DNA from: a virus
Strand: one strand, 5' to 3'
Length of the DNA: 64,000 bases
Virus record (IMG/VR): IMGVR_UViG_3300022723_000207
Location: 62,001 to 126,000 of that record
This document shows, piece after piece, positions 1 through 64,000 of this stretch (position 1 is its first letter; each line of letters begins with the position of its first letter). The notes below the pieces were generated by a model. It was not told the origin of the DNA and did no database searches. It saw only the letters and a program-made list of their open reading frames with translations. The position numbers and the translations under genes were made by a program.

Positions 1-2
1 AT

Positions 3-626
3 CCTGCCCTTTGCGGTACTGATGTGGAGCCCCAGTTTACTCCTGGATGTTTTGTACTAAATCTTAATCTGTGTCCGGATGTGTTTGAGCCTGGTGTTTA
101 TTTTGATGTGTGGAATTTTGTAGGTACTGCATGCGATCCTTGTGAAGGTACTGATGTTACTTCGGTCACAGATGCTAGCATTTGTGCTGATGAGACGCAA
201 CTTCAGAGTCAATGTAATAAATTCTTCGTAAGTGATCGTGGTTGGTTTGTAGATGATGGCCTTAAGAATATTAGGTTAGGGTTCGAACCACTAGATAAAA
301 GGTTCCAGCAGCCAGAGAAGCGGTATCTTGAAGTTGGCTTGACTCCGTTACCGCTATATGATTTTGATACAGATAAAATTCAAGCAATTTTGCCGTCGTT
401 AAGTGCCACAATCACAATTCAGACGGCTTGTTTTGAGTTGTTGGTTGACGCAGAACCAATGAAAGTTGGGTTGAGGCAAGGGTCTTACCGCTCTAATCCA
501 TATATTTTAAAATATCTTTTAGATACTAACAGATTTCTAAAGGGTACATATCGATATCGGGTAGACGTACAACTACCTGATGGTCAAACTAGATCGTCAC
601 CTTATTTCACTCTGGCTATAAGATGA
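3..626 (+). CDS. Phage structural-type protein, 5' partial
   Basis: The reading frame is open to the left edge, so the gene begins outside the window; about 207 residues are visible. Cysteine pairs sit in the first 60 visible residues (CPD, CDPCEG). The C-terminal part (KGTYRYRVDVQLPDGQTRS) reads like a beta-rich Ig-like or carbohydrate-binding module typical of virion proteins. The next gene starts inside the stop codon (ATGA), so the two are translationally coupled. I do not recognise the family; the structural role is inferred from composition and from the late genes next to it. Confidence 0.6.
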   Translation, partial: PALCGTDVEPQFTPGCFVLNLNLCPDVFEPGVYFDVWNFVGTACDPCEGTDVTSVTDASICADETQLQSQCNKFFVSDRGWFVDDGLKNIRLGFEPLDKRFQQPEKRYLEVGLTPLPLYDFDTDKIQAILPSLSATITIQTACFELLVDAEPMKVGLRQGSYRSNPYILKYLLDTNRFLKGTYRYRVDVQLPDGQTRSSPYFTLAIR

Positions 627-1102
627 AGATTTTAAATCAATCAGGGATTAGAAAAATCATAAAGTATCTAGGAGAAGACCGCTTCGCCTTGGCGAAACCC
701 TATGGTCTTGATTGCTTACTAGGCAAAGTAACGCAAGAAGACAAAGAGAAATTATCGGAGATTGGTGTTACGCTTCATCCGTGTAGTAATGATGGCGTCT
801 TATTTGAAGCGACATTATCTGAAGAAGCATCATTAGATAGCACTAAGGTAGAGCCAGAAGATCCAACCAGCTCAGAAGAGCCAAAACAGGTTGGTGATGG
901 CATACCAGAGGGTGAAGTTAGAAAATTAGCTAACGCATTGATTCCTTATTTGGAAAGAAACTTTCCGACTAAGGAAGAACTTAATGATATTTTGAGTGCT
1001 CTGCAAGCTCAAGCGATTGATCCTGAGGAAATGATTGATGGTCTTAAAATGCAGATTAAAAGAATAAAGAAACAGTCTCGGGTTAATGATGAAGTTGGGT
1101 GA
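623..1102 (+). CDS. Hypothetical protein
   Basis: A 159-residue protein coupled to the upstream gene by an ATGA overlap. It has a small globular N-terminus (residues 1-70), an acidic low-complexity linker (about 75-95) and a helical C-terminus rich in Lys and Glu (about 100-155). No family recognised. It shares an operon with the preceding structural-type protein and the sigma-like factor downstream. Confidence 0.6.
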   Translation: MKILNQSGIRKIIKYLGEDRFALAKPYGLDCLLGKVTQEDKEKLSEIGVTLHPCSNDGVLFEATLSEEASLDSTKVEPEDPTSSEEPKQVGDGIPEGEVRKLANALIPYLERNFPTKEELNDILSALQAQAIDPEEMIDGLKMQIKRIKKQSRVNDEVG

Positions 1103-1364
1103 TCTTAATCAGAATAATATCGATTTAGGCCACAGTAGAACTGTGGAAGGTGACTCTTTTGAATTCGCTGTTCCCATGAATATGCGCCAGATTGATAAAG
1201 CTAATATCGATGACGACGAGGATGAAATTGATTATTCAGATGATTTTGATGATGATATCGATCATGATAAATTAATTAATTTGTTACATGTTGCAAAATC
1301 TTGGGCACCTAAGAGGGATCTTCCAGATATGCGGAAGGTTCCCAATACGGCAAACGTAATGTAA
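1086..1364 (+). CDS. Small acidic hypothetical protein
   Basis: A 92-residue, strongly Asp-rich protein (DDDEDEIDYSDDFDDDID at about residues 41-60) whose start overlaps the previous gene by 17 nt. Two ATGs in tandem (1086, 1089) could serve as start. No family recognised. Its stop lies 12 nt before the preferred start of the sigma-like factor, whose ribosome-binding site overlaps this junction. Confidence 0.55.
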   Translation: MMKLGDLNQNNIDLGHSRTVEGDSFEFAVPMNMRQIDKANIDDDEDEIDYSDDFDDDIDHDKLINLLHVAKSWAPKRDLPDMRKVPNTANVM

Positions 1365-1376
1365 TTGGAGGCATCC

Positions 1377-2588
1377 ATGTTTGGATTCGATGACAAAATG
1401 ACTAGTCTGTTTTCTGTTAACGATGAGATTATCGTTGAACAGGATGATGATCAGAGGGATTGGACTAATATCCCAAATCCAAAGCCTGGAAAGACTCTTG
1501 ATGATCTAAAGGGTGTCAAGTTGCCTTTAGAGAGTGGTTGGACTGAAGAAGAATTAGTGTCTGCACTTAAGCCCACTTTAATCGCTGCTGCTCGCAAGTA
1601 TGATACTCCTAACTTTAGTCAGGATGAAGCTTTAATGGCGGCTATGGAAGGCATTTTTGACGCGATTAGGACTGATAAAGGAATTGCACCGTTTACAACG
1701 CACGTGTTTCCAGCTATTAAGAGTAAGACCATGCGTGCGGCAGCTGGTACGCGTGATTTTCCAACGTCCAATGTGTCTGGAGTTAAACCTCACGAAGGCG
1801 GTAAGACAGATTTCTTAAAAGGATCCAAAGCGACCGTTAGCGCAGATACGCCGGTAGATGATGAATCGGGCGGCGGATCTCATGTAGCCAGAATGTCTAG
1901 CGATGCTGACTCTGGTGAAAGAGCTGCTCAAGAACAGATGAATACAGTTAAATTGTTGAATAATTTGTTCTCTTCTGAGGAAGTTGGTCTTAATAAGCAA
2001 GAACAAGTGATCATGCGTGCTACGTATGGTATTAATGCTGATGGTGAGTATTCTGAAGCTGGTCCCAAGAGTACTGCAGAAATTGCCAAAGCATTTGGTG
2101 TTAGCAATGTTAGAATTTCTCAGGTGAGGAAAAAGGCACAACAGAAAATTAAGGACTATTTAGATAGTCGTGGACTGGGGTCACCAGAAGAGGCTATGGT
2201 TGCATTTGGTATTGAGGAAGCCAAACTGGTTGCTGCAGCCAAATTGGTTATTGAATCTATGGCCGAAATCATTGAGTTAAATATTGAGCTAATGCAGGAG
2301 CATCAAAACATTCCTGTTGATGTTGCTGTCAGTGGTGTAACTCGTCATGCCGTGGTCAAGATTAATTCAGACACATTTGAAGTGGATGACGTTGTAGCTG
2401 AAGGAAATGAAAGTGTCATGTATAACACTGACATGACGCAGATTGCGGAAGCTGTTGATCTAGCCAAGGCTAAATTGAGTCAAGGGTATTTTTCTGAGAC
2501 TGTTGCCACTATCGTTCAGATGCATGCTCAGCCAATACTTGGTGTAATTGGCCGATTAGAGGATGATGACGAAGAAACGGAAGATTAA
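1377..2588 (+). CDS. Sigma-70-like transcription factor
   Basis: A 403-residue protein resembling a sigma-70 factor. Residues about 55-115 look like region 2 (helical, SQDEALMAAMEGIFDAI, then FTTHVFPAIKSKTMR). Residues about 195-262 look like region 4, with a helix-turn-helix (STAEIAKAFGVSNVRISQVRKKA). A Gly/Ser-rich linker separates them and a helical tail of unknown role follows. The start at ATG 1377 is preferred over an upstream TTG because GGAGG at 1367-1371 is well placed. It likely redirects host RNA polymerase to phage promoters. It differs from the gp55-like factor at 4659, so the phage has two sigma-like proteins around the helicase gene. Confidence 0.7.
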   Translation: MFGFDDKMTSLFSVNDEIIVEQDDDQRDWTNIPNPKPGKTLDDLKGVKLPLESGWTEEELVSALKPTLIAAARKYDTPNFSQDEALMAAMEGIFDAIRTDKGIAPFTTHVFPAIKSKTMRAAAGTRDFPTSNVSGVKPHEGGKTDFLKGSKATVSADTPVDDESGGGSHVARMSSDADSGERAAQEQMNTVKLLNNLFSSEEVGLNKQEQVIMRATYGINADGEYSEAGPKSTAEIAKAFGVSNVRISQVRKKAQQKIKDYLDSRGLGSPEEAMVAFGIEEAKLVAAAKLVIESMAEIIELNIELMQEHQNIPVDVAVSGVTRHAVVKINSDTFEVDDVVAEGNESVMYNTDMTQIAEAVDLAKAKLSQGYFSETVATIVQMHAQPILGVIGRLEDDDEETED

Positions 2589-2602
2589 TAGAATTTTCTA
2601 GG

Positions 2603-2626
2603 TCCCCCTGGTGATAACTGGGGGAT
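2603..2626 (+). terminator. Hairpin after the sigma-like gene, weak terminator
   Basis: CCCCC and GGGGG pair around an 11-nt loop in the gap between the sigma-like gene and the helicase gene. There is no U-run after it, so it may be a processing or pausing hairpin rather than a true terminator. Confidence 0.3.
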
Positions 2627-2644
2627 CGGTGTATTTTATAAGCA

Positions 2645-4621
2645 GTGCAGATCGTAATAACTGATAATCATACTTTGCGTTTGACGCAAGTTTATGAACT
2701 TCATGAAGAAGTTTTAGATGAGCATTTTCGTGTTAAGGATCCACAGGCTCATCACAAATTGAGTATGCGTCGTGGATATTGGGATGGTTACTATCGGTTT
2801 TATAATTCCAAAAACCAAACCTTAGCTAGAGGTTATTTGAAGGATTTAATTGAGTTATGTGTTAAGAATGATTTTCCTTTTGAAATCATCGATAAGAGGC
2901 CCAAATCTAAATACCCTGTCCCAGCACCTGGTTCTTTTGATAATCAGTTAATAGATGCTGAAATTAAAGGTAACAAAATAGTCGCTCATGATCACCAGAT
3001 GCGGTGTTGGGATGCAGTGTGCAAGGCATCTCAACACCCAATATATGAAGTCTGCACTCACTTCCACCCTACAGGTGGCGGTAAGTCTTTGATGATGGCG
3101 GGTATCGTAAAGTTGATTAGATGCCCGACGGTAATCATAACTGAACAGTCGATTGTCTTGAATCAAATAGTTAATAGTTTGAAACTATTCAATGTAGTTC
3201 ATCATGATGATATTGGTGAATTTTATTCAGGGAAAATGCCAGAAGGTAATGTGGTGTGTGTTGGTTCAATAGCTGCTTTGCAGACTCCTGTTAAGCCGCA
3301 GTTAGCCAAGTTCAATGTTAGAATGGCTACCCTGAAAAAAGATTTCAATAGCATGTATGCCAAAGATTACGACAAGTTAAAGACGATAATGTCTGTTAAA
3401 GCAATAGACGCTTGGCGTAGATCTTGTGTTCTTGATGATGTTGGTGAATTGTATGATAAGAATTTGAAGAAGGATAAGAAAAACCGAATTGATCTATCAG
3501 ACCTGATCCCTAAGCATAAAGATTGGGATGAAGTTGTTAAAGATATTGCTATTAATATTGGATTTTGGATAAAGAAAGACAAAAAGAAACTTGAGAAGTT
3601 GATTGGTAGTTTTAATGTTGCTACGTGGGAAGAGACAGAGCACGTGTCTTCTTCTTACCACAAAGAATTGAAGAATGCTATGGCTATATGGTATACTTTC
3701 GAGAGAAAGAAATATTTCGATATTGCCAGAAAAGCGTACCACACCCGGCTAGATAAATGTAGAGAATTACAGAATATGGTGTCGGAATGCGAATTATTAA
3801 TTGTTGATGAGATGGATAATGCAGCTTCTGCTAATTATACTCCTTTGTTCACGGAGTGGTTTCAGGGCAGGTATGTCCATGGGTTTAGTGGGACCCCTTA
3901 TGATCCAGATAAGCCAGTAGAAGAGATGCGCCTACGTGGCTATTTTGGGCCTGTTTCCTCTAAATCTGAGAGAAGAGAATTAGAAGAGATTGGACAGATA
4001 CAGCCAGTTAAATATTTTATGATTCAATTCGGTGATGTAGATCAACAGGATAAGACAGCATTTGATGTGGCTGAAAGAGATGTCATAATTGATAATTGCG
4101 ATTTTCATAGCGTAATAAAGAAGTCGGTTTTAAATTGGCCAGATGAGAGTCATTTAATTATTGTAGATACGACCAATGTTGAGGATCTTGGAAAGAGGTT
4201 AAATGAAATCATTCCTAACTCGGTATTTGTTTATGGAAAAGTATCTCCAAAAAAGAGACAAGCGATGATTAGGGATTTTGAGAATGGCGATATCAATGTG
4301 TTGATTGTTAGTAAAGTTGGTAAGAGAGGGATGGACTTAGGTGGTGGCGCACACAATATGCATATCATTGGGGGTGGAAAGAATCAGAGCAATTTTGATC
4401 AAATTATTGGTCGTGGTGTTCGTAATAATGATCGCGGTTGGGCTAGGGTTTTCGATTATTACTATACTGGCAATTATTATCTCTTAAGGCACTCTCGTAG
4501 GAGGCTCAATTTTATTTGTCAAATGGGTTATCAAGCCAAGATAATATTTGGCACAAAAGTGATAGAAGCTCAAAAGTTTATATCTTCTAGGTATAGAATA
4601 CCAAAAGAATTTATTTCTTGA
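2645..4621 (+). CDS. uvsW: UvsW-like SF2 DNA/RNA helicase
   Basis: A 658-residue superfamily 2 helicase. The N-terminal about 100 residues match the T4 UvsW accessory domain in pattern (RRGYWDGYYRFYN). Motif I is PTGGGKS near residue 142, motif II is VDEMD near 387, SGTPYDP follows near 420, and motif VI is QIIGRGVRN near 585. T4 UvsW unwinds branched DNA and R-loops, driving the switch from origin- to recombination-dependent replication. About 150 residues between motifs Ib and II (about 225-375) form a Lys-rich helical insertion longer than usual. The GTG start at 2645 has no strong ribosome-binding site. Confidence 0.88.
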   Translation: MQIVITDNHTLRLTQVYELHEEVLDEHFRVKDPQAHHKLSMRRGYWDGYYRFYNSKNQTLARGYLKDLIELCVKNDFPFEIIDKRPKSKYPVPAPGSFDNQLIDAEIKGNKIVAHDHQMRCWDAVCKASQHPIYEVCTHFHPTGGGKSLMMAGIVKLIRCPTVIITEQSIVLNQIVNSLKLFNVVHHDDIGEFYSGKMPEGNVVCVGSIAALQTPVKPQLAKFNVRMATLKKDFNSMYAKDYDKLKTIMSVKAIDAWRRSCVLDDVGELYDKNLKKDKKNRIDLSDLIPKHKDWDEVVKDIAINIGFWIKKDKKKLEKLIGSFNVATWEETEHVSSSYHKELKNAMAIWYTFERKKYFDIARKAYHTRLDKCRELQNMVSECELLIVDEMDNAASANYTPLFTEWFQGRYVHGFSGTPYDPDKPVEEMRLRGYFGPVSSKSERRELEEIGQIQPVKYFMIQFGDVDQQDKTAFDVAERDVIIDNCDFHSVIKKSVLNWPDESHLIIVDTTNVEDLGKRLNEIIPNSVFVYGKVSPKKRQAMIRDFENGDINVLIVSKVGKRGMDLGGGAHNMHIIGGGKNQSNFDQIIGRGVRNNDRGWARVFDYYYTGNYYLLRHSRRRLNFICQMGYQAKIIFGTKVIEAQKFISSRYRIPKEFIS

Positions 4622-4658
4622 ATAATTGACCATAAACAGTGTTTGCGTACATATAAGT

Positions 4659-6716
4659 ATGGGCACACAAACAATAGTAAAACCGTCTGAAGATTCAGAC
4701 ACTAAATCGTTTAACAAAAAAACTGAAGCGCCAAAGAAGCCAGGCCCACCGAAGAAAAAGAAGAACATGTACTTTGACAATGCGGCTGTTGAGCAGCTGC
4801 TTGATAGGTATGTGCGAAGAGGATGTGTGGATGTAGTATTGCGTGATGAGATTATGTCTCATGCGGAAGAGCTGATTAGACAAATTATTCGAGCCCACAA
4901 TTTTGAACATATTTTCCCAGGGCGAGACCAGTCATCCTTTGGTGAATTATTTCAAGTAGCTTGGATGCAGATTGAAAAAACTTTATATAAATATGATAAT
5001 GGACCTAATTCTCCCAAACTATTTAATATGTGGTGTGTTAAGCCAGACACCAGTATCTTCACAGAAGATGGTATTAAGAGTATATCAAATGCGATAAGCG
5101 ATAATAATATAAAGACTTATGGGTTAGATGGGATAACAGATATTGTTGATAGCGTGCGTAAAGACAGTAGAGTGGTTAATTCCATAACTACTGAATTGGG
5201 ATATGAAATCTCATGCACTCCTGAACATTTGTTGTACAAGCTTGGATCTGACGGCCCAGAATGGGTCAAATCATGCAATATTAAAGATGATGATCTAATT
5301 GGTATACAATATAACCAAAATACGTTTATTGATGATAATAAAGTTGATTTCAATGATAATAAATGGTCAGTTGATGAGATAACTGAAGAATTAGGCTATA
5401 TCATTGGTTTATATATTTCAGAAGGCTGTATTGGTAATAATTGCGTGATGATTTACAATATTGATAGTGAAGTAATTAATAAACTTTTAGATAATGATTT
5501 AGGATTGTCATGCAAGCATTATCCTGATAGACAAGCTGTGCACATACATAATGCTGGGTTTGTTAAGTTTATGGAATCCATTGGACTTGGTGGTTTGAAG
5601 GCTAGTGCCAAGATTGTTCCTGATATTGTCTTAAGATCGTCAAGAAATGTTGTTATATCAGTCATTAAGGGTATGTTTGATGGTGATGGACATTCATCTA
5701 GACATAATGGCTGCGTAGGGTATACTTCTGCTTCTGCAGCCTTAATAAAACAGGTGAGAATGTTATTGTTGAATCTTGGCATCTTATCTAAGATTAGTAG
5801 AGACAACAGGATTATTAGGAAATTTAAGGTAAAGGATAAGAAAGAATACACTAGCATTCTTACTGGTAGCATGCAGATCAGTCTGTCATCATTCGACTCC
5901 CTTAAATATTATGAAATAATTGGGTTTGAAATAGTAAGGAAACAGATAAATGTTAGTAATTTGAAAAATATTAGGGTTTTAAGGTATGGTCTTACGGCCA
6001 AGATTAATGAATTATGTGAAGATAATGGTATTTCTAGCCGATCGTCTGGATTAAGGTCTGCTAGAAATTCAAAGACTGGCTTATGTGATATTAATGAAAC
6101 GGGCAAAAAATTAGCTCTATTAGATGTTAATGAGGATGATCGCAATTTATGTTTTTTGGTTGATAGATTATCGGAAGAAATGAGCAAACATGATAGAGTT
6201 GTTTGGTTGCCAGTTAAATCAATTGAACAATCAGAGTCTGAAGTCTGTGAAATACAGGTATCATCAGAATATAGTTCATATATAGCTAATGGATTTATAT
6301 CGCATAATAGTCAAATTGCTAAGACTAGAATATTGGCATATTTGAAGAAGGAGAAACGCGATAAGAAAAATATGCCATCCTATCGTGATTGGATGCAGCG
6401 TAGGTACAAGACTAAATCACGATCAATTGAAGATTTTGAAGAATTTCTAAGTGAACTTGAACAGTTATGTGATTACGATGATGATTTTTCTGGATTAACA
6501 ATGATAATGAGGAAATTATGGCTTGAAGACGATAAACCTTATGATGGTTTTAAAGCTAAATTGCAGAGATTATCTGGCAAAGACATGAATGTTATTAATC
6601 AATTTTTGAGATTGATTAGATTACACAGAGACGAATTTTCGGCTAATGTATTCGATATGAGGGATTTTGATTACAAGGATGATGGCGGCTATTTCTATAA
6701 CGATCACGATGAATAA
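4659..6716 (+). CDS. gp55-like late sigma factor containing an intein
   Basis: The extein parts (4659-5033 and 6309-6713, about 260 residues) form a T4 gp55-like late sigma factor with a region 2-type core (FGELFQVAWMQIEKTLYKYD, then SQIAKTRILAYLKKEKR). A 425-residue intein splits this core after FNMW. Protein splicing would restore the contiguous sigma domain. ATG 4659 is chosen over an upstream TTG at 4626 because the extra residues do not look like a sigma N-terminus; no Shine-Dalgarno is visible. The C-terminal tail is acidic, which in T4 gp55 is where the sliding clamp binds (family knowledge). Confidence 0.85.
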   Translation: MGTQTIVKPSEDSDTKSFNKKTEAPKKPGPPKKKKNMYFDNAAVEQLLDRYVRRGCVDVVLRDEIMSHAEELIRQIIRAHNFEHIFPGRDQSSFGELFQVAWMQIEKTLYKYDNGPNSPKLFNMWCVKPDTSIFTEDGIKSISNAISDNNIKTYGLDGITDIVDSVRKDSRVVNSITTELGYEISCTPEHLLYKLGSDGPEWVKSCNIKDDDLIGIQYNQNTFIDDNKVDFNDNKWSVDEITEELGYIIGLYISEGCIGNNCVMIYNIDSEVINKLLDNDLGLSCKHYPDRQAVHIHNAGFVKFMESIGLGGLKASAKIVPDIVLRSSRNVVISVIKGMFDGDGHSSRHNGCVGYTSASAALIKQVRMLLLNLGILSKISRDNRIIRKFKVKDKKEYTSILTGSMQISLSSFDSLKYYEIIGFEIVRKQINVSNLKNIRVLRYGLTAKINELCEDNGISSRSSGLRSARNSKTGLCDINETGKKLALLDVNEDDRNLCFLVDRLSEEMSKHDRVVWLPVKSIEQSESEVCEIQVSSEYSSYIANGFISHNSQIAKTRILAYLKKEKRDKKNMPSYRDWMQRRYKTKSRSIEDFEEFLSELEQLCDYDDDFSGLTMIMRKLWLEDDKPYDGFKAKLQRLSGKDMNVINQFLRLIRLHRDEFSANVFDMRDFDYKDDGGYFYNDHDE
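5034..6308 (+). mobile_element. LAGLIDADG intein inside the late sigma factor
   Basis: All splicing blocks are present: Cys1 at 5034 after extein Trp, block B TPEHLL at intein residues 62-67, LAGLIDADG-type helices LGYIIGLYISEG (about 120) and VIKGMFDGDG (about 210), and C-terminal ISHN followed by extein Ser. At 425 residues it is full length with a homing endonuclease domain. The reading frame is intact, so splicing and homing both look functional. Confidence 0.92.
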
Positions 6717-6720
6717 AATA
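6712..6720 (+). promoter_or_regulatory. Candidate late promoter element AATAAAATA
   Basis: An A/T element seven nt upstream of ATG 6727, which lacks a Shine-Dalgarno. It resembles the T4 late promoter TATAAATA and the elements before several other genes in this window. Confidence 0.35.
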
Positions 6721-6726
6721 TAACAC

Positions 6727-7278
6727 ATGGCTATTCCAAAATCAGCGAATGAACGTATTCGTCGTAAGATACGCAAAAAGAAAGTGGAGCCTAAAGGTAG
6801 AGACGATACTGGCAGAGTAGTTGTTAAGAAAACTGCGAATAACGATCCTAACAGGAACAATCGAAATAGAAATAGTAAGAAGAGAAAAGTATCTGAGGAT
6901 TTTTTAAAATGGTATCGTGGTGGTAATGTAGACAACCCTAATCGATTCGAAAAACTGTTAGAAGATCTAATCACTGTTGCTGTGGAAGCTGGTGGTGAGA
7001 TACCCTTTCCGCTGGAATTGTCAAGATTAGTAGAGCTAAAAGAGTCAATCGATGACGAGGTTCCTTTTGTTATTATACAGAACAAAAATGTCCCTGTTAA
7101 GGTGCATGTCTGCCCAATTTGTAATGAAGAAATATTAGAGAAAACGACACACTTGCCAGAAGATCAGAGGGGTAGTGATTATCCTGAATGGAGACATTCT
7201 TGTGGCGGTCGTTTTAGATATCCTCCAGTAAATAAGGATGATATTATTAGGAGGCTTAAAGGTGTCGGAGGAGATTGA
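6727..7278 (+). CDS. Hypothetical basic protein with a zinc-ribbon-like C-terminus
   Basis: 183 residues. The first 60 are highly basic and Asn-rich (RRKIRKKK, NRNNRNRNSKKRK), suggesting nucleic acid contact. The C-terminus carries CPIC (about residue 131) and a later HSCGG, a possible zinc site. It lies between the late sigma factor and the acidic gene before terL. The position invites comparison with late-transcription coactivators, but no sequence match supports that. Confidence 0.6.
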   Translation: MAIPKSANERIRRKIRKKKVEPKGRDDTGRVVVKKTANNDPNRNNRNRNSKKRKVSEDFLKWYRGGNVDNPNRFEKLLEDLITVAVEAGGEIPFPLELSRLVELKESIDDEVPFVIIQNKNVPVKVHVCPICNEEILEKTTHLPEDQRGSDYPEWRHSCGGRFRYPPVNKDDIIRRLKGVGGD

Positions 7279-7894
7279 CCCAGAACTTTCTGGTCTTCTT
7301 AATGAAATAGAAGATGCGGAAGGTGATGCTAGCAAGGCCCAGCTTGAAGAGGATATTGATGATCCTCAAAAAACTGAGATGGAAAAAGATGCAGAAGCGT
7401 CTGCTAGCTTAGAGATTGATGCTGAAGAGAATGATATTGATGATTTTAATTCTTTGGAAGATGATTTTGAAGAGGATGGCAATGATGATTTTGAAGCTCA
7501 AGTGGAATATGAAGCTGAGGTAGTAGAAGTAGACCAAGAAAAAGAGCGAATTGAGAAGAATATTATAGGGCTGCTGGATCAGCATTGTGATAGTGCTAAA
7601 GCAATGTTTGAAGAAGCAGAAGTTGACCGTCGTAGGATTGATGATGTGGTTGCCATATTGCTCCCTAAAATAGAGGGTGATGACTATCGCGGGTCGGATA
7701 TTATGGCATTGGCTAATTTAATTCAGACTAAGGCAGACATTAGTAAAAATAGAGCATCTAATATGGATTCTATTGCCAAATTGTTTGCAGCACTGAAGAA
7801 TAATGATCGGATTGCACCGAATGCTGGCGGTTCTGGCGATGATGACCTCTCAAATGAAGAGATAGCTGTGCTATTGGGTAAGAGAGATGCATGA
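7262..7894 (+). CDS. Acidic protein upstream of terL, possible small terminase by position
   Basis: About 210 residues, Asp/Glu-rich in the first 110, then a helical C-terminus (about 115-195). GTG 7262 is preferred because AGGAGG at 7249-7254 lies 7 nt upstream; an in-frame ATG at 7238 is the alternative. It precedes the terminase large subunit, separated only by an inserted endonuclease gene. A small terminase role is therefore possible from position, but no motif confirms it. Confidence 0.5.
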   Translation: MSEEIDPELSGLLNEIEDAEGDASKAQLEEDIDDPQKTEMEKDAEASASLEIDAEENDIDDFNSLEDDFEEDGNDDFEAQVEYEAEVVEVDQEKERIEKNIIGLLDQHCDSAKAMFEEAEVDRRRIDDVVAILLPKIEGDDYRGSDIMALANLIQTKADISKNRASNMDSIAKLFAALKNNDRIAPNAGGSGDDDLSNEEIAVLLGKRDA

Positions 7895-9317
7895 ATTTAT
7901 AGAAAAAGCTGTCGGAGTGCATGGTCATAATTGTGATTATTCTGAAGTCGATTATGTAAATTCATACACTCCAGTTAAGATAATATGCAAGAAACATGGT
8001 TATTTTTTCCAGAAACCATCTGAACATTTAAGGAGTAAGTATTCGTGTCCAGAATGCAGAAAGTATTCGGTTCGTAATCTACTAAAAAGAAGTTATAATG
8101 AATTTTTAGAGAAATCGATAAAATTGTATGGAAGCGATTATGAATATAAAGAAGAATGGTATGGTGATAAGAGGTCTAAAGTATACTGTAAAGTGCATGG
8201 TGTAGTTAGTATTAATAATAGGACGTTTTTAGAGGGAATGGGATGCCCTAAGTGTGGATATGACAGGTCACATAGTAGTAGAGTGCTATCCACGTCTGAA
8301 TTTGTTGATAGGGCCGTTAAGGTTCACGGCCATAAGTACGACTACACCAATGTCGATTACAGTCATAATAAGATAAATGTTGGGATAAGATGTCAAAAAC
8401 ATGGGGTGTTTTACCAAGAGCCGAATAATCATTTAGAGGGCAAAGGGTGCCCCAAGTGTTCTTTCATTGTTACTAAATTTCACGATGATGTGCAGAAGTT
8501 TATTAAGAGTATTGGGATTGGTTTTAAATCAAATGATAGGAAATCAATTGACCCATATGAAATAGATATATTGTGTGATGGCAATATTGGCATTGAGTGT
8601 CATGGATTATTTTGGCATTCGTATGATAAACCAGAGACGAAAGAGGAAAGATTTCGCCATTATGATAAATATGATTTGGCCACCAAAAACGGTGTTAGTC
8701 TTATTCAGATATACGAAAATGAATGGAAGTACAAGAATGAAATAATTAAGTCTGTTTTATCTTGCAAATTTGGCAAAAATGGTACTATTGGTGCTAGAAA
8801 GTGCACAGTTGTTGAGTTGTCATTTAATGACTATCATAAATTTATGGATGCTAATCATATACAGGGTTCCACTAATAATTGTAGCGTTAGATATGGATTA
8901 ATTTATGGTGGTAAAATAGTATCTTGTATTGGTTTTAACAGGCATTTTAGGTATGGGTGGGAGATATCTAGGTTCGCCAGTTTGCTTTGGTTTAATGTTA
9001 TTGGTGGTTTTAGTAAATTATTCAGAAGATTTATAACTGATTATAACCCAAATACTGTATTGACATATTCTGATCGACGTTACTTTAGTGGTGATATATA
9101 TCGTAGTAATGGTTTTATTTACGATGGCGTTACAGCTCCTGGTTTTTGTTATACTGATAAATTTACAGTTTACCCTAGGCAGAAATTTCAGAAACACAAA
9201 TTGCCTGGTATATTAATAAATTTTAATAAATCATTGACTGGCCCTGAGAATATGTTTGTTAATGGGTATAGAAGAATATGGGATGCTGGTAATCATAGGC
9301 TATTATGGCGGGCTTAA
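7887..9317 (+). CDS. Vsr-type homing endonuclease with zinc-ribbon repeats and GNAT-like C-terminus
   Basis: 476 residues in three parts. Residues about 3-190 hold three tandem 55-65-residue repeats, each with a YDY-type core, C-x2-HG-x-F and a final CPxC pair, likely zinc-stabilised DNA-binding units. Residues about 195-300 carry the Vsr/EDxHD-like nuclease signature (EIDILCDGNIGIECHGLFWH). Residues about 300-476 form a GNAT-like domain (YGLIYGGKIVSCIGF, ISRFAS, YSDRRYFSGDIYRSNGF, FQKHKL) shared with the genes at 11221 and 24383. Its start overlaps the upstream stop and its end overlaps the terL start by 13 nt, so it was inserted without breaking coupling. Confidence 0.82.
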   Translation: MHEFIEKAVGVHGHNCDYSEVDYVNSYTPVKIICKKHGYFFQKPSEHLRSKYSCPECRKYSVRNLLKRSYNEFLEKSIKLYGSDYEYKEEWYGDKRSKVYCKVHGVVSINNRTFLEGMGCPKCGYDRSHSSRVLSTSEFVDRAVKVHGHKYDYTNVDYSHNKINVGIRCQKHGVFYQEPNNHLEGKGCPKCSFIVTKFHDDVQKFIKSIGIGFKSNDRKSIDPYEIDILCDGNIGIECHGLFWHSYDKPETKEERFRHYDKYDLATKNGVSLIQIYENEWKYKNEIIKSVLSCKFGKNGTIGARKCTVVELSFNDYHKFMDANHIQGSTNNCSVRYGLIYGGKIVSCIGFNRHFRYGWEISRFASLLWFNVIGGFSKLFRRFITDYNPNTVLTYSDRRYFSGDIYRSNGFIYDGVTAPGFCYTDKFTVYPRQKFQKHKLPGILINFNKSLTGPENMFVNGYRRIWDAGNHRLLWRA

Positions 9318-11224
9318 CTAAAAATCAGAAAATAATGGTGTTAAGAAGATGCAAGAAGTCTTTTCAGTACTTCTGTGAGAATTTTTGCAAAATTAAACAT
9401 CCTAATGCTGGAATTATTCCATTTAAACTGTTTAAGTATCAGAAGAAGTCTATTAAGGCATTTAAGAAGTATGATAGAGTAATTTATCGTAAATGCCGCC
9501 AGTCTGGAATATCAACACTCACTGGTGCCTATGCACTTTGGTTGGCGATGTTTCATCCGAACCGCAAAGTATTGATAGTATCCAAAAGAGATGAGGATGC
9601 CATTGGATATCTTAATAGAAATGTAAAATTTGTTTTTGAATATCTTCCTGAGTGGATGCATGCTATTTTTGGTGATCCACGATCAGGCAAGTCTAGAAAA
9701 TACGCTCCTCCTAAGACCTATAACGAGCACACCATTGAATTCTTTCATGGTTCGGATATCAAATCATTAACTAGCTCTAAAGATACTTTGCGGTCCAACA
9801 CTGCTTCTCTTGTTATTATCGATGAAGCTGCATTTATTGATTATATGGAAGAGATGTGGACTGCTGGTCAGCCTACCCTGATGCATGGTGGTCGTGTTAT
9901 TGTGATTTCTACTACTAATGGTAAAGGCAATTGGTATCACAATACATGGGAAGATGCGGTTGCTAATACTAACGGGTTTTATCCAATCCAGATTCCGTGG
10001 TGGAATATGGATTGGGTTATTGAATGGTATGATGAATTAGCTGGAAAACGTATTCGTTTAGCACCTTGCGATGGGATCGAAAAGTGCATTTCTAGAGAAG
10101 ATAAGCTGAGATTTGGCAAGTTCAAGAGCCCCTGGCTTGAGCAGCAATATCGTGAGCTACAAGAAAATGGTGAAGCTTGGAAGTTCCGTCAAGAAATTCT
10201 GATGGAATTTATTGGCGCAGGCAATACAGTATTGAGTCAAGAAGCTTTGCTTACTCTAGAGAATCAGATTAATAATGATTATAAAGTGATGAAAAAATCA
10301 ATAGCTTATAACAATGATAATGCTAACATTAATGGTTATATTTTAGATTTTAATGATGGATTACATATTTGGGAAAGACCAGTTAGAAAGACTCAAGATA
10401 TAATTAATGCTATTGGTAGAGTTGTAACACCAGGAAATCCAGGTAATAAATATAGTTTAGGGGCTGACATATCTTCTGGTGAGGCTACTGACTATTCATC
10501 TATTGTCATTATTGATGCTACTGTTAGAAGACAGGTAGCAGAATTGAAAATTAAATGTGATACCTCAGATTTTGCCAAAATGATCGACTTTTTAGGTAGG
10601 TATTATAACAATGCTTTGGTAGTCGTTGAAAATACTGGAATCGGTAAGCCAGTGGCACAGGATCTGAAGAGGATGTATTATTATCCTAATCTGTACTATC
10701 GCAGATTGCCATCTGGCAAGAAAGATAAGAAACCAGGTTTTCCAACTACAAATGCCAGTAAGCCAGATATTGTTAAGGCTTTAACAGATAATATGGGTAT
10801 TGAAGATGATGGTGTTCTATTTAAATCCGCTAGATTGGCTAAAGAAGCTAATTCATTTATTCATCTTGGTGGCGGCAGAGTTGGCAATGAGCCTGGGACC
10901 AATAATAATGATGACTTAATGATCGCTGCTGGCTTGGCATGCATAGGCATCATGGATGCATTAGAGACACCAGACGGTTTGATACCTACTACATCAAGGC
11001 ATGTTGAAGCTCATATGGAAGAGCGAATCGAAATGACTCTTGATGATGCGCTGACTAAGGGTGGTCGAGAGTTGATGTTTCCGATTGCTGTAGGATCTGA
11101 TCCATCTACCATTATGAATGTGGAAGATGAGGTCAACAATTTTATTAATCAGATGGGTGGAGGTAGGACACCAGACCAGAAAGCGGTAATGCCCGCTACC
11201 AGTAGTAAGAAATATTTCCAATGA
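9305..11224 (+). CDS. Terminase large subunit (gp17-like)
   Basis: 639 residues with ATPase and nuclease domains. Walker A-like CRQSG lies near residue 64, Walker B IIDEAAF near 171, and coupling motif STTNGKG near 205. The RNase H-fold nuclease has GADISSGEATDYSS (about 386), VVVENTG (about 438) and NNDDLM (about 533). It is the packaging motor that translocates and cuts genomic DNA at the portal. The ATG lies inside the end of the upstream endonuclease gene and the stop overlaps the ATG of the next endonuclease (ATGA). Length is normal for T4-type TerL. Confidence 0.95.
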   Translation: MAGLTKNQKIMVLRRCKKSFQYFCENFCKIKHPNAGIIPFKLFKYQKKSIKAFKKYDRVIYRKCRQSGISTLTGAYALWLAMFHPNRKVLIVSKRDEDAIGYLNRNVKFVFEYLPEWMHAIFGDPRSGKSRKYAPPKTYNEHTIEFFHGSDIKSLTSSKDTLRSNTASLVIIDEAAFIDYMEEMWTAGQPTLMHGGRVIVISTTNGKGNWYHNTWEDAVANTNGFYPIQIPWWNMDWVIEWYDELAGKRIRLAPCDGIEKCISREDKLRFGKFKSPWLEQQYRELQENGEAWKFRQEILMEFIGAGNTVLSQEALLTLENQINNDYKVMKKSIAYNNDNANINGYILDFNDGLHIWERPVRKTQDIINAIGRVVTPGNPGNKYSLGADISSGEATDYSSIVIIDATVRRQVAELKIKCDTSDFAKMIDFLGRYYNNALVVVENTGIGKPVAQDLKRMYYYPNLYYRRLPSGKKDKKPGFPTTNASKPDIVKALTDNMGIEDDGVLFKSARLAKEANSFIHLGGGRVGNEPGTNNNDDLMIAAGLACIGIMDALETPDGLIPTTSRHVEAHMEERIEMTLDDALTKGGRELMFPIAVGSDPSTIMNVEDEVNNFINQMGGGRTPDQKAVMPATSSKKYFQ

Positions 11225-12534
11225 TAGACTGGGAAATCACAAGAAGAAAGTTTAATATTAGCACTGTGGATGGCTATAGACCTAAGGTAGTAGTAAGATG
11301 CGATAAGTGTGGCAAAATAAATGATTTAACAATAAGAGTAAAGTCTAAAGTAATAGACAATAATATTAATTGGATTTGCCATAAGTGTGTTGGTAGTCGC
11401 TCAGAAGTTAGATCTAAACTTAGTAAGTCTACGTCTAAAAAATGGGAAAGTCAAGAGTACAAAAATGAAAGAATACTAAATAGTAAACAACTATGGTCTA
11501 GTCCTGAATTTATCCGCAAGCATCAAGAGTCAGTCAATTCACTTGCTAGTAGAAAGAAATGCTCAGAAGCTGCGGTTAATGCTTGGAAGAATGAGCAATA
11601 CAGAGAACGTCATGCAGTTGCTCTAACTGAGCAGTTTAACAAAATACCATCAACAGAAGTGAATGTCATAGCCATATTAGATGGGTTAGGTGTTGACTAT
11701 GTTCACCAATACGCGGTTGGCCCTTACACTTTTGACTTTTTGATTGAAGATTATTTGTTAATTGAAATTAATGGAAATTATTGGCATACTAGGCCAAATG
11801 TCATTAGGAAAGATAGAGCCAAAGAGTCGTATATTTCTCAAATAAACAAGTACAAGTATAAGGTATTGTGGGAATCACAACTATCTGATGTTGATAAAGT
11901 TATATCATTATTTAAACATTGGATCGGTATTGAGGATGTTAAAGCTAAATCTATTATTCTTAAAGATTTAGAATTTAAATTAGTTTTAGAACCAGAATAT
12001 AAGAAGTTTTTTGGGTGTTATCATTATTTGGGAGGGGCTGGAAGGGCTGGTACAGCAGTCGGCGCATATTTGCGAGATGAGCTGGTGTGTTGCGCTTTAT
12101 TTGCTCATCCAACGAGGCGTGAGACTTACCATAGGTTAAAGTTATCCAAAAATCAATGTTTGGAGCTGACAAGACTTGCTACATCGCCCTTTTATACAAA
12201 CAGTAATTTATGTTCATATTCTATGAAGATGTTTATCAAACTAATATATGGAGAATATAGTGATTTAGCCTGCCTGATTGCTTTTTCAGATCCAATTGAG
12301 GGTCATAATGGAACTGTTTATAAGGCTAGCAATTGGCAATTTGATGGATTTACTGCTAGTTCTTATTATTATGTCAATGGCGATGGTTGGAAGATGCATA
12401 AGAAAACTTTATGGAATAAAGCTAAAGGGATGCATTTGAAAGAAAAAGAATTTGCTGATAAGTTTGGCTACAAGATGGTTAGAACACCACCATTACGTAG
12501 GTTTTTGTATTATTTAGGTAAATATAGAGCATGA
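11221..12534 (+). CDS. Vsr-type homing endonuclease with Mom/GNAT-like C-terminus
   Basis: 437 residues. An N-terminal CDKC/CHKC zinc ribbon (about 22-58) is followed by NUMOD3-like repeats (KKWESQEYKNE, KQLWSSPEFI). The Vsr-like nuclease is at about 145-230 (FDFLIEDYLLIEINGNYWH). The C-terminal Mom/GNAT-like domain (about 245-437) has GAYLRDELVCCALF, ELTRLAT, FSDPIEGHNGTVYKASNW and MHKKTLWNKAKG. Start and stop overlap terL and the portal gene by ATGA at both ends. It replaces the tail genes that lie between terL and portal in T4. Confidence 0.82.
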   Translation: MIDWEITRRKFNISTVDGYRPKVVVRCDKCGKINDLTIRVKSKVIDNNINWICHKCVGSRSEVRSKLSKSTSKKWESQEYKNERILNSKQLWSSPEFIRKHQESVNSLASRKKCSEAAVNAWKNEQYRERHAVALTEQFNKIPSTEVNVIAILDGLGVDYVHQYAVGPYTFDFLIEDYLLIEINGNYWHTRPNVIRKDRAKESYISQINKYKYKVLWESQLSDVDKVISLFKHWIGIEDVKAKSIILKDLEFKLVLEPEYKKFFGCYHYLGGAGRAGTAVGAYLRDELVCCALFAHPTRRETYHRLKLSKNQCLELTRLATSPFYTNSNLCSYSMKMFIKLIYGEYSDLACLIAFSDPIEGHNGTVYKASNWQFDGFTASSYYYVNGDGWKMHKKTLWNKAKGMHLKEKEFADKFGYKMVRTPPLRRFLYYLGKYRA

Positions 12535-14213
12535 GTTTTGTATTGTGGGATAAACTGCGTTTGTTTTTCAAGCGTGGCAATGTATATGGGCATGAGAACC
12601 TACTGCAAAACCAGCCTGATTTTGATCGTGTCTTACGTGATAATGGTGAAGTTGATTTCTCCGATCCGAATTTTTTGTTAGAGCAGACAAACGTACAGAT
12701 TAATAGGCTTGAGCGCTATAAAGATTATGATCAGATGGATGAGGTTGGGGAAATTTCCCTGGCTTTAGATATGTACGCTGATGAAGCGTCTTTAAAAGAC
12801 CCAGAGCGTAATCACTCAGTATTTGTGAAGACGGGTAATGCCCGTCTTAAAATGGAAGTTGAAGACTTTTTATATGAGACCTGGAATGTTGATGCGCATA
12901 TCAGGCCGATGACTCGTTACTTGACAAAATATGGTGACTTACCACTTGAGGTTGTTCCAACAGTTGATAGAGATGGTGTTGCTCAGATTAGGCCAATGCA
13001 AGTCTACAATTTTACTAGAGTTGAGACCAAGTATGGTGATTTAGTAGGGTTCTTTTTCCAGGAAGAGGGTGGTGAGCCGACTTATTTGCATCCATGGCAA
13101 GTAGCTCATATGCGCTTGACTTCTTTTGAGCAGATATTTCACCCTTATGGAAGAAGTTTATTGGATGGCGCTAGGCGAGACTTTAGACGCCTGCGGTTAA
13201 TGGAAGATGCTGCTCTTGTTTATCGTTTGGTTAGAGCACCAGAGAAGCGCTTGTTTAGGGTGCCGGTCGGTAATTTAGCCCCTAAGGAGCGTGAGCAATA
13301 TATTCAGATTATTGCTAGACGGTTTAAAAAGCACAAGTTTATTGACCCAACTACTGGGTCTTTAAATGAGAGATATGCTCCGCACATTCAGGATGATGAT
13401 TATTGGGTGCCAGTTACTGGTGACGGTAGTGGTGTTGAGGTAGAAACTTTATCTGGCGCTGAAAACCTTGATGCTATCGCTGATATTGAATATTTCAAAA
13501 AGAAGATGGTCTCTGCGCTCAAGATACCATTCCATAGAGTTGGTTTAGGGGAAGCTTCTGGCGATCCTGGTAAATCTATTGCTTCTCAATCGCCAGAATT
13601 TGCTAAGGCAGTGCAATGGATCCAAGATCAGCTTATAGTTGGTATTAAGAAGATTATTTTGGTTCATCTGGCTTTGAAGAACTACTCTATTGATCAGATG
13701 AAAGATTTCGAAATATCGATGACATCAGCCAGTGCAATTGATGAACTCTATCGTATTGAAACGTGGGCTAGTCGGGTGGATATCATGGGTGGTTTGAAAG
13801 ACACAGGTATGTTCCCTGATGAATGGATTGTTGATCGGTTTACAGATATGACAGATGATGAGCTTGAATTAATGAATATTACCAAGAAGTTGCAGCAGAC
13901 AGAAGAGACAGAGGATACTGGAGAGAAAGATTTCTTTGAATATAATGATGAAGATAAGTATAATAAGTTATTACTAGAACAACGTTTAAATGACGCCAAG
14001 GATCTGAGACAGAGAATTAAGGAAGATCGTAATAAGTATGGATTCCACACGAGCTTTAAGAAGATGATTAATGATAATGAATTTGATGGCTTTGAAGACG
14101 AATCTTATTTGGAAAATGCTGATGCTAAAGAAGCAAAAATTATGGTAGAACAGATCTTAAGAGACGACATCCCGTTCGATACGTCATTAGAGTATGGCGA
14201 TGATCAGGGTTAA
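12531..14213 (+). CDS. Portal vertex protein (gp20-like)
   Basis: 560 residues with typical T4 gp20-type sequence: LERYKDYDQMDEVGEISLALDMYADEA (residues about 60-86, described here by its start LERYKDYDQ), YGRSLLDGARR, and EKRLFRVPVGNL. A dodecamer of this protein forms the DNA channel at one capsid vertex and docks TerL. The acidic C-terminal region is predicted helical. It starts within the stop of the preceding endonuclease gene and is followed by the prohead protein genes, as in T4. Confidence 0.93.
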   Translation: MSFVLWDKLRLFFKRGNVYGHENLLQNQPDFDRVLRDNGEVDFSDPNFLLEQTNVQINRLERYKDYDQMDEVGEISLALDMYADEASLKDPERNHSVFVKTGNARLKMEVEDFLYETWNVDAHIRPMTRYLTKYGDLPLEVVPTVDRDGVAQIRPMQVYNFTRVETKYGDLVGFFFQEEGGEPTYLHPWQVAHMRLTSFEQIFHPYGRSLLDGARRDFRRLRLMEDAALVYRLVRAPEKRLFRVPVGNLAPKEREQYIQIIARRFKKHKFIDPTTGSLNERYAPHIQDDDYWVPVTGDGSGVEVETLSGAENLDAIADIEYFKKKMVSALKIPFHRVGLGEASGDPGKSIASQSPEFAKAVQWIQDQLIVGIKKIILVHLALKNYSIDQMKDFEISMTSASAIDELYRIETWASRVDIMGGLKDTGMFPDEWIVDRFTDMTDDELELMNITKKLQQTEETEDTGEKDFFEYNDEDKYNKLLLEQRLNDAKDLRQRIKEDRNKYGFHTSFKKMINDNEFDGFEDESYLENADAKEAKIMVEQILRDDIPFDTSLEYGDDQG

Positions 14214-14265
14214 ACTTTGGTAGCATCAAACGCAAAAATACTCTAAGAATGCAGGGGAATACCTA

Positions 14266-16884
14266 ATGTCCAACTCGCAATTGACTTCTGCGCCCAAAAC
14301 GCATGTTGATGCCAGAAAATTCTTGGGTAACATCAACAAGAGGGGCTTCGCCGGGCAGATCCGTCTGGTCGAAGGTAAGCTTCAAAAGCTTGCTGAAGAA
14401 ACCGACTCTAAGCTTCGTTTAGTAGCGCACTTTGGTGACAGCATCTATTTTGAAGATGTCGCTAGTAATGAATACTATCAAGCTGATATCAATAGCAAGA
14501 ATCGTGCTTTAAGTTTAGACAACATACAATCAGTTGTCATTGAAGACAAAGAGAAGGCTAAGGTATTCGACGAAGCTTGTGATAATTTAATTGATTCTAT
14601 TGAAGAGTCCCTGCAGAGTGGTGACTCATCAAAGGCTGAACAAGTATTTGGGCGTATTGCAACTGGTTACTGTACTCCTCGCGTTATCCCTGAGTGTGGC
14701 CGAGTGCGCACTCGTGATGGTAGTATTCATAGTATTAAAGTAAGTGATGCTCTGATCCCTGAGGAGTCACGTCCAGCAGTAGCAGAAGCACTAAAGGAAG
14801 CAATTAAGAGTTCACAAGTTGTGATAAAAGAAGGGTCGATCTCTATTGGTGAAGAGAGTATTGACCTACCAATCAATGAAACTACTAGGCGGGTATCGAT
14901 TGCCAGGAATATGCGCACAGTGGCTGAAAGCGCCTACTCTAGCGATAACTTCAACAGACTAGCCAAGACAGTTGCTGGGCATGTGTCCAATGACAATATG
15001 AAGGATGCCGTTGGCATCCTTAAGTCTTTCTTATCGGAAGAGCAAGAGTTTACTCTTCTCGATAAGCAGGGTGTTTATACTCTCATTGAAAATACTTTGT
15101 ATCGCCAGGGTATTTTCAATTATCATGCTATTCGCAATACTGCTTTGTTATTCTGGGAAACTAATTGCCATTTGAACAAGGCTGACATCATTAAGGAATG
15201 GTCAACGGCTGCGGCCAAGTGCCGTAATAAGCAGCTATCTGAAAATGTAGAAATTCTTAAGAGTGCTGCTGGTAAGTCCCCAGTGGTCTTTTCTGATGCT
15301 ATGGACAAGTTTAATCAGAGTATCTTTAATGAGGATCATTCAACACGCACTGTTAAAGCACGTTCATATCTCAATATGTTGAAGATGCTTAATAATGTCG
15401 TTACTGGATCCGATGCTGATCAAGCCGTTAAGGGTACAGTTGATGATTTAGTTATGCGCCTTGAAAGTGATCTTAATAACGTTGATGACGCTACATTATT
15501 TGAGGTGGAAGATCTGTTGGCTACTGTTAGTGCTGATTTGATTAATGACACTTCGACTTTATCTGATTTTAATACTATTCCTGAACCGTTTAGCGCTGAT
15601 ACTTTTGGTACTGAAGAAGATCTGGGTGATTTTGAAGGTGACATGGGTGGTGGCAACGATCTGGCCGGTGGGTTTGGTGGCGATTTAGGTGGTGATGTAG
15701 GTGATGTTGATGTCGAAGCAGAAGTTGATGTGGATAATGCAGCTGCTGAAGACGAGGAAGAAGAAGAGCTTCAATTAGATGATATTATTAATAAGGCTAA
15801 GCCTGTTAGTGAAATGAAAGAAGATGACATTAAGGTCGTCTTGGAAGCTTTGAAGGGCATGAAGCCAGAGTCCGTAGAGGTTGATGGTGAATTTAAGAAA
15901 ATGCTCAAGAAGGGCCTAACAGAAAGTCAGGCCACCTTCCTTCGTAAGGTCATGGACCATTCTAAGACCGTTAATAACGAGCTTTATGAAAGTCTGACTT
16001 CATTTTATTATGATCTAGTAATTGCCGAAGACAAGGGCGAAGAAGAGCAACAGCAAGACTCTTACAATTTTGGTGGCAATGGTGATATTGACATCAATGA
16101 AGACTATGCTGGAATCGAAGAGAAGAAGGATCCTGCCCCCAACGAAGGTGGCAAGGATGAAGCTGGCAAAAAGGGCGCTGAAGAGCGCGGCGATGAAGCT
16201 GCTGGTGCAGATGATGGTGTTGAAGAAGACATTGAAAAGGGCGAAGCTGTCGAAGAAGGTCATAAGAAGAACCTTGAAGGTCATAAAGAGGGAGATCGTG
16301 ACGGTGACTATGACGACAACCTCGAAGATGATAGCGTAGACGAATCAATCGCAGTAGTGTCAGCTGATAATGACGAACAGTTACTAAGTATGATCGATAA
16401 GGTTTTAGGCAGCCAAGACGACGAAGGTGAAGAGGACGATGATGAAAACGGTGAAGTAATTGCTGATGGTGAGGACGAAGACCCTCACGCTGCTGCCTTG
16501 GGTCGTAAGGACGATGATGAGCAGGATACTGCTGGCCCAGAAGATCATGAAGATCCACACGCTGTTGCTTTAGCCAATAAGGGTGACGATAGCGAATGGA
16601 GCGATGAGGCTGATCCTGATCAAGATGGTACACCCATCTGGAAGGATGAAGACGATCAGAGGATGGAAGACAAGGATCAAGAAGGCGACGAGATCCAAGA
16701 GGATAACGACGTAACTGATCCAACCCATGCTGACTATGACAGCGACAAGGCTGCCGAAAAGCATGGTGATGGCTCCCAAATCAATTCTAAGCCTAAGTTC
16801 TCTGATAAGGATTATGACGGAACCAGTGGCGCTAATACTGGCAAGAATAAACCTGGTTCTGGGCATCCAAATACGAGCAAGTAG
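14266..16884 (+). CDS. Large acidic prohead-region protein
   Basis: 872 residues, with a good ribosome-binding site (AGGGGA) before ATG 14266. Residues 1-420 look globular and helical. From about 440 the chain is Gly/Asp/Glu-rich with a short helical island (about 505-590). The tail contains the repeat EDPHAAALGRKDDDEQD and a degenerate second copy, also found in the gene at 17599. It lies where T4 has gp67/gp68 (portal to protease), so a prohead core or internal protein is plausible, but it is far larger and I recognise no family. Confidence 0.75.
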   Translation: MSNSQLTSAPKTHVDARKFLGNINKRGFAGQIRLVEGKLQKLAEETDSKLRLVAHFGDSIYFEDVASNEYYQADINSKNRALSLDNIQSVVIEDKEKAKVFDEACDNLIDSIEESLQSGDSSKAEQVFGRIATGYCTPRVIPECGRVRTRDGSIHSIKVSDALIPEESRPAVAEALKEAIKSSQVVIKEGSISIGEESIDLPINETTRRVSIARNMRTVAESAYSSDNFNRLAKTVAGHVSNDNMKDAVGILKSFLSEEQEFTLLDKQGVYTLIENTLYRQGIFNYHAIRNTALLFWETNCHLNKADIIKEWSTAAAKCRNKQLSENVEILKSAAGKSPVVFSDAMDKFNQSIFNEDHSTRTVKARSYLNMLKMLNNVVTGSDADQAVKGTVDDLVMRLESDLNNVDDATLFEVEDLLATVSADLINDTSTLSDFNTIPEPFSADTFGTEEDLGDFEGDMGGGNDLAGGFGGDLGGDVGDVDVEAEVDVDNAAAEDEEEEELQLDDIINKAKPVSEMKEDDIKVVLEALKGMKPESVEVDGEFKKMLKKGLTESQATFLRKVMDHSKTVNNELYESLTSFYYDLVIAEDKGEEEQQQDSYNFGGNGDIDINEDYAGIEEKKDPAPNEGGKDEAGKKGAEERGDEAAGADDGVEEDIEKGEAVEEGHKKNLEGHKEGDRDGDYDDNLEDDSVDESIAVVSADNDEQLLSMIDKVLGSQDDEGEEDDDENGEVIADGEDEDPHAAALGRKDDDEQDTAGPEDHEDPHAVALANKGDDSEWSDEADPDQDGTPIWKDEDDQRMEDKDQEGDEIQEDNDVTDPTHADYDSDKAAEKHGDGSQINSKPKFSDKDYDGTSGANTGKNKPGSGHPNTSK

Positions 16885-16892
16885 GAGCAGTG

Positions 16893-17573
16893 ATGGACTT
16901 GGGTACCGCTAAATTGATTCTTGAAGACACACTGTTGTCCTCTACTGCTGAGGGCAATCAAGTTATTCGTGATTACTCTGCTTTTAAGCTTACTAGATCA
17001 CCAGAAGTTGTAACTGAAAATGTTAATGGTAGGACCAAGAAATTTACGAGGTTAACTGGTTTAATCCAGAAAGCGGACACGCCTAACGAAAATGGTCGTG
17101 TTTACCCTTCTGAGGTCATGCGAGAGGCTCTTGAGGCACTAAAAGAGCCAATCGAAGCACGTATGGTTCTTGGTGAGTTAGACCATCCAGATGACGCTAA
17201 GATTCATACTGAAAATGCTTGTCTGTTGTTAACCAAGATTTGGATGGAAAATAAAGACGTTTATGGCCAGTTTGAGATTTTAGAGGGTATGCCTAAGGGC
17301 CAGATGCTCAAATCTCTAATTGATCAAGGAGTTACGATTTCTATTAGTAGTCGCGGTGTAGGCGACATGGAAATTGAACTCATGGAAGATGGGTCTGAGG
17401 TTAACAAAGTCCTCCCTGGATTCCGTTTTGTCTGTTTTGATGCTGTAAACGAGCCATCTGTTAAGGGTACCAAGCTTAATGTGATGGAGAGCAAGCAGCG
17501 TCAGGCCCGTGTGGAGCGTCGCCGTAGTGGCGAGAAGCAGTTAGTATCTGCTATAAAAGAATTCCTTAAGTAA
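16893..17573 (+). CDS. Prohead protease (gp21-like)
   Basis: 226 residues matching T4 gp21-type proteases: NENGRVYPSEV near residue 66, catalytic His in GELDHPDD near 98, catalytic Ser in ISISSRGVGD near 150. It matures the prohead by cutting scaffold and capsid precursors, usually after (L/I)-x-Glu. ATG 16893 is chosen over GTG 16890 because GGAG at 16884-16887 is better spaced. It sits between the acidic prohead protein and a second low-complexity prohead protein. Confidence 0.92.
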   Translation: MDLGTAKLILEDTLLSSTAEGNQVIRDYSAFKLTRSPEVVTENVNGRTKKFTRLTGLIQKADTPNENGRVYPSEVMREALEALKEPIEARMVLGELDHPDDAKIHTENACLLLTKIWMENKDVYGQFEILEGMPKGQMLKSLIDQGVTISISSRGVGDMEIELMEDGSEVNKVLPGFRFVCFDAVNEPSVKGTKLNVMESKQRQARVERRRSGEKQLVSAIKEFLK

Positions 17574-17598
17574 GCAAAAATCAGTCGGAGATACAATA

Positions 17599-19011
17599 AT
17601 GTCACAACGCCTTGCCGTACTTAAAGCCCTCGATGAAGAACTTGCTTCCATTAGGGAAGATAATTCTGGCATGGAGAAGGCCCCTGGTAGCGGGGTCCAA
17701 GGCCGTGAAGTACAGAAGCAGCCTGAATTCTCTAATACTGAGAAAAAGAAGGGCTTCAAGCTTACTGGCGGCGGTCAGTCTGTTGGTGGCGATGCTGGTG
17801 GTGTCACTGAGGGCGTGGTCTCAGAAGATGATGCCATTGAGAAAGCGCCCGGCAACGGCGTTGCTAGTCGCGATCCGCAAGATATTAGTGGCACCGATTC
17901 TTCTGGTGCTCCTAGTAACAGTGGTGCTGAAGATGGCGGCGGTCAGCCTGCGATTGATCGCGCTAGAGGCTCCTCTGTTGCTAGTTCCAAGCCCAAGTCT
18001 TCGGACGGCAGGTCCGCTGGGGGCGGTACTAATGCTAAGGCCGTGAGTAAAGCTAGAGGCAGTGGTGTTGCTTCTCCTAGTGATAAAGCTGATGGCATGG
18101 AGAAGCATAACGACGGTGTTAAGGAGAGTCGTAAGGTCATCGAGTTACCTCACGATGTCATGGTGGAAGCTGAAGATGGCACACTGAAGACCCTATCCAA
18201 AGGCACTAAGGTGGTCATTGGTGAGGGCGGCATGGGCATGGAATATAGTGATCAGGATGCTGGCCCTGGTTACGAAGCTGGCATGGATTATGATGATGGC
18301 ATGGATTATGATGATGGCATGGAGATGGTTGGCCCAGAAGAATGCCCTGTAGCTGATGCGGCTGTCGATGCTGGTGCCAATGCCGATTTAGTAACAAAGA
18401 TCGTTACGGCGGTAGTTCAAGCTCTTAATGGCGCTGGTGATTATGACTATGCTATGGAGGGCAAGGAAATTCTGCCAGAAGCTCTATTAGAGGACGTTAA
18501 AAAGCTCTTAGAGGGTGATAAGAAGAGGCAGGGTCACGCTGGTAAGCGTAAGAGTTATGGCAAGAAGGGCAAGAGCACGCAGTATGGCAAGATGGATGAG
18601 GACGAGGATCCTCACGCTGCTGCCTTGGGTCGTAAGGACGATGATGAGCAGGATGATGCAGACAAAGAGGATGATGAAGATCCTCATGCTGCCGCTTTAG
18701 CCCGTAAAGAGAGCAAGCAGAGACGATTTGGTGGTGTACTGAAAGAGCGTGGCGCTTACTGTGAGGAAGAAGACGAAGAAGACGGCTTAGATGCTACTGG
18801 TAGCGAGCTGGATATTGATGTTGATGTTGAAGATGAGTCTAGCCCTGATTATATCGCTGGCTTGATCGACGATGTTCAAGACGATCTTGATAACATCAAG
18901 GGCGCTCTTGGTGTTGGTGATGAGATGGACTACGAAGATGACGAGGGCGTTGATCTGGAAGGCGATGGCGAAGAGGACGAAGAAGAGGCCGATATCGACA
19001 ATCTGTTCTGA
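17599..19011 (+). CDS. Low-complexity prohead-region protein
   Basis: 470 residues. A helical N-terminus (MSQRLAVLKALDEELASIRED) is followed by four spaced repeats of the form (K/R)A(P/R)G(S/N)(G/S)V (about residues 28, 83, 120, 151). A folded patch (about 175-200) and a tandem GMDYDD repeat (about 230-242) come next. The acidic C-terminus has two EDPHAAALxRK units. The 45-nt block 18610-18654 is identical to one in the 14266 gene. Position suggests a prohead core component; function unknown. Confidence 0.72.
   Translation: MSQRLAVLKALDEELASIREDNSGMEKAPGSGVQGREVQKQPEFSNTEKKKGFKLTGGGQSVGGDAGGVTEGVVSEDDAIEKAPGNGVASRDPQDISGTDSSGAPSNSGAEDGGGQPAIDRARGSSVASSKPKSSDGRSAGGGTNAKAVSKARGSGVASPSDKADGMEKHNDGVKESRKVIELPHDVMVEAEDGTLKTLSKGTKVVIGEGGMGMEYSDQDAGPGYEAGMDYDDGMDYDDGMEMVGPEECPVADAAVDAGANADLVTKIVTAVVQALNGAGDYDYAMEGKEILPEALLEDVKKLLEGDKKRQGHAGKRKSYGKKGKSTQYGKMDEDEDPHAAALGRKDDDEQDDADKEDDEDPHAAALARKESKQRRFGGVLKERGAYCEEEDEEDGLDATGSELDIDVDVEDESSPDYIAGLIDDVQDDLDNIKGALGVGDEMDYEDDEGVDLEGDGEEDEEEADIDNLF
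18610..18654 (+). repeat. 45-nt exact repeat of 16483-16527
   Basis: By eye this block is identical base for base to 16483-16527 in the other acidic prohead gene and encodes the same peptide. This indicates recent duplication or gene conversion between the two genes. Confidence 0.85.
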
Positions 19012-19037
19012 TAACTAAGTCAAAGTAGATCTATTTG

Positions 19038-19065
19038 AGCCCCACTATATGTGGGGCTTTATTTT
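19038..19065 (+). terminator. Rho-independent terminator
   Basis: AGCCCCAC pairs with GTGGGGCT around a 5-nt loop and is followed by TTATTTT. It closes the prohead operon after the 17599 gene. Confidence 0.8.
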
Positions 19066-19099
19066 GGGAAAATTTCTATTAAAAGAGGTGGAGAATTAA

Positions 19100-19477
19100 A
19101 TGCCTGCTAAAAGTAAAGATCAAGCTACGGCTGCTAAAATTGCTCTTCAAATTAAGAAAGGGAAACAAAAGGCTAAGTCAGGAACGGCTTCTGCTCAAAT
19201 GGCCAAAAATATGACTAAAAAACAACTGAGAGATTTTACCAAGAAGGAGTCTCTAAAATTAGTTGACGATGTAATGGTCGAGCATGGTGGTCAAATGTTT
19301 ACAATCAAGGCTGGCACGATTTTCGAGACCGTTGGAACTGGCGCAGTCGCAATGATTCCGACTGCCTTGGGTTCTGACAAAGAAGATTATGATGACGACG
19401 AAGACGACGACGAAGAAGAGGAAGAGGTTGAGGAAGCTTCTAACTCTCAGATGTCGGAATTGAATCTAGATTATTGA
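19100..19477 (+). CDS. Small prohead-region hypothetical protein
   Basis: 125 residues, basic N-terminal half (KKGKQKAKSGT, KNMTKKQLRDF) and acidic tail (DYDDDEDDDEEEEEVEE). AGAGGTGGAG upstream gives a clear ribosome-binding site. The charge split resembles small core proteins such as T4 gp67, but there is no sequence evidence. Its 3' end overlaps the end of a convergent minus-strand endonuclease-like gene by 38 nt, probably because that element was inserted here. Confidence 0.65.
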   Translation: MPAKSKDQATAAKIALQIKKGKQKAKSGTASAQMAKNMTKKQLRDFTKKESLKLVDDVMVEHGGQMFTIKAGTIFETVGTGAVAMIPTALGSDKEDYDDDEDDDEEEEEVEEASNSQMSELNLDY

Positions 19478-20072
19478 TATAAATCATGTTCTTAAAATAG
19501 TGATCGATGAACATCTCTTTTTCGCGGGAATACTGTTCATCATATAAATATATTTCGTTGATTACGGCGTCAAACTCATACATGGCTATTGTGTATCCCA
19601 AGACGAATTGAAATCCTAGATCAGTTAATATTGCCTGTAGTTTATTATTGTGCTTCTTATAATGCGCACGGCTTCCAAGTATTTTCCCGCGATATTCTGG
19701 GTCTTGCCATTTACGCTTTAATCCTTCGCTTACCATCTCGCGATATTTTGGATTTTGCCATTTTTTCTTACTTCGTTTTTTAGCTCGCTCGCGATTATTG
19801 TGATCAGCATAATAATCCTTAACGCTCTGGCTAATTTTATTGGCATTATGGATGTTATTGAGGGTCGCCCTTTGGCTCATTCTCTCTTTTACGTTAGGAT
19901 CTGAAAGAGCTGCTTTAGAGCGTCGGCTTTGTTCTTTACGATAGGTACTAGATTGGGTTCGTATTCTTATTTTGCATTTTCGACATACGAACTCTTCAAG
20001 ATCATGTTTCTTAAACCATGCCTCTTTGAACTCATAGTCCACATTGCATTTGTTGCATTTTGCGGTTGGCAT
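19440..20072 (-). CDS. Vsr-type endonuclease-like gene, probably degenerate
   Basis: 210 residues on the opposite strand to all its neighbours. An N-terminal zinc ribbon (CNKC, CRKC) is followed by NUMOD3-like repeats (KKWQNPKYREM, RKWQDPEYRGK) and the start of a Vsr-like nuclease (MYEFDAVINEIYLYDEQ). The conserved E-x-(N/H/Q)-G-x-(Y/F)-W-H strand seen in the other three copies is lost, and the GNAT-like C-terminus is missing. It is likely a decayed homing endonuclease between the prohead genes and the scaffold gene. Confidence 0.65.
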   Translation of the reverse strand: MPTAKCNKCNVDYEFKEAWFKKHDLEEFVCRKCKIRIRTQSSTYRKEQSRRSKAALSDPNVKERMSQRATLNNIHNANKISQSVKDYYADHNNRERAKKRSKKKWQNPKYREMVSEGLKRKWQDPEYRGKILGSRAHYKKHNNKLQAILTDLGFQFVLGYTIAMYEFDAVINEIYLYDEQYSREKEMFIDHYFKNMIYINNLDSIPTSES

Positions 20073-20190
20073 CTTCTAAATATATTTACTTTAATCATTA
20101 AATAGATTGATTATTCGTCAATATAATTCCTCCCAAACGTAATTATAAGGAATCCCCATTTCCGGGCACCCTTAAGAGGAAATATTAATT

Positions 20191-20931
20191 ATGGGCGACA
20201 AAAAATCTTCATCTGGTCTTGATAAGATCGCATCGATCCTCAAGCAGATGGGCATTTCTGAAGAGGCTACCGGCGAGTTCGTCGGTGTCTGTGAGGCTTG
20301 GCACAAGGAAGAGAAGGACAAGCTCCAGCAGGAGTATAAGGTTCGTCTCGAAAAGGCCAAGAAGCTCTGCGTCGAAGAGGTTGAGGCTCACAAGGCCAAT
20401 CTCTCTCGCGGCGTTAAGATGTTCCTCGAAAATCAAGGCGACCTAATCCGCAAGGCTTCTGAAAAGAACGCGGCTATTGCTGAGTCTGATGCTGTCAACA
20501 AGCTTAAGCAGGTAATGAACTTGCTAAACGGCCTCGATGTTGATAGTGCGGCTAACGCGCAGGCTCTGCAGGCTGAGAGTAAGAAGAACGCTGAGCTGGT
20601 TGGCAAGGTTGCTGCCCTTACCGAATCCCTCAACAAGGAGAAGGCTAAGGCAGCTAAGTTTGGTGAGCTTTCTGAGAAGGCAATGGAACGCCAGCGTCTA
20701 TTGGAAAGCAAGATTACCAAACAGACCAAGCTCCTGTCTGAGGCTCGCGATGCTATCGCACAATCAGGTAAGAGCACCGCTAAAACCATTAGCGAAAACA
20801 AGGTCAAGGCCAGTAAGGCCAAGACCGCCAAGCGCACACCCATCAATGCAAGCGATGTCGGCAAGGGCAAGAAGGGTTCTAGCCCTGAGGATCCTTCGAT
20901 TGATGCCATTGCTGAAGCAATGGATGTGTAA
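20191..20931 (+). CDS. Prohead core scaffold protein (gp22-like)
   Basis: 246 residues, almost entirely helical coiled coil (about 45-190, e.g. KDKLQQEYKVRLEKAKKL) with a basic Ala/Lys tail. It lies immediately before the major capsid gene, as T4 gp22 does. Scaffolds of this kind form the prohead core and are digested by the gp21-type protease. Codons are more GC-rich than in neighbouring mobile genes, consistent with high expression. AGAGGAAA upstream of ATG 20191 is the likely ribosome-binding site. Confidence 0.8.
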   Translation: MGDKKSSSGLDKIASILKQMGISEEATGEFVGVCEAWHKEEKDKLQQEYKVRLEKAKKLCVEEVEAHKANLSRGVKMFLENQGDLIRKASEKNAAIAESDAVNKLKQVMNLLNGLDVDSAANAQALQAESKKNAELVGKVAALTESLNKEKAKAAKFGELSEKAMERQRLLESKITKQTKLLSEARDAIAQSGKSTAKTISENKVKASKAKTAKRTPINASDVGKGKKGSSPEDPSIDAIAEAMDV

Positions 20932-20968
20932 GTCTTACTCTCTCACAATAACCAAGGAATGATCGACT

Positions 20969-22483
20969 ATGAAACCAAATCGTCGTCAAGCCACGTTGCT
21001 CGCTGAGGCTAAGTCCAATCAGCAAGTTAAGCGTTGGGCCAAGGTTCTCAACAAGATGCCTGAGGTGCAGTCCAAAGGCAAGATGCAGCTCATGGCTGCT
21101 ATTCTTGAGAATCAGCACTCCCACATGGTGGGCGATGGCTCTCCTCAGAGCAGCCTTCTGACTGAGAACTCTCAGGCCGTCTCCACCGGCAACATTGCGG
21201 ACTTTACCCGCTTTGCTCTGCCCCTTCTGCGTAAGAGCTATCCCAAGCTAATCGCTGACAATCTCGTGGGTGTTCAGCCCATGAGCCAGCCAGCTAGCTT
21301 GCTGTTCTATATCCGCTACCGTTACGCTCTGACCAAGGGTCAGACCCAGGCTGGTACGCAGATCATGCGTCAGAACACCAGCCAGCAGTTCAGCCGTCAG
21401 AACGGTTGGGCGCTCGATCCTTACTACAGCTCCCAGACTGTTAAGGATGAGTCTCTGGCTATTGCTGGTGGTGTTATTTCTGGCAACCTCGTTCACAAGC
21501 CTGTGCTCGCTGGTACTGTGGTTGTTAACGTCTTCGCTGAAGACACCGACAGTTGCGATACCCCTGATCCGCTGATCCAGGTGACCTTCGATGCCAATGG
21601 CGATCCAGACGTTGTTGTTCAGTCTGAGGATGTCACTTCAGCTCTTAGTGTTGATACTGGTAGCTCCAGCTTCAACAATGACACTGGCGATGTGACTGTT
21701 ACTCTGACCGGTGGTTCTCTGCCTGCTGGCGCTTTTGCGACTGTAGACTATGAGTTCGACCTTGAGAACAACCCGTTCCAGCCTGAGGTTACTCTCAGCA
21801 TCGATAGTGATAGCGTTTCTGCTCTCACCCGTAAGCTGAAGACCTCTTGGAGCTTGGAGGCCGCTCAGGACCTTAAGTCGGTGCACAACATCGATGCCGA
21901 GGCCACCCTGACTGACCTGCTGGGTGACGAGATTGTCGCGGAAATCGATCGTGAAATCATCAATGACCTGATCATTGCTGCTAGCGTTCGTGCGACCCAC
22001 AACTTTGCTACCGCTGCTGGCGCGTCAGTGAACTTCGTGGACCGTAACATCGCGCTGCTCTACAAGACTCTGGAAGTTGCGAACGTTATCCACCGTACCA
22101 CTCTGCGCGGCCCTGCCAACTGGATGGTTACTTCGGCTGACATCGCTTCCAAGTTCGAGCAGCTCAATGACTTCCGTGGTTCTGACGCTCTCGCTACTGA
22201 TGGCATCGACATTGGCATCACCAATGCTGGTACCATTCAGGGCAAGATGAAGCTTTACAAGGATCCGCTGTTCCCGAACTGCAAGATCCTCATGGGCTTC
22301 AAGGGCAACAGCGCACTGGACGCGGGCTACTTCTACGCTCCGTACATTCCGCTGCTCAGCACCCCAACTGTGCTGGACCCGAACAGCTTCACTCCAAACA
22401 AGGGTGTTATGACCCGGTACGGCAAGAAGCTGATCGAGGATGGCGGCCTCTTTTATGCCACAGTGAACGTTAGTAACCTTTAA
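20969..22483 (+). CDS. Major capsid protein (gp23-like)
   Basis: 504 residues with T4 gp23-type landmarks: STGNIADFTRFALPLLRK, VGVQPMSQPASLLFYIRYRY, and the C-terminus GVMTRYGKKLIEDGGLFYA. A beta-rich insertion (about 180-280) corresponds to the gp23 insertion domain. A likely maturation site is L-T-E before N at residue 66, close to the T4 position of about 65, fitting the encoded gp21-type protease. Codons favour C and G at third positions compared with the AT-rich endonuclease genes, as expected for a very highly expressed gene. Confidence 0.95.
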   Translation: MKPNRRQATLLAEAKSNQQVKRWAKVLNKMPEVQSKGKMQLMAAILENQHSHMVGDGSPQSSLLTENSQAVSTGNIADFTRFALPLLRKSYPKLIADNLVGVQPMSQPASLLFYIRYRYALTKGQTQAGTQIMRQNTSQQFSRQNGWALDPYYSSQTVKDESLAIAGGVISGNLVHKPVLAGTVVVNVFAEDTDSCDTPDPLIQVTFDANGDPDVVVQSEDVTSALSVDTGSSSFNNDTGDVTVTLTGGSLPAGAFATVDYEFDLENNPFQPEVTLSIDSDSVSALTRKLKTSWSLEAAQDLKSVHNIDAEATLTDLLGDEIVAEIDREIINDLIIAASVRATHNFATAAGASVNFVDRNIALLYKTLEVANVIHRTTLRGPANWMVTSADIASKFEQLNDFRGSDALATDGIDIGITNAGTIQGKMKLYKDPLFPNCKILMGFKGNSALDAGYFYAPYIPLLSTPTVLDPNSFTPNKGVMTRYGKKLIEDGGLFYATVNVSNL

Positions 22484-22511
22484 TTAGGAAATCTACCGTC
22501 CACAGAATTTC

Positions 22512-22543
22512 AAAAAAACCTCGCCATTGTGCGAGGTTTTTTT
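22512..22543 (+). terminator. Rho-independent terminator after the capsid gene
   Basis: AACCTCGC pairs with GCGAGGTT, followed by seven T. The loop and stem resemble those of the terminator at 24331, suggesting the two are related. Confidence 0.88.
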
Positions 22544-22574
22544 GTATATATATAATTAAGACGGAGAATTTTCG

Positions 22575-23396
22575 ATGGCCAGTTTACTTAAACCAAATCA
22601 ATGTCTTAAATGTGACAATAAAGAAAATTTTATTCATCTTAGAAAGCCAGAAAGATGGGCATGCGGCAACTGTGATGAAGTAATAGTGCAAAGGCCAGGA
22701 AGAGGAGAATCTGGAGTATGCAGGGATTGTGGTGCCAAAAAAGAAGATGGAGTCCAATTTAAAAAGAATAAAAATCAGTGCATGGAATGTTATGCAATTT
22801 ATCAAAACAAGTATAGAGAAAAAAGGAAAGATGATTTAAATTCTAATAAGAGGAGATGGTATGCTGATAATCAGAAAGAACTTAGGATTAGAGCTAGAGA
22901 TTATGTTCAGCAGTCTCCAGAAAGATTTTTAATAGATCTGGCTAGAAGAACTAGGCACACAGCGCAAAAGAGAAAAAAAGAAAAAGCTGAATATAACATA
23001 GAACACAAAGACCTTCAAGAAATTTATGATTCTAAGAATGGTCTATGCAATATAACTGGATTGAAAATGAAACATGAATATGGGTCATTATATTCAATAT
23101 CTGTTGATCGCATAGACTCTGATAAAGGGTACATCAAAGGTAACGTTCAATTAGTTTGTAAAGGTGCTAATTTTCTCAAGAACAAGCACACACAAGAAGA
23201 GACGCTTAAGTTTTTAGACGACTATTTTGAAGCGAGAGCTGGCAGTAATGTCCTTAAATATGTAAAATCCAGAGAAAGACGATTTCATGAATGTGATTGC
23301 GGCAGAATAGTAACAGATGATGAATGGGACAGTGATGGCAATTGGTGTAACAATTGTCTAGAAAGATATTGGGAAGAAAAAGATAATCAGTATTAA
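22575..23396 (+). CDS. HNH endonuclease with zinc ribbons
   Basis: 273 residues. Two N-terminal zinc ribbons (CLKC/CGNC and CRDC/CMEC, residues about 10-75), a basic helical linker, an HNH-like core (LCNITGLKMKHEYGSLYSISVDRIDS, here about residues 155-180, then YIKGNVQLVCKGANFLK) and a C-terminal ribbon (CDCG/CNNC). It resembles free-standing phage homing endonucleases. It lies in an AT-rich insert between two similar terminators downstream of the capsid gene. Ribosome-binding site CGGAG precedes ATG 22575. Confidence 0.75.
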   Translation: MASLLKPNQCLKCDNKENFIHLRKPERWACGNCDEVIVQRPGRGESGVCRDCGAKKEDGVQFKKNKNQCMECYAIYQNKYREKRKDDLNSNKRRWYADNQKELRIRARDYVQQSPERFLIDLARRTRHTAQKRKKEKAEYNIEHKDLQEIYDSKNGLCNITGLKMKHEYGSLYSISVDRIDSDKGYIKGNVQLVCKGANFLKNKHTQEETLKFLDDYFEARAGSNVLKYVKSRERRFHECDCGRIVTDDEWDSDGNWCNNCLERYWEEKDNQY

Positions 23397-23425
23397 TCAT
23401 AAATAGCAAATTGTTATAGATTAAT

Positions 23426-24292
23426 ATGATAGAAAGTTTTGTGTTGAAAAAAGGTGTTCTTGGCAACAGGATTTATTCTGTAGTTAATGATATTAATGAG
23501 TCATCTTGTAGTTTTAGTGGCCACAGGTATTATCAAGAAAAGTTTTTAGAACACATAATAAACAATAAATTTTCTAAGATTTCATCACCTACTGGCAGTG
23601 GCAAGAGTAAAGTTATTTTGGCTGCTGCTGCTTATTTTTATAAGATTGGTATTTCTACAATTATTGCTGTCCCTAAAATGTGCATTACTAACAATTTTTG
23701 TAATGAAACTAATCATGGGAAGTTTGTTGTTAATACTTCTAAATTAGAATTAATTTTGCCATCTTTATCAGTGATTCAAGAATACCAAAATAAAAAGGAT
23801 AATGTAAGAAAAATATTGAAATCGGTTGGGCCTCATGTGATTGTGTGTTCTTATGATGTTTTATGTAGTTGTGTTGATTTAATTGATGATCGTTTTTTAG
23901 TTGTTATTGATGAAGCACATCATTTAGCATCTGGAATTAACAATATCGGTAAAGCTGTTGATTCTATATGTCATACTGGAGTTAAAGATTCTAATGATTT
24001 CTTTGATGCCATTAACGCAGCATTTTACAAGGTGCATAGCTACAAATTTTTGGAAGATGAAACATTTGAGGAAGCTTTGGTATCAGAACTGGAATCACAG
24101 GGAATACCACATGAAGACATTGAAATAGCAGTCAATGCATTAGAAAAGGTAAGAAAAGAATACACTTCTGGTAAAAAGAATGAAAATGCTGTTGGCTGGC
24201 CAGAAGACATGGATGGCATTAAACAAGTCACTCAAGATCCACATGATAAACCAGTCAGTGACACTAATAATAACATGCAGAAGATTCATTAA
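23426..24292 (+). CDS. Truncated SF2 helicase
   Basis: 288 residues. Motif I (SPTGSGKS, about residue 53) and motif II (VVIDEAHHL, about 160) are intact, but the second RecA domain with motifs IV-VI is absent. After about residue 185 the chain changes to an unrelated acidic helical tail. It looks like the front half of a UvsW or restriction-type helicase joined to foreign sequence. Unwinding activity is unlikely; ATP binding is possible. AT-rich codon use matches the neighbouring mobile genes. Confidence 0.65.
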   Translation: MIESFVLKKGVLGNRIYSVVNDINESSCSFSGHRYYQEKFLEHIINNKFSKISSPTGSGKSKVILAAAAYFYKIGISTIIAVPKMCITNNFCNETNHGKFVVNTSKLELILPSLSVIQEYQNKKDNVRKILKSVGPHVIVCSYDVLCSCVDLIDDRFLVVIDEAHHLASGINNIGKAVDSICHTGVKDSNDFFDAINAAFYKVHSYKFLEDETFEEALVSELESQGIPHEDIEIAVNALEKVRKEYTSGKKNENAVGWPEDMDGIKQVTQDPHDKPVSDTNNNMQKIH

Positions 24293-24330
24293 TGTGTCAA
24301 ACTTGTAAGAGACACTCGGTCGAAGGATCA

Positions 24331-24363
24331 AAAGAACCCCGCCGTTGTGCGGGGTTCTTTTTT
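24331..24363 (+). terminator. Rho-independent terminator
   Basis: AAAGAACCCCGC pairs with GCGGGGTTCTTT around a short loop and runs into T-rich sequence. It closes the HNH/helicase insert. Confidence 0.88.
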
Positions 24364-24364
24364 A

Positions 24365-24372
24365 TATAAAAT
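24365..24372 (+). promoter_or_regulatory. Candidate late promoter element TATAAAAT
   Basis: A late-promoter-like octamer 10 nt upstream of ATG 24383, where no Shine-Dalgarno is present. Confidence 0.3.
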
Positions 24373-24382
24373 ATGACTTGTT

Positions 24383-25843
24383 ATGGAACAAGAATTATCA
24401 GATAAGATAACAAATTTATTTAATGATGGGTTAACCCATCAAGAAATTGGTGATACTATTGGCAAGCCTCGCAGGACAGTAATGAAGCTGTGTGGGAAAC
24501 TTGGGTTAAAAAGATCCAGAGCAGAGGCTGCATCGTTAAAAACTAAGTCTCCTCTAGATGATCCTGAGATAATTAAATTCATAAGGAACAACAGAAATTC
24601 TTTGTCGTTAGAGGAGATAGCCAAAACATATAACTCATCTATAAGCTCAGTTCAGAGAATATGTGATAAATATGAGATTATTTTAGATAAAAAGAGATTT
24701 GTAAAATCTCAGTCTACTAAAATGAAAAATGCTTGGGACGATAATAAAAAAGAGAAAGCTAGAGATAAAAGTTTAAAATTGGTTACGCCAGAACTGAAAC
24801 AGAAACTTTCTGATGGATCTAGGAAACTGTGGAGTAACAACGATTATAGAGAAAAGCAGGTAAAGATTCAGACAGAAATATGGAATAAGCCAGAAAACAG
24901 GAAAAGGTTAGCTTTATGGAGGGCCAACCAAAGTGGCAGGTTGTCGTCAATACAGAAAATTTTATATTCTATCCTAGATGATTTAGGAATTAAATATTTT
25001 AAAGAAGGCAACCATACTGATAAAGAGTGCATTATTGGTCCCTACAATTTTGATTGTGTAATTCCTAGACCCAATGATAGAGATTTAGTTATTGAATGCC
25101 AAGGTGATTATTGGCACACTCAGGATAAAGCGATAAGAATTGATAAATCTAAGGCAACTTATTTGGAGAAATATTGTTCCAACACACATGAATTGAAATA
25201 TTTATGGGAACATGAATTTGCTTGCCAAAATAGGATTGGTGAACTGATAAAATATTGGACTGGATTAACTGATAACCAAATTGAAAATTTTGATTTTGGT
25301 GATCTGGACATAAAAAGATCAAAAGCTGAAGAATACAAACTGTTGCTATCAAAGTATCATTATTTGCCAAATGCAGGTAAAGGTGGAATGGCTTATGGAG
25401 CTTATTTTGGTGATGAATTGATTGCTGTATGTGTGTTTTCCAAGTTGGTCAGGCAAAATATTGAGATTGATGGGTTTAATAAAAATGAAGTAATTGAATT
25501 ATCTCGTCTTTGTATCCATCCAAATTATCAAAAGAAAAATCTTGCTAGTTGGTTTGTTAGTAGGTGCATTAAAAAGTTAGATGTTTCAATTAAGTGTATC
25601 GTTAGTTACTGTGATACCACTCATAATCATGATGGGGCTATTTATAAATCACTAAATTTTGTTAATGATAAAGAGGTAAGACCAGATTATTGGTATACTA
25701 ATGAGAATGGGTGGGTGATGCATAAAAAGACTTTGTATAATAAGGCTGTTAAAATGAACATTGTAGAATCTGAGTATGCCAACAAATTTGGGTATAAAAA
25801 GATATTTGGATCCAAAAAATTGAGATTTGTGTTTAAAAGATAA
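24383..25843 (+). CDS. Vsr-type homing endonuclease with HTH N-terminus and Mom/GNAT-like C-terminus
   Basis: 486 residues. Two helix-turn-helix units (about 12-45 and 65-95) are followed by NUMOD3-like repeats (KLWSNNDYREKQ), a Vsr-like nuclease (about 195-295: NFDCVIPRPNDRDLVIECQG, then DYWH) and a Mom/GNAT-like domain (about 315-486: YGAYFGDELIAVCVFSK, ELSRLCIHPNYQKKNLASWF, HNHDGAIYKSLNF, MHKKTLYNKAVKM). It is a paralogue of the gene at 11221 in its last two domains. It sits downstream of the capsid locus between a terminator and a non-coding gap. Confidence 0.82.
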   Translation: MEQELSDKITNLFNDGLTHQEIGDTIGKPRRTVMKLCGKLGLKRSRAEAASLKTKSPLDDPEIIKFIRNNRNSLSLEEIAKTYNSSISSVQRICDKYEIILDKKRFVKSQSTKMKNAWDDNKKEKARDKSLKLVTPELKQKLSDGSRKLWSNNDYREKQVKIQTEIWNKPENRKRLALWRANQSGRLSSIQKILYSILDDLGIKYFKEGNHTDKECIIGPYNFDCVIPRPNDRDLVIECQGDYWHTQDKAIRIDKSKATYLEKYCSNTHELKYLWEHEFACQNRIGELIKYWTGLTDNQIENFDFGDLDIKRSKAEEYKLLLSKYHYLPNAGKGGMAYGAYFGDELIAVCVFSKLVRQNIEIDGFNKNEVIELSRLCIHPNYQKKNLASWFVSRCIKKLDVSIKCIVSYCDTTHNHDGAIYKSLNFVNDKEVRPDYWYTNENGWVMHKKTLYNKAVKMNIVESEYANKFGYKKIFGSKKLRFVFKR

Positions 25844-26068
25844 ATCTGCTGGCCAACAAATCAAAGAAGATGCGTTAATCTTTCTCATCTGACTGCTAGG
25901 GGACCCTGAGACTAATTAATAAATAATTTATTAGTCGTCTATTCCTGTTACAAAGGGCCGTCCTTTCAACGCTGATTTTATCAGATAACAGTTTGTCAAT
26001 TGCAGAATTGACTGTCAATGGTATGTTATGAGTATTTGGTTTCATACTACTGATAGAAGCAATTTAAT
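25844..26068 (+). other. Non-coding gap at the boundary of the core region
   Basis: 225 bases without a convincing gene. It contains stop-rich AT sequence and no clear terminator or consensus promoter. It separates the morphogenesis core from the accessory region. Confidence 0.4.
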
Positions 26069-26401
26069 ATGAAGCAGATTTATTATTTTAGAGGCTGTGG
26101 AGGTATCAAGATCCGGATGCGGACTGATAAAGATCCAGCCCAAATCACAATGAGCAATAACAGTAAAAGTCTTGTGCATTCCATCGATCTCAGGATTATA
26201 ACTTGGGATCAGTTGATGACCGATGCTAATATCGATACTGAGTCTTCAATGATTTATTTTAATGGTCGTGTCAGACATCCGATTGAATTCAACGCTCAAA
26301 TGTCATGGTTTAATGATGAGGGTGATGGACTAATCAACTATAATCCAGGAGGCGGATTGATCTTGGTTCAGTTCAGTGGACTTGATTTTAATCCAGGATG
26401 A
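26069..26401 (+). CDS. Hypothetical protein
   Basis: 110 residues, mixed beta-rich sequence with a Gly-rich end (NPGGGLILVQFSGLDF). No Shine-Dalgarno is obvious before ATG 26069. No family recognised. Confidence 0.5.
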   Translation: MKQIYYFRGCGGIKIRMRTDKDPAQITMSNNSKSLVHSIDLRIITWDQLMTDANIDTESSMIYFNGRVRHPIEFNAQMSWFNDEGDGLINYNPGGGLILVQFSGLDFNPG

Positions 26402-26518
26402 ATATTACAATCTAATATTTTTATTATAATTCTTTACGGGCGTCTGTCGTTAGTTATAAAATCAATATTGCTGGTGCTTCTTGGAAGTCCGAATTATGGT
26501 GAATAGTATTTTAAAAGC

Positions 26519-27022
26519 ATGAAAGCTAAAGCACTAAAACGAGCTAAATATTTATTAGAAATGTTGGGTGATGCTCGTAAGTCGATTAATGATCATTCAT
26601 TGAATCATACTGAAGTGTGTATTCTTAGGGGCAAAGCGTCAAGAATTGGACTGCCTCAATTTGATAATCTTGATAGGATCTGTCGTGATGTCATTGCAGC
26701 GATTGATGAAATTAAGGGTGAGGACGAAGCCAAGAAATTGATGGAAGAGCTTGGCTTGGATTGGGAATATGATGGCAATGTTTTTAGGATCAACGTTATA
26801 GAATATCCAAATATTAGCCCTGTATTAATTAATCCTGGTTCTGTATTTATGCTGGGAGAGACCATTTGGTCTAAGTTGATTGATATCTTGGAAGAAAATA
26901 AAGCTAAGAAATATTCGTTCTTGAATGGACATACTATATGTGATTGTTGTTTGAATGGTTGTGGTGATATCGCTAGGGAAGATTGCACAGAGTGCAATGG
27001 TGCTGGCTATATCAAACTATGA
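26519..27022 (+). CDS. Hypothetical protein with DnaJ-like zinc motif
   Basis: 167 residues. The C-terminus has CDCCLNGCG and CTECNGAGY, a pair of CxxC-type motifs like DnaJ zinc fingers. The N-terminal part is helical (KRAKYLLEMLGDARKS). A TATTTTAAAA stretch just before the ATG replaces a Shine-Dalgarno. Function unknown; metal binding is inferred from the cysteines. Confidence 0.6.
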   Translation: MKAKALKRAKYLLEMLGDARKSINDHSLNHTEVCILRGKASRIGLPQFDNLDRICRDVIAAIDEIKGEDEAKKLMEELGLDWEYDGNVFRINVIEYPNISPVLINPGSVFMLGETIWSKLIDILEENKAKKYSFLNGHTICDCCLNGCGDIAREDCTECNGAGYIKL

Positions 27023-27188
27023 TATAGGCGGGCTACGTTACATCAACGCGAGCAACCTCTAATAGCCACTATCGGACCAAGAGATCGCTAAAATATTGTC
27101 ATACCGCCGAAAAATTTTATAAAACAAGTATGGATCATTGTGGGAAAGATTGCCGTCGCAACCCTCTACAGGTCGTTGGAGATGAGTC

Positions 27189-27419
27189 ATGTTTAAACTG
27201 AGTGTTAGAGAAGACCGTTGCGTAGTTCTGAAAGAGATCTATAACGGAATCTCGTTAGAGACCGAAGAAGGCAACCAGCTAAATGTTTGCATGAGAGATG
27301 ATACCTTAGAAATGAATGTATGCCCTAAGGGTGTCGATTCTGGGCACTGGTGGCGCGTCGATATGCAAACTGGACGGATAGAGCCAATGGAGCGGCGGGT
27401 TAAACACGGTGGAGCTTAA
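27189..27419 (+). CDS. Small hypothetical protein
   Basis: 76 residues, beta-rich, with GGAG well placed before ATG 27189. No family recognised. A 47-residue gene follows directly after its stop. Confidence 0.55.
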   Translation: MFKLSVREDRCVVLKEIYNGISLETEEGNQLNVCMRDDTLEMNVCPKGVDSGHWWRVDMQTGRIEPMERRVKHGGA

Positions 27420-27420
27420 T

Positions 27421-27564
27421 ATGGCGTTTCAGTCCACACCAAGGCCACACGGCAGTCGGATATCACCGAGTCAGCTTGATGATCCACCACCAAGGCCGAA
27501 TAAGTCACCTCCACCGCCGAAGGGGAGCTATCGGGTCATAAAACTGCCAAGTATTCATTTTTGA
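27421..27564 (+). CDS. Proline-rich 47-residue protein
   Basis: The ATG follows the upstream TAA by one base and has its own GGAG. The peptide is Pro/Arg/Ser-rich (DDPPPRPNKSPPPPKG), probably disordered. Supported by spacing and ribosome-binding site only. Confidence 0.4.
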   Translation: MAFQSTPRPHGSRISPSQLDDPPPRPNKSPPPPKGSYRVIKLPSIHF

Positions 27565-27717
27565 GTGGTCTGCAATTTGCCGTCTATAGGAGTATAAAAC
27601 CGAGTTTATTGCTCTGGATTGTCTTGGGCGGCAAGCATATGATTGGTTGTTTGTACTAATCAATATGGATGGCTTGGTGCTTAATTTTAGTGAGTCTGAC
27701 GATCACGCTGAAGGCCA

Positions 27718-28146
27718 ATGGCTAATGACATGCGCTTAGAAAATGTTGATTTTGAGTTGATAGTAGATAATGTGAAAGTGCGCAAAGACAAAATTGTAAA
27801 GGCAGAACTATTGGTATGTTTAATGAATTTTGGATATGTTAAAAATGATGCAGATTTTGGTGAGATATTTGATGTTTTAAACTTCTTATTAACAACTGAT
27901 ATTGTAGATCATCATCCTAAGCCATGGTTAGTTAAGGTCATGGATTGGTATTTGTGTCATTTTTGTTTTTATCGTCGTTGGCGTGGTGGAGTTTGGAAAA
28001 AATGGTGGATAGACTCTCCGGTAGCTTCTAGCATATGGTTCCACAATGAATTAGGTCAACCAGGGCTGGCCAGGGGTACGCCATTTATCGAAATTTATGG
28101 CATTAGCTGTGAAGCTTTGGATGAGTTAGAAAAATATTATTTGTGA
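27718..28146 (+). CDS. Hypothetical protein, Trp-rich
   Basis: 142 residues with many aromatic residues (RRWRGGVWKKWW). GAAGG lies upstream of ATG 27718. No family recognised. Confidence 0.55.
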   Translation: MANDMRLENVDFELIVDNVKVRKDKIVKAELLVCLMNFGYVKNDADFGEIFDVLNFLLTTDIVDHHPKPWLVKVMDWYLCHFCFYRRWRGGVWKKWWIDSPVASSIWFHNELGQPGLARGTPFIEIYGISCEALDELEKYYL

Positions 28147-28271
28147 TAAAGGCATTAGCCCATAATAGTTGGCATTGCAGTTTCGGCCCGAAAATTGACA
28201 ACTCATCTGAAGCTCCAAAGTAGATAATGGTGCCGATATAAGGCATACATATCCACTATAAGGAGCCAGAT

Positions 28272-28373
28272 ATGATTCGCGTAGAAGATCTTCAAGATCT
28301 TGATTCCCTTGGCCTATATGAACAGATGGGAATCAACACTAAGAAGTACGATCTTGAAAAATCATTTAGGTAG
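28272..28373 (+). CDS. 33-residue peptide
   Basis: A short acidic peptide (MIRVEDLQDLDSLGLYEQMG) with an ideal AAGGAG six bases before its ATG. Inside it GATTCCC and GGGAATC form an inverted repeat. Function unknown. Confidence 0.4.
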   Translation: MIRVEDLQDLDSLGLYEQMGINTKKYDLEKSFR

Positions 28374-28434
28374 TAGATTTTATCCGCGCTATTAATAATG
28401 CATACGATCGTGCTATAAAAGCGCGGAGAAGTAT

Positions 28435-29337
28435 ATGCCTAGCGTCTTTGATCAATTGCGAGAGCGTGGTATCATTAAAGATTATCCTCGTTTTCTTAAG
28501 AGTAATGTCCATTATGAAACGATCATGGGCTCCATAGCCTATGGTGTGAGTGGTGATTCTAGTGATTTTGATGTGTATGGTTTTGCTATTCCACCAAAGA
28601 ACATTCTATTTCCCCATTTGGATGGCTATATTCCAGGGTTTGGCGCTCAACCGCCAAAATTTGATCAATTTCAAAAACACCATTTAATGGATAAAGATGC
28701 TGAGGGAGGCAAAGGCCGTGAATACGATCTAAATATCTATAATATTGTGAAGTATTTCGATTTATGCATGGGCTGTAATCCCAATATGATCGATAGTTTG
28801 TTCACGCCTCGACGTTGTGTTTTGCATTCGACTCATATTGGTGAGTTGGTCAGGGACAATCGTAAATTGTTTTTATCAAAGCTGTGCTGGCACAAATTCA
28901 AGGGCTACGCTTACAGCCAAATGCAGAAAATGAAGAGCCAGACTCGTATTGGCAAGCGGGCAGAAGTAGTCCAGGAGTACGGCTATGATCTCAAATTCGC
29001 TTATCATATGGTTCGATTAATGCATGAAGTAGAACAAATTTTAGAAGAGAACGATTTAGACTTAGAGCGAAATCGCGAACAATTAAAGTCTATTAGACGT
29101 GGTGAGTGGACGTTAGAAGAAGTCGAAAATTACTTTGCTGTTAAGGAAGAAGTTCTAGAGCAAGCTTATGCAAAATCGGATTTGCCGCACAAACCACGTG
29201 AGGCAGAGATCAAGGATTTGCTGGTTCATTGTCTAGAGTCTACATTAGATGGCGTGGATAAGGCGATTAATATTCCTGACCAAGCCATTAGGGCTCTGAA
29301 AGAAATACAAGTTATATGTGACAAAGCTATTAAATAG
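28435..29337 (+). CDS. RlaP-like predicted nucleotidyltransferase
   Basis: 300 residues matching the phage/bacterial predicted nucleotidyltransferase family often called RlaP: MGSIAYGVSGDSSDFDVYGF near residues 30-49 supplies the GS-x-D-x-D polymerase-beta-type catalytic pattern, followed by conserved EYDLNIYNIVKYF and a helical C-terminus. The substrate is unknown; relatives sit near RNA ligase or repair genes. GCGGAGA precedes the ATG. Confidence 0.75.
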   Translation: MPSVFDQLRERGIIKDYPRFLKSNVHYETIMGSIAYGVSGDSSDFDVYGFAIPPKNILFPHLDGYIPGFGAQPPKFDQFQKHHLMDKDAEGGKGREYDLNIYNIVKYFDLCMGCNPNMIDSLFTPRRCVLHSTHIGELVRDNRKLFLSKLCWHKFKGYAYSQMQKMKSQTRIGKRAEVVQEYGYDLKFAYHMVRLMHEVEQILEENDLDLERNREQLKSIRRGEWTLEEVENYFAVKEEVLEQAYAKSDLPHKPREAEIKDLLVHCLESTLDGVDKAINIPDQAIRALKEIQVICDKAIK

Positions 29338-29393
29338 ATATAGCGCTTTATAGTCTATAGTAAAATAGGGATTTATTTATTTTAAGTTAAATA

Positions 29394-29401
29394 TATAAAT
29401 C
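29394..29401 (+). promoter_or_regulatory. Candidate late promoter element TATAAATC
   Basis: Seven of eight bases match the T4 late promoter octamer. It lies 4 nt upstream of ATG 29406, which has no Shine-Dalgarno. Confidence 0.4.
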
Positions 29402-29405
29402 AGAT

Positions 29406-29684
29406 ATGAGTAAGAAGCGTTACATCTGTGCTGGGCCACGAGCAAATGAGCCTGATGCTAATGGTATAATCTATCCGAAGGAAGTTTTGCAAAAAGCTAT
29501 CGAAGAAGCGCAATATAGAGTTAAGGAAGGCAAAATGCTGGCCCATTGTGGGTCAGGCTGTGGGTCAGGCTGTGGGTCAGGCTATGAGGTAGAGTTAGAC
29601 AAGATTGTTGGAATAGTGCGCAGCTTAGACTTAGAAGATGATAGAGTGATTATAGAAGTAGAAAGTTTGGACAACCAGGAATAA
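29406..29684 (+). CDS. Small protein resembling the N-terminal part of prohead protease
   Basis: 92 residues. ANGIIYPKEVLQKAIEEAQ resembles the NENGRVYPSEVMREALEAL segment of the gp21-like protease at 16893. The region that would hold the catalytic His contains a triple CGSG repeat encoded by a 12-nt tandem repeat. The catalytic Ser region is absent, so it should be inactive as a protease. It is coupled to the next gene by TAATG. Confidence 0.5.
   Translation: MSKKRYICAGPRANEPDANGIIYPKEVLQKAIEEAQYRVKEGKMLAHCGSGCGSGCGSGYEVELDKIVGIVRSLDLEDDRVIIEVESLDNQE
29547..29582 (+). repeat. 12-nt tandem repeat, three copies
   Basis: Three near-identical copies of TGTGGGTCAGGC encode (CGSG)3. The unit keeps the frame, so copy-number change would lengthen the protein without breaking it. 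Confidence 0.85.
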
Positions 29685-29941
29685 TGTCAGCAGAAGATTA
29701 TTTTGCAGCTGATGGATACGATATCAGCTTGGAAGAAGAATTCGAAATCCAGGCCGGTGAAGATAGGATGGCTGGGCTGGGATGGCAGAAGCGTAATGTT
29801 GATATGACTGCCTGTGCTAATGGCTTTGGGATCGTGCATAATGCTAGAGTTGTGGCATCTGGAAATAATTGGCGAGCGGTGGTTGTAAAAGCCAAAGAGC
29901 TGGCTAAGAAGTACGGATTTGTTGATGTCATCAGAAGATGA
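29684..29941 (+). CDS. Hypothetical protein
   Basis: 85 residues, acidic N-terminus and a mixed alpha/beta C-terminus (ANGFGIVHNARVVASGNNWR). Translationally coupled to the preceding gene through TAATG. No family recognised. Confidence 0.55.
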   Translation: MSAEDYFAADGYDISLEEEFEIQAGEDRMAGLGWQKRNVDMTACANGFGIVHNARVVASGNNWRAVVVKAKELAKKYGFVDVIRR

Positions 29942-30024
29942 CACATATCGCCAATGATGGGCTTCCTGCCCACAAAAACGCTGATCCTGACTGCAAGATT
30001 TGCGATGGCATGGAGTTGCACTAA
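29938..30024 (+). CDS. 28-residue peptide with a CxxC pair
   Basis: Starts in an ATGA overlap with the previous stop and contains DCKICDG. Too short for confidence; included because of the coupling and the cysteine pair. Confidence 0.3.
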   Translation: MTHIANDGLPAHKNADPDCKICDGMELH

Positions 30025-30171
30025 AGGAAGTTCGACATGATATCAAAGAACTTAGATGGTACATTGAAGGCAAGTGATGGTTAGAATTAGCGACTATCAC
30101 TGGACTGAATTAGAAGATTGGTTTTAGAAACAGATAGGAAACGTAGCTCAAAATTAACATGGAGAAACAAA

Positions 30172-30379
30172 ATGACAAAAATCATAAATGTTAAAAAAGA
30201 AGCTAAAGCTAAAAGCTAAAGCTAAAAAAGTTGAAGCAATAAAAAAGGTCAGAGAAGCCAAAGCGGAAGCTGCGACCAACGCAGTAATAGAAAAGTCCAT
30301 TAGTAAAAGAATATTTATTTTGTCATTATTAGCGACTGTTTCTGCTATGGTTGCATATCTTTATTTTGCGGGGATGTAA
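30172..30379 (+). CDS. Lys/Ala-rich single-pass membrane protein, frame broken in a repeat
   Basis: ATG 30172 has a good GGAG, but its frame stops after 15 codons inside a GCTAAA repeat because one repeat has four A in place of three. The +1 frame continues (also startable at ATG 30188) through KKVEAIKKVREAKAEAATNA to a C-terminal membrane segment (IFILSLLATVSAMVAYLYF). Removing one A joins the two frames into a smooth protein. This is either a real slip mutation or use of the second start. Confidence 0.5.
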
Positions 30380-30557
30380 TTTAAAGGCTCAATTGTTTTC
30401 ATGGTTAGCTCAGCTGTACCAATAGGATGGCACTTGAATGTGGTGGGATAGGATTGGCAGTAGTATGTTTGTGAAGCTGGCTTAATGTGGGATAAGTATT
30501 GTGATGGTAATCCTCATAAGTGCAAAAAAGCAGAACTAAAGTTTAAGGATAGGCCCC

Positions 30558-30812
30558 ATGGTTGAAAAGAAGCCCAAAAGTGAAATTTTAAAAGAAGTCC
30601 TAGATCAGAATGGGCTTAAAACTTCCATGACTTTCACTAGAAAAGCTGTATATGAAGCGATGCAGACATATGCCAATCAAGAAATAGCGGCCATTGAAGT
30701 TGAGCTGGATGCTGCCACTAAAGTTCTAGATATTATTATAAACTCTGAAACAGCGGAAGATCTCATTGCAATGAGGGATGCCCTTAGATTGGAAGTAAAA
30801 GATGACGATTAG
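30558..30812 (+). CDS. Small helical hypothetical protein
   Basis: 84 residues, predicted mostly helical (YEAMQTYANQEIAAIEVELD). A 26-codon reading frame at 30485-30565 overlaps its start but is weak. No family recognised. Confidence 0.5.
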   Translation: MVEKKPKSEILKEVLDQNGLKTSMTFTRKAVYEAMQTYANQEIAAIEVELDAATKVLDIIINSETAEDLIAMRDALRLEVKDDD

Positions 30813-30828
30813 CGGAATATAAAGATAT

Positions 30829-31350
30829 ATGGATAAAGATTCAACATTTTTAGTAATTGATGTAGAATCAGTCGGTTTACATGGTACTGCATTTGCAGTA
30901 GCTGGCATGTTGCTAAATTGGGAAGGTGTTGGATGGACTTTCACTTATGCCTGCCACCCAGACAAAGCTTCTGGCGCAGATTCTGATCGCAAGTGGGTCA
31001 TGGAAAATGTGCCGAAGTTGGATTATAATTGTGATAATCCTCGCGAAGTTCGTGATTTATTTTGGGATATGTGGATTGATACTAAAAAGAAATACCAAAA
31101 CGTGATCATGGCGGCGGAATGCTCATGGCCAGTTGAAGCTAGATTTTTAAACAGTTGCATTGATGATGATAAAGAGTTACGGAATTGGCTTGGTCCCTAC
31201 CCGTTGCATGATATTTCTTCTATTATGCTGGCTGTTGGCATGGATCCAATGAATAATTATCGGCGTTTAAAGGACGAAAAACCAGAGCACCATCCGCTGT
31301 CTGATGTCAAATTATCGGCTAGACTTTTGCGGGAAGCATTCGATGGATAA
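30829..31350 (+). CDS. DEDDh 3'-5' exonuclease-like protein
   Basis: 173 residues of RNase H-like exonuclease fold. The DxE of motif I is in VIDVESVGLHG (residues 8-18), a central Asp lies around WDMWID, and the HxxxD pair is in HHPLSDVKLSA near residue 155. Such enzymes trim DNA or RNA 3' ends; the substrate is unknown. The next gene starts within its stop region (ATGGATAA). Confidence 0.72.
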   Translation: MDKDSTFLVIDVESVGLHGTAFAVAGMLLNWEGVGWTFTYACHPDKASGADSDRKWVMENVPKLDYNCDNPREVRDLFWDMWIDTKKKYQNVIMAAECSWPVEARFLNSCIDDDKELRNWLGPYPLHDISSIMLAVGMDPMNNYRRLKDEKPEHHPLSDVKLSARLLREAFDG

Positions 31351-31624
31351 GAGGATATTCGAAGTAAAAGTAAAATCTGAAGAATTTCGTGATGCCATTA
31401 TACAGTCTTTAACATTATGCCGATTTCATTTTATTGAGCCGTGCGACTTTGTTGTTGGCGATAAGTTTGTGACTATTGACGACAATTGCAATATCAATAT
31501 TTATGATGCAATATCAGCTTGTGGTGATGTGATTAGTCTTAATGTTGATTCATTGTTAATTGTTGGGATGGTTGACTCCGTTAATAGTTTTTATAAAGCA
31601 CCTGACTATTTTATTAAAATGTGA
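31343..31624 (+). CDS. Hypothetical protein
   Basis: 93 residues from ATG 31343, which overlaps the upstream stop. Mixed alpha/beta (FEVKVKSEEFRDAIIQSL). No family recognised. Confidence 0.5.
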   Translation: MDKRIFEVKVKSEEFRDAIIQSLTLCRFHFIEPCDFVVGDKFVTIDDNCNINIYDAISACGDVISLNVDSLLIVGMVDSVNSFYKAPDYFIKM

Positions 31625-31697
31625 CTAACTTACATATATCAGAGGGATGGTATATATGACACGTTAGTTGGGCTAAACATTGTGAAGGAACAAATAC

Positions 31698-32483
31698 GTG
31701 GCTGATCGAGTTGCTAAATTTGATAGGCTTGTTTTCCCAATAATTAAAAATATGCCGTCATTTGGTAAGTTTGTTGATGGTGATTTTTCTGGTGTTGATT
31801 TTGAAGCTTTCCAAACTGATCGAGAATTCAATAAAGACGATTATCGTGTGTGGTTTCAAGAAATATGTGATAGCCAGGGCATTGAAAATCAGCATCGTTT
31901 TGCTGTGGCGACTATATTGAAAGAACTAGAGATTTTGTTATACACCCCAGAGGACGTTGCTGGTAGTGGCATCATCAACGATCTAGTTGGTGTTCAACCT
32001 ATAATGGCACCAACAGAGTTAAGGTATAGGTATACAATGACTATTAATTTTTATCATCCTGATGAGAAATATGGCTGTTTCTCTAATTTTTCTAGGCATG
32101 AAGTTGATCTGGGCGGTTATGTTTGGCCAACTAGTGAACATTATTATCAAGCGCAAAAATTTGAGGATCATGATATTCAAAAAAGAGTGCGTAATTGCAA
32201 AGGGCCTGGCGCAGCACGAGGGATGGGGCGTGATCGATCATTACCGCTTAAGAAAAATTGGGAACAGATTAAAGACGATGTGATGTATAAGGTGGTGCTT
32301 GCTAAATTCACGCAGCATAGGCATATTAAAGAAATCCTACTGGGTACTGGTCATAATCATTTAGTTGAGAAATCACCAATCGATTATTATTGGGGGTCTG
32401 GAGCAGATGGAACTGGCCAGAACAAGCTTGGTAGGACACTTATGAAAGTAAGAGAATATTTATCTAATAGTCGTTTCCTTTAG
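31698..32483 (+). CDS. NADAR-domain (YbiA-like) protein
   Basis: 261 residues. Residues about 110-260 are a NADAR/YbiA domain: INFYHPDEKYGCFSNFSRH, WPTSEHYYQAQKF, YYWGSGADGTGQNKLGRTLM. Members cleave N-glycosidic bonds of ADP-ribose derivatives, and some reverse guanine ADP-ribosylation made by DarT-type toxins (family knowledge). The N-terminal 100 residues are an unassigned helical region. GAAGGA precedes GTG 31698. An ADP-ribosylglycohydrolase gene lies 0.7 kb downstream. Confidence 0.88.
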   Translation: MADRVAKFDRLVFPIIKNMPSFGKFVDGDFSGVDFEAFQTDREFNKDDYRVWFQEICDSQGIENQHRFAVATILKELEILLYTPEDVAGSGIINDLVGVQPIMAPTELRYRYTMTINFYHPDEKYGCFSNFSRHEVDLGGYVWPTSEHYYQAQKFEDHDIQKRVRNCKGPGAARGMGRDRSLPLKKNWEQIKDDVMYKVVLAKFTQHRHIKEILLGTGHNHLVEKSPIDYYWGSGADGTGQNKLGRTLMKVREYLSNSRFL

Positions 32484-32582
32484 AAACTGTCCGTGACGCA
32501 TTCGTGCGTATCGGCAGTCCAAAAGCTGCACACTTGTTGTGTTGGGATGATATCATGAGCATCTACTATCAAGAGGTCGGTC

Positions 32583-33215
32583 ATGAATGAAAGATTTAAA
32601 GAATGGGCAACCAGCATATTAATGGATTCTGGGATAGTGCCATGTAAATTGGATGACACCTTAAGCGGCCTGTTAGCATATTATAATAATGGCAGGTATT
32701 ATCATAATCCTGCTCACATCCTCTACATGTTGGATCGCATGGAAGAAGCTGGTTGGACCAGCACTAATCTTTCTTTTGCGATTTTATTTCATGATGTGTA
32801 CTATGCGCTTGGGGTTGGGCGTGGTGTTAATGAAAGAATTAGCGCCGATATAGCCCTACGATCTTTAGAAGATTGCCTTTATATCTTTCGTGATTGTGCT
32901 GCTATTGAAAGAATGATTATGGCAACTGCAGATTTTATGGATTCAATTCACACAGATACAAACTGCCAGAAGATTTGTGATCTAGATCTTTCTTCATTAG
33001 CTCGTGAACCTTATGAAGATTTTGTTTATCAACAGAGAGAAATTTTGATGGAGAACGGTTTAGGAGTTGAGCATCTTCATAAATCCGCGTATTTTTTAAA
33101 CACGCTATTAGAAAAACGAGGTGATGATTTGTTTTATACTGATTACGGTAAAAAGCACTGGCTAGATAAGGCAAAAGATAATATCCAAAGGTTAGAAAGT
33201 GATTATGGTTCATGA
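32583..33215 (+). CDS. HD-domain phosphohydrolase
   Basis: 210 residues with YYHNPAHILYML (residues about 38-49) and LFHDVYYALGVG (about 68-79), the H...HD metal-binding pattern of predicted HD phosphohydrolases. It likely hydrolyses a nucleotide or similar phosphate ester. The next gene starts within its last codons. GAGGTCGGTC precedes the ATG. Confidence 0.72.
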   Translation: MNERFKEWATSILMDSGIVPCKLDDTLSGLLAYYNNGRYYHNPAHILYMLDRMEEAGWTSTNLSFAILFHDVYYALGVGRGVNERISADIALRSLEDCLYIFRDCAAIERMIMATADFMDSIHTDTNCQKICDLDLSSLAREPYEDFVYQQREILMENGLGVEHLHKSAYFLNTLLEKRGDDLFYTDYGKKHWLDKAKDNIQRLESDYGS

Positions 33216-34086
33216 TTGCTGCTATTTTGTTAAAAATAATATGATTACACAAATAGCGGTTGCTGACTCTTATGGTGCAGCTTATGAGTTTGCTCCTAAG
33301 CCACCGCTTAATGATTTAAAATTTCATAAGCATCCTAATCGAAAAGACGATTTAGTGGAAGGTGAGTATACTGATGATACTCAGATGACGCTGGCGATCA
33401 TGCGCCATATGATTAGTGATAAGCCTTGGAATCAATATTGGATCGCTTGGCATTTTTTGGATGAATACCGCAATTATAGTATTGATGGGTATGCTAGAAG
33501 ATTTCAAAAGTTTTTAGATGATTGCCGATCTATTAATGATTTTGTGTCTAAGATATCTCCTAAATCCAAGAGAAATGGTAGCGTAATGCGCTCTGTTCCA
33601 ATTGGGGTGTTACCCACGCCTGAGGATGTTGTTAATTATTCTTATATTCAGTCATCAGTTACTCATGCCACCCCATCAAGTTGTATTAGTTCAGCGTCAG
33701 TTGCTTTAGCGTCTCACTACTACTATCATGATCTAGGTCCTAAATCTAAGGTTTCTGAATATCTAAAAGGAATCCTGGGATTTTCACTTAAGCGAGTGGA
33801 CACTAAAGTAGCTTGTGATGCTGTGGAGACGGCCCACGCTGCTCTTTGGATATCCAAAAGCACCGATGATTTAGACTTAGCTATGAAAAAGGCGGTAGAT
33901 CTAGGGGGTGATACCGATTCGGTAGCAGCGGTTGCTTGTGGATTAATATCTATGAGACCCGGTTTGAATGATGAAATGGAATTAACTAGCCTTTTGTCAG
34001 ATAGAAATAGGCGGTCAGTATCTTCAATGGTTGAATTAGAAAAAGAGCTATTTCAAAAATACGGTAGGGCTGCAACAAATAACTGA
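33205..34086 (+). CDS. ADP-ribosylglycohydrolase (DraG/ARH-like)
   Basis: About 293 residues. Family signatures: AVADSYGAAYEF at the start, YTDDTQMTLAIM, NGSVMRSVPIGV, and AVDLGGDTDSVAAVACGL near the end, which supplies the metal-binding Asp residues. It removes ADP-ribose from protein or nucleic acid targets. ATG 33205 overlaps the upstream gene; the family alignment would also accept ATG 33241, which lacks a ribosome-binding site. With the NADAR gene it suggests handling of ADP-ribosylation. Confidence 0.88.
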   Translation: MVHDCCYFVKNNMITQIAVADSYGAAYEFAPKPPLNDLKFHKHPNRKDDLVEGEYTDDTQMTLAIMRHMISDKPWNQYWIAWHFLDEYRNYSIDGYARRFQKFLDDCRSINDFVSKISPKSKRNGSVMRSVPIGVLPTPEDVVNYSYIQSSVTHATPSSCISSASVALASHYYYHDLGPKSKVSEYLKGILGFSLKRVDTKVACDAVETAHAALWISKSTDDLDLAMKKAVDLGGDTDSVAAVACGLISMRPGLNDEMELTSLLSDRNRRSVSSMVELEKELFQKYGRAATNN

Positions 34087-34397
34087 TGTACGACGACCAG
34101 CGTTATCAGAAGCCTAGCGACATCAACCATTTGGTGATGTATGTTGATGGTAGTGATGGAGTTAGGTACTACTTGTGCTACGACAACAACGAAAATGTTG
34201 TGGTTCGTGGTGGCAACAGTAAGTTCATGGCTACCCTGGAGTATGCTGCGGCTAATGGCCTCTTGCATGCCATGACTGATGATAGCAAGATTCTGGACCA
34301 CCAAATGGCTCGTGACGCCTGGATTAAGTTCCGTAGTTATTGTGGCATGTCTGAGGATATTCCTTCAGACAAATATACCACATGGCTAGAATCTTAA
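34086..34397 (+). CDS. Hypothetical protein
   Basis: 103 residues, coupled to the ARH gene by TGATG. It begins beta-rich (LVMYVDGSDGVRYYLCYD) and ends helical. No family recognised. Confidence 0.55.
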   Translation: MYDDQRYQKPSDINHLVMYVDGSDGVRYYLCYDNNENVVVRGGNSKFMATLEYAAANGLLHAMTDDSKILDHQMARDAWIKFRSYCGMSEDIPSDKYTTWLES

Positions 34398-35146
34398 GAT
34401 ACTTATTGTCAGAAGACTTGGCGAGTGATGCCGAGGACTTAGCTGACAAATTGCGTAAAGCATTTGGCGTATCCTACAAAGAGATACGCCAAATGTATAA
34501 AGATGCAGGCCAGAAGACTGAGCCGTTCTATCAGATGCTGTCTCAGAAGGCAGCCGAATTAGAAGCTCAAGTTGATGATTCTGACGGTATTGGTGATGAA
34601 ATGCCGTCGTTTAAGGTTGCTAATAAAGACACAGAGCAGCTAGATCCGAGCATGGCAGCCGAGCCTGCTGATAATCAATTTAAAGATGAAGGTGTCATTG
34701 ATGTATTGAAATATCTTTCCAATTTATGGCGTAGTAGAGATCGCGTCAGGGTTATTGCGGCAAGGCTTGGCATTGACCCTGATATTTATGCGGCTGCTGG
34801 GCTTGGCAACATCCCAGACGATTATGATGATGAAGATATCTGGAACACTATGGACCAAAGTAATCATGGTCAGGTAGAATTTTATCAGTCGAAGTGGCAG
34901 CCTTATTATATTGATACCATGGAACGTTTAAAAGAGCTTCCAGATGATATAAAACAAGAGATTTCTGATATTGTTCAGAAAAGTAAAGAGCATAAGAGGG
35001 ATGTCTCTTTCCCGGTCCGCTCTGATCGTCCTTATGATGACGAAGGGCAGGCTTTTGAGGGCAGGTTACTAAATGATTTAGTGATTGAGGAAGAGAACTC
35101 AATTACGGTACTCTCTAAGGGTAGTTCTGTTTTCAAAGTAATTTAG
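34382..35146 (+). CDS. Hypothetical protein
   Basis: 254 residues starting 16 nt inside the previous gene. N-terminal helical domain (residues 1-65), acidic linker, second helical domain (about 105-200), small C-terminal beta patch. An 8-bp inverted repeat at 34467-34490 lies in the coding sequence. No family recognised. Confidence 0.6.
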   Translation: MARILRYLLSEDLASDAEDLADKLRKAFGVSYKEIRQMYKDAGQKTEPFYQMLSQKAAELEAQVDDSDGIGDEMPSFKVANKDTEQLDPSMAAEPADNQFKDEGVIDVLKYLSNLWRSRDRVRVIAARLGIDPDIYAAAGLGNIPDDYDDEDIWNTMDQSNHGQVEFYQSKWQPYYIDTMERLKELPDDIKQEISDIVQKSKEHKRDVSFPVRSDRPYDDEGQAFEGRLLNDLVIEEENSITVLSKGSSVFKVI

Positions 35147-35160
35147 CGTATTTAAGGTCT

Positions 35161-35727
35161 ATGATTTTCTTGGACCTAGATGGTGTATGCTGCGATTTTG
35201 TCGGGCATGTTCTTAACATGTGTGGCAAGACTGAGCAGGATTTATTAGATGAAATGGCTAAGGATGAATCAATGCATCCTTATGACGCGCTAGAGCAGAC
35301 TGTGGGCCGCAGCAAGAATTCCTTTTGGTCTTGGATTGAGATAATGGGTGAAGAGTTTTGGCACACCATGCCGCCATTCTGGTGGTTTAACGATTTATAT
35401 GATGGGTTAAATGAAGTATGCGATGTTCATTTTTTGACATCTGCCCCAAGGATGCCATCAGCATATGCTGGTAAGGCGTTATGGGTTGAGCGCAATGCTG
35501 GCAAAGAGGCTGTCAGTAAGTTGATTATATGTCCAGCCCATACCAAGCATGCTTTGGCTGGTCCTAATAGAATTTTGGTAGATGACACTGAGAGAAATAT
35601 TATAGAGTGGCGGGCTACTGGCCATCAGTGTTTTTATTTTCCATCTCTTCAATTTCACAAAAGGCATCCCACTAGGGATGACATTAAAGAAGCCATTTCG
35701 TTAGCAAAGGATGCAGTTCATGGATAA
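35161..35727 (+). CDS. HAD-family 5'(3')-deoxyribonucleotidase-like protein
   Basis: 188 residues. HAD motif I is FLDLDGVCCDF (residues 3-13), motif II FLTSAP (about 97-102), a conserved Lys near 125-130, and motif IV LVDDTERNI (about 139-147). It probably dephosphorylates nucleoside monophosphates, fitting the adjacent MazG and the nearby dTMP kinase. Confidence 0.8.
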   Translation: MIFLDLDGVCCDFVGHVLNMCGKTEQDLLDEMAKDESMHPYDALEQTVGRSKNSFWSWIEIMGEEFWHTMPPFWWFNDLYDGLNEVCDVHFLTSAPRMPSAYAGKALWVERNAGKEAVSKLIICPAHTKHALAGPNRILVDDTERNIIEWRATGHQCFYFPSLQFHKRHPTRDDIKEAISLAKDAVHG

Positions 35728-36052
35728 CTGGATTAAGGGATATAACGAGGTAGCTGATGGTGTGCACGAGACTGCCGTCGAAAAGGGTTGGTGGAATAAA
35801 GAGCGGAATGATGCTGAAGCTCTGATGTTGATGGTCACTGAACTGGCGGAAGCATGCGAAGCTATGAGGCATGGAAATCCGCCTGATGATAAAATTCCTC
35901 AGTTTAGTGGGGTAGAAGCTGAGTTGGCTGATACCATTATTAGGATTATGGACTTCGGCAAGGGTCGCAATTATGATATCGCTGGTGCTTTAGTCGCTAA
36001 GGTAGAATATAACAAGCTGCGGGAGAAGATGCATGGAGGGAAAAAGTTTTAA
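35720..36052 (+). CDS. MazG-like NTP pyrophosphohydrolase
   Basis: 110 residues with the MazG signature ELAEACEAMRHG followed by EAELADTIIRIMDF, the metal-binding E-x2-E and E-x2-D pairs. Phage MazG proteins hydrolyse NTPs or alarmones to shift host metabolism. ATG 35720 is preferred over 35711 for spacing to AAAGG. Confidence 0.82.
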   Translation: MDNWIKGYNEVADGVHETAVEKGWWNKERNDAEALMLMVTELAEACEAMRHGNPPDDKIPQFSGVEAELADTIIRIMDFGKGRNYDIAGALVAKVEYNKLREKMHGGKKF

Positions 36053-36293
36053 AGATGAAAAAGTTCGCGTAGCGATATTGAGAATTAACAATAGATATTT
36101 TCGTAAAGTCATGGCGCATCCTGATGGTGCGATAGTTCATTTTGGTGATTGTAAATTCTATTCTACAAGCGGCGTATGCACCTGTGGTCTAATTCATGAT
36201 TTGATGTATTTGGGTCGTGATATAGCAAAATCGATTTATGAAAAATATGATGAAGATTTATACTTCCACGAGAGAAACTTAGATCTAATGTGA
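36033..36293 (+). CDS. Hypothetical protein
   Basis: 86 residues, starting inside the MazG gene. Small alpha/beta protein with CTCG near residue 50. It converges with a minus-strand gene and overlaps its end by 9 nt. Confidence 0.5.
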   Translation: MEGKSFKDEKVRVAILRINNRYFRKVMAHPDGAIVHFGDCKFYSTSGVCTCGLIHDLMYLGRDIAKSIYEKYDEDLYFHERNLDLM

Positions 36294-36557
36294 TCTAGAA
36301 GGGGCATCAATTCTATCGAATGCAATCATATGTTCCCAAAAGCCACCTTTTAAATATGCTTCAATAGTTTTATCGTCGTTATAGCGGTAGATTTGATCGT
36401 GCTCTTGTGATAAAGCGTATTCTACTTGCCTAGCATTTAGATCTTTGTTGATTTTAGTGATTGTTTGTCTGCCGCCACTTTTGCGTACATGTCCACTACT
36501 CTTTTTGTAGTATATTATTTTGGGCCACTTAGGCTTGGTTGCCTTATCCAGCTCCAT
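36285..36557 (-). CDS. Hypothetical protein
   Basis: 90 residues, basic N-terminal half (KWPKIIYYKKSSGHVRKSGG). An AATATAAAAT stretch lies directly before its start on the minus strand, like the late-promoter-like elements elsewhere. It forms a minus-strand pair with the LAGLIDADG gene. Confidence 0.5.
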   Translation of the reverse strand: MELDKATKPKWPKIIYYKKSSGHVRKSGGRQTITKINKDLNARQVEYALSQEHDQIYRYNDDKTIEAYLKGGFWEHMIAFDRIDAPSRSH

Positions 36558-36612
36558 ATTTTATATTTGAGAGGGTGGCATTAGATAAGTAATGATAATA
36601 AATATCAATGAA

Positions 36613-37569
36613 TCATTTTAAGAATTCTTCTAAGCGATCCCATTTTCGATTTAATAACTTGTATTTGTATGTTATTAGTATTTTGTATAGTTTTATAGCG
36701 TCAGATCCAGCAATTTCGTATGCGGCATAATACTTTGATCTTGGTTTTGTATAGATTTTGCGTGGTGGAATATTAAATTGTGTTATGCGTTCTCTAAGCC
36801 ATTCAATTAGTACTTGAGACCCACTGCATATTCTGACACGTGGAACTTTGCGTATTGTTTTGCGTGATTTTAGATTTAAGATGCCAATTGATCCATCTCC
36901 TTCTATGAATCCTATGAGAAATTGGCAAAATTGATCGTCAGATAAATGCTGTAGGTTTGATGTAATCTTGAATTCATATGTTTTGTTTGGAATTAAACCC
37001 CATGTTTCTAATTCCATGGCGACATGACGTGGAATCGATAAGTCTAATCTATTACAATTATTTTTCTTAACAACATGTATTTTTTGTTGCGGATAGATAA
37101 TATCTCTAAAGAATTCTAAAATATGATTGTCATTTCTGTGGACTGTTAATATTGCTGATACTCCTCTATTGCGGTTATCTCGGCGTTTGTGATATATGCA
37201 ACCATCAGCCAACATCCATCCAAGCCAGTAGAAAAACAGCTGTTGTTTAACATTAATAAAAGACCAGTCGCCTTTATTTTGTGGTGCTGTAATGGTGCTT
37301 ATGCCATTTCTTTTCAATAATTCTGACATTCCCGTAATTGAATATCCATGTTCAGAAGCTAGTTTTGTAACGGAGATTCCTTCATTGAATTGCTTAAGTA
37401 TTTTATCTAAAGAACCGGTTTTAATGTGCGAGGAAGAATTGGATCTACATGATACTCCCATTTTGTGTAAGTGCTTATAAATGACCGGTGGTGTAACATG
37501 TGAAAGGCGTGCTATGGCATACGCTGACAATCCATTATTGTATGCTTCTATCCACTCGGCTTTATTCAT
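36613..37569 (-). CDS. Free-standing LAGLIDADG homing endonuclease
   Basis: 318 residues. Two helix-turn-helix units at the N-terminus (about 1-40 and 50-90) are followed by the LAGLIDADG pair LGWMLADGCI (about 119-128) and LIGFIEGDGSI (about 222-232). Two catalytic Asp/Glu helices in one chain indicate a single-chain nuclease. It lies on the opposite strand between MazG and dTMP kinase, typical of an inserted mobile gene. Confidence 0.85.
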   Translation of the reverse strand: MNKAEWIEAYNNGLSAYAIARLSHVTPPVIYKHLHKMGVSCRSNSSSHIKTGSLDKILKQFNEGISVTKLASEHGYSITGMSELLKRNGISTITAPQNKGDWSFINVKQQLFFYWLGWMLADGCIYHKRRDNRNRGVSAILTVHRNDNHILEFFRDIIYPQQKIHVVKKNNCNRLDLSIPRHVAMELETWGLIPNKTYEFKITSNLQHLSDDQFCQFLIGFIEGDGSIGILNLKSRKTIRKVPRVRICSGSQVLIEWLRERITQFNIPPRKIYTKPRSKYYAAYEIAGSDAIKLYKILITYKYKLLNRKWDRLEEFLK

Positions 37570-37595
37570 ATATTATTTTGATGGAGGTGTGTTGC

Positions 37596-38312
37596 ATGGG
37601 AAACGGATTTCAAATATGCATAGAAGGTTGTGATGGCAGTGGCAAAAGTGCAATAGTAATTGAATTGGCAAAATGGATAGCCAATGAGATTGGTATTAAG
37701 ACAATCAATACTAGACACCCTGGATCTACCTTGCTTGGTGCAGAGTTACGACGAATCATAGCTGATCGAGAACTTGGTGTTGATCATCAAGCGCGAGCTT
37801 TGTTATTTGCTGCGGATAATGCAGCATATATTTCAACAATTTTGATACCAAAAATGAAAGACGATTATTGTGTGGTTGCAGATCGCAACAATTTTATAAG
37901 TAGCTTCGCTTATCAAATTGCTGATGGGTGTTCATTAGATATTCTTAAAAAAATTCATAGTGCTACTTACAATCTTGATTTGGTACCAAAAATAGACATT
38001 CTGTTTATTCTTCGTGTATCTTATGAGACTGCCGTAAATAGACGAGAAGAAAGATCGTCAATTGAAAAGGCTGAACATTTTGAGAAAAAAATGATGTCTC
38101 ATAGTTTTTTTAATAGGGTTTCTTGTGCTTATGATGATTTACCGAACCACTTAGAATGGCTTTTAAAATTTGTTAAGGCTAAAGGTGATACCCCACATAT
38201 TGTGTATATTGATGCTAATAGAACATTTGATATTGTGTTGCATGATGTTAAAGAGGCAATTAGACCATTATTGAAGAACTTAATAAACACGGGACGGCCT
38301 GATGGCAGCTGA
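37596..38312 (+). CDS. Thymidylate kinase (dTMP kinase-like)
   Basis: 238 residues. P-loop EGCDGSGKSA (about 8-17), the DR motif VVADRNNFISSFAYQ near residues 90-105, and a lid-like REERSS near 150. It phosphorylates dTMP, or a modified nucleotide, for DNA synthesis. ATG 37596 has GGAGG nine bases upstream; a longer frame upstream overlaps the endonuclease and is rejected. Confidence 0.85.
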   Translation: MGNGFQICIEGCDGSGKSAIVIELAKWIANEIGIKTINTRHPGSTLLGAELRRIIADRELGVDHQARALLFAADNAAYISTILIPKMKDDYCVVADRNNFISSFAYQIADGCSLDILKKIHSATYNLDLVPKIDILFILRVSYETAVNRREERSSIEKAEHFEKKMMSHSFFNRVSCAYDDLPNHLEWLLKFVKAKGDTPHIVYIDANRTFDIVLHDVKEAIRPLLKNLINTGRPDGS

Positions 38313-38970
38313 AATTTTAGGTAAAATCAATAAAGAGTTATCAGAAGAAAACTCTAAGTTACAAAACAGAAATGATAAACTTGAGATAGAAAATGAAGAA
38401 TTGAGAATCTTATTGGCAGAGTTTGGTGATGGTAAAGTCATACCATTAACTAAAACAGATCCTGTCAGGCAGATTGCAGCCCTAAGACATAGAATAAAAT
38501 CTCTTGAAGATAGACTTTCGAAATATGAAAGTGTTACTGCCACTGAAAAATATGGCAGTATTAAGAATCATCATCTAACAGATTTAATTAATAGAATCAA
38601 TAAACGTAAAGAAGAAGTATTGAATTCAAAATCAGAGCCAGAACTGGAATTTGAGCTAAATCGAGAAGATGAGGTTACAGCAGAACCCAAAGAAGAGACG
38701 AATTCTTATAGGCCACAAGATGCCACTCAGAAAATTGATCGACCACTTGAACCGAAAAGAAGGATGAAAGCGGAAGAAGTGTTAGATATTATTTGTGACT
38801 TTGTTGATGGGAAAAAGCCAATGCACCGTGCGCAGATAATGGATGGGACTGGGCTGTCAGAAAGTCAAGTTAGTAAGACCATAAATAAGTACCCAGATTT
38901 ATTTAATGGTGAAAAAGATCCTAAGAATCGAAGGAGAATATTATATAAATACGTAGGCCCAGTATCTTAA
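38302..38970 (+). CDS. Coiled-coil protein with winged-helix-like C-terminus
   Basis: 222 residues. Coiled coil at about 5-45 and 60-80, a disordered acidic linker, then a helix-turn-helix (ILDxxDG-type: AQIMDGTGLSESQVSKTINK at about 173-192). It overlaps the dTMP kinase gene by 11 nt. A DNA-binding regulator is plausible but unproven. Confidence 0.6.
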   Translation: MAAEILGKINKELSEENSKLQNRNDKLEIENEELRILLAEFGDGKVIPLTKTDPVRQIAALRHRIKSLEDRLSKYESVTATEKYGSIKNHHLTDLINRINKRKEEVLNSKSEPELEFELNREDEVTAEPKEETNSYRPQDATQKIDRPLEPKRRMKAEEVLDIICDFVDGKKPMHRAQIMDGTGLSESQVSKTINKYPDLFNGEKDPKNRRRILYKYVGPVS

Positions 38971-39015
38971 TAGAATGCTTGGTTCAAATATATTACAAGA
39001 ACCAAGGAGAATAAT

Positions 39016-39597
39016 ATGGCTAATATTGGACAAATGGTTGGTAACTCGATCAATGCTTTACCGCTTGATCGCATGTTTAAAGCCCCAGCTTTGGCCATGG
39101 CCGATACTCAGAAGCAATTGTCTTATAATTATATGGAATGGGTCAAGGCAGTTGGTCTTGATGAAAATGGCAATGTTGTGATGGTCACTGCTGAATATGA
39201 CGAAGATATAGTTGATGAGCAAGGTAATGTCACAAATACTGTTAAAAAGAAACTGGCTGTCCCTTTACTTTCCATTTTGACTCATCCTAATGTTAATGTT
39301 CAAGAGGGTAGTGTTGAATTTGAAATGACTATCCAATCTTCTGAAGAATCTACTTCAGAATCTGAAGCAGAGGGTAGTTTTCAAGCTAAAGCTGGCTGGG
39401 GTCCGTTCTCAGTTAAGATTTCTGGTCGTGCTAGTCATAAGTCTTCTCAGACACGTAAAACTGATACTCGCGCTCGTTATGCTGTTAATATGAAGATCGC
39501 TAAAGATGATGCCCCAGAAGGTATGATGCAATTTATGGAAATGATTCAACAGGCTGTGACTCAGCCAAAAGTTGCTGCATCTGCTCCTAGTAACTAA
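39016..39597 (+). CDS. DUF2589-family protein
   Basis: 193 residues matching DUF2589: ADTQKQLSYNYMEWVKAVGL near residues 29-48, KKLAVPLLSILTHPNVNVQE, and the Ser/Glu-rich AEGSFQAKAGWGPFSVKISG. The family has no settled function. It is immediately followed by a second, divergent member. AAGGAGA lies upstream of ATG 39016. Confidence 0.75.
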   Translation: MANIGQMVGNSINALPLDRMFKAPALAMADTQKQLSYNYMEWVKAVGLDENGNVVMVTAEYDEDIVDEQGNVTNTVKKKLAVPLLSILTHPNVNVQEGSVEFEMTIQSSEESTSESEAEGSFQAKAGWGPFSVKISGRASHKSSQTRKTDTRARYAVNMKIAKDDAPEGMMQFMEMIQQAVTQPKVAASAPSN

Positions 39598-39600
39598 TGC

Positions 39601-40392
39601 ATGAGTATTTTTAACCCTCTGACTTGGTTTGGTAAGAAGAAACCCAAGTCAGAGGGCTCTTCAGTTAAATGTGAAACTCCAGATGCTACAGATAATGCAT
39701 ATCTTGAAAAACGCCCTTCTAAATCAAGTGGAGAGGGGCAGACTTTATCTGATATTGTTCGTGGTATAGCACATGCAGCAGGTGCAGCCAATGAAATCCA
39801 AGATAGACAGTTTATTCAGCAAGTTGATCATTATTTTCATAAAGAAGAAGATGGTACTTTAGTTCCTAAAGTTGTCCGTTGTAAAATTGATGACACCACA
39901 TATATCGAAGTTCCGTTGATATCCATGATTGATCCTTCTACCTTAGGGCTAGAAGAAATGGATGTCAGAATGGGAGTTAGACTGTCTCGGTCTGAAATTA
40001 AAAAGCATCTTCATGACGCTAATAAAGAAAAAGAAGTATCACGATGTAGTTTTAATGTTTCTTTAACTAGCTCTAAGCCAGGTGATCGTCAAGATGTTAT
40101 TGATGTGACGATGAAATTTAAGAAGACTGAGCCAGCTGAGGGATCTGCTCGATTAGTCGAAGAGATGAATGGATTGGTTCATCCCCATAAATATGGTGAA
40201 GACACGTCTGAACCTAGCCAATATACTAATGTATTTACATCACGTCAGGTGAGGGCCTCTATTGATAATGGCGGGTCTGATAGTTTTGAACCACATGACC
40301 ATAATTTAGATGATTCAGACGAAGGTTTAAAACCTAAGTCGTCTGATTCCCCATCATCAGAATCATCTGAATCAGATGAATCCTCTTCATAA
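39601..40392 (+). CDS. Second DUF2589-like protein
   Basis: 263 residues, related to the upstream protein in the segment IEVPLISMIDPSTLGLEEMDVRM, with a long Ser/Asp-rich C-terminal tail. The first codons hold a strong inverted repeat: 39615-39630 pairs with 39640-39656, 13 contiguous bp plus a bulged extension. This could limit translation. Only three bases separate the two genes. Confidence 0.65.
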   Translation: MSIFNPLTWFGKKKPKSEGSSVKCETPDATDNAYLEKRPSKSSGEGQTLSDIVRGIAHAAGAANEIQDRQFIQQVDHYFHKEEDGTLVPKVVRCKIDDTTYIEVPLISMIDPSTLGLEEMDVRMGVRLSRSEIKKHLHDANKEKEVSRCSFNVSLTSSKPGDRQDVIDVTMKFKKTEPAEGSARLVEEMNGLVHPHKYGEDTSEPSQYTNVFTSRQVRASIDNGGSDSFEPHDHNLDDSDEGLKPKSSDSPSSESSESDESSS

Positions 40393-40396
40393 AATA
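40388..40396 (+). promoter_or_regulatory. Candidate late promoter element CATAAAATA
   Basis: Late-promoter-like element 6 nt upstream of ATG 40403, which has no Shine-Dalgarno. Confidence 0.35.
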
Positions 40397-40402
40397 TAAG
40401 AT

Positions 40403-40807
40403 ATGTTAAAGATTGAAAGAATCATAACTGACAATTCTTTCAGTTATGATGATGTTGAATTTATGGATTTCGATGAAGATCAGAAAGCTGCTGGTATTGG
40501 AAAGTATATTACTGATAAGTTTCTTAAGCAGATTGTTATTCGCACCAAGGATGGCGAGACTAAAATTATTACGGACTGGATGGTGGGGGTCCTGCAAATT
40601 CGAAAGATGAAAGCTAGAACCGGTCTTGAAAAGGTGACTAGATTAGTCATCAACGGTGAGATATCTTATGGCCCAGTATTTTTAATACCTATATCGTCTT
40701 ACAAAAGATTGGAAGTACCAAGAGTATTTGAACATCAACTGTCTTTTATTGCAGATGGTTGGTTATATGTGTGTCACCAAGTATCGCTTATCGAAATAAC
40801 TATGTAG
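40403..40807 (+). CDS. Hypothetical protein
   Basis: 134 residues, beta-rich C-terminal half (LVINGEISYGPVFLIPISSY). It follows the DUF2589 pair and may belong to the same functional unit. No family recognised. Confidence 0.55.
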   Translation: MLKIERIITDNSFSYDDVEFMDFDEDQKAAGIGKYITDKFLKQIVIRTKDGETKIITDWMVGVLQIRKMKARTGLEKVTRLVINGEISYGPVFLIPISSYKRLEVPRVFEHQLSFIADGWLYVCHQVSLIEITM

Positions 40808-40835
40808 CGTATTTTATCTCTACTAGGAGATAAAA

Positions 40836-41120
40836 ATGATCGCAGAACCACAGCGTAAAACAGCGCGTTTGAGCAATATTGCTGAAAATGCCAAAAAGGC
40901 TAAGCAATTTCAGCGTACAGATTATGGTGGTAAAAATCAAATCGAAGCATTATATCAATTTATTGAAGAAGAAGTGGAGTCTAAGGGCGGCAAGCTAGGT
41001 CAAAATACTAAATATTTGGTGGCTAAAGCGTTGCAAAAGCTAGCTGCTAAACAAGTTGCCTCTTGCCGTAAGCGAACTGATGGCCCCCTTAATGAGATTA
41101 TCCGCTTAGCAGGTGGCTGA
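40836..41120 (+). CDS. Small basic helical protein
   Basis: 94 residues with many Lys and Gln (ENAKKAKQFQRTDYGGKNQ). AGGAGA precedes ATG 40836. Nucleic acid binding is possible from charge alone. Confidence 0.55.
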   Translation: MIAEPQRKTARLSNIAENAKKAKQFQRTDYGGKNQIEALYQFIEEEVESKGGKLGQNTKYLVAKALQKLAAKQVASCRKRTDGPLNEIIRLAGG

Positions 41121-41182
41121 CATAATTTACTAACAATTGTTTTTTTGTATAAACTGATTTAGACGTATTGAAGGAGCGCAGT

Positions 41183-42742
41183 ATGACAACTGCATTGGTT
41201 CAGTCGCTTGTGTATCTTGATAATGGCCAATTGAAAATTGTGCCGGATGCTAAGAAGGCTGTTAAAAAGGCAGTTCTAGCATTCTTGGATATGTCCAGTA
41301 CGGCTACTGGACAGAAGACTCATTACAATAAGCGGTCCGAACAAATCGCAGCCATGGAAGATATTCATAACGCTGTGTTTGAGGTCAATCGTGGATTGTA
41401 CCTCGCCATGCTGGCTTTACCTGGTGTATTGGATATTTCCATCCAGCAAGGTATCACCCGTCTTCTTGGTGACAAGAATGGCGCATCACTTCTATCTTCC
41501 AACGAAGAAGCGGAGCTGATCAAGATTTTGTCTGGTCGTTTGAAGGCTGACCGTCTTTTGAAGATGCTGGGCATGATCTGTGACCAGAAGATTAACCGCC
41601 GTAGCGTTAGGACTTTTATTCTTGTGTCTGTTCTGGCGCACAGGAATCTGCCTTGGTGGGCTGTTAAGTATCGCCGCCATTTGCTGAAGGCTCTCAAGCA
41701 TGCTTGGGGTTCTAAGTACGCTATGGTTGTAGCGCGTGTTCTGGCTGGTGGTATTGACAATGCTACCGCTCGTGATGCAGCGTTGGTTCGCAAGCTAGTT
41801 GATCGTTATGCTGTTCATTCTTCTTGTCCGAAGAGTGATATCTATGAGTCAATCTGCTATGTTTTCGGCAAGGATATTCCGTTCAAGAATGATGTGCTGA
41901 AGGCGCGGGTGGCCGCTCGTGATGACCTGTCTGCTGGTAAGGTTCTTCCTAAGGAAGTACTTGAAGGTATTCGTGGGCGTTTCCATAAGCGGGTAAGTAA
42001 GGATCGCATTCTTGAGTTGACTAAGGACACGATGACTGATAAGCAGAAGCTGCGTAGCCAGCGGTCTGCCAAGAAGGCTGAAGTCGAGATGAAGTTTGAT
42101 GCTTCTAAGCTCGATGCGGTTTCTTTATATGTCCATGCTCTAGAAGAGGGTATGGATGAGGATTCTCGTGCTGCTCTTGATGAAAAGGCTTCTCGGGTTG
42201 CTAGTGGTTTTCCCTTGCGGTATCAGAAGGCGTCGATTGTACTCGATACTTCACTCTCTATGTCTGGAACTGATCACAATAAGAATCGCCCTCTGGCGAT
42301 TTCCTTGGCAATGAAAGACGTACTTGTTGAGGCCAGTGATTCCAGCGAAGTGTTCTGCACTGAAGGGGAGCTTGACCGCAAGGGGCTTATTAAAGCTTCT
42401 GGTGACACCTCTCTTGCTAAGGCTGTGGCCAAAGCATTTATGACTGAACCAGATGTTGTGTTCTTGATTACCGATGGGTATGAGAATGCTCCTGCTGGTC
42501 GCGTCCATGAAGTCATTTCTGCAGCGCGTAGGCTGGGTATCGAAACTCCAGTTTATCAGTTCAGCCCGGTCATGGCTTCAGAAGCTGCTGGTATTCGTAG
42601 TCTTTCTGATCATGTGTCGGCCTTGCCTGTCTCCACACCAGAAGGTATTGGACTGTCATTAATTCGTGTGGCTATTGAGCAGGATACAGAGCGTGGTCTA
42701 CAAGCTCTGTTGAATGCAACTGTACCGCGTTTGTCGGCTTAA
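41183..42742 (+). CDS. Helical-repeat/VWA protein resembling Ro60 (TROVE-VWA)
   Basis: 519 residues. An alpha-helical region (about 1-330) with repeated two-helix units precedes a VWA domain (about 345-519) with all MIDAS elements: VLDTSLSMSGT, SGDTSLAKA and FLITDGYEN. This order matches Ro60/Rsr proteins, which bind Y RNAs and misfolded RNAs; the N-terminus is only loosely TROVE-like by eye. AAGGAG at 41171-41176 supports ATG 41183. An ARPP-1-like gene follows 10 nt downstream in one operon. Confidence 0.62.
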   Translation: MTTALVQSLVYLDNGQLKIVPDAKKAVKKAVLAFLDMSSTATGQKTHYNKRSEQIAAMEDIHNAVFEVNRGLYLAMLALPGVLDISIQQGITRLLGDKNGASLLSSNEEAELIKILSGRLKADRLLKMLGMICDQKINRRSVRTFILVSVLAHRNLPWWAVKYRRHLLKALKHAWGSKYAMVVARVLAGGIDNATARDAALVRKLVDRYAVHSSCPKSDIYESICYVFGKDIPFKNDVLKARVAARDDLSAGKVLPKEVLEGIRGRFHKRVSKDRILELTKDTMTDKQKLRSQRSAKKAEVEMKFDASKLDAVSLYVHALEEGMDEDSRAALDEKASRVASGFPLRYQKASIVLDTSLSMSGTDHNKNRPLAISLAMKDVLVEASDSSEVFCTEGELDRKGLIKASGDTSLAKAVAKAFMTEPDVVFLITDGYENAPAGRVHEVISAARRLGIETPVYQFSPVMASEAAGIRSLSDHVSALPVSTPEGIGLSLIRVAIEQDTERGLQALLNATVPRLSA

Positions 42743-42752
42743 GGAGGTTGAC

Positions 42753-43772
42753 ATGGCTAAAATCGCAATCTCTAACATCATCCGTGGCTGTCGCCCCGGT
42801 CGTATTCAGTCAGTTGGTTATATGCAGGTTATTCCGCTCATTAGCGATATGACTGATGACCGTTTCGTATCTCCTGAGCAGGGATCTGAGATCTCCACTA
42901 GTGATTATGGATCAATGGTATTCAAGAATAAGACCCAGAATATCATGATTGTTCCATCTGAAGCAACGTATGTCCATAAGGGTCAGAAAGCCCAGGACCA
43001 TGCGATGACTCATGCTGGTTTGGTGAAGAAGAAGGCTCAGAAGACCTTTAGAACTGCGGCTTGCGTGCAGCAGTCACAGGGTGGATATTTGAACATTAAG
43101 GATAGTGGCCACATGTCTATCCTTCCGTTCCCACTTCGTGAGGAAGCCGCTAAGGTTCGTCAGAAGTCTGAATATAGTAAACTCTGGCCAGCCATCACCA
43201 AGCTGAACCAGGAGATGGGGCTTCGTAGTTACGGCCATCTTGAGTACTTCTATGATCACTTCCGTAAGGAATTAGATCACTTCGTAGCTGAGTTCGAGCT
43301 TGTCTCTAATCAGATTGGTGCAATAGTTCTTATCAATGGCAAAATTGTTGGTATTGAGCGCACCCCCAACTACGAATATTGGAAGTCAATCTGGCCAGCT
43401 CTTATTCGTGAGTGCTATGGTAGCTTGGCTATTATTGAGTCTAAGAAGGGGCCACCTAAGGTTCCGGACACTCGTGTTGAGATGTCTGAAGTAAACTCGT
43501 TGCAAGATCTACTTGATGCCGTGGAAGATGTTGAACAGCGTGAGTATGAGAAAGTGAAGAGTGTGGTTCAGAGTGTTTGCGAGACAGAGATCGCTAAGAC
43601 TAAGATTTCTGGCGAAGATGAAGACGGATTCCAGGTTGATTCGCTGAAAAGTGATCGATTTGTTGGTCAGGCTGTTCGTGAAGATGAAAAGATTTTGTAT
43701 GCTTCCATTGTCTGCACTCAAAAGTTCCGCAAGAATGAAGACTGGTACAGCGCTGAACAGTTCAGTATGTAA
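42753..43772 (+). CDS. ARPP-1-like (DUF6569-type) protein
   Basis: 339 residues. VSNQIGAIVLINGKIVGIER and YWKSIWPALIRECYGSLAI (about 195-240) resemble ARPP-1 family proteins, as does SEATYVHKGQKAQDHAMTH (about 76-94). The C-terminal third is acidic and helical, ending FRKNEDWYSAEQFSM. AAGGAGG at 42741-42747 supports ATG 42753. Pairing with the VWA protein suggests a shared task; the biochemical role is unknown. Confidence 0.55.
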   Translation: MAKIAISNIIRGCRPGRIQSVGYMQVIPLISDMTDDRFVSPEQGSEISTSDYGSMVFKNKTQNIMIVPSEATYVHKGQKAQDHAMTHAGLVKKKAQKTFRTAACVQQSQGGYLNIKDSGHMSILPFPLREEAAKVRQKSEYSKLWPAITKLNQEMGLRSYGHLEYFYDHFRKELDHFVAEFELVSNQIGAIVLINGKIVGIERTPNYEYWKSIWPALIRECYGSLAIIESKKGPPKVPDTRVEMSEVNSLQDLLDAVEDVEQREYEKVKSVVQSVCETEIAKTKISGEDEDGFQVDSLKSDRFVGQAVREDEKILYASIVCTQKFRKNEDWYSAEQFSM

Positions 43773-44045
43773 TGAGTAATAAGATTCTATCATACCTGGA
43801 GGAGTGCAATCCTGAGGCCTATCATGGACGGACTCAAGGATGCGCTGGTAGGCACTAGTTTAAACAATCATGGCAACGAGGTGGCAGCATATAGTTATGT
43901 CAAGATTATTCAGGTCCATATCGCTAATGGAATGTCTCAGGAGGAGGCTCAGGAGTGGCATAGCTACAACACTGAGCGTGCATTGCTGTATATTCCCAAG
44001 GAAAATCGTCCGATCGTCGTATTTGACGATTTTCCTTGGGAATGA
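43772..44045 (+). CDS. Small protein, possible frameshift
   Basis: The clear reading frame is 43824-44045 (73 residues, MDGLKDALVGTSLNNHG). A second frame starts in an ATGA overlap at 43772 (MSNKILSYLEECNPEAYHG) and stops at 43858. A +1 shift near 43825 would join them into one protein of about 90 residues. A perfect 18-bp inverted repeat (43993-44010 with 44025-44042) spans the stop codon. Confidence 0.45.
43993..44042 (+). promoter_or_regulatory. Perfect 18-bp hairpin across a stop codon
   Basis: Arms 43993-44010 and 44025-44042 are exactly complementary with a 14-nt loop; no U-run follows, so it is not a standard terminator. It may be an RNase processing or mRNA-stabilising site. Confidence 0.7.
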
Positions 44046-44157
44046 GGGTGGCGGTGGATAAATAGAACTGGAGTTGAGGGTTTGGGATGACTTCCTAGAA
44101 GCATCATACTCATATGGCGGGCTTTTGGAGCCAGTTATTAAATGAAGTAAATAACAC

Positions 44158-45000
44158 ATGCAATTGATATTGAATAGGAATGACCAGTTCTTATCGCAGG
44201 GATATCATTCTCTTAAGAGAACTCTTGAGCAGAGTGGAGAATTTAAAATTGCTAAAGCGCCGTTATTCACTATTCCAGCTAAATATCATCGGAAGGAAGA
44301 AGGCTTTAGTATAGCCAAGGTCAATGGCATATTAATTGCATTTGATGCCAATGGTGGATGTTATAATATTGAATCTATGTATCGTGATGGATTGTTTAAG
44401 ACTGCACTTAAAGATTTGAAATTTATTATTAAAACTCAATTTCATCCGCATCGATTTTGGATTAAATTCGAAGAAGAGACTGGTATTAAGGTGATATCGT
44501 GGATCATGTGGAGTACCCTTAATTTTCCTATGGGATGTTTTCAGTGGGACCCAAGTCGAGATTTTAAGTATATCGCTTCTTGTGCTGGTGGGCCTAACAG
44601 CAATAGAAGATGGGGTAGACCGCCGTATATTCAGTGGTGTCAGCGCGATGGATCGTTTCATAGCCAACGTGTTCATGTTTCTGAATTTGCTCAAATAATT
44701 GAAGAATGCAAATGGGGGTTGATTTTGCAGGGTGGCAATAAACACAATTGTGACGGTAAGAATACTAGAGAAGTCGAGTTCGCTTCATGTGGCATGCCAT
44801 TAGTTTTGAACTATATTCCACACTATGAATATCCATTTGTCCCTAATAAACATTTTTTGTATTTAGAAAAGCCAAATGATCTTGAAAGGCTCAAAACTGA
44901 AGATCCCAGACCCTATGCACGTGCTTCGAAAGAGTTATGGGAGAATTATCTCAAACCACAAGCAGCAGCTAAGCACTTAAAGGGGCTAATTGGTGTCTAA
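44158..45000 (+). CDS. Glycosyltransferase-like protein (GT-B type C-terminus)
   Basis: 280 residues. The C-terminal part has NTREVEFASCGMPLVLNYIP and YPFVPNKHFLYLEKPNDLERL, the acidic donor-binding pattern of GT-B glycosyltransferases. It is a paralogue of the minus-strand gene at 55274. It overlaps the sulfotransferase-like gene downstream, suggesting sequential glycan modification. The acceptor (DNA, virion protein or host surface) is not visible. Confidence 0.68.
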   Translation: MQLILNRNDQFLSQGYHSLKRTLEQSGEFKIAKAPLFTIPAKYHRKEEGFSIAKVNGILIAFDANGGCYNIESMYRDGLFKTALKDLKFIIKTQFHPHRFWIKFEEETGIKVISWIMWSTLNFPMGCFQWDPSRDFKYIASCAGGPNSNRRWGRPPYIQWCQRDGSFHSQRVHVSEFAQIIEECKWGLILQGGNKHNCDGKNTREVEFASCGMPLVLNYIPHYEYPFVPNKHFLYLEKPNDLERLKTEDPRPYARASKELWENYLKPQAAAKHLKGLIGV

Positions 45001-45508
45001 AGTTTTTGGTATTGGTCTTCCTCGCACTGGTACGGCTAGTTTATGCGAAGCTTTGGTGATATTGGGATACCATGCTAGGCATTATCCTAAATATGCTGAT
45101 AGAGCTAAGCGATTTGATGCTTTGGTTGATACCCCTATATGTAATTGTTTTGAAAACCTGGATAAGGAATATCCGGGGTCTAAATTTATACTCACGATGC
45201 GTAATCCGCTTAAGTGGCTTAAATCGTGTGAAAATGCTTCAAAAAGATTCAAATGGCATAATCTCAAACCTGATGGAAGATGTGGTCCTGAAGTATATCA
45301 GGCTCACATTGACTTGTTTGGCACTACTGCATATGATCAGAATGGATTCTTAGAAGGGTATTTTAAACATACTAAAAGAGTACTTGAATATTTTATGGCC
45401 AGAGAAGATTGGTTGATTTATGAAGTTAGCGAGGGGTGGGCACCTATTTGTGAATTTTTGGGCAAGCCGATACCTAAAGAGCCATTTCCTCATCGCAATA
45501 AGAGCTAG
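44993..45508 (+). CDS. Sulfotransferase-like protein
   Basis: 171 residues. GLPRTGTASL (about 6-15) is the 5'-phosphosulfate-binding loop and FILTMRNPLKWLKS (about 63-76) the 3'-phosphate-binding segment of PAPS sulfotransferases. GTG 44993 is preferred, with AAGGGG upstream. The gene overlaps the glycosyltransferase by 8 nt. It would transfer sulfate to a sugar or other hydroxyl. Confidence 0.78.
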   Translation: MSKVFGIGLPRTGTASLCEALVILGYHARHYPKYADRAKRFDALVDTPICNCFENLDKEYPGSKFILTMRNPLKWLKSCENASKRFKWHNLKPDGRCGPEVYQAHIDLFGTTAYDQNGFLEGYFKHTKRVLEYFMAREDWLIYEVSEGWAPICEFLGKPIPKEPFPHRNKS

Positions 45509-45514
45509 AAATAC

Positions 45515-45542
45515 TTGACAGAACATTCCCGGATGATAAAAA
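45515..45542 (+). promoter_or_regulatory. Sigma70-like promoter before the RNA modules
   Basis: TTGACA, 16 nt, TAAAAA. The predicted start lies within a few bases of the first RNA module, so it probably drives the module array. Confidence 0.55.
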
Positions 45543-45545
45543 TGA

Positions 45546-45617
45546 GATAACTGGAACGCGCAAGTTAATCCCGGTCTGGATTTGACTAACACTTTAACCT
45601 GCAATCATCCAGTTATT
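45546..45617 (+). ncRNA. RNA module 1, without tRNA
   Basis: Outer stem 45547-45555 with 45608-45616; left loop ACGC; 3-bp stem GCA/TGC; A.C mismatch; P2 GTTAA (45564) with TTAAC (45594). The inside begins with the conserved TCCCG, but only 25 nt are present and no tRNA. It shows the fold exists without a tRNA. Confidence 0.7.
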
Positions 45618-45772
45618 CTTTGGCAATCAATAGCAGCAGAAACTAGGACGTCATTTCCGAATTAGCTCACTAGGTAGAGCATCAGTCTAGTAAACTGAGG
45701 GTAGTGGGTTCAATCCCCACATTCGCACCAAACACTGACCTCCATTCATTCTGCTGCGATTAATTGCCAAAG
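45618..45772 (+). ncRNA. RNA module 2, encloses tRNA-Thr-like gene
   Basis: Outer arms 45618-45641 and 45749-45772 pair over 24 positions with few mismatches. Left loop ACTA, 3-bp stem GGA/TCC, C.C mismatch, P2 GTCA/TGAC. P2 differs from the GTTAA/TTAAC of the other modules yet remains paired, a compensatory change. Confidence 0.75.
45657..45730 (+). tRNA. tRNA-Thr(AGT)-like
   Basis: D arm GCTC/GAGC, anticodon stem TCAGT/ACTGA with loop CTAGTAA, T arm GTGGG/CCCAC with TTCAATC, encoded ACCA. The acceptor has only six positions with a C.C end mismatch, and its 5' strand merges with the conserved TTCCG of module 2. An AGT anticodon is uncommon in bacteria. Confidence 0.65.
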
Positions 45773-45803
45773 CAACATTGACAATTTTATATAAGCTGCC
45801 AAC

Positions 45804-45960
45804 GATTTGCAACAAAGCAAAATCAGGAACTTGAGCGTTAATTCCGATAATTAGCTCTCTGGTAGAGCAATTGCATGCAAAGCAATGGGTACAGGTTCAA
45901 TTCCTGTATTATCACCAAAATTTAACCCTCGTCTATCCTGATTTTACTTTGTTGCAAATC
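45804..45960 (+). ncRNA. RNA module 3, encloses tRNA-Cys-like gene
   Basis: Outer arms 45804-45828 and 45936-45960 pair over 25 positions with one mismatch. Left loop ACTT, 3-bp stem GAG/CTC, C.C mismatch, P2 GTTAA (45837)/TTAAC (45922), then TTCCG. Confidence 0.75.
45846..45917 (+). tRNA. tRNA-Cys(GCA)-like
   Basis: Anticodon stem ATTGC/GCAAT with loop ATGCAAA, D arm GCTC/GAGC, T arm ACAGG/CCTGT with TTCAATT, encoded CCA. Acceptor GATAAT/ATTATC is only six pairs. A normal tRNA-Cys lies at 56701, so this is a second copy held inside module 3. Confidence 0.7.
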
Positions 45961-45961
45961 A

Positions 45962-46140
45962 ATTGAATGATAAGTATTAGGATTAGGAACTTCTGCGTTA
46001 ATTCCGCATCGGTAAACACAACTGACTTTAATCAGTTCACTGTAGGTTCGAATCCTACCTCCCCCACCATATGGGGGAGTGGTGAAAATCACGCACTACT
46101 TAACCCGGTACTCTCCTAGTCCTAATACTTACCATTCAAT
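45962..46140 (+). ncRNA. RNA module 4, encloses a permuted tRNA
   Basis: Outer arms 45962-45988 and 46114-46140 pair over 27 positions with few mismatches. Left loop ACTT, 3-bp stem CTG/CGG, C.C mismatch, P2 GTTAA (45997)/TTAAC (46100), then TTCCG. Confidence 0.78.
46011..46090 (+). tRNA. Circularly permuted tRNA, break in the D-loop
   Basis: The 3' part comes first: D-loop end GGTAAACAC, anticodon stem ACTGA/TCAGT, T arm GTAGG/CCTAC with TTCGAAT, acceptor CTCCCCC, ACCA. After a 3-nt spacer the 5' part follows: GGGGGAG, TG, GTGAAAATC. Acceptor strands pair 7/7 and D-stem GTG/CAC closes once the ends are joined. The anticodon loop has six (or eight) nt, so identity is uncertain (Lys- or Leu-like). 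Confidence 0.72.
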
Positions 46141-46279
46141 CTCTGGAACTTTTGCGTTAATCCCGATCTTGCATACGGAGCCGGATGCGTAGGTTCGATT
46201 CCTACTTCCCCCACCACTGGGGGAATAGCTCAGCGGTAGAGCGCCGTCGATCATAACTTAACCCATATCCATCCAGAGA
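46140..46279 (+). ncRNA. RNA module 5, encloses permuted tRNA-Arg
   Basis: Outer arms 46140-46147 and 46272-46279 pair over 8 positions. Left loop ACTT, weak 3-bp stem TTG/CAT, C.C mismatch, P2 GTTAA (46156)/TTAAC (46258), then TCCCG. Confidence 0.75.
46171..46246 (+). tRNA. Circularly permuted tRNA-Arg(ACG), break in the anticodon stem
   Basis: The 3' part (46171-46216) holds GC, loop ATACGGA, GCCGG, ATGC, GTAGG, TTCGATT, CCTAC, TTCCCCC, ACCA. After CT the 5' part (46219-46246) holds GGGGGAA, TA, GCTC, AGCGGTA, GAGC, G, CCG. Joining CCG to GC gives a complete cloverleaf: acceptor 7/7, D 4/4, anticodon 5/5, T 5/5. An ordinary tRNA-Arg(ACG) lies at 54210. Confidence 0.8.
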
Positions 46280-46338
46280 CTTTTGCTCCCCATCAGACTT
46301 GCCGACAGGCCCTGGTGGGGTTATTTTTGGTAGCTTGA

Positions 46339-46415
46339 TGCGGGGTAGTGCAGTCCGGTAGCATGTGAGCCTCATAAGCTCAAGGTCGGAGGTTCGAATC
46401 CTTCCCCCGCTTCCA
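46339..46415 (+). tRNA. tRNA-Met(CAT)
   Basis: Acceptor TGCGGGG/CCCCGCT with a T.T mismatch at the end, D arm GTGC/GCAT, anticodon stem TGAGC/GCTCA with CTCATAA, T arm GGAGG/CCTTC, encoded CCA. An unpaired first position is an initiator-like trait, so an initiator role is possible. Confidence 0.85.
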
Positions 46416-46503
46416 AAAGGGCCACGGTACCGCAAAAGTGGTACAAGGTCCGACAATCCTGAAGCCGCCCTATTAAGGGCGGCTTCAGCTGTATTTAAAC
46501 ATT

Positions 46504-46860
46504 ATGAAAACGATAGTAGCTGGATCAAGGTATATTACAGATCCAGCGTTTGTAATTGATGCTGTTGATAAGTCTGATTTTGAGATAACAGAAGTTGTTA
46601 GCGGCGGTCAGCGTGGTGTTGATAAACTTGGAGAAGATTACGCTGAAGCAGCTGGCTTGCCTTTAAAGGTGTTTGAGGCAGATTGGAATAAATATGGTGA
46701 TTCTGCTGGACCTATTCGTAATGGGCAAATGGCGGAATATGCTGACGCAGCCATAATCGTATGGGATGGCAAGAGTCGAGGATCTAAAGATATGATGTTG
46801 AAAGCTTACAAAAATGGCCTTAAAGTGTACGTTTATAATATCGGTGAGCCAAATATATAA
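46504..46860 (+). CDS. SLOG/DprA-like (DUF2493-type) protein
   Basis: 118 residues of Rossmann-like SLOG fold: MKTIVAGSRYITDP at the start, VVSGGQRGVDKLGEDYAEA (about 32-50), GPIRNGQMAEYADAAIIVWDG. Such domains bind nucleotide-derived ligands; the phage role is unknown. No Shine-Dalgarno; an A/T stretch precedes the ATG. Confidence 0.78.
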   Translation: MKTIVAGSRYITDPAFVIDAVDKSDFEITEVVSGGQRGVDKLGEDYAEAAGLPLKVFEADWNKYGDSAGPIRNGQMAEYADAAIIVWDGKSRGSKDMMLKAYKNGLKVYVYNIGEPNI

Positions 46861-46863
46861 TGT

Positions 46864-47751
46864 ATGAATTTTATCAACCAAATTGAAGATGTATTTTCTG
46901 AGTCTCCTATTGATCCAGTGAGGCCTGCCCTTGATCCTGTTATGTTCGATGAGGATGAAGAACTAAAACCAGAGATAATGGAATTCCTCAAGAAAATTGT
47001 CGATGATATTGATAAGAATGTGGTTCCTGTAATTGGAAAGTCCTTAATTAAGGGGTCTATTCTCAGTTATCAATGGTTGCCTCATACCGATGTTGATTTG
47101 TTGGTTGAAATTGATGAGAATATTAATGATCATCAATGGGATGTTATTGGTGATCAAATTGAAGAACGTTATGATGGTTTATTCATTCCCGGCACCAAAC
47201 ACCCTTTGCAGGTGTTCGCAAAGCGTGGCAAGTACGATATAGCTGATGCTGATGGTGTTTACGATCTCTATAGGGGTTGGGTTAAAGGTCCGTATTCACA
47301 TAAAGTAGATGTTCAGAAGTATATGGACGAATTCAGAGATGTAGTTCAAAACATGGATTTAACTGCTGGGGAATTGAGAAGAGATTTAATTGATTATGAT
47401 ATATTAAATGATCTTGGCGAAGATGAAATAAAAGGGTTAAAGGCTCAATTACGTGCCAAATTGGATGAAATTGATCAAGGTGTGGACAGTCTGTTATTTC
47501 AACGTCAAGCGGTCAAGGATGCAAGGCGCGATGCTTTTGATAGGGATATGACTCTCGATGAAATTAAAGAGTTTGGGTCTAAGAACCTATTGCCAGCTAA
47601 TGTGATTCAAAAAATGTTAGAGCGTTATCACTATATGAATATCTTATCTAAGATGAAGAAAATTAAAGATGATGACGATAAGTTAGACGACGATGATATT
47701 GAAGAACTTAATGATATTTTCAATATCGAGGGCTTAAATTATGAAGCTTGA
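46864..47751 (+). CDS. Predicted nucleotidyltransferase
   Basis: 295 residues. KGSILSYQWLPHTDVDLLVE (about 60-79) gives the GS-x-DxD polymerase-beta-type motif; later Asp-rich segments and a helical C-terminus follow. It begins three nt after the SLOG gene. Substrate unknown. Confidence 0.7.
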   Translation: MNFINQIEDVFSESPIDPVRPALDPVMFDEDEELKPEIMEFLKKIVDDIDKNVVPVIGKSLIKGSILSYQWLPHTDVDLLVEIDENINDHQWDVIGDQIEERYDGLFIPGTKHPLQVFAKRGKYDIADADGVYDLYRGWVKGPYSHKVDVQKYMDEFRDVVQNMDLTAGELRRDLIDYDILNDLGEDEIKGLKAQLRAKLDEIDQGVDSLLFQRQAVKDARRDAFDRDMTLDEIKEFGSKNLLPANVIQKMLERYHYMNILSKMKKIKDDDDKLDDDDIEELNDIFNIEGLNYEA

Positions 47752-48256
47752 TATGATTAATGAAGATTTTGATTATGACAATCTAGCTAAGGATAAATGG
47801 CAAGAGCTTCTTAAAGAATTAATGGATATTGATGGATTTAGCTTCGATCTTGAGAATGATTATGATGTAAGCAAGGATAGATTGATAACTGTTCATGAAG
47901 ATGAAGATTCTGAGCTAAAAGATCAAGCCCGTTGCCAAATGTTTGAGGCAGGCGGCGATTGGCAAGAACCTACTTGCTACTTCCGTTGTCAAGCGGTTAA
48001 TGGACGATTCTATTGTTCTTGTACTGATCGACTGATTTCGCCGCATGATGGCGGTGGCATGTTTTGTTTGATTCCCCCGAAAGATGGTGGTAATTATCAT
48101 TTAGTTGAAACAGAGGATGGGAGGTTTGTGCCTGCGGACGCGGATGGCACCAAGGATCGTGATGAGAGAATGACTTATAATGAAAAAGATTGTTGGGAAT
48201 GGTTAAAAGATATGTTGGATAACATGAGAAAAGATGCTATGGAAGAAATGAAATGA
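47741..48256 (+). CDS. Hypothetical protein
   Basis: 171 residues overlapping the upstream gene by 11 nt. Central Cys-containing beta region (CYFRCQAVNGRFYCSCTD at about 77-94) and an acidic helical C-terminus. It is coupled to the next gene by ATGA. Confidence 0.55.
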   Translation: MKLDMINEDFDYDNLAKDKWQELLKELMDIDGFSFDLENDYDVSKDRLITVHEDEDSELKDQARCQMFEAGGDWQEPTCYFRCQAVNGRFYCSCTDRLISPHDGGGMFCLIPPKDGGNYHLVETEDGRFVPADADGTKDRDERMTYNEKDCWEWLKDMLDNMRKDAMEEMK

Positions 48257-48564
48257 ACGACAATTATCCGCGTGCCGCAGAAAATGCACCAGAAGAAGTT
48301 AAAAGTCTAGTCGATGCTATTTTGGTTGGCGGGCTACCGGACGATCTGCCTTTATTGTATGCCATATTGGGAAGCGGTACTCCTCCCTATAAGATGAGTC
48401 GGGAGGACTCTGAATATCAGAGTGAACCTAGTGGTAATCAGATGTGCGCTAATTGTGAATATGCTTACAAAAAAGTCGTCAGAGATCGTTATATCTGTTC
48501 TCAAATTCGTGGGCCTATTGAACTAGACGGTTGGTGTAGGCTTTGGGTTCCGCCCATTAAATAG
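48253..48564 (+). CDS. Small protein with HiPIP-like cysteine pattern
   Basis: 103 residues. The C-terminal half has MCANCEYAYKKVVRDRYICS followed by IELDGWCRLW: C-x2-C, C and GWC. This spacing resembles high-potential iron-sulfur proteins or small zinc folds. Iron-sulfur binding is inference only. Confidence 0.55.
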   Translation: MNDNYPRAAENAPEEVKSLVDAILVGGLPDDLPLLYAILGSGTPPYKMSREDSEYQSEPSGNQMCANCEYAYKKVVRDRYICSQIRGPIELDGWCRLWVPPIK

Positions 48565-48571
48565 GAATACA

Positions 48572-48982
48572 ATGAAGTTTAGAACCGTTTATGGCATCCT
48601 TCCAGTTTTAATCTTTTATCCTGATATAAAAGATGCTCATTGGACCGCCAAGCAAAATGGACCGTTTATTAGAATTCGTGAGTTTAAGGGTGATGAAGGT
48701 GTGGCCAGACATGAAATGACGACTTTTATAGATTCAACAGAAGATCCAGACGATCCTTATGTAGACGAAAGTGGCTACAACGAATGGATTGATCGTCTTG
48801 GGGTTGAACCAATTGCCAGTACAGCGAGTGGCGATGCGGACGGTTACGAAGTTTATGTTAGAGTACTAGAGCCATTGCCACCAGAAGCCGAGGTATATAG
48901 ATCTAGTGTTATAGATGGAATTGGTGTGGATAAAGATAGCCACTTTGATATGATGATGGATGAGTTTGGTGAATGGCCGTGA
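48572..48982 (+). CDS. Hypothetical protein
   Basis: 136 residues with AGGAAT before the ATG. The segment VARHEMTTFID recalls a metal-binding HE pair, but a complete protease motif is absent. Last gene before a promoter and tRNA block. Confidence 0.55.
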   Translation: MKFRTVYGILPVLIFYPDIKDAHWTAKQNGPFIRIREFKGDEGVARHEMTTFIDSTEDPDDPYVDESGYNEWIDRLGVEPIASTASGDADGYEVYVRVLEPLPPEAEVYRSSVIDGIGVDKDSHFDMMMDEFGEWP

Positions 48983-49021
48983 TAGATAATTTACGATTCT
49001 TTGCGGACTGTTAGAAATGAC

Positions 49022-49050
49022 TTGACAATTCGGAACGATTCCGATAAAAT
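49022..49050 (+). promoter_or_regulatory. Strong sigma70-like promoter
   Basis: TTGACA, exactly 17 nt, TAAAAT. It precedes a 40-codon gene and a strong terminator, forming a small self-contained transcription unit. Confidence 0.75.
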
Positions 49051-49061
49051 ATAGGGCAGAC

Positions 49062-49184
49062 ATGAACTCACACCCATTACTTATGGAAGCCACGATGGCG
49101 ACAGCAGAACAAGCAGTCGAGCGATTCGACGTGTTTGGATGGGACTGCGGTATTAAGACCGATCCAGACCCAGGTGGCACCTAA
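49062..49184 (+). CDS. 40-residue peptide
   Basis: Begins about a dozen nt after the -10 box, so the leader is very short. Sequence starts MNSHPLLMEATMATAEQ and ends GIKTDPDPGGT. With its own promoter and terminator it could be an early regulatory peptide; no family recognised. Confidence 0.5.
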   Translation: MNSHPLLMEATMATAEQAVERFDVFGWDCGIKTDPDPGGT

Positions 49185-49210
49185 GAGTTCAGTATAATCA
49201 AGAACCTCTT

Positions 49211-49252
49211 AAGAGCCCCTGGGAACTAAAAAGCCCAGGGGCTCTTGCTTTT
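49211..49252 (+). terminator. Strong rho-independent terminator
   Basis: AAGAGCCCCTGGG pairs with CCCAGGGGCTCTT, followed by GCTTTT. It ends the 40-residue peptide unit. Confidence 0.9.
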
Positions 49253-49260
49253 GGTACCCT

Positions 49261-49289
49261 TTGACAATTTTATAGATGTGGATTAACAC
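49261..49289 (+). promoter_or_regulatory. Sigma70-like promoter before tRNA-Asp
   Basis: TTGACA, 17 nt, TAACAC. The first 14 bases match a stretch at 45778, between modules 2 and 3. tRNA-Asp starts 3 nt downstream. Confidence 0.5.
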
Positions 49290-49291
49290 TT

Positions 49292-49369
49292 GGCCCTTTA
49301 GCTCAGACGGTCTAGAGCACTTGCTTGTCACGCAAGAGGTCGCGGGTTCGATCCCCGCAAGGGTCGCCA
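49292..49369 (+). tRNA. tRNA-Asp(GTC)
   Basis: Acceptor GGCCCTT/AAGGGTC, D arm GCTC/GAGC, anticodon stem CTTGC/GCAAG with TTGTCAC, T arm GCGGG/CCCGC, G73, encoded CCA. Confidence 0.95.
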
Positions 49370-49373
49370 AACT

Positions 49374-49402
49374 AAGTCCCCCACTTCGGTGGGGGACTTT
49401 TA
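49374..49402 (+). terminator. Hairpin between tRNA-Asp and tRNA-Glu
   Basis: AGTCCCCCAC pairs with GTGGGGGACT around TTCG, followed by TTT. It is a terminator or a processing hairpin. Confidence 0.75.
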
Positions 49403-49403
49403 T

Positions 49404-49475
49404 GCTCCCATGGTCTAGTGGTTATGACGACAGATTTTCAATCTGTAAACAGGAGTTCAATTCTCCTTGGGAGTA
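49404..49475 (+). tRNA. tRNA-Glu(TTC)
   Basis: Acceptor GCTCCCA/TGGGAGT, anticodon stem ACAGA/TCTGT with TTTTCAA, T arm AGGAG/CTCCT. CCA is not encoded. Confidence 0.92.
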
Positions 49476-49484
49476 CTAGAATAT

Positions 49485-49570
49485 GCACCGACCCTCGCTA
49501 AAGAGGGAAGTCTCCTAGGGTTCGCGGCCTATAATGGGGGCTTCGGGTGGGGTAGAACCATCTCGGTGCT
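49485..49570 (+). ncRNA. tRNA-like RNA of unknown identity
   Basis: GCACCGA pairs with TCGGTGC as a 7-bp acceptor-like stem. Inside are CCCTC/GAGGG and GGTGG/CCATC, the latter with a 7-nt loop (GGTAGAA) at the T-arm position. There is no canonical T-loop, anticodon arm or CCA. It lies between tRNA-Glu and tRNA-Gly and may be a tRNA mimic or a decayed tRNA. Confidence 0.5.
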
Positions 49571-49574
49571 CTAT

Positions 49575-49649
49575 GCAGATATGGTGATAATGGTAGCACG
49601 TCGCCTTGCCAAGGCGAGGGCGCGGGTTCGATTCCCGCTATCTGCTCCA
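49575..49649 (+). tRNA. tRNA-Gly(GCC)
   Basis: Acceptor GCAGATA/TATCTGC, anticodon stem TCGCC/GGCGA with TTGCCAA, T-loop TTCGATT, U73, encoded CCA. Confidence 0.93.
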
Positions 49650-49655
49650 GTTTGT

Positions 49656-49708
49656 CGTAGTGAGCCCACTGTAGAAGGCCCTGGGTTCAAGTCCCAGTAC
49701 CCACACCA
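49656..49708 (+). pseudogene. Orphan 3' half of a tRNA
   Basis: T arm CTGGG/CCCAG with TTCAAGT, acceptor strand TACCCAC and ACCA are intact, but no matching GTGGGTA 5' strand occurs nearby. Either a decayed tRNA or one half of a split tRNA. Confidence 0.55.
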
Positions 49709-49711
49709 CCT

Positions 49712-49829
49712 TAGGGGTAGATGCGATTGGTGAGCATTTCGTTATGGCGTCCTGCGGTAGCGCTGCCATAGGGACACGGGCTTGCCCGTACTAGCGAATG
49801 AAGCAGGTTCGATTCCTGCACCCCTAACA
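49712..49829 (+). tRNA. tRNA with about 42-nt insertion in the anticodon loop
   Basis: Acceptor TAGGGGT/ACCCCTA, D arm ATGC/GCAT, anticodon stem TCGTT/AGCGA, variable loop ATGAA and T arm GCAGG/CCTGC with TTCGATT are all intact. The anticodon loop spans 49 nt (49744-49792) and folds into two hairpins (ATGGC/GCCAT and ACGGG/CCCGT). After removal of 42 nt a normal 7-nt loop would remain; the anticodon depends on the exact cut. Confidence 0.65.
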
Positions 49830-49832
49830 ATT

Positions 49833-49888
49833 AACCCAGCTGAGGTTCGACCTTTCACAGGAGGGATGGGCTGTGACCCAGCTGGGTT
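49833..49888 (+). ncRNA. Three-way-junction-like RNA after the tRNA block
   Basis: AACCCAGCTG pairs with CAGCTGGGTT, enclosing AGGT/ACCT and CACAG/CTGTG hairpins. No open reading frame or U-run. Could be a processing signal or small RNA. Confidence 0.45.
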
Positions 49889-49991
49889 CCTTCTTCCTTA
49901 TGCTCGTGAAACGGGCGCTGGCAGAACCCCCAGTATCGTGGCAGGCGATTGAGTGTTATTAATTAGTGGATTGTTATTGTTACAAACAGGC

Positions 49992-50234
49992 ATGAATGGT
50001 GTGCATTATATCGATGGTTATAAAATATATATTGAAGATGGTATGTTGTATGTCAATAGTGTTAAAGATAAAAGATTTAAGACTCCTGCCGGTGTTGTCT
50101 TTGCCACTGGCAGTGTTTTTAGATCTTATAGGAAACACTTTTATCATGAATATGGAAGAGCTTATGTTGGTGATAAGATTGTGAGTGAAGAAGTATCTAA
50201 GGAGGTTATTTGTAAGATCAAAGATATGTTATGA
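49992..50234 (+). CDS. Hypothetical protein
   Basis: 80 residues from ATG 49992. GTTACAAACA lies just before the start and recurs before ATG 58978, so it may be a shared upstream element. The next gene starts in an ATGA overlap. No family recognised. Confidence 0.5.
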   Translation: MNGVHYIDGYKIYIEDGMLYVNSVKDKRFKTPAGVVFATGSVFRSYRKHFYHEYGRAYVGDKIVSEEVSKEVICKIKDML

Positions 50235-51106
50235 TTGATTTAATTAGCAAGCTGTTGATATCAGAGTCAAGAAAGCTTTCTGAAGCATTTTCTGCTCAGA
50301 ATAAAAGAGCATATCAACGTGAATATGACAGAATTAAAGACCAATTAATAAGTTATGATTTAAATCCTGATGATTTTGTAAAAAATGATGCCAGAGTTAC
50401 TACTGGTGAAATGAGAAAAATTAAAAATGCTATTCAAAAGGTACAACAGGAGAAAGAGTTACAGGCTAGAAAAAGCGCTGAAACTCAAGATATCCAAGAT
50501 CAAATTGATGATCTTTATGACCAGTTAGAAGCTGCTGGCAAGCAAGACATTGCTGACGAGCTTCTTCAACAATCTACAGGGAAAGAAGATCCTAATAGTT
50601 GGTTGTTAGATCAATATAAGTCTGTACTAGACCCAGAGCATGGTTGGGAGCAAAGAGGTAAAGATTTAGAAGCTGAGATGCCAAGAGACATGCCTGATGT
50701 GGACAAAAGAGGTCATGACATAGCTGACTTTGATGTGGACGAATTACCTGCTGATGTAGAAGATGATTCTAACATCAGAAGATTCAAGCATATGACTTTG
50801 AAAATAATGAATTTATTGGATATTTCAAGAGTAGAAATGGCATCATTAATGAACCATTTGAACATAGATAGCCACATTATAAGTAATATATTTCCCACTG
50901 TTAGACAGAGCAAAATCCAAAATGTGGCCCATGCTAGGGCTGCCAAAAAGATACAGAATGCAGACCCAGAGGTAAAAGCTGCATTGAAAAATTCACTAAG
51001 CGCAATAATGCAGCATGGAACTTATAAACTTGGAGAAGACATAGTTATTATGTCTGAGTCTGGTGTCAGTCTAATACCAGCTGGGACTAAGATCTTAATT
51101 GTGTGA
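50231..51106 (+). CDS. Coiled-coil hypothetical protein
   Basis: 291 residues. Helical, Gln/Glu/Lys-rich N-terminal 120 residues (KVQQEKELQARKSAETQDIQ), acidic linker, helical C-terminal domain (about 180-265) and a short beta tail ending SLIPAGTKILIV. No family recognised. Confidence 0.6.
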   Translation: MIDLISKLLISESRKLSEAFSAQNKRAYQREYDRIKDQLISYDLNPDDFVKNDARVTTGEMRKIKNAIQKVQQEKELQARKSAETQDIQDQIDDLYDQLEAAGKQDIADELLQQSTGKEDPNSWLLDQYKSVLDPEHGWEQRGKDLEAEMPRDMPDVDKRGHDIADFDVDELPADVEDDSNIRRFKHMTLKIMNLLDISRVEMASLMNHLNIDSHIISNIFPTVRQSKIQNVAHARAAKKIQNADPEVKAALKNSLSAIMQHGTYKLGEDIVIMSESGVSLIPAGTKILIV

Positions 51107-51251
51107 GATACTTAGGACATTTTGACATATGAATAGGGCATGCCTTTTGAACTATTTGGATTACTCATGACATTCACAAGGGTCCCTTATGGAGTACCAC
51201 AGAGTATTTCATTTACATGCAAAACTCATCTGATTTAGTAAAAGAAGTGCG

Positions 51252-51464
51252 TTGCAACAGAATGTCTTCCTCAAGCTGGGAGACAATTGGTACAAGTACA
51301 CGATGCCAAGTGGTGTTTTAGGTGACATGTTGATGGCTCTTAGTCTTGGTAAATACTATAATTCCTTTATTAGAGGGAATTTTGGTGAGGCTCGTACTAC
51401 TCAAGCGGCTGTGAGTAAGGCCAAAGCGAGAGTTTTGTATGTGCAGCCAAGTAAAGAGAACTAG
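51252..51464 (+). CDS. Small hypothetical protein, uncertain start
   Basis: 70 residues from a TTG; no good ribosome-binding site. Another frame starting at ATG 51216 overlaps the beginning, so the N-terminus may be frameshifted. Core YYNSFIRGNFGEARTTQAAV looks protein-like. Confidence 0.4.
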   Translation: MQQNVFLKLGDNWYKYTMPSGVLGDMLMALSLGKYYNSFIRGNFGEARTTQAAVSKAKARVLYVQPSKEN

Positions 51465-51610
51465 CCTTGTGATATCGGGGGTTCCTGCTAGAGCTGCTAT
51501 TATAGTGTAATCGACATTTATTAGTTAAGTTTAGACAAGAAATTTTCAATAGTGGCCCCCGTTTGTCATGGTGATACTAGTTGTAGCGTGCGGCAATACA
51601 TGATATTTAT

Positions 51611-51688
51611 GCGCTGGTAGCTCAGTCTGGTTAGAGCGCACGCCTGATAAGCGTGTTGTCGGTGGTTCAAATCCACCTCAGCGCACCA
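51611..51688 (+). tRNA. tRNA-Ile(GAT)
   Basis: Acceptor GCGCTGG/TCAGCGC, D arm GCTC/GAGC, anticodon stem CACGC/GCGTG with CTGATAA, T arm GGTGG/CCACC, encoded ACCA. Confidence 0.95.
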
Positions 51689-51689
51689 T

Positions 51690-52379
51690 TCAAATGATGA
51701 GCCGTTGCCGCAAACTCAATAACTCATCGTCATTTATTATTTTAGATTTAATTTCTGGCCAATCGCTTCTCTTAGAATAATTTGAGGGGTCATTCCACCG
51801 AGTTAGTCGATTGTCGCTATCGTAAGAAGAACCACACCAAGCTATTTTACTCAAAGTTGAATCGTTGTTCACTTTATTGAATTTAGATGCTATTCTTTGT
51901 CTGTACATTTTGTTTTGGACCCATTTATCATAAACAATAGTAAATGATATATTTAAGACTTTTGAGTTAATTGATTCTTTAGCACAATTTTTCCATAGCG
52001 ATATATCTTTATCAGTATAAAGGCCGGATTTGACCCTACTTGCTATCAAGTGTAAAGGGTCTCTTAATATCATTATGGAATATTCATTGGTGCTTTCGCC
52101 AATTGTTTTTTCTTTGTCTGGCACTAACTCCTGATATACTAATGTAGGATCGACATCTTCGTAACTGTAAATTAAGCATTCTCTATCTTCAGTGTTGTCC
52201 CGTAATTTTTGGTATTGGGGGATATCAAAAACGTTGTTGTTTGCTTCACATATTGGACTGCGGTAACATACTACATCGTTAAAGAATAATACTTTATCGA
52301 AGTGACTTGCTATCCAATTAATAATGCAGTGATTACCACTTCGCTTCATACCAAATATTCTAAATTCGTTGTCATTCAT
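51690..52379 (-). CDS. Sulfotransferase-like P-loop protein
   Basis: 229 residues from the ATG at 52379; a longer frame would run into tRNA-Glu. GMKRSGNHCIINWI (about 9-22) is a PAPS-binding-type loop and IMILRDPLHLIASRVKSG (about 105-122) the matching 3'-phosphate segment. It is distinct from the gene at 44993. It lies between two tRNAs on the opposite strand. Confidence 0.62.
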   Translation of the reverse strand: MNDNEFRIFGMKRSGNHCIINWIASHFDKVLFFNDVVCYRSPICEANNNVFDIPQYQKLRDNTEDRECLIYSYEDVDPTLVYQELVPDKEKTIGESTNEYSIMILRDPLHLIASRVKSGLYTDKDISLWKNCAKESINSKVLNISFTIVYDKWVQNKMYRQRIASKFNKVNNDSTLSKIAWCGSSYDSDNRLTRWNDPSNYSKRSDWPEIKSKIINDDELLSLRQRLII

Positions 52380-52391
52380 ATCACTAGTTAC

Positions 52392-52467
52392 GCTCCCTTC
52401 ATCTAGTGGCCTAGGATGCGAGATTCTCAGTCTCGTCACACCGGTTCAAATCCGGTAGGTAGTACCA
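52392..52467 (+). tRNA. tRNA-Glu(CTC)
   Basis: Anticodon stem CGAGA/TCTCG with TTCTCAG, T arm ACCGG/CCGGT, encoded ACCA. One acceptor mismatch (C.T). Confidence 0.88.
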
Positions 52468-52518
52468 GACTCAAAGATAATACAAGTTATATTTTCAAGA
52501 TATAGCTAAGGATGGTCG

Positions 52519-53052
52519 ATGGGTACAGGCGATATGTTCGATGATAGTGGTGGATATAAAAGTCATCACCATAAGTCTCGTGAGGTTACTCCAGAAGAGC
52601 TTCAAGAGTTAGAACGTCGTGCTCGTAAAGAAGGTAAGCGCGATATAATTTTGTCTCAGTTGGTGGATCAGCAAGCAGAGACGGTTAAGGCTCTTAGAGA
52701 GGTCAATATCAGGCTGGCTGAGGGTGGTAGAGACATTGATCGTTTAGATGAGGAACATAGCCAGACTATTCAGTCGGTAAAGGCTATTGGTGTCCAGGCT
52801 CAAAAAGCTACTGATTTAATGACTGCGCATGTCGCTCAGTGTGATGAGCGTTGGAACATGCTTAAAAAACAGATAAATATAAATGAGCAAAAGACTGATA
52901 AGCAGCCCACTGTTGTTCAGACAGTGGTTGCAAATGTCTTGAGTGCCCTTGTGATAGCTGCAGTAATGGGTGGATTAATGGCTTGGATAATGTTGGGCAA
53001 CCAGCCTAAACAGCAACAGCCATCAACACCGCCTACTCACAACAAACCTTGA
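52519..53052 (+). CDS. Coiled-coil protein with C-terminal membrane segment
   Basis: 177 residues. Charged helical region (about 25-125), one membrane helix (VLSALVIAAVMGGLMAWIML, about 140-159) and a Gln/Pro-rich tail. Topology resembles small phage membrane proteins such as holin-accessory or spanin-like proteins, but no family is recognised. Confidence 0.58.
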   Translation: MGTGDMFDDSGGYKSHHHKSREVTPEELQELERRARKEGKRDIILSQLVDQQAETVKALREVNIRLAEGGRDIDRLDEEHSQTIQSVKAIGVQAQKATDLMTAHVAQCDERWNMLKKQININEQKTDKQPTVVQTVVANVLSALVIAAVMGGLMAWIMLGNQPKQQQPSTPPTHNKP

Positions 53053-53059
53053 GGGTATC

Positions 53060-53464
53060 ATGCCTAGCAAAGTATTATTGGTTGAAGATGAGAAGCTTGC
53101 AGCTAAATATTTTAAAAGAGCTTTAGAATCTCATAACATTGAAGTAGACTATTATGAGTCACTAGAAGAACTTAGAGAGCATTATGGCGATTTGAACCAA
53201 TATAAAATGGTATTTGTCGATTTGCGCTTAGATAAAAATGGATGGCATATTGGTGGCAAGGACGTTTTAAAAGAGATGCTTGATGTTTCTGATATGCCGT
53301 TTTATGTTATTTGGACGGCTTATGGGGAATGCCCAGAGGCACGAGAATGTTTGAATATAGGTGCATCGCTTATAATGTCTAAAGATGGCAATTCTGATAA
53401 GATTTTGGAACTGGCTGGCCATATAGATAAGACTTATGAGCCCAGGAGAGTATATGGATATTGA
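53060..53464 (+). CDS. Stand-alone response-regulator receiver domain
   Basis: 134 residues. Acidic pair in LLVEDEK (about 6-12), phosphoacceptor Asp in FVDLRL (about 54), Thr in IWTAYGE (about 85) and Lys in IMSKDG (about 108) are all present. There is no output domain. It may intercept host phosphorelay signalling or act as a phage regulator. It follows the membrane protein by 7 nt, suggesting an operon. Confidence 0.8.
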   Translation: MPSKVLLVEDEKLAAKYFKRALESHNIEVDYYESLEELREHYGDLNQYKMVFVDLRLDKNGWHIGGKDVLKEMLDVSDMPFYVIWTAYGECPEARECLNIGASLIMSKDGNSDKILELAGHIDKTYEPRRVYGY

Positions 53465-53661
53465 ATACCGCTGTAGGTTGGGTGATAGAGATTGATTTTG
53501 GGTCGTTTTATCAGTTAGAACAAGCTATTAGACAGACTGATTATCAAGATAAGTGAACCGGATTATGCAGGTTTATACTGACACTTTTACTAGAGATATA
53601 TGCCCATCTTAAAACTGTGTTCTATCAATCTATATGGAATTACAGAAGAAACTTTAAACAT

Positions 53662-53737
53662 ATGGGCGTAGCTCAATAGGTAGAGCAGCTGATTCCAAAT
53701 CAGCTGGTTGCGGGTTCGATCCCTGCCGCCCATGCCA
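53662..53737 (+). tRNA. tRNA-Trp(CCA)
   Basis: Acceptor ATGGGCG/CGCCCAT, D arm GCTC/GAGC, anticodon stem GCTGA/TCAGC with TTCCAAA, T-loop TTCGATC, G73, encoded CCA. Confidence 0.93.
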
Positions 53738-53747
53738 GAGGGGTCCT

Positions 53748-53814
53748 GTTGGTGAAAGCTGAATAGTGAGCCGTGCCCCACAGCCCAACTAGTAGCTATT
53801 CAGTGGAAGCCAAC
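53748..53814 (+). ncRNA. Structured RNA between tRNA-Trp and tRNA-Gly
   Basis: Outer stem GTTGG/CCAAC, a symmetric 6x6 internal loop TGAAAG/TGGAAG capable of tandem G.A pairs, then a perfect 8-bp stem CTGAATAG/CTATTCAG with a 28-nt loop. No tRNA features inside. Confidence 0.5.
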
Positions 53815-53818
53815 TTAT

Positions 53819-53893
53819 GCGAGATTGGTGTAACGGCTAACATCTGACACTTCCAATGTTAGGCTATCGGTTCGATTCCGATATCTCGCACCA
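53819..53893 (+). tRNA. tRNA-Gly(TCC)
   Basis: Acceptor GCGAGAT/ATCTCGC, anticodon stem TGACA/TGTTA with CTTCCAA, T arm ATCGG/CCGAT, encoded ACCA. Confidence 0.92.
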
Positions 53894-53917
53894 TTCAATG
53901 GAATTAAGGAGTATGAC

Positions 53918-54091
53918 ATGAACATAGGCGATACTGTGATATTGGAGAGTGGCTCTCCGAAAATGACCATTGTTGGTATTATAAAAGGTGAAGCTGAATG
54001 TTCGTGGTATAGTGCAATCGGCAACATTAAATATGATAAATATTCAATAAGCAAGCTGCGGTCGCTTTCTGCGATCCCAGATAGATTTTAG
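53918..54091 (+). CDS. DUF2158-like small protein
   Basis: 57 residues with AAGGAG before ATG 53918. It starts MNIGDTVILESGSPKMTIVG, close to YodC/DUF2158 proteins (GDxVxLxSGxPxMTV), and has the expected short beta pattern. Its last base is the first base of tRNA-Ala. Confidence 0.75.
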   Translation: MNIGDTVILESGSPKMTIVGIIKGEAECSWYSAIGNIKYDKYSISKLRSLSAIPDRF

Positions 54092-54166
54092 GGCCTTGGG
54101 ACTGCTTGGAGTGGTCATCTCCCTTGCAAGGAGAAAAACAGTTGGGTTCGAATCCCAAAAGGTCCA
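54091..54166 (+). tRNA. tRNA-Ala(TGC)
   Basis: Acceptor GGGCCTT/AAGGTCC with the G3.U70 alanine identity pair, anticodon stem TCTCC/GGAGA with CTTGCAA, T arm TTGGG/CCCAA. CCA is not encoded. Confidence 0.92.
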
Positions 54167-54209
54167 CTTTTAGTATTCGTCGGATCGTACCCGATAGACT
54201 CCACCATAT

Positions 54210-54286
54210 GCCCGGTTAGTTCAGCTGGATAGAACATCTGATTACGGATCAGAAGGTCGTAGGTTCGAGTCCTACACTGGGTGCCA
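54210..54286 (+). tRNA. tRNA-Arg(ACG)
   Basis: Acceptor GCCCGGT/ACTGGGT, anticodon stem TCTGA/TCAGA with TTACGGA, T arm GTAGG/CCTAC, encoded GCCA. Same anticodon as the permuted tRNA in module 5. Confidence 0.92.
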
Positions 54287-54294
54287 AACATAAT

Positions 54295-54358
54295 ACACTG
54301 GTTCCTTGACAACTCCGGGGGCAGCCTGTTACAGGTCCCGGTTTTCCACCGCCAGTGT
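54295..54358 (+). ncRNA. Nested long hairpin upstream of 54415
   Basis: ACACTGG/CCAGTGT, CCGGG/CCCGG and CCTGT/ACAGG nest in one long hairpin. It lies between tRNA-Arg and the next gene and contains a TTGACA. It could be a leader or a small RNA. Confidence 0.45.
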
Positions 54359-54402
54359 TGTGCCGCTAAGCGAGAAGGAATATGCGGCGTCGTCGGATGG
54401 GG

Positions 54403-54410
54403 TAAATATA
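54403..54410 (+). promoter_or_regulatory. Candidate late promoter element TAAATATA
   Basis: A/T octamer 4 nt upstream of ATG 54415, which lacks a Shine-Dalgarno. Confidence 0.3.
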
Positions 54411-54414
54411 ATAT

Positions 54415-55002
54415 ATGAACTTAGGTATGATAAACATCACTGACGAAATGGTCGATCACTATGAAAATAGGACTCAAGATCATATCACCTGTGTGAGAAA
54501 TTGCATTAATCATCTCATGGATAAAAATCCGAATTTAGAAAGTCTTAGGTCTCGTGTGTCACTCCACGATCTCAGCAAGTGGAAAGAACCAGAATATACG
54601 CCTTATATCTGGCTGACGTGGCGCTATAAGTGTAAAGATGATGGCATTGAATTAGAATTGCCAGACGGTATGGATGAGAAGATCCAGCGGGCAACTTGGC
54701 ACCACATAACTACTAATCCTCATCATCCAGAGTATTGGGACCAAGACGCAGAGTTTGAAGACAGCCTGAATAAGAGAGACCGCGATAAGCCCCCAGAGAA
54801 ACCCATAGACGCCACCAAAATGGACGATATTTCATTGGCTGAAATGGTTTGTGACTGGAATGCTATGGGACTTGAAAGAGGCAATACCAGTAAAGAGTGG
54901 GCTGATAAAAATGTCAATGTTAGGTGGTTGTTCACAGATGATCAAGTAGAGAAGATTTATAAATGGATTGGCGATTTAGTAGATAAGACTGAATTTCCTT
55001 AA
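54415..55002 (+). CDS. DUF5662-like protein
   Basis: 195 residues. MVDHYENRTQDHITCVRNCI, SLHDLSKW, WHHITTNPHHPEYW and LAEMVCDWNAMG match the His/Asp-rich helical DUF5662 pattern, which looks like a metal-binding HD-like fold. Function unknown. Confidence 0.7.
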   Translation: MNLGMINITDEMVDHYENRTQDHITCVRNCINHLMDKNPNLESLRSRVSLHDLSKWKEPEYTPYIWLTWRYKCKDDGIELELPDGMDEKIQRATWHHITTNPHHPEYWDQDAEFEDSLNKRDRDKPPEKPIDATKMDDISLAEMVCDWNAMGLERGNTSKEWADKNVNVRWLFTDDQVEKIYKWIGDLVDKTEFP

Positions 55003-55013
55003 TAGGGGAAACA

Positions 55014-55277
55014 ATGCAAGTATATGAAGCAACTCACGATTTTGGTAGATTCTTGCGTTGGTTTGGTAATGCTAGAGATTGGGTTAAGATAGATATTGAA
55101 GAACTACACGATTCTACTTTATTGGGTAAAGATACGTTTCCATTCTCCGAGGAAGATTTAAAGATATGGCAACAAGCTGGATTAATAAAAATGAGCGAAG
55201 TAGTTCTTGACCCTAATGATTTTAAACCATACCAAAGCATACTTGTTCGTTGTAAGACTTTGAAAACGCCTATTTAG
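55014..55277 (+). CDS. Hypothetical protein
   Basis: 87 residues with AGGGGAA before the ATG. Small alpha/beta protein. It overlaps the end of the convergent glycosyltransferase gene by 4 nt. Confidence 0.52.
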   Translation: MQVYEATHDFGRFLRWFGNARDWVKIDIEELHDSTLLGKDTFPFSEEDLKIWQQAGLIKMSEVVLDPNDFKPYQSILVRCKTLKTPI

Positions 55278-56104
55278 GGCAACATTCTCAGTAACAACGC
55301 GGCAGCGCGATCTGGCCTTAGATAATTGTCCCAGATCCAACGCGATTGGCGAGCGTAATGATGCGGGTTGATATCTCTCAATTTAGTGAGGTCTTCTGGA
55401 TCTTCTAGAAGGATGTAGTGTTCATTAGGGTTAAAAGGATACTCGAAAATTGGCATATAATTTAGTGCCATGGGCATTCCGCATGATGGATATTCATATT
55501 CGCGGGTGTTTTTGAGTCTCTTGTGTGATAAGATAATGCCCCAAGTTGATTCGAGCATGGTTTGCAGATATTTTTCTGGAGCGATGGGATGGCCTGTTGC
55601 AAAGAAATCACCTAATCCCTGCGCATGTTTAATCCATTCGACCCGGCGCATAAGTAAAGCACTGGCTTTACCTGATGTAATAAACCCGGTGTATTTTTTG
55701 GGACCGTGCCATTGGAATTTGTTAACAAAATCAAACCCGCAAGGGAAAGTAATCCACGGTCTTACAGGACACTTGATCATATCCTCAAATTCAGGATCGT
55801 GATAGAATGACACCCAAAAATCCGGTTTGATATTATTAAACATACCGTTCAAGAATAGCTTATGGTTATGCACTGGCCGCATGAAAGCTTCAAGGATAAC
55901 AAGCCTGCCGCCGATTTTGATAAAGCAAAGACCGCCATATTTGGCGCGATATTTATTGCCAAATAATCTTTTTACTTCTTCTATGAGCATAGTGTTTTCT
56001 GGCTGTTCTTGTCTAGTGACATTAAAAATGCCAGATTTAATTAAAACATCTTCATAACACCGAATAAAATGATGCGGCTTACGACTTTCAAGAATTAGGT
56101 CCAT
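55274..56104 (-). CDS. Glycosyltransferase-like protein, paralogue of 44158
   Basis: 276 residues. NTREYEYPSCGMPMALNYMP and YPFNPNEHYILLEDPEDLTKL closely match the C-terminus of the 44158 protein, while the N-terminal halves are diverged, so acceptors may differ. Its ATG overlaps the stop of the lipase gene (TAATG), giving a two-gene minus-strand operon. Confidence 0.68.
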   Translation of the reverse strand: MDLILESRKPHHFIRCYEDVLIKSGIFNVTRQEQPENTMLIEEVKRLFGNKYRAKYGGLCFIKIGGRLVILEAFMRPVHNHKLFLNGMFNNIKPDFWVSFYHDPEFEDMIKCPVRPWITFPCGFDFVNKFQWHGPKKYTGFITSGKASALLMRRVEWIKHAQGLGDFFATGHPIAPEKYLQTMLESTWGIILSHKRLKNTREYEYPSCGMPMALNYMPIFEYPFNPNEHYILLEDPEDLTKLRDINPHHYARQSRWIWDNYLRPDRAAALLLRMLP

Positions 56105-56682
56105 TACTTACCTAAATACTCTTTAATACCTTCAATATAATCAGGTATATAATGGTCTTCTGTAGACCAGAATTTCCACCATGGGGCTTCTTTAGAGCCT
56201 AGCCTTGTGGTATTGCCGCCATGTTTGTATCCAAACCACCAGGGCGGCACATGAGTTACCCAGTCACCTCTTCCTTTGATTCTAGTGTGTTTGTCTTTGA
56301 TGTGACTGGCGAATCGTTTATTGCCAACACGCGGAGAACCGAGTGTTATGACTGGTTTCTGGAATCGCAATGCGCAAATTTGAGCAATCGCGCCACCTAA
56401 AGAATGACCTAAGAATAAATCGCAGTGCCCGACTATTGGGAATAGTCTTTCTGATTGCTCCCAAAATCCTTGGTGTACTTTGTACTCTTCACCGCCAATA
56501 TTAACTCTTTTTCGGCAAGCTCTAAGGTTATCATAAACATCTTTTGTTCCTGCCTTAGTCCCAGGAATTACGCATATTTCTTGTCCATTAATATTAAATA
56601 AGCTGTATTCAACATGATCTACAGCGCTTTCAGGTTTTAGGTCTGCTTGGAGGAGCAGGCCAGCAGCGTCTAGTAATCTCAT
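56104..56682 (-). CDS. Class 3 lipase-like protein
   Basis: 192 residues of alpha/beta-hydrolase. Catalytic Ser in LGHSLGGAIAQ (about 92-102), Asp in GRGDWVTHVPP (about 137-147), and His in EDHYIPDYIEGI near the C-terminus. It could act on host membrane lipids. First gene of a minus-strand pair with the glycosyltransferase. Confidence 0.85.
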   Translation of the reverse strand: MRLLDAAGLLLQADLKPESAVDHVEYSLFNINGQEICVIPGTKAGTKDVYDNLRACRKRVNIGGEEYKVHQGFWEQSERLFPIVGHCDLFLGHSLGGAIAQICALRFQKPVITLGSPRVGNKRFASHIKDKHTRIKGRGDWVTHVPPWWFGYKHGGNTTRLGSKEAPWWKFWSTEDHYIPDYIEGIKEYLGK

Positions 56683-56700
56683 TGGTTAACTTTGATATAT

Positions 56701-56774
56701 GATGCTGTGGCGGAATTGGCTAACGCTCTTGATTGCAAATCAAGTATTTGTGGGTTCGAGTCCCACCGGCATCT
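56701..56774 (+). tRNA. tRNA-Cys(GCA)
   Basis: Acceptor GATGCTG/CGGCATC, anticodon stem CTTGA/TCAAG with TTGCAAA, T arm GTGGG/CCCAC, U73. CCA is not encoded. Confidence 0.93.
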
Positions 56775-56779
56775 TTACT

Positions 56780-57211
56780 ATGAGGTATTGGCTAAACAAA
56801 TACGATCTTAAAACTAATCCTAGCAATGATCCAAGAAAGAAGCTAGCTAAATTATGTGAAATGTGTTGCAAAAGATACACTAAAAGTCAGAAGATACAGG
56901 GTTAAGATGGCTGCTATAAGCTTGCTTGGCGGCAAGTGCATCAGATGTGAATGGAGTGGCCACATTGCATGTTATGAATTCCATCATCCAGACGCTAATA
57001 AAGAATGTGAGATAAGTCGGATTTATAATAAATCTTGGGATTTTGTTAAAATGAAGTTGTGAAATGTGAATTATTGTGCATTAAATGTCACAAGATCGAA
57101 CACAGTAATTTCAGCGATGAATGGATGGAAATCGTCCTAGAATATGGCAAAGGTCCATATTCAAACCAAGAGGTTGAAGTTCTTTTAAGGCCATATAGCT
57201 CAGCCCGGTAG
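56780..57211 (+). pseudogene. HNH endonuclease remnant with two frameshifts
   Basis: Three consecutive frames together resemble the HNH gene at 59528: CEMCCKRYTKSQK, then LGGKCIRCEWSGHIACYEFH and NKSWDFVKMKL, then CELLCIKCHKIEH. One shift lies near 56900 and one base is missing near 57060. The remnant runs into tRNA-Phe. It sits between two tRNA genes, as expected for tRNA-associated homing. Confidence 0.7.
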
Positions 57212-57265
57212 AGCAGCAGTTTGAAGAACTGCCAGTCGTAGGTTCAAATCCTACTGTGGCCGCCA
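57189..57265 (+). tRNA. tRNA-Phe(GAA)
   Basis: Acceptor GGCCATA/TGTGGCC, anticodon stem GCAGT/ACTGC with TTGAAGA, T arm GTAGG/CCTAC, encoded CCA. G73 is unusual for Phe. Confidence 0.9.
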
Positions 57266-57266
57266 T

Positions 57267-57384
57267 CGTCAGCCCGCGTATCTGCCCAAGGCAATGTAGC
57301 TAAAGGGGTTACGTCCTTTTGCGTGGAAAACATGAGTGTGTTGCTCATGGCTGACATTTAGGGAAGGGATACGATCGGTATCCA
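57267..57384 (+). other. Structured non-coding gap
   Basis: GTCAGCC (57268) pairs with GGCTGAC (57350); CATGAG/CTCATG and a perfect GGATAC/GTATCC hairpin lie in or next to it. No tRNA features; possibly a leader of the next gene. Confidence 0.35.
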
Positions 57385-57443
57385 TTGCGGTAAGCGTAGG
57401 TCGGGGCTTGCTGTACATGTATTTAAAACACGGAGGACAAAGC

Positions 57444-57644
57444 ATGCCAATGTACAAGATTACTGTGGATAAATGTGGAATGCCCAGTGTTGATTTTACT
57501 GAAGTGTTTTATAAAGAAGCCAAGGATTTTGAATCAGCTATTAATGGCGTTGATGAAATTAAGTCAGTTGAAGAAATTGGTCAATCTTGGAATGAGTTTG
57601 TGAGAAACCAGATTCCAAAGCATTTGGTTCATACTAAAAAGTAG
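57444..57644 (+). CDS. Hypothetical protein
   Basis: 66 residues with GGAGG upstream of ATG 57444. Acidic, alpha/beta. No family recognised. Confidence 0.55.
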   Translation: MPMYKITVDKCGMPSVDFTEVFYKEAKDFESAINGVDEIKSVEEIGQSWNEFVRNQIPKHLVHTKK

Positions 57645-57648
57645 ATTA

Positions 57649-58047
57649 GTGGAATTGTCGTTGCTGTTTGCGTTGTCTGCAGAATTTGCTGAGATTGGAG
57701 TTTCAGTAGAGCGGGAAGTTGGCTTAAATAACATGATTGGGTTTTCCGCTGCTGCATTGATCAATACGGAGTTGGGAGCACAAGCACGCATATTTATGGG
57801 AGGAAATAGTAGTTGGTTTTATTGGCGTATGGCTGGCGGATTGGCTTATTTTGAAAATGAATTTCCAAATGGTGGCACAAAGCAGAATTACGTTCTTTCG
57901 TTAAAACTTGGTGGCAGAGTTTCAGAAAAGTATAGTGTTTACTTGGAAGGTAGGCATTATAGCAATGGTCATATGTTTAATGGAAGAGACGAAGATACCA
58001 ATCCTGGATGGAATGGGCTTTTTCTAGGTTTAGCCCGCCATTTTTGA
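57649..58047 (+). CDS. PagL-like lipid A deacylase (outer-membrane barrel)
   Basis: 132 residues from GTG 57649. Alternating beta strands end in YLEGRHYSNGHMFNG and NPGWNGLFLGLARHF, matching the H-x-S-N catalytic site and C-terminal Phe of PagL/acyloxyacyl hydrolase barrels. The N-terminus (ELSLLFALSAEFA) could be a weak signal sequence. Host relatives remove an acyl chain from lipid A. In a phage it may alter the outer membrane against superinfection or sensing; that role is inferred. Confidence 0.7.
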   Translation: MELSLLFALSAEFAEIGVSVEREVGLNNMIGFSAAALINTELGAQARIFMGGNSSWFYWRMAGGLAYFENEFPNGGTKQNYVLSLKLGGRVSEKYSVYLEGRHYSNGHMFNGRDEDTNPGWNGLFLGLARHF

Positions 58048-58090
58048 GTATTTAAATTATACGATAACAAGTTAAATCACAGGAGGCATA

Positions 58091-58396
58091 ATGGCCGCTA
58101 ATGGACATGTTCACTCAGTATATCTTAAAGAGGGTGGATATCATCATCTGTTTAATCTGATGTTCATGACATCTTCAGAGATTGAGATTATTCAATTAGC
58201 TCTTAGTGGCAGACCTATTCCTAAGGACATGTCTTCTTCTGCCGAATCTGTAAGGGAGGCAGTAGACAACATCATTAATGTGGCAGTAGCTAAAGATCAT
58301 CAGCCTGCCCAAGAGCGCATCGAGCCTAGTGATCAAATTAAAGATGCTAAGATTGTTGAAGAAAAGAAAGACGACGAGACAGATAAAGAACAGTGA
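58091..58396 (+). CDS. Hypothetical protein
   Basis: 101 residues with AGGAGG before ATG 58091. Ordered first 60 residues and a charged disordered tail (KKDDETDKEQ). It ends at the base before tRNA-Thr. Confidence 0.58.
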   Translation: MAANGHVHSVYLKEGGYHHLFNLMFMTSSEIEIIQLALSGRPIPKDMSSSAESVREAVDNIINVAVAKDHQPAQERIEPSDQIKDAKIVEEKKDDETDKEQ

Positions 58397-58472
58397 GCTA
58401 GTTTAGCTCAGTTGGTAGAGCAGGTGTTTTGTAAACATCAGGTCGGGGGTTCAAGTCCCTCAACTAGCACCA
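58397..58472 (+). tRNA. tRNA-Thr(TGT)
   Basis: Acceptor GCTAGTT/AACTAGC, anticodon stem GGTGT/ACATC with TTTGTAA, T-loop TTCAAGT, encoded ACCA. Confidence 0.94.
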
Positions 58473-58546
58473 GATAGACTCCAGTGGCTAACAACTGGTC
58501 GTTGGAAATGCCAACGTAAAAGACTCGTGGCAGGGCGGGTAGCTAT

Positions 58547-58621
58547 GCCTGGGTAGCTCAGTGGGAGAGCGCATCCTTGGTAAGGATGAGGCCGAGAGTT
58601 CAATCCTCTCTCCAGGCACCA
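58547..58621 (+). tRNA. tRNA-Thr(GGT)
   Basis: Acceptor GCCTGGG/TCCAGGC, anticodon stem CATCC/GGATG with TTGGTAA, T arm GAGAG/CTCTC, encoded ACCA. Confidence 0.94.
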
Positions 58622-58624
58622 TTT

Positions 58625-58633
58625 AATAAAATA
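58625..58633 (+). promoter_or_regulatory. Candidate late promoter element AATAAAATA
   Basis: Same element as at 6712, here 6 nt upstream of ATG 58640 with no strong Shine-Dalgarno. Confidence 0.35.
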
Positions 58634-58639
58634 TAGGAT

Positions 58640-58948
58640 ATGAAATTGGACATTATTAATACGCTGACAGAAGATCAACAGATGGCTCGCATTATGTCCA
58701 TCATGGAAGATCTCTTTGATGGCCGAGAATTGGAAGACCTGTCAGGCGATGATGAAAATCTTTTGGGTGGTATCAGGAAGCTAGAAGAATTAGCTGCTAA
58801 TTCTGGCGATGAAATGTCTTTTGAGGATATTGAATTAGCGTCGGCTGCTTTTCAGAAGTTAGCGGTATTGCTAAAAAGCAGCAGGGATGCATTGCAAGAA
58901 CAATTGCAGATCAATAGGTTGACAGGTAAAAAGAAGCCTAGTTATTAA
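58640..58948 (+). CDS. Hypothetical helical protein
   Basis: 102 residues, mostly helical and acidic (MEDLFDGRELEDLSGDDENL). No family recognised. Confidence 0.55.
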   Translation: MKLDIINTLTEDQQMARIMSIMEDLFDGRELEDLSGDDENLLGGIRKLEELAANSGDEMSFEDIELASAAFQKLAVLLKSSRDALQEQLQINRLTGKKKPSY

Positions 58949-58977
58949 TTGCTCTGCGAAATCTGTTACAAACAAGT

Positions 58978-59181
58978 ATGATCACAGAAGTCAATGAAAT
59001 TGATATGATGTACATCAGCTACGCGCTGAAGCATCAGGATGATCCAGTAGATGAGGAGACTGCCAACGCGGTCAATGAATCCATCGATAAGTTCTGTAAA
59101 ATGATGGACGAGACAGTAGAGTGGCTGGATAGTGATCCTGGTGTAAAGCTCATTAGTGAGCACGCACGAAAACGTAGTTAG
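58978..59181 (+). CDS. Small acidic helical protein
   Basis: 67 residues. GTTACAAACA before its ATG also precedes ATG 49992. Ends with basic HARKRS just before tRNA-Lys. No family recognised. Confidence 0.5.
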   Translation: MITEVNEIDMMYISYALKHQDDPVDEETANAVNESIDKFCKMMDETVEWLDSDPGVKLISEHARKRS

Positions 59182-59192
59182 CAACCGGTCAA

Positions 59193-59483
59193 GCGCTCTT
59201 AGCTCAATGGTAGAGCATCTGACTTTCAAAGGAAGCCCTGCATGGAAACATGTAGGTGAAAATCGGGTGAATTCAGGGAACCCTCAGCGCGTAATGGCGG
59301 TGGCAATCCTGAGCCAAGCCTCATAGAGGAAGGTGCAGAGACTAGGTGATTACACCACTAGCGCCCGACACCCTAACGTAAAGACGAGGGTGATGAGATA
59401 GTCCAGACCACAAACCGTAAGGGTAGTGAAAACTATAGTGGTAAGTAATCAGAGGGTTGAAGGTTCGAGTCCTTCAGGGCGCA
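59193..59483 (+). tRNA. tRNA-Lys(TTT) interrupted by a group I intron
   Basis: Exons 59193-59226 and 59446-59483. Joined, they give acceptor GCGCTCT/AGGGCGC, D arm GCTC/GAGC, anticodon stem TCTGA/TCAGA with loop CTTTTAA and a T-loop TTCGAGT. The intron lies between the second and third anticodon bases. CCA is not encoded. Confidence 0.88.
59227..59445 (+). mobile_element. Group I intron (IC3-like) in tRNA-Lys
   Basis: 219 nt. The 5' exon end CTTT pairs with GGAAG in the intron to form P1 with the splice-site U.G pair; the intron ends in G. Conserved core elements follow the cyanobacterial tRNA-Leu intron pattern: GGCAATCCTGAGCCAAGCC (59302-59320), GGTGCAGAGACTA (59332-59344), CCCTAACGTAAAGACGAGGG and the P7 partner TAGTCC. 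No reading frame inside; an HNH gene lies 45 nt after the tRNA. Confidence 0.88.
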
Positions 59484-59492
59484 CTTTAAACT

Positions 59493-59537
59493 CTTTCCCC
59501 ATGAATTAATCTAAGCAAAATTAATTCATGGGGAAAG
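59493..59537 (+). promoter_or_regulatory. 18-bp hairpin covering the HNH start codon
   Basis: Arms 59493-59510 and 59520-59537 are perfectly complementary with a 9-nt loop, and the HNH ATG (59528) lies in the second arm. In read-through transcripts the start would be sealed; a shorter transcript starting in the loop would expose it. Confidence 0.75.
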
Positions 59538-60088
59538 ATAATTATATGGCCAAGTATGTAGCAGCGCGGTATTTGCGTCTGAAAATTCAAGCAATTGAGT
59601 ATAAAGGCGGTAAGTGCAAATGTGGATATAATAAGTGCCATAATGCACTTCAATTTCATCATAGAGATCCGACAAATAAAGATAGTGACTGGCGTTATTT
59701 AAGGAAACGGTCTTGGGACTTTATAAAAACCGAGCTGGATAAATGTGATCTTCTCTGCGCTAATTGTCATGCCGAGGTTCATCATGACGACGATAAATTG
59801 AAGGAAACCCTTGAATGGCTAAATGACAGGAAAAGAAAACCAGCTAATTATAAGAACGGTAACTGTGAGAATTGCGGAAAACAATTTAATAGAAACCGCA
59901 ATAATAGAAAATCAAAATACTGTGGTGTAAAATGTTCTGGTAAAGCCCAAGAAAAAGCGGATTATCCAAATGATCTTGAATTTATAAAGATGGTTGATGA
60001 TTTAGGACAGTCAGCAGTTGGTAGAAATCTTGGTGTTTCTGCCAACTCGATTAAAAAGAGATATCGAAAGATTAAATGCCAGCCTTAA
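59528..60088 (+). CDS. HNH homing endonuclease beside the tRNA intron
   Basis: 186 residues. HNH/zinc core: CKCGYNKCHNALQFHHRDP and CDLLCANCHAEVHHD (about 33-90). A second zinc ribbon (CENCGKQF, KYCGVKCSGK) and a helix-turn-helix (AVGRNLGVSANSIKKRYRK) follow. It is free-standing and directly downstream of the intron-containing tRNA, so it may cut intronless alleles and spread the intron. A broken relative lies at 56780. Confidence 0.82.
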   Translation: MGKDNYMAKYVAARYLRLKIQAIEYKGGKCKCGYNKCHNALQFHHRDPTNKDSDWRYLRKRSWDFIKTELDKCDLLCANCHAEVHHDDDKLKETLEWLNDRKRKPANYKNGNCENCGKQFNRNRNNRKSKYCGVKCSGKAQEKADYPNDLEFIKMVDDLGQSAVGRNLGVSANSIKKRYRKIKCQP

Positions 60089-60161
60089 TCCTCCGTAGCT
60101 CAACTGGCAGAGCAGCCCATTCTTAATGAGCGGGTTGTAGGTTCGAATCCCTAGCGGCTTA
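60089..60161 (+). tRNA. Degenerate tRNA-Lys(CTT)-like gene
   Basis: D arm GCTC/GAGC and anticodon stem GCCCA/TGAGC (one mismatch) with TTCTTAA are readable. The T stem and half of the acceptor do not pair. Probably a decayed tRNA. Confidence 0.5.
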
Positions 60162-60167
60162 TAACAT

Positions 60168-60307
60168 GGAAGAGTGGCAGAAAGGCATTGCGACAGGTTG
60201 ACCGCCTATCAAGATATGACCCAATAGGGATCGATCACCCAATTTGGTGGATGTACTGCTGGTAATTGATCATTACTGGCGTGGAGGTTCGAATCCTTCC
60301 TTTTCCT
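60168..60307 (+). tRNA. tRNA-like gene with a long internal insertion
   Basis: Acceptor GGAAGAG/CTTTTCC and T arm GGAGG/CCTTC with TTCGAAT are good, and the 5' part looks like a tRNA-Ser/Leu D arm. About 60 nt too many lie between D arm and T arm, folding into small hairpins (CACC/GGTG, GTAAT/ATTAC). The anticodon is not certain. Confidence 0.5.
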
Positions 60308-60328
60308 TTATTATTTATAAGTTATTGC

Positions 60329-60336
60329 TATAAATT
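60329..60336 (+). promoter_or_regulatory. Candidate late promoter element TATAAATT
   Basis: Matches the T4 late octamer at seven of eight bases, 3 nt before ATG 60340; any transcript from it would be leaderless. Confidence 0.4.
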
Positions 60337-60339
60337 GCT

Positions 60340-61506
60340 ATGGCTATTGAGAATCATAAAATAGACGATAGTGCTTTTGGGATTTATGCCCCAATAGTTA
60401 ACGAGAATGTTCGTACTAGTGATGTCAATAGTTATAAAACCATAAGATCATATTATAAACGGCATGGCATAAAGACCACTGATTTAGATAGAGTTTACGA
60501 AACTAATTGCAAAGCCTTTAAAAGACGTGAATTCATAATGCCTCCAGGAATTTATGAATGGTCTGGTATTAGAGACACCATGGAAGCTAAGATTTGTTTA
60601 GCTATGACGTTTTGTAAGAATTATATTGCCGTCATTGGTGAAGAAATTAATAAAATGGGATTCCCTAAAGGGTCTGATGCTTGGATAGAAAATCTAGAGG
60701 CCAACAGCGAGAGTAATGAAGCAATGCAGATGGCCATCAAAGATGGCTCTATGGCTTCTAAATGTGTTGATTTTGCTTGGGATCGTTGGCCAGTAATGGT
60801 TGCTAACAAACAATTTGTCGAAATCATAATGCATACAGATATCCCTAGTGATTTCAGTTTTGGTGATCTTAAAGCCCCTTACCCAGGGATGCTTATCGTA
60901 TTTCCCAAGGATCTGCTAAAAATAGCTGGACCAAATGGTGAACTATGGTTCAAGACTAACGCAACTGATGTTAAACCAGGAGACAATAATTCTGATGAGA
61001 TAGATGAAATTAAAGTTCATATAAGTTCAGTATTAATATACTTTGATTTTGATAATGACGATGGCGGTATGATTATTGGAGTCATAATTATGTCAGATAC
61101 CGGATTTATGGCCCCGCTTGAAATTAAATCTGATAAGAATGATAGCTTGCTGGACGTAATTGATAGGTATGGTGGCATCAATGACCCAGTTGGAGAACAA
61201 CTTCATTTCTGGTTTGCTTTGTTGTTGTTTTTTATGGCGGAGCCAGATGAGGTGAGACCTTACGAGTCTAAGCGCATTACTAAAGATAGGATTCGTATTG
61301 AGGGTAAGAATGAAAAAATTGAAATTTGGAATCCAAAAATTCTTGGTTCTAAAATGGATATTGATTATAATCGAGAATGCAAAATTGATGTTGATACAAT
61401 TAGAAGGAAACGGCCACATTGGAGAAGAGGCCATTTTAGAAGAGCACGTGACAGCACCAAGCTAATTTGGATTAAACCAATATTTGTAAACAGACATCTA
61501 CTGTAA
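60340..61506 (+). CDS. Hypothetical protein
   Basis: 388 residues. N-terminal helical half with FAWDRWPVMVANKQFVEI, a central alpha/beta region (HISSVLIYFDFDNDDGGMII), and a basic C-terminus (KRPHWRRGHFRRAR). Length and regular composition support a real gene; no family recognised. Confidence 0.65.
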   Translation: MAIENHKIDDSAFGIYAPIVNENVRTSDVNSYKTIRSYYKRHGIKTTDLDRVYETNCKAFKRREFIMPPGIYEWSGIRDTMEAKICLAMTFCKNYIAVIGEEINKMGFPKGSDAWIENLEANSESNEAMQMAIKDGSMASKCVDFAWDRWPVMVANKQFVEIIMHTDIPSDFSFGDLKAPYPGMLIVFPKDLLKIAGPNGELWFKTNATDVKPGDNNSDEIDEIKVHISSVLIYFDFDNDDGGMIIGVIIMSDTGFMAPLEIKSDKNDSLLDVIDRYGGINDPVGEQLHFWFALLLFFMAEPDEVRPYESKRITKDRIRIEGKNEKIEIWNPKILGSKMDIDYNRECKIDVDTIRRKRPHWRRGHFRRARDSTKLIWIKPIFVNRHLL

Positions 61507-61510
61507 TAGT

Positions 61511-61786
61511 CTAAAATTCTTTGACTGTTATGTCTTTATCACGTACAATTACATAATTTTCGTCATTATAATGAATTTCGGCACCTAGAGGGGCCAACAT
61601 AACGCGATCTCCAACTTCAACATCTACAGGGGCACGTTTGCCGTTCTTTAATCTTTTGCCGGGGCCAATTGCCATTACAGTGGCCCAACGTGACATTTGT
61701 TTAGCAGTCATGATGATGCCGCCATCAGAGATGTCTTTTGGCTCATCACGTTTAACAATAATTTGGTCATTTAATGGTGTCAGCAT
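61511..61786 (-). CDS. GroES-like co-chaperonin
   Basis: 91 residues of Cpn10 fold: MLTPLNDQIIVKRDE, mobile-loop region SDGGIIMTAKQMSRW, AIGPGKR, VGDRVMLAPLGAEIHYNDENY. Host GroES has IVL in the loop where this has IIM. It likely replaces GroES on host GroEL for folding the capsid protein, as T4 gp31 does. Confidence 0.88.
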   Translation of the reverse strand: MLTPLNDQIIVKRDEPKDISDGGIIMTAKQMSRWATVMAIGPGKRLKNGKRAPVDVEVGDRVMLAPLGAEIHYNDENYVIVRDKDITVKEF

Positions 61787-61793
61787 GAATTAG

Positions 61794-62378
61794 TTACTCG
61801 CATGTGATAAGTTCTTCAACAATTTTGCGGATTTCAATAGTTGCCTTGATATCACTCAAGGCATCATGAGCTTTAATCTCGATGTCCAGGGCATTAGCCA
61901 CTGTTTCCAGCTTATAGTCAGATAGATAAATTTGGCCCATGTAATCAAGCATTCTTAGGATATAGAGTGGATCTATTTGGGCGTTTAGTTTTAGCCAGGA
62001 CCCAATATAATCGTCTTCGCATTTCTTGAAGAACTGGATAATAAAATTAGTATCAAAGGCAATATTATATCCACAGGGGTAGAATTTGTCTGTCGGATCA
62101 AATCGATCGACATATTTGTCAAATATCTTTACTAGCTGATCATGAACTACAAGGGGGTCTTCCCAAGTATAAATTTCTTTTTTGGGATGTCCATGGATTA
62201 GTAGTGCTTCTCCATCAATACGGTCATCGGGAAATGGTCGCATTTTGAAGTCGAATTCTTCGACTTGTTTATCATCGATTTCAATAACACCAGCCAGTTG
62301 AATGATGCCATGAGTATTAGCAAATAAGCCAGTTGTTTCAACATCGAAATTGAATACTTTACGACATCCCTTAGACAT
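61794..62378 (-). CDS. DnaQ-like DEDDh exonuclease
   Basis: 194 residues. Motif I FDVETTGLFAN (about 9-19), motif II around CGYNIAFDTNFI (about 96-107), motif III HDALSDIKATIEI (about 170-182). It lies 7 nt upstream of the GroES gene on the minus strand. Related to the epsilon proofreading/RNase T family; the phage substrate is unknown. Confidence 0.85.
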   Translation of the reverse strand: MSKGCRKVFNFDVETTGLFANTHGIIQLAGVIEIDDKQVEEFDFKMRPFPDDRIDGEALLIHGHPKKEIYTWEDPLVVHDQLVKIFDKYVDRFDPTDKFYPCGYNIAFDTNFIIQFFKKCEDDYIGSWLKLNAQIDPLYILRMLDYMGQIYLSDYKLETVANALDIEIKAHDALSDIKATIEIRKIVEELITCE

Positions 62379-62415
62379 AAATATAAAATACGCCCGGTTA
62401 GAACATCCCGATTCA

Positions 62416-62489
62416 GCCTGATTAACTCAGTTGGCTAGAGTACCACACCGACATTGTGGAAGTCGAAGGTTCGAGTCCTTCATCAGGCA
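62416..62489 (+). tRNA. tRNA-Val(GAC)
   Basis: Acceptor GCCTGAT/ATCAGGC, anticodon stem CCACA/TGTGG with CCGACAT, T arm GAAGG/CCTTC. Position 33 is C where U is almost universal. CCA is not encoded. Confidence 0.88.
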
Positions 62490-62536
62490 CTAATAGTTCG
62501 AACTTCTGGTTCAAAGGAGAGATATTAGTTAGCGTG

Positions 62537-63151
62537 TTAGGTGAATGCTTTTAGATTATCAAAAGCTCTGTTAAATCCAAAAAATCTGGCTTTATAGTCG
62601 CTTTGGTCGTCTGATTGCAAATTTTCCCATTCTGAACGTAATTTCATTAGTTCTTTTGCTTTATTGGCGAAGTCTAATGTTGGAATGGTTTGTTCTAATT
62701 TGCTTTTGGCTTGTTTGATTCCATTTAAATTAGTAGAATCGATTTCAATATGCAATAGCTCTGTGATTTTGTCATTTTCCACATATTCAATGCTAATGTC
62801 TACACCATACTTAGGTCTTAGCGATAGCAATTTTAGAAATCTTTTATCTTCTTCTGACTTACGTCGAATAATGTCAGCGGCATCGTCGTCATAAGCATAT
62901 CTAGTTAAAATAAAGCTGTGATCTAAGATTATAGGTAGTTCGTCCTCATCAGTGATCCATTCAGAACACACGGAGTGATGATTAAGGCAGTCACCAACAG
63001 GAATGTTGAAATATCTATGGATAGCCCTTTCTACTTCTGTTAGTTCGTAGCCATCACGATCAAAATAACGTATTGATAGGTCCAACAAGGAGACAGGGAA
63101 AGTGCCTCTTATAAATGGCAATCTTGGGAATTTGACGTCTATTACGCGCAT
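62537..63151 (-). CDS. Hypothetical protein
   Basis: 204 residues, alpha/beta with Asp-rich segments (YDDDAADIIRRKSEEDKRF). Divergent from the small plus-strand gene at 63183. No family recognised. Confidence 0.6.
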   Translation of the reverse strand: MRVIDVKFPRLPFIRGTFPVSLLDLSIRYFDRDGYELTEVERAIHRYFNIPVGDCLNHHSVCSEWITDEDELPIILDHSFILTRYAYDDDAADIIRRKSEEDKRFLKLLSLRPKYGVDISIEYVENDKITELLHIEIDSTNLNGIKQAKSKLEQTIPTLDFANKAKELMKLRSEWENLQSDDQSDYKARFFGFNRAFDNLKAFT

Positions 63152-63182
63152 GTTTTAAATTTGTCAAATCTAGCAATAGACC

Positions 63183-63449
63183 ATGTTAGACTTCTGTAAG
63201 ATTGTCGAAGAGGGTGGTAGAAAACGGCTAGCTATTAATCCTAAAAAACTATCTATTCACTTTATAAGAGTCTGGCGTAAGAATAACAAAAATGATGCTG
63301 CGATTTTGTTTTGTGAGACAATGGAGTCAATGTTTTCGGTAATGAGTCGAATTAAACAAGAAAATGATGTCTTAGACCATAATGAGGAATTGAGAAGAGC
63401 GACAGAGATGACCGTATTCGTTGATCCTAAGGATTTTAATGCCCAATAG
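63183..63449 (+). CDS. Hypothetical protein
   Basis: 88 residues, helical. The last codons overlap the first 10 nt of tRNA-Arg. No family recognised. Confidence 0.52.
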   Translation: MLDFCKIVEEGGRKRLAINPKKLSIHFIRVWRKNNKNDAAILFCETMESMFSVMSRIKQENDVLDHNEELRRATEMTVFVDPKDFNAQ

Positions 63450-63511
63450 CTCAATGGAAGAGCGATTGCCTCCGGAGCAGTAGTCCGCAAGTAATCTTGC
63501 TTGGGCAGCCA
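63440..63511 (+). tRNA. tRNA-Arg(CCG) with a 4-nt T-loop
   Basis: Acceptor TGCCCAA/TTGGGCA, D arm GCTC/GAGC, anticodon stem ATTGC/GCAGT with CTCCGGA, G73, encoded CCA. The T stem GCAAG/CTTGC closes only TAAT; the usual TTCRANY loop is missing. Confidence 0.75.
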
Positions 63512-63525
63512 TTTATTGATTAAAA

Positions 63526-63554
63526 TTGTTTACTATAATGAAGCATGCTATAAG
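63526..63554 (+). promoter_or_regulatory. Sigma70-like promoter before tRNA-Met
   Basis: TTGTTT, 17 nt, TATAAG, with tRNA-Met starting 9 nt after the -10 box. Confidence 0.6.
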
Positions 63555-63562
63555 ATAACTTA

Positions 63563-63636
63563 GGGAGTATAGGCTAGTGGTAAACCGTTTCCCTCATAAG
63601 GAAATCTCGTAGGTTCGATTCCTGCTACTCCTACCA
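63563..63636 (+). tRNA. tRNA-Met(CAT)
   Basis: Acceptor GGGAGTA/TACTCCT, anticodon stem TTTCC/GGAAA with CTCATAA, T-loop TTCGATT, encoded ACCA. Could be Met, or Ile if the wobble C is modified. Confidence 0.92.
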
Positions 63637-63677
63637 ATAGCACCTTGCGTTCAGTTATGAGCTATATTTGTACAATA

Positions 63678-63704
63678 AAGCCCGTGCCTTTCGACACGGG
63701 TCTT
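63678..63704 (+). terminator. Hairpin terminator candidate
   Basis: CCCGTG pairs with CACGGG around an 8-nt loop, followed by TCTT. Closes the tRNA-Met unit. Confidence 0.55.
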
Positions 63705-63807
63705 CCGGTTGCTACGTCCTATTATCGCAAGGAGCCAGATAGTCGCTAAGATGAATGGGCCATGGTATCTCCGTGACCCAGACATACCTTATTTTTAAGG
63801 AGAATGC

Positions 63808-63987
63808 ATGTGCAGACTAGTTGTCTTACCTATGAAGATGTCTTATAAAGTGACTGAGTATGGCGATCTTCGTGGGTGGTTTAACAAGGAAATTAAAATG
63901 AAACGACATGCCAATCGAATATGCAACCAGTCAACCTCGACCCCAATAGGGGAAGCGGCTGGCTGGTTGTCAGACGGCACCTTATAA
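63808..63987 (+). CDS. Small hypothetical protein
   Basis: 59 residues with AAGGAG five bases before ATG 63808. Basic centre (KEIKMKRHANRI). No family recognised. Confidence 0.5.
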   Translation: MCRLVVLPMKMSYKVTEYGDLRGWFNKEIKMKRHANRICNQSTSTPIGEAAGWLSDGTL

Positions 63988-64000
63988 GTGTCTTTGAGTA

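What the first reader, a model, noticed from the sequence alone, without database searches (positions are those of the whole stretch)
5034..6308. Intein in the gp55-like late sigma factor
A complete LAGLIDADG intein interrupts the sigma core after FNMW. Inteins usually occupy polymerases, helicases, RNR or terminase; late sigma is an unusual host. Splicing would gate late transcription, so splicing rate could act as a timing switch.
Basis: partly seen in the sequence, partly recalled or inferred. Interest (0 to 1): 0.72.

Follow-up and report, generated by a model that had tools for sequence, protein, structure and literature searches.

The report
Intein inside a phage sigma factor
A self-splicing, self-copying protein insert (an intein) sits in the DNA-melting part of a transcription-initiation factor of an uncultured virus of bacteria; relatives of the same insert occur at two fixed spots in the same gene of at least 16 other uncultured viruses, so this gene is a recurring but seemingly unreported intein home, with no evidence that splicing acts as a timer.

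Summary
ORF 4659-6716 encodes a 260-aa protein split by a 425-aa class 1 LAGLIDADG intein (5034-6308: Cys1, TPEH, two LAGLIDADG motifs, ...SHN, then Ser+1). The host protein has no BLAST relatives in cultured phages. Its predicted fold matches sigma region 2, and Pfam scores it as weakly as it scores T4 gp55. So it is a sigma factor, probably gp55-type; 'late' is not shown. By alignment the intein maps between sigma70 A431 and T432, just before the W433/W434 melting dyad. IMG/VR holds at least 114 relatives. Among 60 distinct lineages, 8 carry an intein at this site and 2 at another site 23 residues upstream (region 2.2); further scans bring the totals to 11 and 7, and one virus has both. The rest are empty. 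Sigma inteins form one clade, sister to terminase inteins, with site-specific subclades, patchy presence, decayed endonucleases, one pair where the intein is better conserved than its host, and one apparent site switch. This is a classic homing cycle in a host gene for which I found no published intein. Splicing must occur to make an active sigma, but the 'timing switch' has no support beyond that requirement.

The parts
4659..5033 (+). N-extein (125 aa): YF-N N-terminal motif, helices of sigma region 2.1-2.2, ending ...KLFNMW
   Evidence: aligned with intein-free homologues. Start may be ATG 4659 or an upstream in-frame TTG at 4626.
5034..6308 (+). Intein, 425 aa, class 1, with nested two-motif LAGLIDADG homing endonuclease (site b)
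5034..5036 (+). Cys1, N-terminal splicing nucleophile
   Evidence: direct sequence
5217..5228 (+). Block B TPEH (intein residues 62-65)
5400..5426 (+). LAGLIDADG motif 1, IIGLYISEG (acidic residue present)
5664..5690 (+). LAGLIDADG motif 2, IKGMFDGDG (acidic residue present)
   Evidence: Pfam LAGLIDADG_3
6297..6308 (+). Block G ISHN: penultimate His and terminal Asn
6309..6713 (+). C-extein (135 aa) beginning with Ser+1, SQIAKTRILAYLKKEKR: sigma region 2.3-2.4 helix, then a helical C-terminal part with a possible helix-turn-helix
4962..4967 (+). Empty 'site a' (ELFQVAW^MQIEK, between 4964 and 4965): the second sigma intein site, occupied in L005, L017, L080, L121, L129, L133/L128, L134
1365..2588 (+). 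Second sigma-like gene (phrog_351 RNA polymerase sigma factor; weak Sigma70_r4), conserved upstream neighbour
2645..4621 (+). UvsW-type helicase, conserved neighbour (phrog_16)
9305..11224 (+). Terminase large subunit, no intein here; TerL inteins are the sister group of the sigma inteins

Best explanation
This is a canonical class 1 mobile intein whose home is a phage-encoded sigma factor (region-2 fold, probably a distant gp55 relative). The gene is translated as a 685-aa precursor. The intein then excises itself (Cys1 acyl shift, transfer to Ser+1, Asn425 cyclisation) and joins FNMW to SQIAKTR, restoring the region 2.3 helix of a 260-aa sigma. Its LAGLIDADG endonuclease copies the intein into empty alleles of the same gene during co-infection. 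The intein persists as a selfish element because it sits in codons the phage cannot change or imprecisely delete. Shown here: anatomy, sigma fold, exact junction, empty alleles, two sites, patchy distribution, a sigma-specific intein clade with site-specific subclades, endonuclease decay in some copies. Inferred: that splicing is efficient, that the endonuclease cuts, that the sigma acts late.
For: All splicing residues and both endonuclease acidic residues are present; the model matches endonuclease-inteins. Extein: every one of the listed top 25 PDB fold matches of an intein-free homologue is a sigma factor, including SigE N-domain with target TM 0.79, rmsd 2.0, probability 1.00; viral fold matches include several gp55 late sigma factors. 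Sigma70_r2 hits three of eight members (best E=0.0027), comparable with proven T4 gp55 (E=0.087); in the own genome only two places match Sigma70_r2, one ending within two codons of the intein boundary. Distribution: 60 distinct lineages, 8 with site b and 2 with site a; the tree needs at least 8 changes. More cases, including both sites in one gene (L133 and L128 overlap 100% over 1712 bp). Sigma inteins form one clade (100/99), sister to TerL inteins. L020/L087 inteins are more alike (dN 0.22) than their exteins (dN 0.30). Decayed endonuclease motifs: L004 IAKG, L018 FSSNN.
Against: No splicing or cleavage was tested. Sequence-profile similarity of the extein to gp55 or sigma70 is not above shuffled controls by hhalign with the 60-lineage profile (only marginally so); gp55-HMM hits rank first but with E of 0.05 or worse. 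The fold model has modest confidence (pLDDT 70) and Foldseek E-values above 0.05 in PDB.
Confidence: 0.86

Rival explanations
1. Splicing timer: the intein was kept because slow or conditional splicing delays active sigma and so times late gene expression.
For: An unspliced precursor cannot form the region 2.3 helix (site maps to A431/T432 of sigma70), so splicing is upstream of function. Conditional splicing is documented for other inteins (papers PMC5790916, PMC6195587, PMC7360933).
Against: Most lineages have no intein, including close relatives (L003 against L005; L063 against L087). The site differs between sister genes (L019 site b, L080 site a). Residues at the splice centre are canonical. 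No late-box enrichment.
Confidence: 0.07
2. The host protein is not a sigma factor but another small helical DNA-binding phage protein.
For: No database BLAST match; hhalign to gp55 and sigma70 not above shuffles; HMM E-values weak.
Against: Fold searches in two libraries return sigma factors almost exclusively; Sigma70_r2 scores equal those of T4 gp55; Pfam register agrees in three members and places the conserved Leu-x-Gln on sigma70 L404-Q406.
Confidence: 0.1
3. Dead intein: splicing-defective remnant, so the gene is a pseudogene or makes two separate pieces.
For: None in this sequence; one relative has a non-canonical junction (L019 ends VSN).
Against: Both exteins and the intein look to be under purifying selection in the window/L004 pair (pN 0.18 and 0.21 against pS 0.83 and 0.75; synonymous sites near saturation); all catalytic residues kept.
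Confidence: 0.03

Closest known systems
Phage terminase large-subunit (TerL) and UvsW-helicase inteins (e.g. Psychrobacillus phage Perkons TerL; Herelleviridae helicase)
   Same: Class 1 splicing blocks plus two-motif LAGLIDADG endonuclease, similar length; Perkons TerL is the best cultured-phage match (26% over the whole intein); TerL inteins are the sister clade
   Different: Different host gene and insertion sites; only 22-26% identity over most of the intein in cultured phages
Mycobacteriophage inteins (PMC5050341)
   Same: Multiple neighbouring sites in one host gene, at functional motifs, sporadic distribution
   Different: Hosts are TerL, RecB-like nuclease, methylase, thymidylate synthase, etc.; the word 'sigma' does not occur in that paper
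Archaeal transcription factor IIB inteins (Iwai et al. 2017, cited in PMC7765530) and eukaryotic RNA polymerase inteins (PMC1635734)
   Same: Intein in a basal transcription component; TFIIB is the functional counterpart of sigma
   Different: Non-homologous host protein, cellular not phage
T4 gp55 late sigma factor
   Same: Sigma region-2 fold; similar Pfam Sigma70_r2 score and register; phage carries gp23-, gp21-, gp20- and gp17-type genes; acidic, aromatic C-terminus reminiscent of gp55's (visual only)
   Different: No significant sequence match; no intein in T4 gp55; T4 late promoter box not enriched here

Membership tests
Class 1 intein | Nucleophile Cys/Ser at position 1, block B T/N-x-x-H, terminal His-Asn, Cys/Ser/Thr at +1 | tested here: met
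   C1, TPEH (62-65), SHN425, Ser+1
Class 1 intein | Splicing-domain homology and HINT fold | tested here: met
   PF14890 E=1.4e-9 above cut-off; Foldseek TliVMA intein E=2.9e-15
Class 1 intein | In-frame insertion with intein-free homologues continuous at the junction | tested here: met
   L003 and about 50 other lineages
Class 1 intein | Autocatalytic splicing activity | not testable with these tools
   needs expression
LAGLIDADG homing endonuclease | Two LAGLIDADG motifs, each with a catalytic acid | tested here: met
   IIGLYISEG and IKGMFDGDG; PF14528 E=6.4e-15
LAGLIDADG homing endonuclease | Cleaves the intein-less allele | not testable with these tools
   comparative signs of mobility only
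Sigma-70 family region 2 | Sigma2 fold | tested here: met
   moderate-confidence model of homologue L003
Sigma-70 family region 2 | Pfam Sigma70_r2 above the gathering score | tested here: not met
   best 17.9 bits against 24; the proven sigma T4 gp55 also fails (13.1 bits), so the test does not discriminate
T4 gp55 late sigma | Sequence homology to gp55 | tested here: inconclusive
   gp55 HMM ranks nine members as its top nine among the loci's ORFs, but E is 0.05 or worse; hhalign not above shuffles with the larger profile
T4 gp55 late sigma | Late promoters TATAAATA | tested here: not met
   5 seen, 6.3 expected; a diverged sigma may read another box
T4 gp55 late sigma | Sliding-clamp gp45 and co-activator gp33 in the same phage | tested here: inconclusive
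   PF02916 finds nothing, but nothing rang in the controls either; gp33 not searched
Conditional-splicing intein | Splicing rate responds to a physiological signal | not testable with these tools
   no assay

The most novel reading that the evidence does not exclude
Phage sigma factors host their own intein lineage, which entered from a terminase-type intein, split into two site-specific families 23 residues apart (core-binding region 2.2 and promoter-melting region 2.3), and in some phages has become a rate-limiting post-translational gate on a transcription programme.
Probability: 0.07. Interest if true: 0.8.

Novelty: new member of a known kind. Interest (0 to 1): 0.5.

Why it matters
It appears to add sigma factors to the list of intein hosts, with two insertion sites that map onto the two functional surfaces of sigma region 2. 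The family gives an unusually clear natural series (empty, active-looking, endonuclease-decayed, site a, site b, both) for studying intein homing in one phage gene. Because no sigma activity is expected before splicing, it is a clean place to test whether an intein ever sets transcription timing. Practically, annotators will miss this sigma: it has no BLAST relatives among cultured phages and is hidden by the insert.

Tried and rejected
(1) BLAST of the extein against 50,697 phages and phmmer/hmmsearch against PDB: no significant match. (2) hhalign of the extein profile against gp55 and against RpoD/RpoS: correct-looking register but scores within the shuffled range (marginal), so not used as proof. 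(3) T4 late-promoter box enrichment: negative. (4) gp45 clamp search in the own genome: uninformative, control silent. (5) Scanning IMG/VR with the window intein alone: only chance patterns; an intein alignment was needed. (7) Octamer search upstream of genes: nothing promoter-like. (8) Split intein or intron: rejected, since the frame is continuous with all splicing blocks.

Full report
OBSERVATION. The ORF 4626/4659-6716 (+) encodes a 685-aa protein (from ATG 4659) in which residues 126-550 (bases 5034-6308) are an intein. The intein starts CVKPDTSIFT, has TPEH in block B, LAGLIDADG motifs IIGLYISEG and IKGMFDGDG, and ends YIANGFISHN before Ser+1. Pfam gives Intein_splicing 1.4e-9 and LAGLIDADG_3 6.4e-15; PDB sequence relatives are VMA, PI-PfuI and PI-PkoII inteins; the predicted precursor structure matches endonuclease-inteins with E down to 2.9e-15. 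The coordinates of the finding are exact.

WHAT THE HOST PROTEIN IS. The spliced 260-aa extein has no match in 50,697 phage records, and weak or no family hits. IMG/VR scans found relatives (114 relatives in the last scan, 80 kept). An intein-free homologue (L003) was modelled from eight natural homologues (pLDDT 70). The listed top 25 PDB fold matches are all sigma factors; isolated region-2 domains superpose best (8b3z, target TM 0.79, rmsd 2.0). The viral library returns sigma factors too, including gp55-type late sigma factors of Delftia, Campylobacter, Vibrio, Stenotrophomonas and Rhizobium phages. Pfam Sigma70_r2 hits members at E=0.0027-0.25, and T4 gp55 itself scores only 0.087, so the weak score is what a true gp55 gives. 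In the whole 153-kb record, Sigma70_r2 at E<=10 finds only two places: gene 1365-2588 (phrog_351 sigma factor) and this ORF, where the match ends within two codons of the intein boundary. A gp55 HMM ranks nine family members as its top nine hits among the ORFs of the loci, but with E of 0.05 or worse; hhalign is not above shuffles with the 60-lineage profile. I conclude: sigma factor, about 90%; gp55-type, about 70%; 'late' not shown. The T4 late box is not enriched. The phage does carry T4-type head genes (gp23-type capsid, protease, portal, terminase).

WHERE THE INTEIN SITS. In three members (window; L009 and L015) the Pfam alignment puts the residue before site b on profile position 53, counting back from the C-terminal end of the match without gaps; that is A431 of E. 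coli RpoD (379-449 = positions 1-71). The intein therefore lies between the equivalents of A431 and T432, just before the W433/W434 dyad of region 2.3 (role of the dyad: established knowledge). Site a, after ELFQVAW/Y, maps by the same reasoning after N409 in region 2.2, the beta-prime-binding surface (established knowledge). Site b lies in one of the best conserved stretches of the family (rank 6 of 211 windows, 3.97 bits against a mean of 2.85; site a rank 39).

DISTRIBUTION AND EVOLUTION. Of 60 distinct sigma lineages, 8 have site b, 2 have site a, 50 are empty. The count is biased: the scan kept only the best 80 loci, and intein-split genes score lower. An intein-alignment scan and a scan of cellular genomes added L124, L125, L128 (site b) and L129, L133, L134, L121 (site a); L017, cut by the contig end, is also site a. 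In total 11 distinct inteins are at site b and 7 at site a. L133 and L128 overlap with 100% identity over 1712 bp and together show one gene with both inteins. The extein tree needs at least 8 changes of state: L003 (empty) is sister to L005 (site a); L019 (site b) is sister to L080 (site a). The intein tree puts all sigma inteins in one clade (100/99), sister to TerL inteins (94/82 for the joint group), with site-a and site-b subclades (100/99 each); L019 is the exception, a site-a-type intein at site b (AU p=0.025 against site-b monophyly) with a non-canonical VSN end. For window and L004 the intein diverges about as the extein does (dN 0.24 and 0.21), consistent with shared descent; for L020 and L087 the intein is the more conserved (dN 0.22 against 0.30, pS 0.62 against 0.82), consistent with horizontal movement. 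Endonucleases decay in L004 (motif 1 IAKG) and L018 (motif 2 FSSNN). This is the gain, decay and loss cycle expected of a homing element. The direction TerL to sigma is an inference.

MECHANISM. Splicing is required for a working sigma because both sites break the long helices of region 2; the apparent purifying selection on both exteins implies that it happens. Homing is inferred from motifs and phylogeny. A regulatory delay is possible in principle, as conditional splicing exists (PMC5790916, PMC6195587, PMC7360933), but nothing in this locus points to it, and the frequent absence in kin argues against a needed timer.

NOVELTY. In cultured phages, the inteins recognisably related to this one lie in helicases, terminases, RNR, DNA polymerase or RecA wherever the listed hits carry a functional name (a few records label the same helicase-type hit as gyrase); not all hits were listed and some records lack annotation. 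Searches of 5.39 million open papers with intein plus sigma-factor terms gave no report of a sigma-factor intein that I could recognise from titles and abstracts; subscription papers and InBase were not available. Precedents in kind: TerL multi-site inteins (PMC5050341), MCM multi-site inteins (PMC10643990), archaeal TFIIB inteins (cited in PMC7765530). So: a new host gene and two new sites for a known kind of element.

Noticed in passing
Outside the window: L118:948-3830 (own record C1 about 39447-42329): A second intein in the same phage, in a glycosyltransferase-like protein...FIGYG|CFTENNYVVT...YIVNGVVVHN|CEDTEFYKRM. A glycosyltransferase is also an uncommon intein host.
   Followed up: partly
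L133 (contig 3300031565_000372) and L128 (contig 3300031539_010881): One sigma gene with two inteins, at site a and site b, separated by a zinc-ribbon-like insert.
   Followed up: yes
L019:4277-5608: Intein of the site-a lineage located at site b, with a non-canonical C-terminal junction (VSN instead of SHN): apparent site switch within one gene.
   Followed up: partly
L020-L025 and many other relatives (e.g. L023:3905-4888): The sigma carries a CxxC...CxxC (zinc-ribbon-like) insert between the region 2.2 and 2.3 helices, an unusual architecture for a sigma region 2.
   Followed up: no
window 7887-9317, 11221-12534, 24383-25843: Free-standing REase-fold homing-endonuclease-like ORFs between head genes; two also match Mom-like DNA modification proteins over their C-terminal part.
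   Followed up: no
window 1365-2588: A second sigma-like gene (phrog_351), syntenic in L003 and L004, two genes upstream of the intein-bearing sigma.
   Followed up: partly
L121 (WJMJ01000101.1, labelled Candidatus Lokiarchaeota MAG): The contig has a phage-like helicase, sigma (site a intein) and a terminase with its own intein; probably a bacteriophage contig binned into an archaeal MAG.
   Followed up: no
window 45656-63636: Array of 18 tRNA genes on the + strand, with two tRNA-Cys (gca) and several isoacceptors of Thr, Gly, Glu and Met.
   Followed up: no
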